DNA of 64,000 nt, taken from contig NC_090283.1 of NCBI RefSeq assembly GCF_037392515.1, positions 12,716,501-12,780,500 on the forward strand, given 5' to 3'. Each line of letters opens with the position of its first letter. Position 1 is the first letter of the stretch. Source of the DNA: Haliotis asinina (taxonomy: Eukaryota; Mollusca; Gastropoda; Lepetellida; Haliotidae). Below the pieces are notes generated by a model, which was not told where the DNA came from, ran no database searches, and was given only the letters and a program-made list of their open reading frames with translations. Below are positions 1 to 64,000 of the stretch, piece after piece. The position numbers and the translations under genes were made by a program.

Positions 1-1691
1 ATTATTATTTGAAATGAAATCCCCAAGGAGTTTACCTTTATTGTTAGTTGCGGAACTACATCACAGAGGGTTATGGCCATTAAGATCACCCATGATGAGA
101 CAGGGCTTTGGGAGCTGATGAAATGGAACCCTGAAGATCGGACTGCTGAATAACCGAAGAATGAGAAATATACAAAGAACAAAGTGTAAAGGTTATCTGT
201 AAAGTAAGGCGGACAGCAACAGCCTGAAGATTGGTTTTAAGATCCACAAGGCTATAGATAACACTCTGCCTCACCAGAACAGAAGCACCACCAGTGGCTC
301 TATCCCCAGGAGGTGAGAATGAATGATATGCATTGAACTGACGCAATGCAAATCTATCAGTACTTTTCACGTATGTCTCTTGTAGACTAAAAGCTGATGG
401 TTTAAAATCTTGAGATAATAACTGTAGATCATTAAAATTGTTCCCTGCAATTTCATTGTATTAAATTGGTAGTACTATTCATGACGGTTCAACAGGGGAT
501 CGTGAATGAGAGGAACGACTCCTCCCATATACTGGATGTGAAGGAGTGACCTCCATAACGAGAGGTCCAAATGGATTATGATCCGTTACAGACGTAGATG
601 AGGTAGACGGTACTTTTAAATGATCTACAGCTTTTGCTCTTCGCTGCTGTTTTTTTTTCTTTACTCGTCAAAGCGGTTCTTCCTTGTTCAGACCGTTTGT
701 TTGATAGAATCTCTAGATCTGGTTCTGTCTGTGAGGCCGATGTTATTACACCCGGTTCATTTTTAGGAATCCTATTTTGTTCATTGACAGTGATTTGCAC
801 CCTAGAAATAGTTGTCTGACATGAACTGGAAACCATTCCAACAAGACCATGAACAGGGGCGGAAACAGGGTATGAATATGTCCGACTATGGAAGTGCAAG
901 GATAATATTTTTTTTTGCTTCTTGGTAGGAGAGGTTGTTGTGATTTTTAGTTTTAGAAGCTGTGATTCATCATCGAAATTTGGACGGTGCGATGTGCTCA
1001 CCGGTACAGTTGGCACAATTGATGTCCTCTGTGCATCCCGTGTTGTCATGAGTCCCACTGCAACGGGAGCACACTGTCTTCTGTGTACAGGACTTGGCAC
1101 CGTGACCATATTTCTGGCATTTGAAACATCTCAGTGGTTTAGGTATGTATACATCCACTGGGATGTTCAAATAACCAGCTTTAATGGCTTTCGGTATAGT
1201 TGATAGTCCAAACGTAAACAGGCAGGTATTTGTGTTAATGATATTTTCATTTTGCTTTCTCGTAAATCGCTTTACAGACGTCACTCCTTGATGTTTCAGT
1301 TCTGTAGCAATGTCTTCCTCTGACATATAAGCCAGAAAACGAGATCTGTCTCCCACAATGCCTTTGCAAGTAGTCAATGATCTGTGTGCAAAGACAACAA
1401 ACTGTTTTAATCCTAACATGTTGATAGATTGTTGCCTTTGGGCCCATTCAATAACCGGAACGACGTGAACCGGGGCGAAGCCTTTTTACGTTTGTCACCT
1501 CACCACAGACACCTTTGATGCCCTTAGAAATGGCAAAGGGATTCAGTTTCAATTGACTTCCATCTGTTGCTTCAATAACCAAGAATCTTGGCCAAGTATC
1601 CACTACTGCTGAAGACACTTGTTGATGTTGAAAGATGTCGACGTTTATATTTCTTTGAACCAGAGGGTAGGTTTAGAGCCATGGTAGATTA

Positions 1692-1753
<62 letters not shown>

Positions 1754-2145
1754 ACATATATATATATATATATACATATATACATATATATATATATATG
1801 TATTCGTTATCAAAGATTCACAGTAATTAAAGTACATACTCTCCAGAATGTTGTCCATGCACAGGGCATGGCATGACCAGCCGATTGGTTGAACCGGGCC
1901 CATTCAACCACTCGTCTAGGTGAAGGGTCAAAGTGGTGTGTTGAGCAATAGGCGCACGGTTGCTTGCTCCTATTGCCCTCAACCACTTGGATCCCGTCCT
2001 CCACCGGTACAGGGCTGCAACCCACGGCAAACGGGTTGGTGGACTAAATATCCCCCCGGGTCCACAACGGGGGTGTTGGCGAGCTCTTGGCTTTACCCAG
2101 CACCCACCACGAGGAGGTGGCTCGCCACGGGTGCCAATAAACTAG
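1..2145 (-). mobile_element. I/Nimb-clade LINE, copy 1 (5' part, runs off left edge)
   Basis: The minus strand reads, from about 2145 down: a GC-rich 5' UTR matching that of the full-length copy at 20236; an ORF1 piece with zinc knuckles (CFKCQKYGHGAKSC) near 970-1420; and the start of ORF2 (endonuclease) from about 560 down to base 1, where the motif MGDLNGHNP sits about 30-80 bases from the edge. Protein similarity to the 20 kb copy is clear throughout (for example SPPGDRATGG and FTLCSLYIS). Reading frames are broken in several places, so the copy is dead. A CA/TA microsatellite splits the 5' UTR from ORF1. RT and RNase H would lie outside the window. Confidence 0.9.
1692..1799. repeat. (CA)n-(TA)n compound microsatellite
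   Basis: About 28 CA dinucleotides run into alternating TA/CATATA. It lies inside LINE copy 1, between its 5' UTR and ORF1. Confidence 0.97.
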
Positions 2146-2585
2146 TCTAGAAAATATCACATAAGTATCACTAACAGAAAACAGATTCAGTATCTGTGAA
2201 CATTCCTGATCCATTTCCTTGATTATTTATCATTTTCCCAGTAATAAACAGTTCAAACACCTTGACACAATACGTAATATCATTTAAAGATAATAAACAG
2301 TGATATCGTCAACGGCTGAGTAATACGACATATTATGGATGTCATATTCCTTATCATTCACCCAAGGAGATTATATATAGAGAGGTTATAGAGAGAGTTG
2401 TAGACTATCCCTGATTCACCTAACGAAGGGGCAATGGAAAGTTCATTGACGTTGTGCATACCATAAAGAAGCTGACATCCATAATATTGTGTCTCATACT
2501 TGAATACCAACTTCTGTATGTCTCTCAACAACCTCATCAGGTACCTTTTCACCAAACATGGAACTTTCAAATACTGAATACTCAC
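2146..2585. other. No gene seen; probable intron 1 of lectin paralogue
   Basis: AT-rich sequence between LINE copy 1 and the paralogue exon at 2586. No lectin-like or PAN-like exon is visible here. Confidence 0.4.
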
Positions 2586-2652
2586 CATGGGTGTTCTGCA
2601 GTCTCGTTATACTAAGACAAACTGCTAGAGTCACCAGTACACGAACCGACAT
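2586..2652 (-). CDS. Exon 1 (signal peptide) of a paralogue of the lectin/PAN gene
   Basis: The minus strand encodes MSVRVLVTLAVCLSITRLQN followed by THG, and a GTGAGTA donor follows directly at 2585. Length (67 nt), phase (1) and 17 of 22 encoded residues equal exon 1 of the complete gene at 15005-15071. The hydrophobic core VLVTLAVCLS is a signal peptide. Downstream exons would lie at lower coordinates, but LINE copy 1 fills most of the space to the window edge and none is visible. Either the gene continues beyond the window, across a large intron, or this is a stranded duplicate. I infer paralogy from sequence alone and cannot tell whether it is expressed. Confidence 0.7.
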
Positions 2653-3010
2653 CGTTCGTCCTCCGCATCCAGAGACAGATTGAGAAAGACAATTCTTAAC
2701 TCAGAATTTGATACCAGCTGACAGTCAACAGCAAGTTTTCATTACATAATACCCATCAATAGAATGTCGTTAACATGCATAAAGCTGAAAAGCACACCCA
2801 CGAAGGATATGTAAATTACACTTTGAATAAGTCATGAACAAAAACATGGTGTGTGTAAACATTGACTATTGTAAAACTGCCATTGTGCGTGTCTCATAAA
2901 TAGTTTTATTGGACCCTAAATGCAATTGGACGCTCCTTCGTTCCTTGTTCGACCATTACATCAGGTGTACAAGTGAAAGAGGCGTGACGACTCTCACGGA
3001 GGCCAATATC
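2653..3010 (-). promoter_or_regulatory. Upstream region shared with the lectin gene promoter
   Basis: Patches of this stretch align with 15072-15400 in the same order: the bases before the ATG, a block around tgtaaatta...tgaataagtcatgaac, the ccttgttc block, and ctcacggaggccaatatcagta at the far end. A duplication therefore copied promoter and exon 1 together. No clear TATA box is seen. Confidence 0.55.
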
Positions 3011-3017
3011 AGTACGT

Positions 3018-3125
3018 TAAAGCGTTAAAGCGTTCGCTCGTCACGGGTTCGATTCCCCACGTGGATGCAGTGTGTGAAGTCAATTTCGGTGATGTGATGT
3101 TGCTGGAATATTGCTAAATCTGAAA
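3018..3125 (+). repeat. SINE B copy (tRNA-derived), truncated
   Basis: Has the SINE B head (aaagcgttcgctcgtcac), a B box (GGTTCGATTCC) and the tail gttgctggaatattgctaaa. The A-box side and the CACTCAC end are lost. Confidence 0.75.
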
Positions 3126-3639
3126 CCAATTTACTAACTCCCCAAGGCATGAACAGACTGTATGGTTCAAACTGCCATTTGGAACATTCCAAGATGTGTG
3201 TGGTTAATTCATTGCACAGTTGATGCCTCTCCTGTATCAACGCTTTTGGTTGTCACTACCTTAACTGAGTTGTTACACTTCTCTCCGTTGAGTCACTCAG
3301 TTTCCTGGTACCTGGTTGATTTGGCCAATCTATTCCGTAACATAACAGACTGAAGACCAAATGTTTTATATGTTACAATTTGCACCAAGAACATATATCT
3401 TGATACAACACCAAATGTTGTTTTTTTTTTGTCGTTGTTTATTGTTTTTGTTAAATTCTGTTCTAACTGTTCTACAGTCTTGTGCCATAATAAAGTTCAC
3501 AAAATGGCGGCTGTCAATCATGCCAGAAGGAGCTGGTTCTTTTAAATGGAAATTTATTTCATCTTGACAATAGGTATAGGGTTTTAAATTTTAAGGAGTA
3601 CAAATTTGACTTAAAACTCGTTACAGTTTGTAAACAAAA

Positions 3640-4085
3640 AAGAGACGTCTGCACAAAGTGTCACGGCACCTAGAGGGAAAGATCTTACAGCCTATCATAA
3701 AAAGTTCAACAAAGTATATAGATATACTGGACAGCAACCTTTGGCCAGGAATAGCCAACGTTTCAGCATATCAGGGCTATATATTTCAAGAGGACAACTG
3801 TCCTGTCCATGTTTCTAGATAGAAAATTCAGTTGAAAAGAGTGAATGACATTCAGACAATGAAATCGCCTCCAAATCCTCAGACTGTAATAACATTGAAA
3901 ATGTATGGAGAACTCTGAAAATCAGGCTACAAAGACAATTACATGAAATAAAACTAAACAGAATCTGATAGATTATGTTCAAGGTATCTGGACTTACTCC
4001 AGAGTACATAAAACCACTGTATTCTACTCTACCTAAGCAAATGAGGGCTGTACTTGCAGTAAATGGTTGTATTACTAAATACTGA
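3640..4085 (+). mobile_element. Tc1/mariner transposase relic
   Basis: The plus strand has FQEDNCPVHVSR at about 3785-3820, the position of the second catalytic Asp in Tc1 transposases (usual form FQQDNAPCH). It is followed after a frame change by NNIENVWRTLK, matching DLNPIENVWxxLK. Frames are broken and no terminal inverted repeats were identified. This is a dead fragment of the C-terminal DDE half. Confidence 0.65.
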
Positions 4086-5667
4086 AAGTAACAGGTAGGT
4101 AACTTAAGACGTTATTTTGAAATGAAACTTTATTTACATCCCATCACAGAAGGTGAGATTACATGGCGACTATTTTGTGAACTTCAATGTAGCACATGAG
4201 TGTGGTCGGGTTTTTCCAGACTGTTACGGTTAAGAATTTGCCGTTACAAACGAGGTAAGAAATCCTCTGTGAACCAGCAAAACAGAACAAGGACAGGTTT
4301 AAAATATTAAGATATTGTATAACATGTATTTAGGAAAGAGAGCAAGTTATACAAAGTCACAAGTCGATTTCACAATACTGATTTCAAGCACAATACAAGT
4401 GAGACAAAATCTAAGGCAATGGGTCACAAAATATATAGTAGCAAACTCACCAAAGTCATAGTGCGAGAGAGAAACAGTTTGAAGAATGAAATACGGCGAG
4501 CGGTCTGACGACAGTTAATGTTGATTCAGGCGTTGACGGATTTGTTGGTGCTGTAAACTCCAGTGAATTGTGTGACCAGCCTTTTTAATATATATTCAGT
4601 CATTTCCCGAAAGTTCGGGCACATACGACCATCGCCAACACTGTAGAAATCCCTAGCAGTCTCCCGGAAGTAACAAACAGAAAACCAAGGGCAGATAATT
4701 TCCGGACAGCCTGCTACCAATATGTTAAAAATGCTGACCATCTATTATACGGAATGTGACCTATCATAATTATTATTCCAAACACTAAACAATGTGATCC
4801 GGTAATAATTATTACTTAATTAACAACAAAATATACAGAAAACAGACACACGTAACAAGAGACATACGATAGTGTCTACATGCGAAAGCATCTAGCACTA
4901 GTGCTGACTGTGCAACGAAATTTCTTATTTTCGCATTTCATATTTTTTTCAATACACACAAGAGGATTAACTAAAGTTGGCCTCGATTTATCCATAACCG
5001 TTTTAAAGCCCACTGAAACCTTTCTAATGATGTGTGAAAACAATCTTTATTGGCAGTATTTCAGCTGCATCGTGGCTGTAGACGTCATATATTAATAACT
5101 AAAACGCGTTGATAATATGAAATCCTACGCGAAAGGACATGTGTAAAAACTATTACGTAACCAAGACATCCCAGTATTGGACAGGAGAAGACAAACTAAT
5201 ACAAAGTCAGGAAATCATACATAATTGGCAATATCCTGACTATACACTGAACATTTCCCTGTTATAGATTATTGTATAAACATAAATTTCCAAACATATA
5301 TATATTCACATTTCAACCCTTATATCTTACTTGTATTCTTAAATATTTTTTTTCATCCGAATATGCAAAATATTCAGTAATATCTTATTTGCTTATAATA
5401 TTCAGTAGTATATTATTTGCTTTTGAACCAACTGTGGTGGAAACGAGGTATATAAGAGATGAACTCTCTATTTATTCTAGCAATGGAGAAAACTAGCCTA
5501 TTTCCAGTTAGTTACAGGTTGTTGTCCTCGTCCTAGGTTTGTGCTTATAGGTCTGTTTCTAAAGTGTCAGAATAGTGAAACTAGAACGATATCTGTAAAC
5601 GCAACAACTGATAAAATGTTACACAATCAACAACTGTGGTATATGATAAGGTGGTTTACAATTCAAT
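4086..5667. other. Spacer, nothing recognised
   Basis: AT-rich sequence with short unsupported open frames only. I see no repeat family, exon pair or RNA gene. Confidence 0.4.
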
Positions 5668-5790
5668 ACGAGTGAGTGAGTGAGTGAGTTACTACTTAGC
5701 GTCACACCGCCAATATCCCATCTATATCGTGACGACAACAATTCATGAATCACAAATCAAATAGTGTCATGACTCGACTTACTTTTGAAT
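5668..5790 (-). mobile_element. 5'-truncated I-clade LINE 3' tail
   Basis: On the plus strand gagtgagtgagtgagtgagt is followed by tta...gcgtcacaccgcc...tatcgtgacgac. This is the reverse complement of the 3' end of the full LINE at 26230-26299 (cgtcacgatatgg...gtgacgtaaaa...CTCACTCAC). Confidence 0.7.
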
Positions 5791-6670
5791 AAATTAGTCT
5801 TGGATGAATTGTGAGTCAGTGATTAATTCACAAACACTTATGACTGAGTTGTGGAACATCAAAGTGCTGCATGAAAATCATAAATACAACATTACAAAAG
5901 ATTGGGTGAAACTGTAGTTGCACGACATCCAGGGTATAATCTAAATAGTGCCACTTTTCTCCGTACGTATACTTCAGAAACGTAAGGGAACCTGAACTTT
6001 CAATTTGCATAGGAAGTGTAAACGTTAACAAACGTTTCAAGGACAGACATCTTATGAACGCACCACCATTTCCCTCTGTTACCACTCCTAAACACAACGC
6101 TTGATATGCACGTGCACAACGCAGTAGACCCATACAGGTGCATGGGGTCACATTCTTCATTTTGATGTTTTTTCAAGGAGGTCGAGAAATCACTTAGTAC
6201 ATTAATTTCGACACTCATCTTGCATCACAGATTTGTTAGTGTTTGTTTCTAGTTGTTTTAAAATGAAAATATTATACATGCAAATTACATGCCATACACC
6301 AATCATCTTTCAAAATTGACTACATTCCACAACTATGGTTGTAAGGTAGTGCAAATGCACTCTCAAAACATTCAATAATATCATATCAACACTGATTGAC
6401 TCCGATAAATCTCCTAAATATTTTTTTATCGTTAATAAGAAAGAATGAAGATCCCTACTTTTTTTTAAGAGTATAGTTTTAGTAGTTCACCTTTACGAGA
6501 ACACATGATGCATGGTGATTCACAAACATATGCCCTGTCACCGTATCCCATGGTGACAATGACAGCATTTGCTTACAAACAACATCGTGTAGCTGTAATA
6601 CTGCTAAAGCAATTATATGCAGATGATATAGTTGCAGCTGTGCAGTCGATTCCGCTTTTACCCAGAGATA
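5791..6670. other. Spacer, nothing recognised
   Basis: No convincing exon or repeat was found. Open frames here have no recognisable family. Confidence 0.4.
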
Positions 6671-6673
6671 TCT

Positions 6674-6780
6674 CATGAGTGTGTGGGTGAGTGAGTTTAG
6701 TTTTACGCCGCTTTTAGCAATATTCCAGCAATATCACCAGAAAATGGGCTGGGAATCGAACTCGGTCTTCATGAACGTGG
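6674..6780 (-). repeat. SINE B copy
   Basis: gtgagtgagtttagttttac followed by gccgcttttagcaatattcc, then a B-box complement (ggaatcgaac) near 6750. The tRNA-like head is missing. Confidence 0.8.
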
Positions 6781-6879
6781 AAAGGGTTTTGTCGCAACTA
6801 ATATCATATTTCGACAGCAGGACACTTTCTTCCTTCGTGGCGTCATGTCACTGTTGTTCCTATACCTATGGCTGGTTGG

Positions 6880-6960
6880 AATGGCATGAATCCGTCTAAC
6901 TTCAGACCTATTTCATTAGCTTTCCTCGCAAAACTATGGAAGGCATTGTCAATTATAGAC
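6880..6960 (+). mobile_element. LINE reverse-transcriptase fragment
   Basis: The plus strand encodes GMNPSNFRPISLAFLAKLWK, equivalent to the RT motif SNYRPISLTSCVCKTMER of the full I-clade LINE at about 23.6 kb. Only about 80 bp remain. Confidence 0.6.
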
Positions 6961-6994
6961 TAGTCTGATGTCTTGAAACCATTATACAAACATT

Positions 6995-7235
6995 TACGGT
7001 GAGCGAGTGAATTTAGTTTTACGACGCTCTCAGCAGAATTCCAGCTGTATATCGGCGGCGGTCTGTAAATAATCGAGTCTGGACCCGGCGACCCAGTGAT
7101 CAACAGAATGAGCATCGATATGTGCACATGAGAACCGATAACATGTGTCATCTGATCTGACTGCTCGATCCCGTTACTCGCCTCTCCTGGGTTACTGAAG
7201 GCCAGTATTCTAACTCGGACCTTCATGGGTCATTC
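6995..7235 (-). repeat. SINE A copy
   Basis: gagcgagtgaatttagtttt, cggcggtctgtaaataatcg, gatcaacag and the distal block ccttcatggg are all present in family order. About 240 bp, full or nearly full length. Confidence 0.9.
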
Positions 7236-7668
7236 GATAATTTGGTTTGGTTAGAATCAGTCATTCGAAATTTTAATGGTATTGTAAGTAACCAGAAAAC
7301 TGTATCAATCGTTTTCAAAATATATACTGCATAGAAATTTGGTATTGTCAATAGATTTAGATGTTGTAAGTTTGTGAGGCCAGATTAACCTGTCCCTCCA
7401 GCGCATTACAAAATTACGTTAGATTCATTCCAATCCTGCTTTTGAGTTTGTTTTGAATACCTCTATGAAGAACAGTGTTGGTTTTGTGTTTCTGTTGTTT
7501 TTATAAATCATACAATTTCGTTGCTCCATATTGTGACTGCAAATAATGATTTTAATATTCTCTCTCCACAATAGGCTTTTAAAACCTGTTATAAGAGATT
7601 TTATATTAGAGATCTATTTTATACTCAAGTTCCAACATAGATTCAAAATTTCACTTTGAGTTAGGAGT
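7236..7668. other. 3' flank of lectin gene
   Basis: AT-rich sequence immediately downstream of the stop codon. It would include the 3' UTR; no perfect AATAAA was identified on the minus strand. Confidence 0.4.
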
Positions 7669-10600
7669 TTACAGACAGGTGTCCATGGTGTACGTGGTCC
7701 AGTCATTCTTTGCCACAGAATTCTGAGGCACGACCTCGTAGGTTAGCAGACAGTTGGATTGGGTCGGTGCAGTTTTGCTGTAGCTGAAGTCGATGCATGA
7801 ATGGTTTCGGTGACAAAAGATGCCACATTCTCCTGCTGTTATGGCTGATGTAGTCAAGGATGGTTTGGTCACCTTCCTCCTCATCGTGGTCGTGTAGTAG
7901 GATCCTGGCGAGAAGATGAAACTGAGGGATTCACCTGATCCACCTGATTCACTCTATCCAACATATATCTTACCTTCAGTGGTGTCATGGAAAAATATTG
8001 CGCCTAAAATGCTAGTTGTCCAGAAACATTACTATTTGGAGACAAGGACATGTGGAAACCAAGGCAGCAAGCCTAACCATCCGATCCCTTTCGTCACCTC
8101 TTATGACATGGCTGGGTTGCTGACGACCAATTCTAAGTCGGATCTTAACCGGTGTTAAGTCAGCTTCAACAATATGTTTCAGCAACAGTACCACTGGATA
8201 CTGTACCGCTACCGCTACCGCATTAGCATGACGATAAACTGAACATGGTAGTGAGTGAGTTTAGTTTTACTCTGCACTCAACAATATTCCAGCTATATGG
8301 CAGAGGTCTTTAAATAATCGAATCCTGTCCTGACAATCCAGTGATCAACTGCATGAGCATCGATCTGGGAACCGATGGAAACTGATGACATGTGACACCA
8401 AGTCAGCAAGCCTGATTACCCGATCCTGTTAGACAAGCATGGGTTACTGAAGACCTATTCTATCATTTACCTTCATGGGTATGAATATGGTACATGGTCG
8501 AAGCGACTTCGAATAAAGTATCATATTCATATATGCATTCACACTGAGAAGGTAACATCAGATATGTGGAAAATAGACATCAGTCACGATTTACAAGTAT
8601 AATACTCACGGTATGGCTTCGTGGCCCCGACACCTTGAACATCAATATGTCCGATATTCAAATAGACGGTTCCTGTAGAACGCCTTGTGACGCGGATGAA
8701 GCGAATGGGGAAGGTGGCATTGCAAGTGAAGATGAATTTCTCGTTGTTGCCAACAATGTTTGGCACCTTCCCACACCACTTCACCTGGGCGTCAGAGCAG
8801 AGGCTGACATCTTTGTCCATCACCTCCACGTAGGCATTCTTCATGTACAGAGGTCCTACATAGAAATTCTGCACGTATATTCATTAAGAAAGTCATAATT
8901 GAGTTTCTAACGAACATTGTAATGGTGTAACATTGACGCAATGTTTTGGGGAGTGGGACAGTGATCCCCTCTAGTCTAAATCCCCTTCACTAGTTCACAC
9001 TGTAGCTAATGGAATGTTTGTCAAGAAATATAGGCATATGCATGCTTAATGTAATTAGATAGACTAAGTATTCATAATCATGGTATGGTATTGAAAGGAC
9101 TATTTCAAATTATAACTATCTGAGAGACAAAAAGATCATGTTTTGACGTACTTTTTTGATATTCTGCGAGGTGTATGTGTGTGAGAGTAACTGTGCGATG
9201 TGCTGTTTGTGATGGGTGGTGCGGGGGATGGTGGCGGTGTATGTGTGTTAGAGTAACTGTGCGATGTGCTGTTTGTGATGGGTGATGCGCGTGATGGTGG
9301 TGGTGTATGTGTGTGAGAGTAGCTGTGTGGTGTGCTGTTTGTGATGGGTGGTGCGCGGGATGGTTGTGGTGTATGTGTGTGAGAGTTACTGTGTGATGTG
9401 CTGTTTGTGATGGGTGATACGTGGGATGGTGGCGGTGTATGTGTGTTAGAGTAACTGTGTGATGTGCTGTTTGTGATGGGTGATGGGCGGGATGGTGGTG
9501 GTGTATGCCTGTGTTCATGCTCAGAGGTTTAAACAAAACAACCCGACACTTTTTCTTTTCATGGCCTGAATACAAAATGTTTTTGTTCAAAATTTGTTCG
9601 ACTGGTTAGTCAGATCTACTTTTAAAAGTCTCGGTTCCTTACCCCAACTGTTGTCTGTTGCCGTTAGGATGATTTTGCTGATATCAAAATAACCTCTCAA
9701 GTCCACCTCCCACCAGGAGGAATTGGCACCATAAGCTAACGACCCCGAGACGGAGTACGCATCACTGATGGCAAGACTTGCATGGTATTCCGAATAAGTA
9801 GTAAGCTGTTTGGCAAGTTTACCAACAGCAATGCTTTCACCTACAAGAAGGGACAAGAACAATTGACACAAGAAGGACGATTACATTAAACTGTGCAAAT
9901 ATGATGATCTTTGGTAAATTATCTTCTGTGATGACTTTTGTTCGGTTTTATGCGGTGACATGAGGTCCTTTGCTCAGGTCGCAAATCAGGTGAAGTTAAG
10001 CAGCAATGAGCCCGGAGAGTCTTGGATGGATGAGCGCATTTGGCATCTTGACTCCTGAGTGTACCTAGGGTCTCAGTCTTGCCCCACAACGAAGCACAAC
10101 AAAACTCGTGTCTCGCCTTGGGCAAGTCTCACCATAGGGAAGTCTCACTGTGGGCAAGTCTCACCATAGGGAAGTCTCACCTTGGGCAACTCTCACCACA
10201 GGGAAATCTCACCTTGGGCAAGTGAGATTGTACACAAAATTGCCACTATTCACCCAGCAAAAATGAGATAAATCATGTGACTATTAACCTTAGCGTCTCA
10301 CAGGGTCTTGAGCTATCCAGGGTAATAATAATAACCAGATTTTGACTACAGCTTCGAGTGAGCAAATAGTCAGATGAACACATGGCATTTTATAAATGAA
10401 TCATTATCATATAAGAAATGACTAAGAGGAACCACAACTATAATTTCATTCTGTTTGAGTGGCATTTGTGATGGGCAATAACAGGAACAAATTATTTCGG
10501 TCATTGGCAATTTCCGCTGTGCACCTTGATAGGACGTCAGGGACAGGTCCACTCAACTTTTTTGTTAATGTATTTATGGGATTTATGGGACAATTCACAC

Positions 10601-13600
10601 TACCAAAGTTGAATGTAACAGATTATATTGATGTAGTCATTACTAGTCAAACTTCCCGTGCCACGTCCATATGCAGTCGGTGGTGACCTAGTTTTGTAAA
10701 ACCACATTGTTCTGCCAGATCACAGATCATTGCAGCTGAGTGTTTGTTGGATGACCTAACGTAATCTTGTACACATATCCCTCATTTCATTGCGATATAC
10801 CATCCACCTCTTTCTACTAGAAATGCACGAACATCTGCCACGTTCCTTGTTGAATCTCCAGAACTTTTGGATGAAATCTGCGTCAACAAAATTAATAAAG
10901 AGCTGTTGTTCCTGCAGACTTTAGTTATCATGATAATAAGGAAGACCAGTCATGATATGGTGAAGTTTAACATCACAAATAAGCGAGGCTTATGATGAAA
11001 GAATAGCAACGTTGGTGTAAGTCTTGTTTGGAAGAGGAAACAGAAATCTACTTTGTAAAGCCAGAATCAAATTTCGATATCCATTAAAAAAGGCAAAGAA
11101 TGACTTTCTGAACACTCGCATTTCCGAGAGCATGAAAGGTGCTAGGGCACTCGACCAACTCATGTTTTCTTTTCTCATTTAGTCATATTCGTCCTGATAC
11201 TGGCGCCCCATTGATGGTAGCGAACACCCGTTCCAAGTATTTTTCATGGACAAGACCAACACAATCTGATCCTCTTTCATGTTGCGTTGAGCCGATTCCA
11301 ATACAGCAAATACAGCAATACAGCAAAATTTGGGTATTCTACTACTAGTGCCGGTCTTTCTTATCAAGGCTTCCCTCCAATCAGGACAGATGTCGTTAGT
11401 TCTGAAAACAGCCATAGTAAAGCCTCCTTTGAAGAAACTATCCTCAGACTAAATGCTTACCTCTTATTAGTCAGTTTAAAAAGAAATAAATACAAAGCCT
11501 TTTCGAAAGACCGGCTGCTAAATTTCATATCGATGGATGCGTGGACGTTGTATTGTTCAACTTATACCTTTCACAGGGACAGCAATCTGTACTAAACTCA
11601 CTGAAATGTGGAGTCCCGTACACTATACATAAAACGCCTTGCCAGTGTTGTTAGAAATCACGATATTCTTTGCCATCAATACAACTGTTAAAAAGGATGT
11701 TGAAACATAATGCCTTGTGTTTAACTCTGTTGCAGATACCCTTTCACGTTGCTCTGACGACGTCAAGAATTGGTGGTTTTGGTTGAAGTTGCAGCACCCG
11801 AAAACCGAATGTTTGCTGACTATATTTAAAACAAACCTGGAACTTACAGACTAGACCTCGCTAACTTTTGGACAGTGCCCTCTTACTTTATAGGAATCTG
11901 TCAAAGATCCAGACCTTCGTCTTATAATATAATAGATGAATATTTTTATAGCGCCTTATTCGTATACAATATGCTCAAAGAGCTGTACTTGTACAACAAG
12001 TGAAAAGTGTAGTCAGGGTAATATTCTTTTAAAGATATGTGCCGTCAAATGAGCTTTAAAACTCTCCAATGACGGCAACGTTCTAGTGTCTATTGTCAAG
12101 GCACTCCATAGAGTAGCGGCAGAGCTTTTGAATGGACACTCTTCATCTTGGTATCTGGAGGAGATGTATCTGATCTAAGAGAACGAGATGGTTTGTACAC
12201 AAGGATGAGTTCACACAAGTACTCAGGTGCTGTTCAATTTACAGACTGATATGTAAGGGAGAGAACTTTGTACTCGTAGCCAATGCAAAGATCTTAGTAT
12301 TGGCGTGATATGATCGTACTTGTATCTGAGTGTCACTATCCTGGCTGCCTTGTTCTGTATCTTCTGGAATCATTGAATATGTTCTTGGTTTGCACTCAGA
12401 AGAAGGCTCTTGCAATAGTCAAGCCTAGATAGTAATAGCGTCCTGGCGAGGGCTCTTGGGTAAGAAGGTGACGAATGTTCCCGATGTTGTGCAAATGGTA
12501 GTGACACTTTCTACATAAGTCAGTTACATGCTTTTTTCAATCCAATTCTGATTTAAGGTAAACTCCAAGGTTTTTTACACAATAGCTTAATAGCTTTCTT
12601 CAAACGTTTTGATATGTAGGGTAGGTTTGAGACAGGCCGATACTTTGAGAGTTTGTTTTTGTCCAGGCAAGGTTTCTTGAGCAAAGGTTTTACATCTGCG
12701 GATTTGAAACATTCTGGAAATATTCCTGCTTCTAGACTTTGATTGATTATTTTTGTCATTGTAGGTAGCATGATATCTCTATGCTCCAACAACAGCTTGG
12801 TGGGAATGGGATCTTCTTCACAACTTGTTGGTTTAGGGCAAGGATTAATTAGTTCCAGGACCTCTACGTCTTCTAATGGTGGAAACTCAGTAAATGAAGT
12901 GCCTTCAAATCTCTGAGATTCAGTTTCCTCTACACCTTCAGAGACTCTTGAAACTCTCCTCACGCATCTTGTCCATCTTGCTGCTAAAGAAATTCAGGGA
13001 ATTAACTCGCAATATCTTCTTTGCTGCCAGAGTCGTTTACTTTACCCAAAAAGACTAAACATCTGAGAGAACAGCGTCCTTGCGTTGTGCACATTCGACA
13101 TCATCTTACCCCTGCAAGATTTGGACTTACAATCCTTGTTTACATTCGCCCGACTCGATCTATACATCTGACGATGTATTTCAAGTTCTGATTTCCTCCA
13201 CTGCCGCTCCATAACTCGCCAGTGTGCTTTGGCTTGTTGGATCTTCTTATTATACCATGGCGTACCTATTTTTGCATCCTTCTGTTTTTTGCGTAGCAGG
13301 AGCATGTTTGTCAAGAAGGTTCTTCTGGGTTTTGAGGTTTGAGGTGAGAGAGGTTAGGTAGTTCATTTGCATCAGTTGGAGGATTTGTTAGCAACATCGA
13401 TTTCTAGAGATCTGACCCCAAATCCTCTTTGGACATATTTTGACATCCCCACAAAGTATAACCTTTTTATCTGCAACAGGTTTGTTCAACTCGAAACAAC
13501 CTTCAATCCAGACATGATCTGACATTTGTCTATCCTCGACTCTGATTTTGGCGATAACATTGTCATGGATGTTGGTATTACCCAATCAATGGTGTGTCCG

Positions 13601-15071
13601 CTTCTGTGCGATGGTTCTTGCACAAGCTGGGTTAGACCATCTGATTCAAGTAATGTCCTGCACTGCTTCACGTCTGGTGTAGATTCTCATTCGTATTGAA
13701 TATCAAAATCCCCCAGTAGCACAACGTTGACTCCTTTAGAAAACATGACGTCACACAGGTTCTCCAGTTCTTGTACGAAAAGTGGTGTGGGTGAAATTGT
13801 TGACCTTAAAATGAGGGCGTCTGTACAGACATATCACCCTCACAGTTTGCTTGTCTTGTTTCACAAGAACGTTCAGCATCCCAAATGAAGAATGTGGAAT
13901 ATCACTGTTACAAGACAGTTGAATCTTCAGTGTTTCTCGGTAAATCATGGCGACACCTCCGCCTCTAGAATTGGTTCGAACCTGATTCACACGTTTGAAT
14001 CCTGGGCGTGTCATGGCTGACATCGAAGATTCATCAAAAGTCTTTTGTAGCCATGATTCCGTTAGAAGCAGAATGTCAAGTCCGTCTTCAATGATTGTAT
14101 CAGCAATCTCACAAGCTTTATTCCTGGATGATTGAACATTCCAGACAAAGGTTTTAAATGGATTGACAGTCTTGACAGGCAAATCAATCATTGTGTGAAA
14201 AAAAAAATCAACTCAGGAACATCGTTAGCATCAGAAAATATCTGACAGTAGATTCCACCAAAATTCTAATTCTCTCCCTTGTGATCTCCAGAATGAACTA
14301 CTGTGATAGTGCCCTCATCATTCCCTTCCCTGCAACGCTGCAGCAGGTGGAAACCACAGCCGCCAGAATCATCTAAACAAATTCATGGATGAGACCCCGT
14401 GAGACACCAGTGCTAATGGAAATACACTAGCTTTCAGTCTCACAAAAGAACATTTTCAAAATCCTCTGTCTACAAGTGTTTAAACAATCCAGCGTCTTCA
14501 TATCTTTCGGATCTACCCTCTGCGCTTAGAATCTCGCAATTACTCGCTGCCTAAAGTCAGCTGAACCTTCTCGCAATTGTGCGCCTAGAGCATGCATTGA
14601 GTATGAAATTAGCTCTGTACAAATGGATTGTAATGTTATGTTAGATACTTCATGAATTAAAAAAAATATTAAAAATGAGGCGCAAAAAAGAATGACTCAT
14701 GTTCACGTTCTTTGGATGGTGTAATAGAACAGATTCACATTTTGCAGCTTAAAGGGAGGAACCCCGTACATATCGCCCCAGACACGTGATTTAGTTCACA
14801 TACTAGACTTCTATTGCTTGAAGTGGCACAACACATTTGCAGCTATTTGAAGTGAGACATTACCATGTATATTATATTATTTTTATAAGTGCGCTTTTAA
14901 ATCAATCACTCCTTAGTTTTAGCTATGACCTTCTTTGTTCAGCTATCTATTTTCCTGTTTTAGTCCAAACATTAAACACTCATACATGTAGATAACACAC
15001 TCACCCTGAGTGTTCTGTAGTCTTGTTGCACTAAGACAAACCGCTAAAGTGACCAGTCCACGAGTGGACAT
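7669..15071 (-). CDS. Secreted F-type-lectin-like (F5/8 fold) + PAN/apple domain protein
   Basis: Four exons on the minus strand: 15005-15071, 9643-9840, 8610-8855 and 7669-7904, all with GT-AG borders and phase 1 throughout, giving 248 residues. Residues 1-20 form a signal peptide (GLVTLAVCLS). Residues 23-170 match the F-type lectin/discoidin fold: ESIAVGKLAKQ at the start, SSWWEVDLRGYFDISKIIL in the middle, then KNAYVEVMD, WCGK and IGHIDVQGV. Residues about 187-247 form a PAN/apple-type domain with five cysteines (GECGIFCHRNHSC, NCLLT, WTTYTMDTC) that ends at the stop. Known fucose binders carry NRxD after the third strand; here the equivalent is TATDN, so classic fucose binding is doubtful. 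The likely role, by family, is extracellular glycan or protein recognition, perhaps immune. Intron 1 (5.2 kb) holds two LINEs and two minisatellites. The start is supported by the identical 67-nt exon of the paralogue at 2586. Confidence 0.8.
8045..8160 (-). repeat. SINE A fragment
   Basis: Distal block only (aaggcagcaagcctaaccat, ccgatccctttcgtcacctc, gggttgctga). It lies in intron 3 of the lectin gene. Confidence 0.7.
8250..8482 (-). repeat. SINE A copy
   Basis: Starts gtagtgagtgagtttagttt and ends ccttcatggg. The central aatcgaatcctgtcc and gatcaactgcatgagcatcg blocks are present. In intron 3 of the lectin gene. Confidence 0.88.
9172..9505. repeat. 66-bp minisatellite, about 5 units
   Basis: Unit contains gtgtatgtgtgtgagagtaa and tgtgctgtttgtgatgggtg. 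The period of 66 is divisible by three, so the minus strand stays open as a His-rich 22-residue repeat, but it lies in intron 2 of the lectin gene and is not thought to be coding. Confidence 0.93.
10114..10226. repeat. 18-bp minisatellite, about 6 units
   Basis: Alternating cttgggcaagtctcacc and atagggaagtctcacc units, so the higher-order period is 36. Located in intron 1 of the lectin gene. Confidence 0.9.
10500..11925 (+). mobile_element. L2/CR1-like LINE, older host copy, 5' piece
   Basis: Degenerate plus-strand coding: endonuclease end (DYIDVVITSQT near 10.63 kb), linker (KAKNDFLNTRISE near 11.1 kb), RT start (LKTAIVKPPLKKL near 11.4 kb) and RT end (LSRCSDDVKNW, LQHPKTECL near 11.75-11.82 kb). 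Many stops and shifts, so it is old. The coding order appears to resume at 14191 after an inserted LINE. CR1/L2 elements encode endonuclease plus RT without RNase H, as seen here. Confidence 0.65.
11926..14190 (-). mobile_element. L2/CR1-like LINE inserted into another L2/CR1-like LINE
   Basis: Minus-strand order: endonuclease (FKTFVWNVQSSRNKACEIAD from about 14160, DILLLTESWL), endonuclease end (LTQLVQEPSHRSGHTID, about 13.6 kb), linker (PWYNKKIQQAKAHW, about 13.25 kb), RT start (DPIPTKLLLEHRDIMLPTMT and KYRPVSNLPYISKRLKK, 12.6-12.85 kb), RT end (LSRLDYCKSLLL, NKAARIVTLRYKYDHITP, 12.3-12.45 kb), and a 3' end near 11.93 kb (gcgctataaaaatattcatc). The palm core of RT between about 12.6 and 12.5 kb is deleted, so the copy is inactive. 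It is better preserved than the flanking plus-strand pieces. Confidence 0.75.
14191..14680 (+). mobile_element. L2/CR1-like LINE, older host copy, 3' piece
   Basis: Encodes NQLRNIVSIRKYLTVDSTKI and LSLVISRMNYCDSALI, the RT C-terminal part of L2/CR1 elements. It ends with gcgcctagagcatgcattga-type 3' sequence, which also occurs at the end of the L2 copy at 41238-41518. Read as the continuation of the copy at 10500-11925. Confidence 0.65.
14690..15004. other. Intron sequence, nothing recognised
   Basis: AT-rich start of intron 1 of the lectin gene, directly after the exon 1 donor. No exon or repeat recognised. Confidence 0.45.
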
Positions 15072-15400
15072 CGTTTTCCTTCCTTTCAAAGTGAATGAGA
15101 AAGACACCAGCCAAGATGCGATACCAAGTGGTCTTTACACGCATCTGCGTTTCGTCAACACACATAATGCTGAAAAAGCATACCCAAGGAAAGGCATGTA
15201 AATCACAGTCTGAATAATTCATGACCAAACGTGTATACTGGCATTTTGTGTATCACGTAAACAGTTTTCTATGATGCCTAAATTGATTTTGACACACTGT
15301 TCAGTCCTTGTTCAGTAGACCCTTCACGTGTACCAAGTGCATAGGCTTGATGACACTCACGGAGACTAATGTCAGTATACAATATGTTTGACGGTAGATT
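15072..15400 (-). promoter_or_regulatory. Upstream region of the lectin gene, duplicated at 2653-3010
   Basis: Shares ordered blocks with the upstream region of the paralogue (see 2653-3010). No strong TATA or initiator element can be claimed; the conservation between copies is the only evidence that it is promoter. Confidence 0.5.
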
Positions 15401-15464
15401 TAATGAAAGATTCATAAGTCGGTTGAGACATACACAACATTGTTCTAGTCGCGCATCTGTTTAA

Positions 15465-15572
15465 AGCCACGCGCAGCAATATTCTAGCTATATGGCGAAG
15501 GTCTATAAATAACCGAGTCCTAACCAAATAATCCAGTGGTTTACAACATGTGTCTACACAACTGGGTAACCT
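15465..15572 (-). repeat. SINE A fragment
   Basis: gcagcaatattctagctata, tggcgaaggtctataaataa and ccagtggtttacaacatg match the tail-proximal half of SINE A. Confidence 0.75.
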
Positions 15573-15657
15573 TGGCTTTTGTCAAACATCCAGTTATGTT
15601 ACTGTATTTCGACCACAGTATATTGTACAGTTTACGTACATTTGTTAGTACTGTATA

Positions 15658-16072
15658 CTATAAGCAAAACGTTGGGAGCACCCTAGAATTTGAGCATATA
15701 CATTGTATAAACTAAGCGTGGTGAGGTCATTTATAGGTTAATGCAACTTCCTGTGTTCTTAATGGGCACTTTAAGTGACATATTGGAACATGCAGTGAAG
15801 CAACTGATTCAATATCCGTTGACACGAAATGAAGCATTGTCAAAAAAACGGGGAAAACCAGGTGTGCTGAAACACATCAGCGCCATATTTGAATCAAGCT
15901 CAACAGCCTAGTGCATGTGGAAGACAGACTCAGCGTGTTCCAACATGTCGTTTAGAGTGTCCTTTAAGGACACAAAAAGTTGTATTTACCTTAGAGTATA
16001 AATGACCTCATCGAGTTTAAGTTTATACATGATTATCAAATTTTTGGGTGTTCCCATACATTTTGTTTGCAG
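15658..16072. mobile_element. 415-bp MITE with about 100-bp inverted ends and TA target site
   Basis: The left end ctataagcaaaacgttggga and the complement of the right end ctgcaaacaaaatgtatggg correspond, and similarity continues inward through the gaggtcatttata block for about 100 bp. TA dinucleotides flank both sides (15656-15657, 16073-16074). No transposase frame is present. TA target and end sequence point to the Tc1/mariner superfamily. Confidence 0.85.
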
Positions 16073-16199
16073 TATACTATATTTTCTTGTCGTGATATGG
16101 CTAACATATTGTTGATACAAAGTGAAATGCATGTCACTCACTCACTCACTATAGTATAGGATACTAGTATATAACTGTCGAGTAGTTTCACATGATTCA

Positions 16200-16445
16200 T
16201 GACTGTAGTATGTAACTATGATATAATTTTCACATTGCATATGACAGCAGTACATAATTGTCTAATACCTTTCACAAAACACATGACAGTAGTACATAAT
16301 TGTCTAATAACTTTCACAAAACACACGGTAGTAGTACATAACTGTCTAGTACCTCTCATAAAACACATGATAGTAGTACATAATTTTCTAGTTACTTTTA
16401 CAAAACACATGACAGTAGTACATTATTGTCTAGTTACTTTGTTAC
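16200..16445. repeat. 42-bp satellite, about 5 units
   Basis: Unit holds catgacagtagtacataatt followed by gtctaataactttcacaaaa. The 42-bp period keeps frames open on both strands, which is an artefact and not a gene. Confidence 0.92.
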
Positions 16446-17115
16446 ATCCATTAAGATGGTCTTGTGAATTCATTCACAGTGACACGGACTAGGGTGTGAG
16501 AACTGTTTATTTGTCGAGTAAAATTGATGACAAACTGACACCCTGCAACAAGGAATGGAATAATAAGAGTGCAATTCTCACAAGCTGACATACTCTCACA
16601 AGGTGACATATAAAAGCAACACTTTACACAGTCATAAGTGATACAATTATAAACATAGCATATCATAATCATTGCAGTTTCAGTTGCTCATACAATAAGA
16701 ATATGGCATTATCACGTGCCTGATATTATACTTAATTAATTGGAATGCCATAAACAAATATGTATAATTATATGTATACTAGGTACTCTATAAGTAGATA
16801 TAAACATGTATACCCTGTGATTCCCACGGGGGTGTTGTCCTGGCCTCTGACCAATAATATCTGGTATCGACCTGTTCATGATATAAAACATACCATGAAT
16901 ACTATTTACATATCTATATATTTCATATACACCTTTATCAGTTCACTGATAAACAATACAATTTACTACCACATCAACAAAAAACCACAACACACATATG
17001 ATAAAGAAAACCACACATAGGATCAAATATGGCATTTCTTATAAACATTCACTCAACTCATACACACACAAATACACACAGAGTATATGTGACATGTTGA
17101 GACATAATATTAATG
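16446..17115. other. Spacer between satellites
   Basis: AT-rich, with no gene or named repeat recognised. Confidence 0.4.
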
Positions 17116-17480
17116 TGACATAGATATATTTACTGGTAGCACTTTATACATTACAATATATATATTTACTGGTAGCACTTTATACATTACAATATATATA
17201 TTTACTGGTAGCACTTTATACATTACAATATATATATTTACATGTAGCACTTTATACATTACAATATATATATTTACGTGTAGCACTTTATACATTACAA
17301 TATATATATTTACATGTAGCACTTTATACATTACAATATATATATTTACATGTAGCACTTTATACATTACAATATATATATTTACGTGTAGCACTTTATA
17401 CATTACAATATATATATTTACATGTAGCACTTTATACATTACAATATATATATTTACGTGTAGCACTTTATACATTACTA
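17116..17480. repeat. 36-bp satellite, about 10 units
   Basis: Unit: tatatatttac, a variable NNTG/NNG step, then tagcactttatacattaca. Units differ at one step (ctggtag, catgtag or cgtgtag) in the order ctgg x3, catg, cgtg, catg, catg, cgtg, catg, cgtg, which indicates higher-order amplification. Open frame is incidental. Confidence 0.95.
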
Positions 17481-17489
17481 TAGCATAAA

Positions 17490-18077
17490 ATACATAATGA
17501 TTACTAACCCTTTTAATACATTGTCCGGAGTCTGTATGGTCCACATGTCCATGTGCAAGTGATAAGAAAAAGCATGTGGAAACAAAGGGTTGGGATGTAG
17601 GACACCTAATTCAAAACCAGCCAATGACTGAAATATCCAAGCTTACACTTTCATTGTTAGCTGCACTACCCGACACTGAAATGGACTTACCCAATGAAAT
17701 AACTTAACAAAAGAAATGAGCGTTAATGATATTACTTTACTTACAACAGCTTAAATATCTTACGCAGCCTGAAATGGGAGATTTAATTATTATAAATCAG
17801 TAATGCTGACTGGTTAATATACCTGAAATTGATACACCAAATGGTTATTTATTACTGTATTGCCTGGAGTACACAAATGACATTATTTTGAGCATACTAA
17901 AGTAAAACAGCTGAATGATAAAACATAATCACTATATACACAACTCTACCACATTACTTTCACAAAACACTTTATAGTAGTACATAACTGTCGAGTAATG
18001 TTCGCTCCAAAACATTTCAGTAGTACATGACTGTCAAATATCGTTAACACAAAACAGGAAAGTGGTACATAACTGTC
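17490..18077. other. Spacer with degenerate satellite units at its right end
   Basis: Mostly AT-rich unique-looking sequence. From about 17950 degenerate 42-bp-type units return (agtagtacataactgtcgag). Confidence 0.5.
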
Positions 18078-18482
18078 TTAAAATTTCACGTAACGCATGG
18101 CATTAGAACTTCACGCAACGCATGACATTAGAACTTCACGTAACGCATGACATTAGAACTTCACGTAACGCATGACATTAGAACTTCACGTAACGTATGA
18201 CATTAGAACTTCACGTAACACATGACATTAGAACTTCACGTAACACATGACATTAGAACTTCACGTAACGCATGACATTAGAACTTCACGTACCGCATGG
18301 CATTAGAACTTCACGTAACGCATGACATTAGAACTTCACGTAACGCATGACATTAGAACTTCACGTAACGCATGACATTAGAACTTCACGTAACGCATGA
18401 CATTAGAACTTCACGTAACGCATGACATTAGAACTTCACGTAACACATGACATTAGAACTTCACGTACCACATGGCATTAGT
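18078..18482. repeat. 25-bp satellite, about 16 units
   Basis: Near-identical units of aacttcacgtaacgcatgac plus attag. The edges grade into the 42-bp-type sequence (gtacataactgtctaaaat on the left, agtacatacgtgtggtgt on the right), so the 25-mer looks like an internally deleted 42-mer that then amplified. Confidence 0.95.
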
Positions 18483-19300
18483 ACATACGTGTGGTGTAAT
18501 TTTCACATAGCACATAATAGTAGTGCATAACTGTTAAGCAAGTTGTACATCCTGTTTCTGCTTTTGAAATAAGTTGATGTGTCTTGATCGATCACTACTG
18601 ACGACAACACGTCTTGTTCCGCGCTGTTGGCGAGCCAAACTAATATTCGCATTTGTAAGCAAAGTATTTTAAGCAGCAGAACGATTAAGGCACTGCATGT
18701 GTATTTCGTTCATGCGCAAATATCGAATCTTAACTGAATTTGCAATAACATTTCCGGATAGCGCGCAACTTAAATCTATCAAAATCGAATATAGAATACA
18801 ATCTATTATTTTCAGGCGAAAAAAAACATTTGTGGTAACACAAACTTCTCAAGCAGATGGCTTCAAGCGTGGATGTTTAGAACTGTCACTAATACTCTGG
18901 TTCACTGTATAACGGTCACAAACGATAATTACTAACAATTTTGATTATATATTATTCAACATCTCTGCAACATTTTTCAGACATGTAGAAGCAGCATCAA
19001 TTGCAGCTGACAGCAGCGTAAACTGATGTACTCGTAGTGACAAAAGAGCTGGTTTACTCCCATGTCTGTCAGATGTATTATTGACACTGGACTAGCTGAA
19101 CTGATATTCCGTCTGTCGTGTTGAAGAAAACATGAAAAGAATACTTTTTTCTTCGCTTTACTAATTGGAAAGTTAAAATATACTGAAGTGGAATCAGCCG
19201 ATGGTGTCGGTGCATAGAGCTTCTGTCAGTTTTTGCGTTCATTTAACTTACTTACTACACAGTTGTGATGCCAAATGAAATACCCATCAACACCCGTGTT
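18483..19300. other. Spacer, nothing recognised
   Basis: No gene, repeat family or RNA seen. Confidence 0.4.
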
Positions 19301-19307
19301 GTATGCT

Positions 19308-19485
19308 AAAAAAAACAAAACAAAAAAAAACAACAAAAACAAAACAAAAACAAAAACAAAAACAAACCCAACAAAAGCAAAAAACAACACCCAAAAAAAA
19401 AACAACAAAAAAACAAAAAAAAAACAAACACAAAAACAAAAACAACAAAACAAAACAACAACAACAACAACAACAAAAAGCCAAA
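19308..19485. repeat. A-rich (AAAAAC)n low-complexity tract
   Basis: Almost only A and C on the plus strand, ending in CAA triplets. Phe/Cys-rich or Lys/Thr-rich frames across it are composition artefacts. Confidence 0.95.
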
Positions 19486-19509
19486 TACACCTTAACACAT
19501 TTTGTATAA

Positions 19510-19860
19510 ATACAATATCATTTTATTGCTTTTGGTTTTGTTAATTATATCCCAAAGCAAATTTGTCTGTTTTACGAATACTAGCAAGAAGTTGGCTGAA
19601 ACGAAAATGCCATTGCTGTAACTTTAACGGCATAAAAGTGCACAAATGTACCCATTCGTAACAGTAACACACTTTATTTCTCAAAAGACATGCTTTTTAA
19701 TAACCTACTTTGTATCGCTAAGTAAGAAGGTGGTGATTGTACAAACTCGGGAGAAACCCGAAATAAGCAGAAGTGAAGGAATGAAAAGGATGAAGGAAAT
19801 TTACCAGATGACCATATCTCATCCAAGGTATTCAACTGTCTCTAAACATGATTCAAAGGA
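19510..19860. other. Spacer, nothing recognised
   Basis: No gene or repeat recognised between the A-rich tract and the SINE A copy. Confidence 0.4.
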
Positions 19861-19865
19861 CTCGT

Positions 19866-20127
19866 GAAGGTCCGGAGTAGAACACGCCTTCAGCAACCCA
19901 TGCCTTGCCATAAAAGGTGCCTATGCTTGTCGTAAGAGGCGACTAACGGGATCGGGTGATCAGAATAACTGACTTGGTTGACATATGTCATCGGTTCCCA
20001 ATTTTGTAGATCGATGCTCATGTTGTTGATCACTGGATTGTCTGGTCCATACTCGATTATTTACAGACCGCCGGCATATAGCTGGAATATTGCTGAGTGC
20101 GACGTAAAGCTAAATTCACTCACTCAG
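19866..20127 (+). repeat. SINE A copy, near full length
   Basis: Runs from ggtccggagtagaacacgcc through ggcgactaacgggatcgggt and gatcactggattgtctggtc to atagctggaatattgctgag, cgacgtaaagctaaa and a CACTCACTCA end. One of the best copies for defining the family. Confidence 0.92.
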
Positions 20128-20185
20128 GATTCAGGTAAGTGTTTCAAGAGATGATAATGAACATAATCAGCTCCTGTAACAGCGA
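20128..20185 (-). mobile_element. I-clade LINE RT fragment
   Basis: The minus strand encodes TGADYVHYHLLKHLPES, matching TGADNIHYQLLKHIPES of the full LINE at 23.45 kb. About 58 bp, wedged between SINE A and SINE B. Confidence 0.75.
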
Positions 20186-20186
20186 G

Positions 20187-20235
20187 TGAGTTGGATTTTA
20201 CGCCGCAATTTTCCAGCAATATCTTGACGGGAGAC
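20187..20235 (-). repeat. SINE B, tail half (split by a LINE)
   Basis: gcgagtgagttggattttac then gccgc...ttccagcaatatc, ending in ttgacgggagac (20224-20235). The same 12 bases restart the SINE at 26300, on the far side of the LINE, so this is the left half of one interrupted SINE. Confidence 0.85.
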
Positions 20236-20824
20236 GGCACCCGTGGCGAGCCACCTCCTCGTGGTGGGTGCTGGGTAACGCCAAGAGTTCGCCGACACCC
20301 CCGTAGTGGACCCGGGCGGATATTTGGTCCACCAACCCGTTTGCCGTGGGTTGCGGCCCTGTGTCGGTGGAGGAGGGGATCCTGGTGGTTGAGGGCAATG
20401 GGAGCAAGACCAGTGTTCCTATTGCTCAACACACCACTTCGGCCCTGACTTCACCTAGACGGGAGGTTGAATGGGCCCGGTTCAACCAATCGGCTGGTCA
20501 CGCCAAGCCCTGAGCATTACTGTATGTAATGTTACACAAAATTTTGAGAATCGTAAGATGTATATTATTAGGTCTTGGCCGATTTTTGGATCTTCTGAAT
20601 TTCAAATTTTACTAATTCATATTTTTGCCTAGAGTCGTATGCCCAGAAGGCATCATGGCTCATGGGCCAGTCTGGTGGAATTATTAATGTTTTCATTCTT
20701 CTGCTGGAGTATGTCATCCGAGTATCCTTGGTGCTGTAAGCTGGAGGCCCGCTTACTTTAGCATTGTCCTTGTGATAATCCGTGGTGGGTGGGGAGCTCG
20801 GATGATGAACCATTTAAACAAACC

Positions 20825-22093
20825 ATGGCTTATGAGAACCCAACAAAAAAAACAAAACGTCCACTTGATATTGACCCTGTTGATACTGACCATAGACCGT
20901 CTGCATCGATTGAGTATTCGCCGCGTTTCATTGTTATTGAGACTCCTGACAAGACACCATTAAAGTTGAACCCTTTTGCTGTATCCAAGGGTATTCAAGG
21001 TATTGCAGGGGATGTGAAGAACATAAGACGCTTGCGTTCAGGTGCCCTGTTAGTAGAGTGCGGAAAAAAGCAACAAGCAACTAATTTGCTGAACATCAAA
21101 TCTTTCGTGGGTTTCACGGTTTCTGCACACGAAACCTTGAATTCAAGCAAATGTATCGTTAGAGATCGAGACCGATTATTTGATGATATGTCGGAACTTG
21201 ATATAGGATCTGAAATGAAGGATCAAGGTGTACTCTACGTCAAGCGCTTTTCAACTCGGAGAAACAGTGAAACCATCAAAACGAACACCTATCTGTTTAC
21301 TTTTTCATGTCCTAATGCTGACAAATCAGTGAAGGCAGGCTACTGTAACATTCCAGTTGATACCTACATCCCCAACCCGCTCAGGTGTTTTAAATGCCAG
21401 AAATATGGACATGGCGTAAATACTTGCACACTGTCTGTTGTGTGTGCTCACTGTGGTGAGAAGACACACACAACAGAAGATTGTGACAGTGATTATAAAA
21501 AATGTACCAATTGCTCAGGCGACCATTCGTCATTTTCTAAACAGTGTCCTATTTGGAAAGAGCAAATGGAGATCAATAAAATAAAATTTGCACAAAATAT
21601 CTCTTTTTCTGAGGCCAAAAAACTGGTAAAGAGATCTGAACTTTCGGAAAGTTATGCTACAGTAGCAAAAACATCATCGGGGTGTAGCTCTAAAACAACA
21701 TCAACCACAGGGTGCCAAACTACCTTGACTTGGGTAAATTGTGATTCTCCACAGCCTTTGTGCACTGCTTTATCATCACAGACTGAGGAATCACTTCATA
21801 GTACATCAAAGGCTTCTTCTGATCACAAATCATCATCTCAGGCACACTCAAAGTCCAAATCGACAGCTGATAGTCAACACACTGTGAAAAGTAAACCGAA
21901 GCCAAAGCCTGCTGCTTCAAAACAACAAAGTGGCAGAGCTCCTAAAGGGTCACAGAACAAATTTCAACTGTTTAATAAATACGGGTCTCTTGAAGACATG
22001 GACGTTTCTGAAAACGTCCATTCTAGGGCACATAGCTTGTCGCCCTCCAAAAGAGTGCGGGGTAGATCCCCAATAAATCCCCGTAAAAGATAG
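20825..22093 (+). CDS. LINE ORF1 nucleic-acid-binding protein (intact frame)
   Basis: A 422-residue open frame starting at the ATG of MAYENPTKKTKR (the frame is open slightly further upstream from a GTG). It is basic at the N-terminus. Three CCHC-type knuckles lie near its middle (from about 21387): CFKCQKYGHGVNTC, CAHCGEKTHTTEDC and CTNCSGDHSSFSKQC. The C-terminal third is rich in Ser, Thr and Lys (SKSKSTADSQH, KSKPKPKPAASK). By family this protein coats LINE RNA in the ribonucleoprotein. It is the only long intact frame in the element. It ends just before the ORF2 coding begins. Confidence 0.88.
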   Translation: MAYENPTKKTKRPLDIDPVDTDHRPSASIEYSPRFIVIETPDKTPLKLNPFAVSKGIQGIAGDVKNIRRLRSGALLVECGKKQQATNLLNIKSFVGFTVSAHETLNSSKCIVRDRDRLFDDMSELDIGSEMKDQGVLYVKRFSTRRNSETIKTNTYLFTFSCPNADKSVKAGYCNIPVDTYIPNPLRCFKCQKYGHGVNTCTLSVVCAHCGEKTHTTEDCDSDYKKCTNCSGDHSSFSKQCPIWKEQMEINKIKFAQNISFSEAKKLVKRSELSESYATVAKTSSGCSSKTTSTTGCQTTLTWVNCDSPQPLCTALSSQTEESLHSTSKASSDHKSSSQAHSKSKSTADSQHTVKSKPKPKPAASKQQSGRAPKGSQNKFQLFNKYGSLEDMDVSENVHSRAHSLSPSKRVRGRSPINPRKR

Positions 22094-22104
22094 TTTATTC
22101 CAGT

Positions 22105-25100
22105 AATATTATACAGTGGAATTGCAGAGGATTGAGGACAAATTTACATGAATTACAGCTATTAGTCCAAGATTTCACACCTTCAGCGTTATGTCTCCAA
22201 GAGACATATTAAAAGCAAACAGATACATTTGACCTTCGTCATTTTAATGCATATCATTGCTTTTCACCTCCGGGTGATAGGGCCACTGGCGGATCATCCA
22301 TTCTAGTTAAACAAAACGTTATTCAAAGCCCTGTTTCACTTAATACTAACATGCAGGCTGTTGCAGTGAGAATTACTTTACATGTAGCGTTTACGCTATG
22401 CTCTCTTTATATTTCACCCTCTTCGGCTTTTGCCAAAACCGATCTTCAAGCTCTATATGATCAGCTCCCGAAGCCCTGTATTATAATGGGAGATTTAAAT
22501 GGCCACAACCCACTCTGGGGTAGTGTAAATACAAACACTAGAGGTAAATTGTTGGAGGACTTTTGTTCTGACAATGACTTATGTATTTATAATGATGGTT
22601 CCAACACATATTTACACCCTGGTACAGGGACTTATTCTGCTCTCGACTTGTCATTGACAAATTCAGAACTATTAAATGAATTCGAATGGTCAGTCCAAGA
22701 TGACCTGTGTGGAAGTGACCATTTTCCTACTATATTAAAAGCTGTAACTCCATCTGATGTTCCTCCATCATCAAGACGGAATTTTAAAAAGGCTAACTGG
22801 GCTTTATATGAAACACTGTGTGCTGAAAAACTTAAACCCGAACGTTTTATTGACGTTCCTGATGCTATTAAATCTTTTTCTGATGAACTGAGTTCCATAG
22901 CTGATGAGTGTATACCAAATTCCTCTGTAGTTTCACACATAAGAAAACCATGGTTCAACGATGAGTGCAAACAAGCTAGGAAGGCAAGGAAAAAGGCAGA
23001 ACATTATTTCCGTCGCCATCCTATGGTACATAATTTAAATAAATTTTAAATTTTAAATGCTAAAGCACGGCGTACTTTTAAACAGAACAAACGCCAATCT
23101 TGGAAAAATTATGTGTCCAAAATAAATTCTCGGACACCCATGTCCAAGGTATGGAACATGGTCTAGAAAATCAAAGGTAAAGGTACTAAATCTACTGTCC
23201 ATCATCTTAAACGTGGAGATCAATTGCTTACTGATAAATCAGATATTGCTAATAAACTAGGTGAAACCCTTGCTAGACACTCTTCCTCTTCAAAGTATGT
23301 ACCAAAATTCCAGCAATATCAAAAAAGAAGAAAAGAAAACTATTAATTTCAGTTCTGATAATGGGGAAGATTATAATGAAACGTTTGCTATTCATGAACT
23401 CCATACTGCTATTGATCAAGCTCATGACACTGCTACTGGAGCTGATAACATACATTATCAGCTCCTGAAGCACATACCGGAATCCTGCCTAGAAACTCTT
23501 TTCAATATTTTTGATGATATTTGGACATCGGGTAACTTTCCTCCGTCATGGCGTGACGCCATAGTAGTACCAATACCTAAACCTGGACGTGATCATACGG
23601 ATCCGTCCAATTATCGACCTATTTCACTAACTAGCTGTGTTTGCAAGACCATGGAACGCATGATAAATAATCGACTTGTTTGGTAATTGGAAACAAATAA
23701 TCTTATCACAGATATACAGTGTGGTTTCCGTAAAAACAAAAGTACTGTCGATCACTTAGTGCGACTGGAATCATTTGTTGAAAACGCACTAATTAATAAA
23801 CAACATGCTGTGTCTATCTTTTTTGATCTTGAAAAAGCATATGACACAACCTGGACACATGGTATTTTGAGGGATTTACATGACTTTGGTTTGCGAGGTC
23901 GTTTGCCTCAATTTATTGACAGACTTTTTAATTGACAGACAATTCCAGGTCCGTGTTGGTTCTACCCTGTCTGATCATTACAATCAGGAACAGGGTGTTC
24001 CACAAGGCAGTATTTTTAGCATCAAGATCAACAGTTTATCAAAAGTTTTAAACGATTCAATTGATGGATCGCTTTTCGTGGATGCTTTTAATATTTCTTG
24101 CCGAGGTAAAAATATGCATACTATTGAACGGCAACTGCAGTTGTGTTTAAACAAAATAAATAAATGGTGTCTTGAAAACGGCTTCAAATTTTCGAAGTCC
24201 AAAACTAATTGTATACATTTTTGCAGAACATATAAGCCACATAAGGACCCAGAACTATCTCTAGATGGCACTCCCATCAAAGTTGTAAAGGAGGCCAAGT
24301 TCTTGGGATTAATTTTTGACTCACATTTAACGTTTCTACCACATATCAAATCCCTCAAAACTAAATGCCTGAAGGCACTTGACTTGTTGAAAGTCGTTTC
24401 AAATTCTAAATGGGGAGGGGACCAAACTACCCTCCTGCAACTTTATCGATCACTACTGATCCGGTCAAAACTTGATTATGGCTCCATTGTATATGGTGGA
24501 GCCTGTAAAAGCAACCTGAAACTTTTAGATTCTGTTCACCGTCAAGGTCTAAGACTTTGTCTTGGCTCCTTTGGAACTTCACCTGTTGACAGCCTGTACG
24601 TTGAGGCCGATGAGCCATCTCTTGAGCAGCGACGTATCAAATTAGCTTTACAGTATGTAACAAAATTATATTCCAGTGAGTCAAACCCTGTATATAACTG
24701 TGTTTTCAGTGCTCTGTGTGAGGACAATATGAAATCTTCGCTTGTACCGCCTCTTGGTTTAAGAATTAAACCATTTCTTGCTGCTGCCGGCATTGCGCTG
24801 GAAAATATAGCTCCTTCCCGTCTTCTTTCTTCTTCTCCTTGGCAGCTGCTTAGGCCCCAAGTGGACCTAACACTGACCACATTTAAAAAATCAGAAACTA
24901 ATGAATTACATTATAAACAAGAATATAATGACTTGAAACATAAATATAGCAGTTATAAATCCTTATTTACACCAAGGACGGTGGCGCAGTAGCTTGTGCC
25001 ACTGTCATTGGATCCAGAACAATATCTTCTAGATTACCAGACAACAGTTCTATTTTTACCGCTGAGGCTAACGCCATATTAACAGCTCTTAAATATATTC

Positions 25101-25732
25101 AAAGACGCCGTAAACATAAACAATATATAATCTATTCCGGCTCTCTTTCCTGCCTTCAGGCGATTAAAAATATTTCTTGCAAACATCCACTTTTAATAGA
25201 AATTATTGAATTGTATAATGATCTTGCTACTGGCCAATACGACATCGTCTTCTGTTGGTTACCCAGCCACGTTGGCATTTCCGGTAACGCAATGGCCGAT
25301 CTTGCTGCTAAGGCAGCACTCAACAAATCTGTGACACCACTTCTTATTCCATATTCAGATTACAAAGCTTGCATTAGATCTTATATCCGTGACCTGATGC
25401 AGAAGAAATGGGACACCCAGGTAGGTATAAATAAATTACTAGTATATGAAATAAAACCTTATATTGGTTACACCTAATTGGGTCGTCAGTCCAGATTTGA
25501 AGAGGTTATTTTAAGACGATGTCGTATTGGCCACACAAGATATACCCATAAATATTTGCTTAAAGGTGAGGATCCTCCATTTTGCATCCCTTGTGATGAG
25601 AGAACCACGGTCAAGCACATCCTGCTTGACTGTGTTGAATTCTCCATCACAAGGGATAGATATTTTAATGTAAAAACAATGTCAGATCTTTTTAACACAA
25701 TTAGTGCTCATTTAATTATTGGATTTTTATAA
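22105..25732 (+). pseudogene. LINE ORF2: endonuclease, reverse transcriptase, RNase H (broken)
   Basis: Endonuclease at 22105-22740 (IIQWNCRGLR, MGDLNGHNPLWGS, GSDHFPTI), RT at about 23400-24600 (NYRPISLTSCVCKTMER, CGFRKNKSTVDHLVRLE, FDLEKAYDTTW, QEQGVPQGS), RNase H at about 24970-25330 (FTAEANAILTAL, WLPSHVGISGNAMADLAAKA) and a C-terminal CX2CX7HX4C motif near 25.6 kb. In-frame stops at 22210, 23047, 23684 and 25475; frame changes between 23050 and 23260, near 23930 and near 24970. The RT active site reads FVDA (about 24078) in place of the usual xxDD. An RNase H position usually Asp reads Gly (YSGS). The element cannot move itself. Confidence 0.9.
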
Positions 25733-26299
25733 GAAACTGATTTCATGTATGAATTCTGATTATTATGTTCTGTAGATAGTTGCATTTTAATTATTGGTAG
25801 TTTAGATTAGTAACTTGAATTGTTGATGGCTGTACCCTCAAAGGGGGTTGAAGTATTGTAAAATTATTGTCCTCCTGAGAGGGTACGTAAGTCCACAAAC
25901 ACTCACAGTAAATTTAAGTCTACCAGGTTTTTAATCGTAGTATTTATGTTCTTTTAATTTTGGCTAAATCGCAAGCAGCTGAAGGGATGGTGTAAATCCA
26001 ACTAGGGTCCATGTAGGAAACAAAGGTACTGTAAGTCCCCATGGTCCCTAGTGTGGTGATCTACCTTCTGTTGTTGTCGATCTATAGTCTGTTTTTTATA
26101 TTGTATTGTCTAAATAGTGCTATTAGTTTTAACTTTCCATGCTAGTTTTAATTGAAATTGTGATATTCTAGTTGTTTTACTGTCCTTCGTTGACAGATTT
26201 TACCACATGCATATATTTCATGTAAATGTTCTCGTCACGATATGGCTGGGATAATGCCGATGTGACGTAAAATATTACCTCACTCACTCACTCACTCAC

Positions 26300-26405
26300 T
26301 TGACGGGAGACACAATGACTTCGAACATTGTACTCATGTGAGGAATCGAACCCGGGCCTTCAGCGAGACGAGCGAATGCTTTAACCACTAGGCTACCCCA
26401 TTACC
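26300..26405 (-). repeat. SINE B, head half (split by a LINE)
   Basis: Begins with the duplicated ttgacgggagac, then the complement of the B box (ggaatcgaacccgggcc) and of the tRNA-like head (gcgaatgctttaaccactag, gctacccc). With 20187-20235 it makes one nearly complete SINE B. Confidence 0.88.
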
Positions 26406-26989
26406 CCTTTAACTGTATCACAAGCATGTTCATGAGCTCATCAATGGAAAAAGATTTCATTATAATCCGTCTCACTATCTTGAATTGAAATTGATACTTT
26501 TTTCATGCTGTATTTGTAGTTTGTAATATCAATTAACAGACCGGAAGGTCATTACAGTTTTTTTCCCGAAACTAAGTTAGAGGAACAGTTCACTGAAGTT
26601 TCACTTCAGATCATGAACGAGGGGAATGTCCTCTACACTCCACTGCCAGGATTGGGAGACAAATAACTAGGGATTCAAATGTGTTGTGCTCTTACGGGGA
26701 AACTGTCATTGGTGAAGGCACCCCAACATGCTTTATGGCCCTGGATCTCTTTTCTTTTGTTGTTGTTTTCTCGTTGGGGAAATGTTTCACAGTTCAATAA
26801 CAGGTTCAAGTTGGGGCTCCATGATTGCAGGTATAGCAACTAAGTTTTTTTTCGTTCTTTTTTTCTTTATGGCAGTGGTTCGGTTTAGTACATCGTTGTA
26901 TCGTTCACTTTTTATTCGCTCGTCGTTGATAGACATTTAGTATCATTTTAGTGAAAAATGTGTCATTACAGTATTTAGAGAATTTTAGT
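26406..26989. other. Spacer, nothing recognised
   Basis: Lies between SINE B and the third LINE copy. No convincing exon or repeat. Confidence 0.4.
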
Positions 26990-29035
26990 CTGTGTCAGGA
27001 AAGCTGTACATGACTTCGGGATGGATCTGTGTTATGCCCGAGGCACAAACATCCATTCCAAGGCTAAAACATTCAGCTTTGATCAATGATGGGATCTTTG
27101 TAAGCAAAGGTGAAAAGACAGATATTGGCCTTAATCAGTTTGTCACCTATTTTACTAAACCGCTTCACAAATTTTACAACTGTGACTTCATTTCTGGAAC
27201 AATCTCCACTTCAGACATATCCTACAGGCATTTTGCACGATCACGTGCAATGCCTCTACTTGAATTGAGTGTTTTGTGGATTGAGACAAAAACAATCGGT
27301 GAGAAATCACTGATACAATGATTACCATCAAAAATATTCAGAGACGATTCACATTTTTGCAGCTCGATAAATGAATTCAATAGTTTTTGAAATGACGAAC
27401 GGGCTGAATGTAAGGGGCACGCCGTCGATTTCACTGACAGCCAAGAGTGACCAACAATGGATGCTGTGCGGGGATTCTTCCTCAGGAGAATCTGGTTTGA
27501 AACATCAGTATCACTGAGCTGTCTTTTAGTTTTAGGTCGTGAGTTATCCTGTATAGCCATGAAGAAAAAACCTGTCCAGCACAACGCTTCCCCGCCTACC
27601 ATGGAGCGCCAACAAGGACAAGTGTAGGGATAAACCTCAGCTACAAGGATGTTATACGCCAACACAAAGGACACAGAAATAGTCAAATAGTGCTCAAGGT
27701 CAGGCTGGTTCGGCCCTTGACAGGTACCTGATGACAAATCGAACCTGGAGGTCATCAGTCGGCAAGTTGTAATAGTTTGTAAATTTTCTTGGATAGAATG
27801 TTTAACGTGTGAAATATAAGCACACATTTAAGTCAATGCGTAGGGCATGGCCAGCTGATTGGTTGAACAGGCCCATTCTACCATTCGTCTGTCGGAGTAA
27901 GGGTCAAAGAGTTGTGTTGGGCGAAGGAACGATGTTCCTGGAAGCAGTGTCCTCAGCCACCAGAATCCTCCCTCACCAACACAGGGCTCAACCCACGTTT
28001 AACCACCTGGGAAGGTTACGTCCATTGTTCTTGGAAATATTAGCGGATTAACTGACATAGGGCAGTTACCTTTGATTACTCTACTTAAAAACAATAAAAT
28101 GTCCTTATTTTGATAATGTTCATCTGAACTGTTACATTACACTCGTATTGAGTACGCATGCTCTTGTGGCGTAAGCCATTTAGTCACCCTCACTGCGGTA
28201 GTTATTTAAATAAACTGTACTCGGACTAAAACCCTCGCATACTTAATTTAGTACCCTCTTTACACTTGAGGCGGAGTCAGCCTAAATGCTGAAAGAAAAT
28301 TTCTGGAGATTCCTGCAAGTTCGAACTGAATTCTAAAACTTCTTACTGCATTCCGAATGCATTCCAACTATTCAGGTCAATTCTTGTAACGTGCCCGAAT
28401 GTTTTGAGCATGTTCAAACCTTTCCAGGTACATTCGAAGTGGACGCACTACATTCTGAGTATTCGTACTGCAGTCGAACTGCATTTAAAGCATTCAGAAC
28501 ATATTCGAGGAAGATTAGAGAAGACAGGCCACTTCCGAATCCTGTCAGAACTCGAATGCACCTCGAATGTATCTCAATATGCTTAAAACGTATATTGAAT
28601 ATTCGATTGAAGTTGGAATACAGCTCGAATGTACCTCGAATACACAGTCAGAACGTCCTGAATGCTCTTCAAATTGCCCATGACGTCACCAGAACACCGC
28701 AGAATCGCAGAACTCCACCTGTCACTGAAACGACTGATAACACTTGGGAGTCGCGTTCTTATATAAGCTGGAAAACATTGCTAATTTTGACATTCCTTCC
28801 GAAATATTTTTTTCTCCTGATTCTCCCTGATTCCTGTCAAGTCGAAATAAGTGTGGTGGAGCTTTAAGTAACTAAATGTAAGGGTGATTAACCTATACAC
28901 AAACTGGGTATCCAATTCGGCCACCTTTTACTGCTTTGACGGTGTGCTGAGGCCTTATTCTGTCCCGGGTCCCCACTGGGGAAGAGCTGTAAGTGTTACC
29001 CAGCACCCACCGCGAGGCGTCGACTCTTCAAGAGT
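26990..29035 (-). mobile_element. I/Nimb-clade LINE, copy 3 (5' UTR and ORF1 part)
   Basis: Minus strand: 5' UTR pieces at 28940-29035 (gttacccagcacccaccgcg) and 27840-28020 (gattggttgaacaggcccat), then ORF1 with MAIQDNSRPKTKRQLSD near 27.56 kb, IHKTLNSSRGIARDRAK near 27.26 kb and LIKANICLFTF near 27.1 kb, matching ETLNSSKCIVRDRD and TIKTNTYLFTF of the full copy. It stops near 26990 before the zinc knuckles. More diverged than copies 1 and 2. Interrupted by about 0.9 kb of foreign sequence. Confidence 0.8.
28025..28930. mobile_element. Unclassified 0.9-kb insertion in LINE copy 3
   Basis: Splits the 5' UTR of copy 3 between blocks that are contiguous in copies 1 and 2. It is rich in variants of CATTCGAA/CGAATGTA spaced at irregular intervals (28310-28660). 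It has no recognised protein; the longest plus-strand frame (28391-28867) looks like a by-product. Possible weak inverted ends (gttacctttgattactctac against gtaactaaatgtaagggtga). Family unknown. Confidence 0.45.
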
Positions 29036-29214
29036 ACTACCATAAGAATATATTTGATTTGATCGGGGTTTGATTTGTCCAATCTGGTCAATGAAGCGGA
29101 TTTGGACCAAATGTTAGTAAGAATATATTCAACTCTTGTCATATTGATTTTCCAGGTATTTAGGCAAGTTACTGCATTACCCTTCGCTTGCTGATACTAA
29201 GATCTGTGACATAT

Positions 29215-29345
29215 CGGGGCGGTGGGGTAGCCAACTGGTTAAAGCGTTCGCTCCTCACGCCGAAGACCCGGGTTCGATTCCCAACATGGGTACAATGTGT
29301 GACTTTACGATATCGTAAAGTTTCAGTCGCAAAAATCACAAAGAC
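29215..29345 (+). repeat. SINE B head (tRNA-like)
   Basis: ggggcggtggggtagccaac then tggttaaagcgttcgctcct and gacccgggttcgattcccaa. The A box (TAGCCAACTGG) and B box (GGTTCGATTCC) are both intact. The tail is replaced by unrelated sequence after gtacaatgtgtga. Confidence 0.88.
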
Positions 29346-29573
29346 TCCACCCTCACTGTCATCAAGTTCCCTACCAGAGAGTTAGCACCTATATGGTCAC
29401 ATAATGTGACAGTTATAACGTAACTGGTAGCAATGTGTGACAGTTATACAATTAGAATGTACCATAATTGGTCACAATGAGATTTACAACCAGGATGGTT
29501 ACAACAGGACAGCGATGGCTCGTTTGGTTATTAAATGTTACTCGTCTTCCTATTTGGTGACAATATTTGATAG

Positions 29574-29836
29574 AGTGAGTGAGTGTGTAGTTTTACGCTG
29601 CACTCAGCAATATTCCAGCTATATGGCGGCGGTCTGTAAATAATCGAGTCTGGACCAGACAATCCAGTGATCAACAACATCGATCTGCGCAATTGGGAAC
29701 CGATGACATATGCCAACCAAGTCAGCAAGCCTGACCACCCGATCCCGTTAGTCGCCTCTTACGACAAGCATAGTTGCCTTTTATGGCAGGCATGGATTGC
29801 TGAAGGCCTATTCTACCCCGAGACCTTCACGGGTAC
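29574..29836 (-). repeat. SINE A copy, near full length
   Basis: gagtgagtgtgtagttttac through atatggcggcggtctgtaaa and gtcgcctcttacgacaagca to accttcacgggtac. About 260 bp and well preserved. Confidence 0.95.
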
Positions 29837-29885
29837 AATATTTGATAGATATACGTTTAATGTTTACAATACGATTTGAATTGTG

Positions 29886-30200
29886 GGGCGTGGTGGGCGA
29901 GCTGGCTGAAGCGGCAGGCTGGTGATCCACCGGGCTTCAGGTGTCATCGTCCAGCCCATCTGTAACCGGGTGTAAAATCCTTAGGTGTCAACATTGCGTG
30001 CAGACTCTTTCGGTGTTGTCACAACTCTGAGTATACAGTACACAATCCTGTGCACTTAAAAGAACCCACGAATCAGATGGCGGTCCCATGAATGCCTGCA
30101 GATACTTAGTTGCCAGTACAGCAAAGGGCAGAAAACTTTGACAGAATACTGTAACTATGTGTCCCAGACCACCCAGCTGTGAATGAGTACCTCGCAAGGA
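29886..30200 (+). repeat. SINE E candidate (tRNA-like head, long body)
   Basis: Head gtggtgggcgagctggctga...ggtgatccaccgggcttcag, then a body ending ccagctgtgaatgagtacct. The A-box-like part is good but the B box is degenerate. Layout resembles the long tRNA-derived SINEs of marine invertebrates; named here from memory and not verified. Confidence 0.5.
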
Positions 30201-30202
30201 GT

Positions 30203-30360
30203 GATTGAGTTTAGTTTTACGCCGTACGCAATATGCCAGCTATAATCGAGTCTGGACCAGACAATCCAGTGATCAACAACATGAGCATCGATCTGCACCA
30301 TTGGGAACCGATGACGTGTCAACCAAGTCAGCTATTCTGACCACCCGATCCCGTCGTAAG
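30203..30360 (-). repeat. SINE A copy, internally deleted
   Basis: gattgagtttagttttacgc, then a direct jump to aatcgagtctggaccagaca and gatcaacaacatgagcatcg. The atatggcgg...taaat block is missing. Confidence 0.88.
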
Positions 30361-30689
30361 GATGAAAAGGGGGCAATAACTTGGTGTGCCTAGTGTTTGT
30401 AAGAGTGTATGATCCCTGGGGAGTTGAGATTAATAATACACTGTGCCGTTGAGACTGACAATGATAGATGGAAAAAATACTAGCACATGCTCTAGCTGCG
30501 TGGATCTGTCGGTCACAATATATGACATCCTAAATAATCACAATATAAACTATTACATGTACCTAGATTGTATCCGTGAGGCAGGTTCACAAACCCTATT
30601 TCGTTACATAAGAGTTATATACCCGTTGGTTACAACGGGACAGTAATATCCTAAATGTTCCAATCATGCTTCAGCTGGTTTCATCTCCA
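30361..30689. other. Spacer, nothing recognised
   Basis: No gene or repeat recognised between SINE A and SINE B. Confidence 0.4.
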
Positions 30690-30805
30690 TGAGTGAATGA
30701 AATAGGCTTCACACACTGACATTGTACACATGTGAAAAATCGAACCTGAGTCTTTGGCCAGACAAGCAAACACTCAAAAACTATTGGCTATCCACCGCCC
30801 TATGA
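30690..30805 (-). repeat. SINE B fragment
   Basis: ataggcttcacacactgaca, aatcgaacctgagtctttgg and ggctatccaccgccct are the head-side half on the minus strand. Confidence 0.75.
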
Positions 30806-31151
30806 ACCACACGCACAAGCTTAGTCCATATTGGCATTAATATATAAAAAAATGTTGCAATGCCTTGGAGCAGTCGTGTCAGGTATTCCCTTCAGAGGGC
30901 ATTATTGAAATGAAGACAAAATATTTGATAATGTATCATATTTAATGTTAAATAAAGTTGCATTATTTTTATACATGAGGAAACAATAACACAGTCTTGC
31001 ATAGTTAAACAGACTCATTAATAGAGTATTTAACAGTTGCTTAGCTTGCCACAGGTTCTGCAGACATGTTACTCTACATATAAAAAGTCAAAATACAGAA
31101 ATGTATGTCAGGATGATTTCATTCTGCTTTGTTCCTTTTTCCTGCATTCTC

Positions 31152-31419
31152 TATATCGCCAGGGTATACCTTCTGATAAGTCTCCACTATACCCTGGAAG
31201 CATCTACGGCCCTCTACGATGGATTTATCTGCAGTTTGTCCGCATGATTTCCCCCAAATCTCTGCACTTGCAAAAGCTATCTTTGTTGACACTGGCAAGC
31301 TCAGTTTGATTGGCTACTGTGAGAATGCTGAGCCAGCAAAGGGAGGTAATATATAGCTAGGCCATAGATGCATCCTGGGTATAGTGGAGAGTTATCAGAA
31401 CGCATACCCTGGCGATATC
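31152..31419. mobile_element. 268-bp MITE with about 60-bp inverted ends
   Basis: Left tatatcgccagggtatacct...ccactataccctgg and right ccatagatgcatcctgggta...cataccctggcgatatc are near-perfect inverted repeats about 60 bp long. No coding content. Confidence 0.88.
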
Positions 31420-31845
31420 AAGGATGGTTTTCTTGATAAGAACCATCATACTTTTGCATTAGATGCATTAGATGTGCTACAAACAAAACATACTTTGAAA
31501 TGAATAATTCATGATGCACAGTATAAGTTGACAGAAAGGTACACACAGTTTGGCTCTAAGTAGCAGAATATGGATGGGTCTGTTGTTTAGGCTTCAAGGT
31601 ACATTCTGTATTTCATCTTTGTCAATGGCATATATTTCTGTATACAGAAACGTACCAGGGGTACACATCTGTGGTACATGTACCAACAATGACCTCTTCA
31701 GATGAGTTAACCCATACAGAGAAAAATAGTTTCAATACATAGTCATAGATCACATCTCTGTCTAAAGAGTACAAGAAATACTGATGAATACAAGCTGCAT
31801 AACATAATTACATGTGACTTCTTTCAAGATAGAGTTCCTTAGTTC
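31420..31845. other. Spacer, nothing recognised
   Basis: AT-rich, no supported feature. Confidence 0.4.
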
Positions 31846-31849
31846 CCTG

Positions 31850-32012
31850 AGTGAGTGACTTTATTTTTATGCTGTCTTTCACCAATATTTCAGCAATATC
31901 ATAGCAGGGGACACCAAAAATAGGCTTCAAACATAGTACCCATATGGTAAATCAAACACGGATGTTCGACCTGACAAACCAACACTTTAACCACTATAGT
32001 ACTGTTGGACAT
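31850..32012 (-). repeat. SINE B copy, diverged
   Basis: gagtgagtgactttattttt, accaatatttcagcaatatc and gcaggggacaccaaaaatag, then the head complement ccaacactttaaccactata. Confidence 0.82.
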
Positions 32013-32599
32013 GGGGAAAACAAATGTTTTTTTTCCACATTCATGTCTACAATTTGTGCAGATGATAGGGGAAAGTGTGAAATATCTGTTAAATCAAGTT
32101 CAACTACAGTTCAAGTGGTAGGAAATGTAATAAAAGGATTTTACTGACCAGAGATTAGTGCAGAAATGAGCAATGCAGATTTTTGCGAAGTAAAAAGTGA
32201 CTTTTCTGGAATAGAAAATGGCTTTGCAAATTAGTGTGTGAAGATATTGTATTAAAAAGGACACTTTTTAAAAGGTCATTTTGAAATATAGACATTTCTT
32301 CATTATATACAAATGGCTGATGTGGCTTCACATATCACACTTGCAGTTGTGTAAAAGTTTAGGGATACAGAGTAACAGCCTAAAAGCAGTTTCTTTTTTC
32401 TATATCCGACAGTACTTTAGGCTACCTCACTGTCACTGGTTCCAGAGACAAAACTTAAATTACCAAAAACTTGAGAATAAATACTATTTTCTACACTAGT
32501 ATCAGTGTATAAGCATTATATACAAATGAACTAACATTGTATAAAAATCTTAGTATTGTTGCAAACTGTCACCATGACAACAGTTGCCATTGGTTACAT
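32013..32599. other. Probable 3' UTR of the zinc-finger gene
   Basis: Directly downstream of the zinc-finger stop on the minus strand. No other gene or repeat is visible. Confidence 0.45.
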
Positions 32600-35224
32600 T
32601 CACTCCTTCATTATAACAGTAATTTCTCCCATGTTGCTGTCCATTTCAACTTGCTTACATGCATCCTCAGTAGCGTCCAATCCCATCTCCTCATTGGCAC
32701 TGTTTGTAATGGCAATAACCCTAGGAGTTTCTGAATCTATAGCATCGTTTGTTTCCATAGCAACAGCATTAGAACTGTCAACAGTTGTGAGCGTAACAGA
32801 ACCTGAGTTTTCTTGCAAGGATTGCTCAGCTGCCAACAGTAGGCTGGCAATGTCATGCACAACAGCATTAGATGACTCCATGTCAATATTCTCGCCACCC
32901 TGAATTACGTAATGTATCGTGTTGTCATCATTTGAAATCTCAACCAACACTGAGGCAGCTGTTGAAATGTCTTCCTCTTGAGAGATGGTATCAGTTTCGG
33001 TGCTACCATGCTCTGATGGAACAACTGTGAGAACAGCATCCTGAATATCATTGTTGATATCAGAACTCTTGTTGTCAATATCAATCACGTTAACTGCTTG
33101 ATTGACAGGAATAACTGTCATTTGTTTGTCCTTTGTATGCACTTCAACAAGCTGCAGATCACCATTTTCCGGTACCATGTCATGTGCCTTTGCAAGATGT
33201 CGAGCAAGAAATACCTTCTCAAAAAACCCATGTTTGCAATATTCACACTGGTAAGGAAATATATTAGAATGAGAAGTCTGCACATGTTCAACAAGCTGAG
33301 CTTTGTAACAAAAACATTCCTGACAGTACGGGCAACTGAATAACTCCTCGCTTGGTTTGTTGTATTTGCAAGACTTCTCTCTTGGATTTACAACTCTGAA
33401 ATCAACATTGTTATGAACATGGGCCATGTGTTCTTCAAGCTGCTTGGAACGCATAAATTTCATTTTACATATTGAACATGTAAATGGGCACAAATTGAAA
33501 TGTATTTTAAGCACATGTGCATGCATTGTACCTTTCTGATTAAATCCCTTGCCACAATAGGAACAGTGAAACTTCTCAGTTCTTGGGGCATGGACAACTC
33601 GCACATGTCTTTTAAAATTGCATTCGAAGTTGAATTGTTTCCCACACACTTGACAAACAATCTTCTTACCATTAACATCATGTATCCGAGAATGTCGGTT
33701 CAACTGGGCTTGTCGGTAGAACATTTTCCCACATTCTTTACAAGTTACGTTACGTTTCTGTTCATGAACTTCTTCGATGTGTTGTTTGAGTGTGATGGCT
33801 TGCTTGAACACAGATGAGCACAGATGGCATAAATGACTCTCATCATTCAGATGTATCATTCGAATATGGTTCCGGAGAAACTGGAGATTCTTAAATACTT
33901 TACCACAAATTGTACACTGCGACATTGTCTGGGAGTGCTCCCTGTCCTCATGAATCTGGAACTGGGAACGACTGGCAAATGTCATGTTGCAAGTGGAACA
34001 TGTAACTTGTTTCAGAGGAACGAGTTCTTGCAAGTATTCCTCTACATCTTTTTCATTCATATGGAATTTTTTAACATGAGTATCAACACCAGTGAAATCA
34101 CAAAATTGTTTCCTACAGTATTTGCACACTGCTGTTTTTTGCACATTTCTTTTTCGACGTTCCTTAGAGTAAACATTTCCCATTGCAGCAAGGATTTTCT
34201 TCCTCTCAACACTCTTCTCTTTAGCCAAGCAAGAATCTTTGAATTTTTTTAGCATTTTCAAGGATCCACGAAGATTTGACTTTTTTTTTTGCCTGTAGAT
34301 CAAATGTCTTGGAGCTTGACATTTTAGTTTACTATTGTCAACCTCCAAGGTCTGTTCTGTCCCATCATCGACCGTCTGGACCTCACTACTTCTCTTTTCA
34401 TTGTCGAGGTCTAAAGAATCAGCCTGAATATTTTCAACAACTGTTGGTTCTGAACTGTCCCCCTTAAAAGCAACATAATCTTCAGAATTATCCTCTTCTT
34501 CTGGAACATCATCATCTTCATCTTCAATGTTTATCTTTCCACGAACAGCTTCCATAACAGCCGAAGAAAGTTTGACACCTCTTAAACCATATCTTTTCTT
34601 TCCTAATTCAGTTTCATGAGATTGTTGAAAACATGGTAAGATGATGGAATTCCCTTTTTCTTCATTCACAACTTCTGAAAATTTTCTTTTTGGTTTCCTT
34701 CCTCTTTTCTTCGGCTTAGGTTTTTCTGCTTCTATTTCTGGAAGGTTTGGAGGTGTCACTGTTTGCTCACGGTCTTGACCTGAACTTGAAGGAGTATTGT
34801 GAACATTTTCATCTGGACACGTCAGGCTACCTGTCGGCTGTTCAGATGAGATACTTTCAGTTTTATGTAAAATTTCACTGTTAAGTTTACCACCGTCAGT
34901 TTCATGACTGTCTTTCACCAATGCCGGAGATTTTTCAAACTCTTTTAGCTTTTTCTCCATTCGTTCTGGAAAATATCCCAGCTTCTTTGCTTCACGAATG
35001 GCGAACCTGATAGAACGTTTGGCATATATAACGCTCACACCACTCATGGTAAAAGTGATTGTGTTGTCCATAGTCCTTCTGTTAGTTTTAATATACGTTT
35101 TGTCTGTTCCATCAGTTGAATGTCCCTCCCATTCTTCAGTCTCTCCTGAAGACTGTAAACATCCTCTTAGAAGCTCGCACGGAAGGGACATTGTTATAGA
35201 ATCTACTGCTAGTGTATCTTCCAT
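32600..35224 (-). CDS. Ten-finger C2H2 zinc-finger protein with AT-hook
   Basis: One uninterrupted frame of 874 residues starting MEDTLAVDSITM. Residues 55-95 form a basic, possibly helical segment. An AT-hook/nuclear signal (KPKKRGRKPKRK) lies at 170-181 and an acidic run (EDEDDDVPEEEDNSEDY) at 234-250. Ten C2H2 fingers begin at residues 367, 409, 437, 466, 495, 524, 554, 583, 631 and 660, most as CX2CX12HX3-5H. Linkers are mostly not TGEKP, so this is not a KRAB-type array. The C-terminal 190 residues are acidic and polar (VVPSEHGSTETDTISQEED). Expected role is nuclear DNA binding and transcription control; targets are unknown and I do not recognise an orthologue. It is divergent from GPR180, with 702 bp between the start codons. 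Plus-strand frames across it are shadows. Confidence 0.9.
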   Translation of the reverse strand: MEDTLAVDSITMSLPCELLRGCLQSSGETEEWEGHSTDGTDKTYIKTNRRTMDNTITFTMSGVSVIYAKRSIRFAIREAKKLGYFPERMEKKLKEFEKSPALVKDSHETDGGKLNSEILHKTESISSEQPTGSLTCPDENVHNTPSSSGQDREQTVTPPNLPEIEAEKPKPKKRGRKPKRKFSEVVNEEKGNSIILPCFQQSHETELGKKRYGLRGVKLSSAVMEAVRGKINIEDEDDDVPEEEDNSEDYVAFKGDSSEPTVVENIQADSLDLDNEKRSSEVQTVDDGTEQTLEVDNSKLKCQAPRHLIYRQKKKSNLRGSLKMLKKFKDSCLAKEKSVERKKILAAMGNVYSKERRKRNVQKTAVCKYCRKQFCDFTGVDTHVKKFHMNEKDVEEYLQELVPLKQVTCSTCNMTFASRSQFQIHEDREHSQTMSQCTICGKVFKNLQFLRNHIRMIHLNDESHLCHLCSSVFKQAITLKQHIEEVHEQKRNVTCKECGKMFYRQAQLNRHSRIHDVNGKKIVCQVCGKQFNFECNFKRHVRVVHAPRTEKFHCSYCGKGFNQKGTMHAHVLKIHFNLCPFTCSICKMKFMRSKQLEEHMAHVHNNVDFRVVNPREKSCKYNKPSEELFSCPYCQECFCYKAQLVEHVQTSHSNIFPYQCEYCKHGFFEKVFLARHLAKAHDMVPENGDLQLVEVHTKDKQMTVIPVNQAVNVIDIDNKSSDINNDIQDAVLTVVPSEHGSTETDTISQEEDISTAASVLVEISNDDNTIHYVIQGGENIDMESSNAVVHDIASLLLAAEQSLQENSGSVTLTTVDSSNAVAMETNDAIDSETPRVIAITNSANEEMGLDATEDACKQVEMDSNMGEITVIMKE

Positions 35225-35926
35225 TGTTCACTTGCAATAAGGACACTTGGACGTATTTTGTGCTACGAAATAGGTCAAAATATTTAAAAAATACATCACT
35301 GTTGACTTTCAATGGGAATATTCACACAGGAAGAGGGTACATTTATGTCTCTCTGCGAGAAGAGTTTTCGTGCTCGCTGCTTTTTCTTGCTGGGGCCCTG
35401 CTAGGGATTGGCCGTGTGCACCGTACACGCATACATGTAATGTACCCATATGTTTGGTATTTTGACGTCTGTGCATTGGATTAGATTGTATTGTGTTGTA
35501 TTCCTAGAAGGATCCAGAGGGTATCACTCACTCACTTTCACACTTTAAACAACGCTTGACGGGCCTCTACAAAATGTGACAGAGTTGTCTCCCTGGATAT
35601 TGCCGCACATGGGTTTTGTTACGACCGCTTTTCAATATTTGTGACATATGTTTTTGAGCAAATGAGAAGCTTTGTAACTGCAATGAGCAGAGCAATTATA
35701 GAAACAGAACTTATGTGTTAATATATTGGGAACTAACATTTATAGTTGTCAACTATGAAAATCGATGCACGTGTCATTTACGACATCTCACACGTAAGAT
35801 GCAACTTGCAAGATGTCAACACCAAACTTGAACGCTAGAAGTAAAAGTCACAGATGAAACTTTTTTTTGAGTGACTTTAGTGGGAGCAACTGACACAACA
35901 ACATCACAGAGCTTTAATCAAATTAT
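35225..35926. promoter_or_regulatory. Shared head-to-head promoter region (zinc-finger gene / GPR180)
   Basis: 702 bp separate the two start codons. It contains a short CACTCACTCAC remnant near 35530 and otherwise no repeat, unusual for this window. Both 5' UTRs must start here unless upstream non-coding exons exist. No TATA box is assigned. Confidence 0.55.
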
Positions 35927-45084
<9,158 letters not shown>

Positions 45085-45309
45085 CACTATGTAATCTGTG
45101 TCTTTTTGTTGTCAGTGTCATCCAACGCATAACAACTGATTGTTTCAGTTTCATATCAATGAAGTTGTTGTTGACCATTCAGAGCCAATTTGAAACCTCA
45201 GAATGCCATGTGATAACTTTTCATTTTTATGATGATCATCTTGGTTTTATGTGTTGTTTTCGAAAGAGGGTTCAAAGGTAGGAAGGTTACAAATCCATTT
45301 CCTTTACAA

Positions 45310-45315
45310 AATAAA
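45310..45315 (+). terminator. Candidate GPR180 polyadenylation signal
   Basis: AATAAA, 226 bp after the stop codon. Plausible but a chance hexamer cannot be excluded in AT-rich DNA. Confidence 0.45.
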
Positions 45316-45334
45316 AACGTAACCCTAAGGATTA

Positions 45335-45462
45335 CAAGAAGGTGGAAGGGTTGGGTTACCCACATCGCTACAGTGTGTGAAGCCCATTTCTAGTGTTTCC
45401 CCTTTGTGATAATTCTGGAATATCGCTAAAAGCTATGTAAAACTGTATTCTCTCACTCATTG
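45335..45462 (+). repeat. SINE B copy, head truncated
   Basis: ctacagtgtgtgaagcccat, tggaatatcgctaaaagcta and a CTCTCACTCA end. Confidence 0.82.
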
Positions 45463-45904
45463 TCAGCAGGGTGGGGGATATTCACAAACTGGTGATATTG
45501 CAAACTCTACTATCTGCAATAAAAGCTCACATTACTTTACGTCTTGAAGGATATTTGACATCATTGGTGCATATTTATTTTATCTTACCTCACACGTGAA
45601 TGTCGCTTTCTGATTGGCTAAGCGCTATTGTATTATTTATAATGTACCCCGCTTACAGGCGATGTATTATTTTCAATGTACACTGCTGGGAATTACAAAC
45701 TCTTCTGGTGCTTCATGGTGGTACTTTTTTATCTCGAATAACATTGAATCACCCATCAAGCACAGAAATTTGATGGAAGGGAGGTAACTCTAAATCTGTT
45801 TCATTTACCTTGTGTTGTCTGCAAAATGGGGTTTCGCCTCGCAGTCAGCAGAAGTGCTTCAAACAGTTCAAAATGAAAATTCAGGTGTTCAGTAAGATAA
45901 ATAT

Positions 45905-46037
45905 GTTGTTCACTGGTCCCTCGGGGTCCATGGGCTCATATACCCTCGAGGTTTGTTTATGTCCCCCTCGCCCTGCAAAACCTAAACAAACCTCGAGGGT
46001 ACATGAGCCCATGGCCCCCTAGCAACCAGTGAACAAC
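45905..46037. repeat. Long hairpin, 55-bp arms
   Basis: Arms 45905-45959 and 45983-46037 pair almost perfectly (gttgttcactgg...ccctcgaggtttgttta) around a 23-bp C-rich loop. No coding frame. Confidence 0.93.
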
Positions 46038-46142
46038 TTGTAATGTATACTGCTTAACAGAATTAAATTGTCTGCCATAAAGTGTGACATACAAAGTGAT
46101 CTCTGGTTTTCCGAGAATATAAACTTTTATCTGTAAACAGGG

Positions 46143-46315
46143 AGGGTGGGTTAACCTGGGGCTTGTTGGGGCTTGTTGGGGCTTGTTATTGGAAGACCTG
46201 GGTTCGGATCCCCACATGGGTACAATGTGTGAAGCATATTTCTGGTGTCTCCTTTTGTGAATTTGTTGGAAATGTTGCTAAAAGTGGTGTAAAACCATAC
46301 TCACTCTCTCAATAT
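46143..46315 (+). repeat. SINE B copy with altered head
   Basis: The A-box side is replaced by three tandem units of ttggggcttg. The B box (gggttcggatccc), body and a CTCACTCTCTC end follow. Confidence 0.82.
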
Positions 46316-49300
46316 TTGTACATTTTGCTTCTGGTATTTTTAGAAAGGCATATAAGGCCAGGCAAATGAGTTTTCTTGTTCAGCGGATCTGCTGGTTGTA
46401 ATTTTTCATGAAGGAAAAAACAAAACATTCTCAGAAAAAATAAAATGTGATGATAGTGAAATACACATGAATTCAGTATGAAACTAATCTCACTCAACTT
46501 GTTTTTAGCTGGTGTAAACAAACCAAAACATGGAACCTCATTTGGTTCGTGATATTTTTTTCAGTCCAGCAAGTAGGTTTTCTGAGGAAAAATGTCTATA
46601 AAACAAGAAATAAAATTTGTCAGGCCTGACATTCAAATTAAAGTAATAGTAGTAGTCAGCTTGATGTTCATATCCAGGCACGTTACCTACTCGTGGCGCT
46701 ACATACATTACAAGATCCAGTTAGCTTTTAATACAGGAGGTACTCATTTTACTGCTTGTCAGTAGATAATAGACTGTACTCTTGATGTAGGAAAATGCCA
46801 TATCACTTTGGTAGCTCCCATTATCTTCACAGCTTGGATGACAACCTCATTCAGGTAGCCTCATGCCAAACTCTGTTGTAAATCATTTTGAAGCTATGAT
46901 CTGGAAATATAACTGGAATAAGTATAGTTAATATGGAACATGTTTAGTTCTATTTAGTTCTATTTATCGTTTGAATCTAACAAAAGATTTTCTTGTTTGT
47001 CCAGTGTAATTGGGTGGTGCAATTTGAATGCAGATGTATTTTCAGGTGTACTCTCTGCTGCTTGCAGTAGAGCCCAAGGCCATTTTTTAATGAAGTACAT
47101 GTGTGTAGGGTCAGACCATTAATTAACTGAATATTATGATTAACAGGGATAAGGAAATTGATAAGTTGTTCATTTGAATGGAGGTGAATACATCATGTTC
47201 TTCATAATGTTTAAAAATAATGTTTCTCCATGTTAACACCTCAGCTAGCCAACCCAACCGCCCTCGATTATCCAGTCTGTTGAAATTCCATTATGGCAGA
47301 GATACTGGATAATCAGAGGTGACATGAAAAGGCAGGTAAAGTAGACATGTTGTACAATGAAGAAAGGATTCTCACAAAATGTGTTTTAAATAATATAGAA
47401 TAAAATAATTTATCTTACACAATAATCTCACGTCCTGGTTCACTGAATAACAAATCCCCCAGCTGGTGCGGTGCTTTCTGCCATACCAGCAGATACAGAT
47501 GTATATATCCTTCATCACACATTTTGTTTATCAAGTTATTGCCATATCAGTAAATATTGGTTGTTGATTATTTACTTTGCATGTTTATGAAACTTTGAAG
47601 CATGTTTATTTGGTCCATGCATGTTTATGATATTTATTTGATATTTACAATATTTTATACATCCAGGGAATCTAGATTGTGTTTGCTTGAAATACAGTTG
47701 TATAGATGTTCTATTTTGAGCCTTGGCTAGATCTAGTTTTGTTTTTGTTTGTAGTATGGCCACAGTATCACCTTTGTTGAAAGGCAAACATGTTTCATTA
47801 ATTTTTAGGTAAACAATGTTTAAGTTATGTTTACCTCTATCTCAAAAGCTTGAAAACGTTTACTCATAGCATAATTGTATCTATCATTGAGTACATTTAG
47901 CTTAAAGATATGCATCCGACCTCAGATTCTGTTCAAGTTCTTCGACTGTTTGGCAATGACATTATAATGTCATATGGAGCTGGTGGCAGATGAGATTATT
48001 TTCACCCAGAAATATGAGTTTCATGGTTTTTGTAGGCAGTTTTCTCCTCTGTTAAAGTAGCCCATTACTGAAGCTGTAATCTTACTGGCAATGTGGAGTT
48101 GAGTCCCTTTAAGTGGCAGGATGGGTTGTTGGTTTGAAAGTTTTACAGTGAATGTACATCATCATACTGGAATTTGCTATGTATATTTTAATAAGTAACC
48201 TTGTGCCGTCTGCTGCCATTGATTTGATTGTGTAATCAACATTGTCTGACACATACAAATTGCAAACTTCCCACAGATTTAAAGAAAGGAATGAGTAATG
48301 AACAAGTCTTCCTCACATTGACATGAAAGAGAGCTTCTCAACTGTGACATGTTCTCAGTCTAAAAGGTTTAGACATAAATGTATGGCATGGTCGGATCAT
48401 ACCTAAAATGGGTGACAATGAGTTTTACATTTAAGTCAATGACTTAACCCACTTCATGGAAGAGTATGACCAGTAGAATTTGTGAAGTCTTGAAAGCTCA
48501 GCTAATATTAGTCCAGATGATAACATATAGATTGCTAGAAAATGTTGCCATGAACAGAACCTTCTTGGCAGTTTTACCGTTACTTGAAAGGGTAGGAACT
48601 TGTTTGAGGTGAAGTTACAAATTGGTGATTAATTCTTTGTCATGGACCTTATTATGTTCATGTTGAAAACCTTTGTTATATTTAAGATATTTCATATTTA
48701 AGATATTGGTACACTGAACTTAAATGGCATATCAGCTGCTGGTAGGGCAGACCTCTCAAGTGTCCGTCTGTTCGTGTCCTGGTCTATATAAGACCATGAT
48801 GCCAATCCGCTGTTTGTCACGGTCCTCAGCAGTGAGAACGTCCTCATCGTGACATCATAATGTGCACATCCTTATCTCAGTCCCCTGATATGTGTCCTCT
48901 TGTGAAGGTTTTCGTGTACCTGTACCAATGTAAATATCCTAGTGTCATGTACTTGTCCTCATGTATCTGTGTCTCAGTCAACATCCAAAGTCGAGGTCCT
49001 CGTGTGACGGTCCTCATGTCCATGTCAATGTATGTGTTATGAGATCCCCAGTATGTGTCTTAGTAATGAACTCTAGTACCTCATGTCAACACATTTCTGT
49101 CTAGGTTAATGTCCCTCTGTCGACGTGCATATGCATATGTCTATTAATGTTCCAATGTTGTCACCAGTTCAACTTCCACATGATAATATTGACAATCTCA
49201 TCTTCCTCTCAACCCATAACAATATCAGCATGAAAATGTTCTCATGATATCAATGTTCCCATATGTACATTCTCGATATGACCAACTGCTGTAATGCAGG

Positions 49301-49799
49301 ACTGTTTCCCATAGTTGATGATGCCTGTCTATATTTAAATGGAAATAAATATCTATTTTACATGAGAATGTGTCAGTTGTCATTTGCATATTCATTAGAC
49401 ATCCACCTTCAGTAACAATACAAGATCTGGGTTTGAAAAGAACAATGATCATTGCTCATATTGGTTACTTGTTTTGTATGTTAACAGACCTCCATCACAA
49501 AGTTGGAAAAATTCGTTTTGGAGTGTTAAGCAACAACAGCTTTCCTCATTAGCATGTTAGGGAAAGTTGGGCAAATTAGCTTCCCTCAGAAAGGAAGTGA
49601 AGGAAGAGTTATCTCACACAGCCCCTGTCAACCAGCTGCATGAGGCAGGATCTATGTCAGTAATCTGGAGTCTTCATGCTCCCAACACTGGGAATGTTCC
49701 TCACAACTCAATGACTTGTCCTCAAAACTTGGTTTGGGCACTGGGTTTTTGTTCTGTAATTTCATCATTCAGTGCTGTGTCTCTGAGGCATTTTTACAA
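46316..49799. other. Intergenic region between GPR180 and RBMX2
   Basis: 3.5 kb with no supported gene. Contains a small stem (attatccagt/actggataat, about 47270-47315) and a loose GTCCTCATGT-type repetition at about 48770-49100. Confidence 0.45.
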
Positions 49800-49905
49800 A
49801 CCAAAGTGTAGATCAGTGTTCATGCTGTCAATCACTAGAATTCCTGGTTGAAGACTCTAATATTTGCAAACTGGTGGAATATTGCTGAGGGTGGCGTTAA
49901 AAACA
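49800..49905 (+). repeat. SINE A fragment
   Basis: gatcagtgttcatgctgtca...tggtggaatattgctgaggg then tggcgttaaaa. Tail half only. Confidence 0.7.
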
Positions 49906-50224
49906 AAGAAAACAAGTGTCTGACTGAGGAAGCCGCTCTTTTCATGCACCATGGTCAGAAGATAGCCATGCACCGAGTCTTAACAGCATTGTTCTCATGT
50001 TCCAATCATCATCTTGTTCATCAGTGCTGTAACTCCGATATTGCAACACATTAAGTTATATTCATGTAAAAAAAAAACAGTTTTTCCAGGCCGCCATAAA
50101 GAACAATCTGCAGTTTCCCATCTTCAAAACAAACAATTCATGGTTTTGATATAAATGCGAAATTGGGGAGAATATGAAAGAAAAGGGACAGTATCAGGAT
50201 ACAAATCATTTTGCACCCTTATTA

Positions 50225-50470
50225 TTTTTGTACATAGTGTATACCACCCATATTATTAGCATACATATTGTATCACAAATATTATGAGGATACATCAAAA
50301 CAATCTTAGGATACATGTTGTAGCGCAGCGTATCATTACATGACCTGTGGCAAGATCACAACATACACCCATATTATGAATATGAGGATACATATTGTAA
50401 CGCAGTCTCACATCATTACATCTCCAGTGTCCAGATCACAACATACAGCTGTAATACTGAAGAGAACCTA
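50225..50470. repeat. Short tandem duplication (about 90 bp units)
   Basis: tatgaggatacat...gtagcgcag...catcattacat...agatcacaacatacac recurs two to three times with drift. Confidence 0.65.
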
Positions 50471-50479
50471 CACCAATCT

Positions 50480-50645
50480 GGACAGATCGGCCATCATTGG
50501 TGTATGTAGCGTCCAGAAAATGTCCGAGTCCAGTGTTCAGACTCAGACCATAGACCTTCTGATCTGGTGTAGGACTCTTTGTCCACATGGCCAAAGAGGT
50601 TAACTCCATCAGTAAGCTGACGAGGTGAGAATGTCTCCATGCCCT
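50480..50645 (-). repeat. SINE C copy
   Basis: gtccgagtccagtgttcaga (complement of the B-box side) and ggccaaagaggttaactcca (complement of the A-box side). Same family as 50740 and 56157. Confidence 0.7.
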
Positions 50646-50739
50646 GCTACAAACTCCCTTGTCAACAGAAGACATTATCCAGGATTATCATTATTTATTC
50701 CTCAAATGTAATATGAACATGCTCAGCCCCACATTAGGT

Positions 50740-50890
50740 GCTAATATAGCGACCATGAAATTTCTGAGTCCCATGCTGGAATTTGAATCATGGATCTTCT
50801 CATCAGAATTCAGACGTCTTGTCCATATCACCAAAGAAGTTAACCCCATCAGAGAGGCATCAAGGTAAGGCTGCCATCTAGGGTATAACT
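50740..50890 (-). repeat. SINE C copy
   Basis: ctgagtcccatgctggaatt, tgaatcatggatcttctcat and caccaaagaagttaacccca in the same order as the copy at 50480. Confidence 0.72.
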
Positions 50891-51595
50891 CCATGCCGTG
50901 TTATATGTATATTTTCAAGACCTGATATCAAATGATTAAAAAATTCTATTTTGTTTCATAAAAGGAAAAGAAAGTGACTTTCTTGTACACTTTACCTGTA
51001 ATGTGACCAGGGTATGGGTCAAAAAGAATCATTACAAATGGAATAGGATTTCTGGATATTTCATTTTATGTATTTTATTACAAAATTGATGACTGCTTGA
51101 TTATTTACAATGAAGTATCTGAGACAAGCAGTCACACAAACAACAGAAAATATCCAAATTCTTGATGTATGATCAGAATGTTGACAGCCAGTTGTTTCGG
51201 ACTGTTGATATGTCTGTACTACCTGATTCTTGTCAACAAAGCAGATGGAACAGTTAAATGATCGTAACTCCTATTCTTGAACACAGATTTGCCTTGATGA
51301 CGATTACTTTGTGGAAAAGTCCCTGAAGATGTTGGGTAAGTAAGATTACAATTTGCTTGAAACCTGGATGCATGCATGCAAGACACAAGCCGCATCGGAG
51401 CACAGCTTGATATGAACATAGTCTACACAGACAGTACTTCACTCTCTTTGGGATTTCACCTAGTCTTCATGCTCCTGAAGATCATGTCGCTCTCGACACG
51501 GGGTCCACGCAAATAAGACGGCTCAGCTGCGATAGAAGACTGAGAGCTTAAAAGCAGGGATGGAAATGTATTTTCCTGGTGGAAAATCCATAATA
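50891..51595 (-). other. RBMX2 3' flank with candidate polyA signal (51074-51079)
   Basis: TTTATT on the plus strand, that is AATAAA on the minus strand, 517 bp past the RBMX2 stop. No other feature seen. Confidence 0.45.
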
Positions 51596-54524
51596 TCACC
51601 TCCTTCGATCATCATATCCTCTTTTATCTCGACTCCTGTCATCTCGCTGATATCTGTCATGATCACCTCGGAATCGATCCTCAGAGTTATCTCCCCTTCT
51701 TTGCCTGAAGTCGTCCCTCTCTCTGTCTCTCCAAACATCATCTCTCCTGTCATCCCTCCCTCTATCAAATCTCTCATTTCTCCTATCTTGTGATCTGTTC
51801 ATTCCATTTCTGTACCCAGAATCTCTATGAAAGTCTCCATCACCTTCTCTGTCGAAACCCCCACGGACATCTCGCCTTTCCCTTTCGAATGCCCCACCCC
51901 CATCTCGCCTGTCTCTTGCAAAGTCCAAACCCACATCTCGTCTGTCTCTCTGATAGCCACCACCACCATCTCGGTTGTCTCTTTCAAAGGTTCGGCCTCC
52001 ATTTCGCCTGTCTCTCTCAAAACCCCCACCCCCATCTCGCCTATCTCTCTCAAAGGCTCCACCCCCATCTCTCCTGTCTCGCTCGAAGCTGTCCACTGGA
52101 GAAACTCTTTGTCTTTCCTGTTTGACAAACCCAGGATCAAATTTTTCCTTCTTTGTTCTGACCGGTTGACTCCTATCATGTGACCTCTCATCCTCACTAC
52201 TTGAAGCTGATTCTGATACAATCTTTTTCTTTTTCTTTTCTTTCTTTTTCTTCTTCTTCGCTTTCTTATCAGGATCTTTTACTGGAACAAAATAATTTTA
52301 CACTACAGCACAGCATATTCTTTGGCTGATAAATGATTAAAATTACTTAAACACATCTTTTTGTGTTTTAGCTATGACAGATGAATGGTAGACACAAAGT
52401 GTGTCATAATTTACCACTACATGTTTTGATAATTACTCTATCATTTGGTATGCCATACAATCAGAACAGATGCTGCCATAACAATGTCAACAAACCAACT
52501 GTTCTCAGTAACTTCATCAAAGATGAAAATAGCTTGGTAATAAATTCAGGTTACCTTTCTTGGCTTTCTTTACAACAACTGGTTCCTCTTCTTCTGATGA
52601 TGATGATGACTGGATCTTTGGGGCACATCCCTCTTCCCTCAGCCTCTTTGTGACTTCATCCTCATCTCCATGTTCCTTTGGGATCTTGTAGTTCTCCACG
52701 TGGTCGACACGGATGACACGCCCCAGGAGCTGTAACAGTTAAAGATGTCGATAAGCTAATAAAGTATCGTAAGACTTCTTGGTTGGCTACATGGCGGTGG
52801 TATAGAAATAATCGAGTCTGGATCAGACAATCCAGTAATCAACAGCAGGAGCATCCATTTATGCAAATGGGATATGATGACAAGTGTAAACCAATTCAGT
52901 GAGCCTGACCACCCGATCCTGTTAGTTGCCTTTACAACAAGCACAGGTTGCTGAGTGAGTGAATGAGTTTATTTTTACTCCACTTTCAGCAATATTCCAC
53001 AGCAGGGGACCCAAGAAATGGGCTTCATACATTTTTGAGGTTAGACAGGAAAACTATACAACAAGCCTGCTGTTCAGTACAGTGACATTGTCACTCATGA
53101 CCTTCACCTTAATGCTGTTGAGGTTGTCTACTGCCAGTACAGTACTGCGCTGATCCTCGTAACAGAGGAAGCAGTAGCCCTTGGACTTGCCAGTTCCTTT
53201 GTCTCGTACCAGGTTTATGTGAACAATTTCTCCATACCTGTAAGAACATATATTGATCACTGATCATTACAGAAGTGTTTCCCCTGAAGTATTTTCAGCA
53301 GGTCGCACCATCCTCTGCTTTCTATATGAGACCCTGACCCTTCTTTGTATTACAATAACTGATATTAACACTTGGTGGGTATAACTGACTGAATCCAGGC
53401 ATCATGATTTATAAACACTCTTGCAGAAGATGTGTAACATTTTGTTTGATTACTGTTACCCGGTAATGTGACATATACAGAACAACAAAAGAAACACAAG
53501 TTTTGAATGAAATCTCACACGTGTAAATGTTCCATGTTTATTTTTTCTCCTTAAAACTTGACAAAAAGTTGCGTTTCTTTTGCTGTTCAGTATAGAATGA
53601 CAGTACATGAACATACGCCACGTTGAAGTTATCTGAAACAGCCCTGAAGAGAAAAAGATCTTTACCTCTTGTCCCCAACTGGTCAAATGTAGTATGTGAG
53701 TGAGTGAGTGAGTGTTTTACACCGCACTCAGCAGATATTCCAGCTATAAGGCGGTAGTCTGTAAATAATGTATTCTGGACCAGACAATCCAGTGATCAAC
53801 AGCATGAGCATCGATCTGCACAATTGGGAACTGATGACGTGTCAACCAAGTCTGACCACCCGATCCCATTAGTCCCCTCTTACGACAAGCATAGTCACCT
53901 TTTATGGCAAGCATGGGATGCTGAAGGCCTTATTCTACCCCAGGACCTTCACAGGCAAATATACATTGAACACCCAAAGAGAACTAACACTAGTAACAGA
54001 ACCAGAATAATAACACCTGTATGTACTAGGGTGATCAAAATATTATCTGGAGCTCTGGCTATGTGATTGAACTGACTCATCACTCACCTCTGAAACTATG
54101 CTTACTAATGCCAAAGCTTCCAAATGAGAAGCAGCTGGGTAGCCTAGTGCTTAAAATGGTGCTTGTTATGTCACTGGACTTAGTTCCCTTAGTTCCATTC
54201 CCGAAACTGTTTCATTATGTTGTTCCCCTCCCTCCATCATATTTTCGGAATACTGCTAGATGAGGAATAAAACCATATTCATTCTCCTCTTTAGGAATGT
54301 CCTTCTTCGGCATGACAGAAAGCTAACATGTAGTATCATAAATAGAACTAATGTTTTTCACTCACTGGGAGAAGACACAGATTACGTCTCCCTCTGTGAG
54401 GTCATAGGGAAGTCCACCAATAAAGAGCCATGCACTGTCCTTATATTGGTCATGCCATGACTTCTTGCCAACAGTTCCAAGCTGTAGCTCAGTTTGGTTC
54501 AACTTCTGGATGTTACGGACATTT
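51596..54524 (-). CDS. RBMX2: RBMX2, spliceosomal RRM protein (first coding exon not found)
   Basis: Exons on the minus strand: 54366-54524, 53108-53237, 52555-52729 and 51596-52281, with matching phases and GT-AG borders. The RRM spans the first three: LGTVGKKSWHDQYKDSAWLF, IGGLPYDLTEGDVICVFSQ, YGEIVHINLVRD, KGYCFLCYEDQRSTVLAVDN (RNP1) and LLGRVIRVDHVENYKIPKE, all close to human RBMX2. Then an acidic Ser/Glu run (SSSSSEEEEPVVVKK), a Lys-rich stretch, and a C-terminal tail of about 150 residues with repeats of FERDRRDGGG type. In yeast the equivalent (Snu17/Ist3) belongs to the RES complex with Bud13 and Pml1, aiding pre-mRNA splicing and retention. The visible part is about 382 residues, longer than the human protein because of the tail. 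The short first exon (human MNPLTK) must lie above 54524 and was not recognised. Confidence 0.92.
52780..52955 (-). repeat. SINE A copy in RBMX2 intron
   Basis: ctacatggcggtggtataga, aatcgagtctggatcagaca and ccacccgatcctgttagttg. The tail end is missing. Confidence 0.85.
52956..53045 (-). repeat. SINE B fragment in RBMX2 intron
   Basis: gagtgaatgagtttattttt, cactttcagcaatattccac and gaaatgggcttcatacattt. Abuts the SINE A copy and ends about 60 bp before the neighbouring exon. Confidence 0.82.
53695..53960 (-). repeat. SINE A copy in RBMX2 intron
   Basis: gtgagtgagtgagtgagtgt, ttccagctataaggcggtag and gatcaacagcatgagcatcg to caggaccttcacaggc. Near full length. Confidence 0.93.
54131..54290 (+). 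repeat. SINE B copy, strongly decayed
   Basis: agctgggtagcctagtgctt (A box), gttccattcccg (B-box remnant) and ttttcggaatactgctagat. Located in RBMX2 intron. Confidence 0.7.
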
Positions 54525-54884
54525 CTGTGAACAAACATTCAAAATAATAGTGAAAATAAAATCAAACAGACAAGTTGTACCGAACACTCTAAATTACATG
54601 GATGTACTTAAGCATGACTAACACCACTGTCTTGTTTCCTAATTTCACAAAATGAACATTTTCTTAGAAAACAAATAACAACCACAAAGTAAATCATGAG
54701 GGCAGTAGTTAATTTAACACAAAGATAAAAGACTTCCAAATTCAGTTTTGATAAAATGTGAATGAAAATAAATTTATTGTTTGGGGAATCACTGTTTATC
54801 TCACATTAAAAAACCTTTTTATTTCACTATTATAAATCATGGGACTCTCCTATTATTGCGATAGTTAATGTTGTTGCCATCATT
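54525..54884. other. RBMX2 5' intron or upstream region
   Basis: AT-rich. No start codon exon like MNPLT is seen here on the minus strand. Confidence 0.4.
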
Positions 54885-55569
54885 GTGGAAACGTGCAGTC
54901 AGCTAAGTTGAATCAAATTTTTTTGGCCTCTGACCACCCAACTTCTGCCCCCTGCAATAGATGCCTGTCAATCATCCTGTAGGCACAGACGATCAAGTGA
55001 AGTCCTCTACTTGTCATTCTCTTCTTGGAGCTCCAAGTAATCTGTGATGTAGGGGAAGGAAGGGTGGGCATCCATCGCGTGAGATAGGATAAGTATATAA
55101 AGATACAATTAATAGTTAAAATTTCCAAATTTTTAAACTTATCCAATCTCACATTATGCATTATCCCACAGTTGCGGCTGGAGGGCCACAGATTACCCTC
55201 TGACACACTGCACAGGCGAGGATGCATTCCACAAGGAGGCCAAGAGTAGCACCAACTCCCGATATGCTACTCCGTACTTGTGATGGGTTGCTTCGGAAAC
55301 CCCTTGGCTTACACTGCACAAGAACACTAGAGAGTGGGCGCTCATGAGTAAATGTGGTTTCAGCCGCATTTTTTGCTAAGCAAAAGGACGCAGTTTGGCA
55401 AGGAATTAACGCCACTGCCCCACGATTTTTCAGGAGACCCCAGTGATCTGGCACATCCCTGCTTCGAAACTACCCCTCACATACATGCTGGACGCTGAAT
55501 TCAACGCTTCACTGACGTGATTGCTCAGAGAGTAGAGGTCAATAAGCGGAGTGTAGATCATCTCTGCAT

Positions 55570-56150
55570 GTGCCAGTGTCTATTCTAGAACGGAAAATCT
55601 CGGGGGGATTTGTCGCCCCTTCCAAAAAAAAGAGGGGGGATTTGGAAAATGTAGGGGGAATACCTGTATTACCATCTTTCAAAATGGTGTGGATGTACGA
55701 AACTACCACCAGTGAAACTATTGCTCATTTTATTTTGGGCACAATAGTCACATATCATAGCACCAAGCTCATTTTGAGAGAGCCATGTCCATTCTTGCAA
55801 CCATTTTTTTTTCTGAAAAACACTTGCTTTGTTTTTTTTTAGAGTCAGCAGAACCGGGGTTTTGCTCACCTTTCGATTCACACATCTCCTTAACAAACGT
55901 ATCGGTATGGGGAGACATGGCAGACACTGTTGCTTTCTCAGTGGTATTTTGTGCAAAAAGTCAGTTATTTTCATTCTTCTGCGTGGCATTATTCATGCCA
56001 AATTACCACAAACCATTGTAAATTAGAATTTCGCATTCATTTGTCGTCTGCAGCTTCAAGTGATAATATTGTCTGATTTCGAAAACAAAGCTAAAATGAA
56101 CTGATGTTCTTAAAAGGATCGACAAAACTGTGTTTTGCAAGTGCAGCATG
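55570..56150. other. Unassigned segment inside the DIRS-like fossil
   Basis: Contains G-rich and A-rich runs (ctcggggggatttgtcgccc, aaaaaaaagaggggggattt) unlike the rest of the element, so it may be a separate insertion. No family recognised. Confidence 0.35.
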
Positions 56151-56156
56151 TAGCAG

Positions 56157-56305
56157 GGAGTGGAGTTATCCCACAGATGACATCCTTACCTTGTCAGCTT
56201 GCTGACGGGGTTAACCTCTTTGGTCATGTGGACAAGGCATCCGACTTTGGATCAGGTCTGTCATTTGAATCCCAGCACAGGACTCGGAAATTTTGTGGCC
56301 ATTAC
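56157..56305 (+). repeat. SINE C copy inside the DIRS-like fossil
   Basis: gacggggttaacctctttgg, gtggacaaggcatccgactt and a B box catttgaatcccag, then caggactcggaaattttgtg. Complement of the copies at 50480 and 50740. Confidence 0.72.
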
Positions 56306-59300
56306 ATGCACACAAGCACTAAGTTTAGAGTTCATAGTCTATCGTTGTCAATTAGTTAATTAATCAAATCATAACTCCATCGAAAAATGTTATCTATTTT
56401 CAAACTGACATGAATGGAATTTCGTTTCCAAAGTGACGATGGTGGTTTTAACCAAGAGAGGTTACTCTGTTATGTTTACATGTTTTCACTCGAACTTGAC
56501 TCTGTGGCCGACTCTGATTTAAAAAGTCATTCCTTGTCAATATAAAGCTGTTTTCATGTGTTTTTTGAAAGGTACTTAGGGAGCAAAGTACTATGCGCGA
56601 CAGTTAGTGCTCTGTTGTTTTTATGAGGTGAGATTTCCAGCAATGGGTATGACAGTACACCATGCCCTAGTTACCTCGGTGAGAACGATCTAGCCCATTT
56701 GAACAAAGTACATAAGATATGGATAACATCGCTATCGTTATTATGTACACAGCAAGACTGAGAACGCAGAGATGCTTATCTGCATGGACGGGTTGACGAC
56801 ACCTGCTGCGCAAGGACCAATGGACTGAATTGATGAAGGCCTTCGACGTCCGTGACTGATACATCCCGTTGGTAATGAGCGGCAAACACAGTATCTGTCT
56901 TCCAAGAGCAACCTTCCATAATGGCTTACAGTGAACAGTTCCTATGGAGCACCACGGTGGAAGCGAGCATGAAGCTCATGAAGATTTGCGGACGAAGGTG
57001 GTGGCAACTTTGCAAAGGCGTACGCTCTCAGAATCGTGGATCTCAACCAGAAAGCCAAGGTTGTACGTGATATTTCTGCTTTGGAAGCCATCAAAAGCGG
57101 GATGAAGAGCCTCTTGCATAGTCTGCGGCAGTCTTTAGAGGCAGCTAAGTATATCCTCAATGCCCGAATGTATCTTGCACATACGCGCAGATGTAGCCAA
57201 GGCCAGAAGGAAGGAGGTCTTGAAAGTAATATGCTCAAAATCTTTCCCAGTTAATGGTTCATATTCATTCGATGTAAGATGGGCCAAGACAACGGACAAA
57301 TCCCAAGTCGGGGCTCGAAATTTCCGTGATTGATCCACCAATTTATAAGACCTCAACAGAGACTGGAGCTCAGGGACAGTAGACAACTTTACTCCCGACT
57401 TAACTGTGTTAAGTGCGGCTAAGTAGGTAGATAACGTAGCACCCTTCAACTTCCTAGTAGATCTAGACTGTGGGTGTTGAAGATACTCTGTGATTGGCTC
57501 GAACCACTATGCTTAATGATTCTACCAGGTTGGAAAAACTGTTGAGTCCACCTCAGAAGTTGGGTCATCCCCATCAATCCCATCCGATTGATGTACCAAA
57601 TGGCAGCTGCATTGTGCGACCTTATCATGAGAGGTAAACCTCTTAGTTGCTCTCGCCAATGAGTGATCACCAAAATTACTACCCTGAGTTCCAAGACATT
57701 GATGTGGCACTCGCGATCTGTGGGAGACCACTGCCCTGCCTCTTGCTGATCGAGAATGTGAGCTCCCCTACCATGTAGTGATGCATTCACACACAGGTGG
57801 TGAAACGGCACCAATGGCTCTAAAAAAACTCCGCCGCAAACGTTTGATTCTTGCATCCACCATCGTAGATGAGAATGAAGCTCCCTGGGTAACATGATCA
57901 ATGCGGACAGGTCGCCCTTCCTGATATGAGGAGAAAGAACATTTGCAAGGGTCGAAGCTGAAGTTGAACCCTGAGAGTGAGAGCCTGAGCAGACGACAGT
58001 AACCCCAAAAGCTCCTGCCATTAACGGGGCATCCTGGGCTGAGACAAGGCAAGGGGAATCAGACGTAACATCTTGTTGAACCTCTCCCTCGGCACAAAAA
58101 GTTGGCTGACCTGAGTGTCGAATACCGCCCCAATGAACTACAGACAGTGTGTAGGGATCAGTTCTGACTTCTTTAGATTCACCAGCCAGCCATGCGAAGA
58201 AGTTGCATTGCAAACTCCATGTGGAGTAGCAGAATGTCAGTGTCATTCCGAGCCTGGATGCAATTGTCTATGTAAGCCTCGAACACAGTCCCTCTTCGAT
58301 GCAGAAATTTGGTGATCGGCCTTGTGACCCATCTGAAAAGCCACAGGACGAAGAAATTCCAAATGGGAGCACAAGCCACTGGTAGTGAATGCCCTGGAAC
58401 ACGAATCGCAGAAACTTCCGATTTGTCGGGCAAATTGGAATGTGGGTGTCCTGCAAATCCAGACTTGCCAGACTCTATGATAAAAGTAGAAATCTGAGGA
58501 ATCGAAGCTGTGATTCCACTCGGCACACCCGTAAACAAAGTACTACTTGCAACCGGTGAATCGAACATGCTGATACACTGGAACAAATCAGTTGGGGAAT
58601 CACTGGAGTATGATCGACGCAAGGAAGCGCTGAACAGGTTGTTGATTCACCCACCAGAGACAAGGTGAACGCTGTCGCACTGCGAATCGCTGCATCCATT
58701 CGAAGAGGTTGAGCAAACGCCACGTCATGTTGTTGAAATGCTTCCCAGTGAATGGAATCGCTACCACGCAGAGGATGGGATAGCGTCCCTTAAACTCCCT
58801 GAAGTCGACGGACGAAATAACTGCCTGAGATCCTCATAAAGATAAGAATCGGATGCCTCCTGTAAAAAGTCTTCATCTGCTGACCTAGATGCAGACCACC
58901 GTGCCTTCTTAGGCACTGAAGAACCATCTTCTGCCCTGCACCTATCTCTATTGGACGTCCTCCTCTTATTCACCCACCGGTACAGATCAAATTCATCGTC
59001 ATCTAATCCCATACACAAACTATATCTAGATGACGTCTCACACAAGCCAATACAATTGACACAAGATTTGTGTAGATTTGACGACGAAAAGTTGTAGTTA
59101 CATTCACCACAATGCTTGCGTTTTAGAAGTATTCTTCTCTTTAGAAACGCCCATCGTCAATCACTAAATCAAGGTATCTATTCTCTCGCAAAACAACATG
59201 TCCAGCCTGTGGTGTGACAAGAAAGAGAATGACTAGTAGAGGATGTCACGTGATTGGCTGCGCGTACAGGATGATTGACAGGTGTCTATTGCGGGGGGCA

Positions 59301-59474
59301 GAGGTCGGGTGGTCAGAGGCCAAGAAGATTTGATTCAACACAGCTGACAGCACGTTTCCACACTGGGTCAAAGAGAGGAAGAGAGATGCATAACATGAGA
59401 TGGGATAAGTTTAAAAATAGCTACTTTTAAGATTCTTGTTTGCGAGGGTGTGGGTGAATGAGTTAGTTATAACA

Positions 59475-59715
59475 TGTTTGAGTGAGGGAGTGAGTTTAGT
59501 TTTATGCCGTTCCCACCAATATTTCAGCTGTCTGGCAGCGGACTGTAAAGAATTGAGTCTGGACCTGACAGTCCTGTGATCAAAAGCATGAGAATCAGTC
59601 TGTGCAACTGGTAACTGATAACATGTGTCAACCAAGTGTGCCACCAAATCCAGTTAGTTGCCTCTTGCGACAAGCATAGATCAATTCTCTAACCCTGACC
59701 GTCATGGGTGTTGGT
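59475..59715 (-). repeat. SINE A copy
   Basis: gagggagtgagtttagtttt, ggcagcggactgtaaagaat and gatcaaaagcatgagaatca to accgtcatgggt. Confidence 0.9.
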
Positions 59716-60689
59716 GAATGAGTGTCACATGGCTCAAACTACGAGTGTCATACTCATAGTCATGGACACTCATTTGTATGTTTTCAGACAGCAGTGTTTA
59801 TCCTCGTCACAAAACTTTGCGTTGAGTCACCCAAACGCTGCTATACTCAGATGATAGCTAGTTTATCAGGTCAGGGACAATCGCAAATCAAGCTATTATA
59901 GTTAGATCGAGCTACAGTAGTTCAAACGAGCTGTAGGGTAATAGGTCGATTGAGCTATAATCGCACATACACGGAAGAACAACTTTCCGCTCTGCGGCCA
60001 TGGCAGTGCAACACATAACTAGAATCGACTGATACATATGTGAATGAAAATGCACCCGAGCGTTTTTGATACATGAGCTGCTAAACGACCGAACACTATC
60101 AACATTTTCACTTTACAGACAAAATAACACATCTGAAAACTGAACATATACCTTGAAACATGCAGACCCACCTTGCGAGGAGCTGAACCTGCTGACTGCA
60201 TGACTTCTGGTTTGGAAATAGTACTCGTTCCAAGAGTATTTGTGTGGTTTGCAGGAACTTGATAAGAATAAACAAAAAAAGATGAAAGCCCAGTGCGAGC
60301 CACAACATCCTGTCGCGCGAATTCTGAAACAGTTGCGTAGCTTGCAATAAACAAATTCCATCACACACAGAGGACAGCCAGCAAATAACAACATAATCGC
60401 TACACAACACAGTCAAACCATTTTTATTGCAAGCTACGCAACTGTTTCAGAATTCGTGCTGCAGGAAGTTGTTTTTAAAGGCCCACTTCCGTGTATGTGC
60501 GATTATAGCTCGATCAACCTATCACCCTACAGCTCGTTTGAACTACTGTAGCTCGAGGCTAAACTGCAGTTTACCGGGCGCGCGACCCGGGACTGCTGAG
60601 CGCTCGCTAATGAGCGCGCTATAGTGATAGCGCGCTGTAGAGCTACTGAACTGTCTCACTTTACCGCGCTGATGTATCCTTAGGCTTCG

Positions 60690-60905
60690 GGACCCCCCTT
60701 CTAGATCCTTAAGGTTAGGGACCCCCATTCTAAATCCTTAGGGTTAGGGACCCCCTCCTAGATCCTTAGGGTTAGCTACCACCCTTCTAGATCCTTAGGG
60801 TTAGGGACCCCCCCCTTCTGGATCCTTAGGGTTAGGGACCCCCCTTCTAGATCCTTCGGGTTAGGGACCCTCCCCCTTCTAGATCCTCAGGGTTAGTGAA
60901 TAAAG
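60690..60905. repeat. 28-bp tandem array containing TTAGGGTTAGGG
   Basis: About seven units of gatccttagggttagggacc plus cccttcta, with one-base changes. Located inside the foldback element. Confidence 0.93.
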
Positions 60906-61071
60906 GTTAGGGTTGGCTTACCTTAACTGCGATTGTATCCATAAATCCATCCATTGTCAAGTCAAACGATAAACGTCATCATATATCATAGCTTCGCTGG
61001 ATTGGCTGCACGACATCTTGAAAACAGTGCCTAGGTGTGGCTTCTCGCTTCGATGAATGGGTAGGCAGGGC

Positions 61072-61148
61072 CTAGCTCTGCGCATGCGCAGTAAATGAAA
61101 ACAAACCATAATAGTTTGTTTTCATTCACTGCGTATGCGCAGAGCTAG
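61072..61148. repeat. Near-perfect hairpin, 35-bp arms
   Basis: ctagctctgcgcatgcgcag...gaaaacaaac, a 7-bp loop (cataata), then the complement. One or two mismatches. Confidence 0.95.
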
Positions 61149-61194
61149 TGGGGTCATGACCCACTAAACGAGCACTAACTAACTGTGATCGCAC

Positions 61195-61295
61195 CGGTGG
61201 TCCCGAGGTAGCGTGTCCGCTAATTAGACTAATTAGCCCACAACAGGATTCTCGCAAGGCTGGCTGTAGGTGTTCGATCCCCTGCAGCGCGGAAA
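61195..61295 (+). repeat. tRNA-like head (pol III-type boxes) inside the foldback element
   Basis: ggtggtcccgaggtagcgtg (A-box-like TAGCGTGTCCG) and gtgttcgatcccctgcag (B box TTCGATCCC), 60 bp apart. No cloverleaf good enough for a functional tRNA was found. Confidence 0.5.
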
Positions 61296-61383
61296 AAAAT
61301 CTGAAAAAGTGCGCCCGGTAAAGTGCAGTCGTCCCTAGCTCGATCTAACTATACTAGCTTGATTTGCGGTTCTCCCCGACCTG

Positions 61384-62410
61384 TTCATGAGAGAAGTCTG
61401 CTATCATGGTTATAATTTGGTAATGTGTTTTGCATGTGTTTATGCGATAATCAACAACAACAAATACTTTTAAGAGGTCGAAAACCCGACATAAAACGTG
61501 GATACTTTAACTCGGGATTCGAACTTTGGATCCAAGTTTTTCCGGGGGTCTGCATTGTGTCTTGAACCTGTGCTCCATGAAACACACCGTTGTGATCGAA
61601 AACCGCACAGTAAGCCCCCTTCATTAGAATACGCATTACAGAAAACAAACAGAATCATGTTTCATTATGTCACATATTCTGCCAAAACCAAACTCACGTT
61701 AGTGGATTCATTACTTATCAAGGAAGATAAAAGAGCCCAGCAACGATGTCGACTACACCGAGACGACAGTTCTTCGATTAAGCCGATGCCGCAAATGAAT
61801 TGTATCCGGTGGTAATGAGGTAAAACACAGACTGTGATCACAATTTATGCATACATGATGCATTATCTATCAATAAGAACGTTGTCCAAGTTTTCAATAA
61901 TCCGTTGTTTTTTTCCCTTTACATGTGTGGGATGGCTATATAAATGAAAGTCGTAATATTATTTCGCGGTCTATTCGGTAACAGTTTTTAATAGGTTACC
62001 TCCCTTTAGAAACTTTAGCGAGAAACTTGGTTCCAAAATTAAAGGTAAGAATTTCACCGAAACGGCGCCGATGTCCATTGTTAGACCATGGCACAGCGTC
62101 AGGGACATGTGTTGATTCAGACAGATGGCGAACAATGACTGTCATCTCGTGCATACCGTTAGAAGTTCCACGAGGTGGATAGTTTCAAATTTGACATCTG
62201 AGCGTCATCACATGATCATGATGAGCTGATAACATTAGTATTATGATGATGAACACTTTATCTCATGTCGGAGGCGGACGGTTGGTAGTATAACTATTTG
62301 CTGTCATCTTTGGAAGAAGTGAATAAATTATTAAAGTGGTATGTATGGTTCGACCATTTTGATTGTAATGCGTCATTTGAGAAATGTTTTGTCTTCTTGG
62401 TTGTATACAC
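61384..62410. other. Spacer, nothing recognised
   Basis: No supported gene or repeat. Short open frames on both strands lack any recognisable domain. Confidence 0.4.
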
Positions 62411-62494
62411 ACATTCTCTTCCCGCAGACGTTACTCCTGTCATATCTTCCTACGTAAAAAATATGACAGGAGTAACCTCTGTGGGAAGAGAATG
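62411..62494. repeat. Hairpin, about 35-bp arms
   Basis: cattctcttcccgcagacgt...ctgtcatat pairs with atatgacagg...gggaagagaatg. The flanks repeat ttgtata on both sides as direct repeats. Confidence 0.92.
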
Positions 62495-62729
62495 GGTTGT
62501 ATATTGGGGTCCCATAAAATTCAACCATGAACCGCAAATGATTCAAATTTAACCTTCCTCGTCCACATGTCATTGTTGTCATGGACATACTCGCATTATT
62601 AATTCAAATGCAAAACGCCTAAAATTGCATAAGAAAGATGTTTTTTTATTTGGAAGAAACATATCAAAACTAGCAACCAATGAAAATGCGTATATTGTTA
62701 CAAAGGAACATCGGTAATCATATGCTTCC

Positions 62730-62868
62730 ATGTCAGTGATCTATAGCATGAGCATCAATCAGCACAAATGGGATACAATGACATGTGTCAGCCAAGGCAG
62801 CAAACCTGACCAACCAATCCCATTAGTGGTCTCTTACGACAAACATGGGTTGCTGAAGACCAATACTG
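62730..62868 (-). repeat. SINE A fragment
   Basis: cagtgatctatagcatgagc, gtgtcagccaaggcagcaaa and tctcttacgacaaacatggg. Distal half only. Confidence 0.82.
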
Positions 62869-62997
62869 GCCTGTATCGTCTGGTTTATTGTCAGTCTCTA
62901 CGAATGCACTACATCCCAGCACAGCTAACCCCAAACCAGTCCTTCATTTGTTGGATATTTCAGGTTATTTTTAATGCTTGCAGCATTTCAGTTACAG

Positions 62998-63160
62998 GTT
63001 TTGTATACTAGGAAAGGGGCGAAGTTCCAAAGCTTTGCAGCCATGGGTACATTTGACAAGCAGATGTCAGAGCCATCCAATCAAAAGTCGCTGGATGTTT
63101 ACATGCATGGAATCGACCGACTTACTGAACCTCAGGCAGATCAGGACTATGGCACTCAAG
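62998..63160 (+). CDS. Candidate internal exon of an unrecognised gene
   Basis: A 163-nt open stretch from a tttcagttacag acceptor to a CAAG|GTATAC donor, phase 0 to 1, encoding VLYTRKGAKFQSFAAMGTFD, KQMSEPSNQKSLDVYMHGID and RLTEPQADQDYGTQ. The composition is protein-like and codon use looks coding, unlike the surrounding AT-rich sequence. I do not recognise the family. It could be one exon of a plus-strand gene extending beyond the right edge. No partner exon is visible in the window, so it may equally be chance. Confidence 0.4.
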
Positions 63161-63207
63161 GTATACTGAGCTGATGTTGAACAAAGAGAATTTAATTTAA
63201 AAATTTA

Positions 63208-63462
63208 TATGAGTGAATAAGTTTAGTTTTACACTTTACTCAGCATTATTCAAGTCATATAGCGACAGTGTGTAAATAAACATGTTTGGATCAGACATTG
63301 AGACAATTAAGTGATGAACAGAATAAGCATCGATCTCTGCAACTGAGATACTATGACATGTCAAATAAGTCAGTGAACCTGACTTCTTGATCCCACTTGT
63401 CGACATTTATGACAAACATGGGTTACTGAAGATCAATTCTAACCAGGATCTTCATGGGTCAG
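63208..63462 (-). repeat. SINE A copy, diverged
   Basis: gagtgaataagtttagtttt, gacagtgtgtaaataaacat and agaataagcatcgatctctg to ccaggatcttcatgggtcag. Confidence 0.88.
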
Positions 63463-63667
63463 ATTGAATCTGAAGATTAAATACTAATGTGAAGTCAAAC
63501 ACTTGTGTCATTGTTGTATGGACTAATATAAATACTTAAAGGTTCTGCACAACCATAAAATGATCACTGCAGATGGAACATGCACAACCAAGCTTATTTG
63601 CTCTTTTAAAAAAAGTAGGGGAACGTCATTTTTAATATACGATTGAAAACAATTATGACTGTAGTTG

Positions 63668-63896
63668 CAACATGTGTCATATTTGGGATTTCACTTTCTT
63701 AGTAAAGTACAAATTGGACAAGTGGAAGTCGTGGTGACTGAGGGGGCTAGGTGGCTGACTTTGTGTGCTTGCGATTAGGTGCCTGACTCTGAGGGTGCGG
63801 GTTCGAATCCTTAATGGGACTCAACCAAAACAAAACAAAAAGTGCTAGAATTTGTACTTCACTAAGAAAGTGAAATCCCAAATATGACACATGTTG
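63668..63896. repeat. Inverted repeat of SINE D tail flanking a SINE D head
   Basis: Arms 63668-63715 and 63849-63896 (caacatgtgtcatatttggg...) are 48 bp and about 95% complementary. They enclose the tRNA-like head at 63745-63815. Confidence 0.9.
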
Positions 63897-63925
63897 CGTT
63901 GACCACTTTCTAAATGGCATCGTGC
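63745..63925 (+). repeat. SINE D copy (tRNA-like head)
   Basis: ggggctaggtggctgacttt, perfect B box GGTTCGAATCC, then an A-rich joint and the tail gtgaaatcccaaatatgaca...accactttctaaatggcatc, shared with 41738-41910. Confidence 0.8.
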
Positions 63926-64000
63926 AATCATGACTGTACTTGTTTGAACAGTTATCACTCTTGAAAGGTGATTGTTGTGTAACGTGAAATTTGCATGTGT

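Follow-up and report, generated by a model that had tools for sequence, protein, structure and literature searches.

The window (the whole stretch of 64,000 nucleotides of Haliotis asinina DNA that was analysed) contains a full-length LINE of 6,063 bp at 20236..26298 (+), with Pfam matches inside it and a 13-bp target-site duplication, CTTGACGGGAGAC, at both ends. The two copies of the duplication (20223..20235 and 26299..26311, both +) bracket 20236-26298, so the LINE proper stops at 26298. When the flanks were joined, an older antisense copy of a short element, SINE B, was restored, with 122 of 153 aligned columns equal to the SINE B consensus; either half alone covered only part of that consensus. 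The LINE is inserted into this older copy, the tail half of which, also found as a profile tail, lies at 20182..20235 (-) and the tRNA-like head half, also found by consensus match, at 26299..26397 (-).

ORF1 of the LINE (20762..22093, +) contains three CCHC-like motifs judged by eye and gave no Pfam match. ORF2 contains endonuclease (Exo_endo_phos_2, 22213..23049, +), reverse transcriptase (RVT_1, 23261..24992, +) and RNase H (24959..25477, +) parts, all present by Pfam. The reverse transcriptase frame is in three pieces, the first of which scores below Pfam's cut-off. Since the reading frame is broken at several places, this copy is probably dead. Because it carries RNase H, the LINE can be placed with fair confidence in the I superfamily on its Pfam domain content. 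The I-superfamily clades given for the molluscs studied, in the relevant section of PMC10294476, are Nimb and Ingi only, plus an unknown clade in one cephalopod. The 5' part of a second LINE copy, with ORF1 and endonuclease pieces, occupies 1..2135 (-); its 5' end is at 2135 and it extends beyond the window.

The 5' end of the LINE is an HDV-like ribozyme candidate (20236..20293, +), for which a compact form below the Rfam cut-off is proposed. The match to RF02682 starts at base 1 of the LINE (23.1 bits, cut-off 44), and the match to RF00094 starts two bases before it. The second window copy gave 22.7 bits with RF02682, and the gathering cut-off of RF00094 (50 bits) was missed by both copies (29.9 bits in the full-length LINE and 24.8 in the second). 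Further copies of the candidate were placed at 2078-2135 (-) in the window and in the loci L009 (8562-8619, -), L012 (6292-6349, +) and L011 (-). For L009 RF02682 alone was listed (E 2.7); at E<=3 no RF00094 match was obtained in L009, L011, L012 or L014, nor any Rfam match in L011 and L012, though the same letters are present there. All 19 pairs of the proposed double pseudoknot form in five of five copies, and its 3' half departs from the RF00094 alignment. In L009 two P2 pairs carry changes on both sides, a level that 22 of 500 shuffles reach. Twenty fetched LINE copies, selected as aligning from base 1, had 20 different flanks immediately before GGCACCCGTG. HDV-like ribozymes are described at the 5' ends of R2, R4, Dong, Baggins, L1Tc and RTE in the part of PMC3774820 that deals with them. 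The candidate resembles these in its predicted double pseudoknot and in starting, by prediction, on base 1 of the element; it differs in falling short of the 50-bit cut-off (29.9 bits) and in its proposed compact form, which has no clear P4.

SINE A and SINE B

Copies of SINE A were located at 29576..29834 (-), with a 15-bp direct repeat at both ends, and at 19860..20126 (+), 38167..38424 (+) and 53701..53955 (-). SINE B copies lie at 38814..38972 (+) and 31848..31996 (-), and a 5' truncated copy with a near-consensus tail, assigned by eye and by consensus match, lies at 6684..6768 (-). The SINE B consensus contains TAGCCTAGTGG and GGTTCGATTCC, which by eye we take to be A- and B-box-like. ARAGORN returned 0 tRNA genes over the window, and Rfam no tRNA match over 19800-30400. 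The centre of SINE A may resemble the Nin-type core of Nin-DC SINEs. A Nin-SINE of Lottia is described in a passage of PMC11121367. At its 5' end (compared at 29834 (-), 19860 (+) and 63459 (-)), SINE A can be drawn over some 40 nt as a possible pseudoknot in which ACCC would pair with GGGT and TGAAGRTC with GRYCTTCA; judged by eye, paired changes appear to occur among copies.

Target duplications were searched for at 39 tails. Eight candidates were obtained, of which four were accepted by eye and four discarded as repeat-like or chance. The four accepted duplications, of 10-15 bp, each flank a copy of SINE A; two of these copies are shortened to 52-64 nt. Target-primed reverse transcription would be expected to leave such 5' truncated, tail-only copies. 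SINE A copies reduced nearly to the tail, with direct repeats at their ends, were noted at L009 4793-4847, at L022 223-287 and in L111 (the last by eye).

Hairpin tails of the LINE and the SINEs

The tail letters quoted in the preliminary description are present at 26230-26299. The LINE ends in CGTCAC-GATAT-GGC-TGGGATAAT-GCC-GAT-GTGACG-TAAAATATTAC-(CTCA)5, so that its final ~70 nt form a hairpin with a 6-bp stem followed by (CTCA)n. The hairpin (26233..26267, +) has an outer stem of CGTCAC (26233-26238) and GTGACG (26262-26267), an inner stem of GGC (26244-26246) and GCC (26256-26258) and a loop at 26247-26255; the terminal (CTCA)5 lies at 26279..26298 (+). The window holds eight matches to CTCACTCACTCAC, some overlapping, against 0.01 expected. 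A second LINE-type tail, 84% identical to the LINE end over 81 nt, was found at 5670..5749 (-).

The consensus tail of the sampled SINE A copies is CGCCGC-CATAT-AGC-TGGAATATT-GCT-GAGT-GCGGCG-TAAAACTAAA-CTCACTC, and that of the sampled SINE B copies CGCYGT-GATAT-TGC-TGGAATATT-GCT-AAAA-GCGGCG-TAAAACTAAA-CTCACTC, variable bases being settled by hand. Both end in the same hairpin as the LINE, in register, with different stem letters.

A tail profile was searched at E<1e-3 over 288 kb, made up of the window, 20 evenly placed 10-kb stretches and eight pattern-picked loci. The last (L001-L008) were kept in the profile counts and the tail-consensus alignment and left out of the SINE divergence set and the target-duplication search. 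The search gave 76 tails, 27 of them inside the window. Upstream of these lay SINE A bodies in 28 cases, SINE B bodies in 26 and both in three, so that 57 of the 76 sit below a SINE A or SINE B body; the 19 unassigned tails include LINE tails and truncated SINEs. The LINE also ends in such a tail. Patterns were then counted across the 1.14-Gb genome (159 contigs). The SINE A tail core gave 10,865 matches and the SINE B core 4,907, together more than 15,000 places with the loop and 3' flank as in the LINE. LINE ends, from a 3'-UTR anchor through to the repeat, gave 1,373 matches, among which places with long repeats may count more than once. The reversed-pattern controls for these three patterns gave 0 matches each.

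Within the LINE the tail is conserved. Twenty LINE 3' ends were hand-picked to be diverse among the matches listed for the anchored pattern; in these, mean identity was 84% over the 48-nt tail, 59% over the 38 nt upstream and 50% when shuffled; the first figure errs low because odd-tailed copies were favoured in picking. The hairpin sequence was present in 38 of 39 further LINE 3' ends, and at least two repeat units in 37 of 39, the exceptions being L049, which stops within the tail, and L057, which has one repeat unit. These 39 ends have 38 distinct flanks (L041 and L067 have a common one).

The preliminary description had held that the LINE and the two SINEs carry the same module, in the same order and with the same terminal repeat, despite unrelated 5' parts. 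This was borne out, and is strengthened by the in-register hairpin in which two pairs are changed on both sides. With the CTCA repeat excluded, the LINE tail agreed with that of SINE A in 34 of 49 columns and with that of SINE B in 32 of 49, likeness equalled by 1 and 22 of 10,000 dinucleotide shuffles, respectively, and thus above chance for the tail common to all three. CTCA repeats by themselves are weak evidence, and what is left of the tail is short (about 48 nt), as would suit chance or convergence of short elements ending in simple repeats with no common machinery. That explanation is very improbable in view of the shuffle tests, which exclude the repeat, of the agreement of register, hairpin and loop, and of the background scores of two other LINE ends.

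Those two ends, picked by eye, scored 10-12 against the SINE tails. The other reverse-transcriptase-like elements were in L011, in L014 and in the window at 12993-12556, the last having similarity to reverse transcriptase and no Pfam match; a 3' end was picked for two of the three, that in L011 not being recognised. The LINE consensus scored 26 against SINE A and 23 against SINE B, and its copy in L068 scored 40 and 35. As for other LINEs as tail donors, no better match was seen in this comparison of two by-eye ends (10-12 against 23-40).

The structure was counted in an alignment of seven rows, in which SINE A, SINE B and the second window tail were set beside four LINE forms. Pairing holds in seven of seven rows for the outer stem and in 81% of cells for the inner stem, SINE B having a T-T mismatch in the latter. 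From LINE to SINEs a T-A pair of the outer stem becomes C-G and an A-T pair becomes G-C; with both sides of two pairs altered, pairing is kept in the SINE hairpins. Covariation was 0.286; shuffles gave 0.178, with 1 of 500 reaching the observed value, and slid controls stayed at or below 0.159. Pairs changed on both sides numbered three, one of them in the inner stem (95 of 500 shuffles reach three), and the number of pair types was matched by 500 of 500 shuffles. The two outer changes may each be one event, because they are identical in SINE A and SINE B. The covariation evidence for the hairpin is suggestive, short of proof. Two LINE forms (z -3.4 and -3.0), SINE A (z -2.9) and SINE B (z -2.1) folded better than shuffles; the second window tail did no better than shuffles (z -1.2) and was the one among six sequences folded with a different minimum-energy fold. 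Compensation within LINE copies was not found: where the left arm read CGCCAC (32 copies), the right arm kept A in 31 and had G in one.

A hairpin in L024 (CGTCGC/GCGACG) was considered as an intermediate between LINE and SINE stems and rejected. Of 219 candidate copies 40 were scored, L024 itself among them, and every one of these aligns across the hairpin without a break, so the hairpin is internal to a longer repeat. The structure count was redone without this row, with a result much alike, and the figures above are those of the redone set.

Origin of the SINE tails

The matching stem changes suggest that the SINEs borrow their copying enzyme from the window LINE or from an element closely related to it. 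The preliminary description further took most SINE copies in the window to have been made with machinery from this LINE family. The shared tail of stringent type stood; to make the LINE itself the supplier of most copies claims too much, since the tail of SINE A is more like that of SINE B (41 of 47 columns alike) than either is like the LINE, and since the SINE-type arm, taken in the form GGCGTAAAA rather than GGCGTTAAA, had 0 matches genome-wide behind the LINE 3'-UTR anchor, against the 1,373 LINE-end matches. Neither SINE tail was near-identical to any of the LINE ends compared, the best agreement being the 38 of 49 columns between L068 and SINE A.

The same observations would fit an origin of the SINE tails in another LINE lineage, extinct or unsampled, whose stem was GC-rich; the window LINE would then be no more than a cousin and would not mobilise the SINEs. 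The LINE burst, younger than the SINEs sampled, points the same way. Against this, 56 places in the genome have a LINE-type tail with the SINE-type loop GGAATATTG, one of which (L068) was fetched with the LINE 3'-UTR anchor; with its likeness to SINE A, these tails indicate that forms near the SINE tail exist in the LINE family. Moreover, no other LINE bearing such a tail was seen in the window and 200 kb. We regard a separate lineage as possible but doubtful; it overlaps with the reading preferred below, which names no single direct donor. We also looked for elements of a third kind, combining a LINE-like inner arm with a tail of SINE type. Tails with the LINE-like GATATGGCTG and a SINE-type arm occur at 37 places in the genome, and all 14 that were fetched proved to be SINE A or SINE B.

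Alternatively, the tail may have been borrowed once from a LINE and then passed from SINE to SINE by template switching, a course that we hold to be a serious possibility, somewhat short of an even chance. The SINE A and SINE B tails are mutually closest, GC stem and GTAAAACTAAACTCACTC end included, but one extinct LINE form feeding both SINEs predicts the same likeness, and the spacer from the inner stem to the right arm differs (GAGT in A, AAAA in B).

The ages of the elements lean against coincidence, on unmatched samples. All 39 non-self matches to the 5' end of the LINE showed 99% identity with the window copy (best 40 of 663 candidates, self included), and the 3' UTRs were 92-96% identical (39 non-self; best 40 of 7,137 candidates). 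Median non-CpG divergence in the window and 200 kb was ~12% for SINE A (47 matches, range 1.8-21.4) and ~15% for SINE B (52 matches, some of them cross-matches to SINE A tails). Since the LINE set contains top-scoring copies only, the samples are unmatched and the claim is limited to a recent LINE burst without a clear SINE counterpart here.

The reading that we prefer, and consider likely, is that the tail is a shared RNA 3'-end signal read by an RNase-H-bearing LINE lineage and used in trans by SINE A and SINE B, with an older or unsampled relative as donor or with SINE stems that have changed. The signal would consist of the 6-bp stem, an inner stem of 2-3 bp and the conserved loop core, then CGTAAAA or CGTTAAA, and would be closed by the slippage-prone (CTCA)n. 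We infer that the reverse transcriptase of this lineage probably recognises the hairpin, whereupon target-primed reverse transcription would begin. Because both SINEs bear the same 3' signal, they probably exploit the LINE machinery in trans, as a stringent-type SINE/LINE pair. Probably either the direct donor, and partner of the bulk of the SINEs, was a relative of the window LINE that is older or was not sampled, or the SINE stems were altered pairwise after borrowing, with loop and flank held.

More tentatively, the enzyme might read shape and loop, so that the SINEs could rewrite the stem, and the LINE might define both ends of its RNA by structure, with an HDV-like ribozyme cutting at the first base on the 5' side and the hairpin on the 3' side. 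Were shape and loop what is read, parasites could alter the stem and yet remain compatible. In zebrafish L2 LINEs a stem swap is tolerated and a loop swap is not, according to the pertinent part of PMC4176376, and the kept loop and changed stem seen here fit that tolerance.

Comparison with known pairs and neighbouring features

Tail sharing between SINEs and LINEs is well documented, an I-type case included; the present pair adds informative twists. The 3' end of the Gecko SINE of Aedes aegypti matches the tails of an I-type LINE, I-74_AAe / MosquI (Table 1 of PMC3747384). Here SINE 3' ends likewise match a LINE that is probably I-type by its domains; the animals and the sequence are other ones, and two SINE families with different 5' parts are involved. 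For maize and sorghum SINEs and plant L1, a section of the same paper describes 3' hairpins with compensatory stem changes and a conserved loop. The common points are a 3' hairpin, compensatory stem changes and a conserved loop and 3' flank in LINE and SINEs; that pair belongs to the L1 clade, whereas our LINE carries RNase H and ends in (CTCA)n. UnaL2/UnaSINE and ZfL2-1/-2 are likewise of stringent type, with a required 3' stem-loop, a loop that is read specifically and an exchangeable stem (PMC4176376, in the part cited above). They are of the L2 clade and were tested in cells, while the evidence here comes from sequence. A literature search on the tail letters and on mollusc or abalone SINEs and LINEs found no description of the present pair within its coverage; PMC4758252, outside that coverage, may describe it.

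The material offers a usable LINE/SINE pair from a mollusc, comprising a LINE with many near-identical 5' ends and two SINE families, and its natural variants of stem and loop lend themselves to swap tests of reverse transcriptase recognition. The pair also hints at the machinery by which very abundant short repeats of the genome spread, to one of which a published abalone colour SNP is linked. The SINE A core at 29761 (-) matches 45 of 49 bases of the published Haliotis gigantea probe around rs26532113, an abalone colour SNP in ITGA8 (PMC13170236), and on this match the SNP appears to lie within a SINE copy. A word search of the main text of that paper met SINE solely as part of longer words, and transposons nowhere but in the genome statistics and among the references.

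At 16185-18552 lie neighbouring tandem arrays whose units measure 42, 36 and 25 bp, and an array with a 66-bp unit lies at 9104-9513. Seven copies of a 33-bp repeat occupy 51835-52116; the unit is a multiple of three and the repeat is possibly coding.
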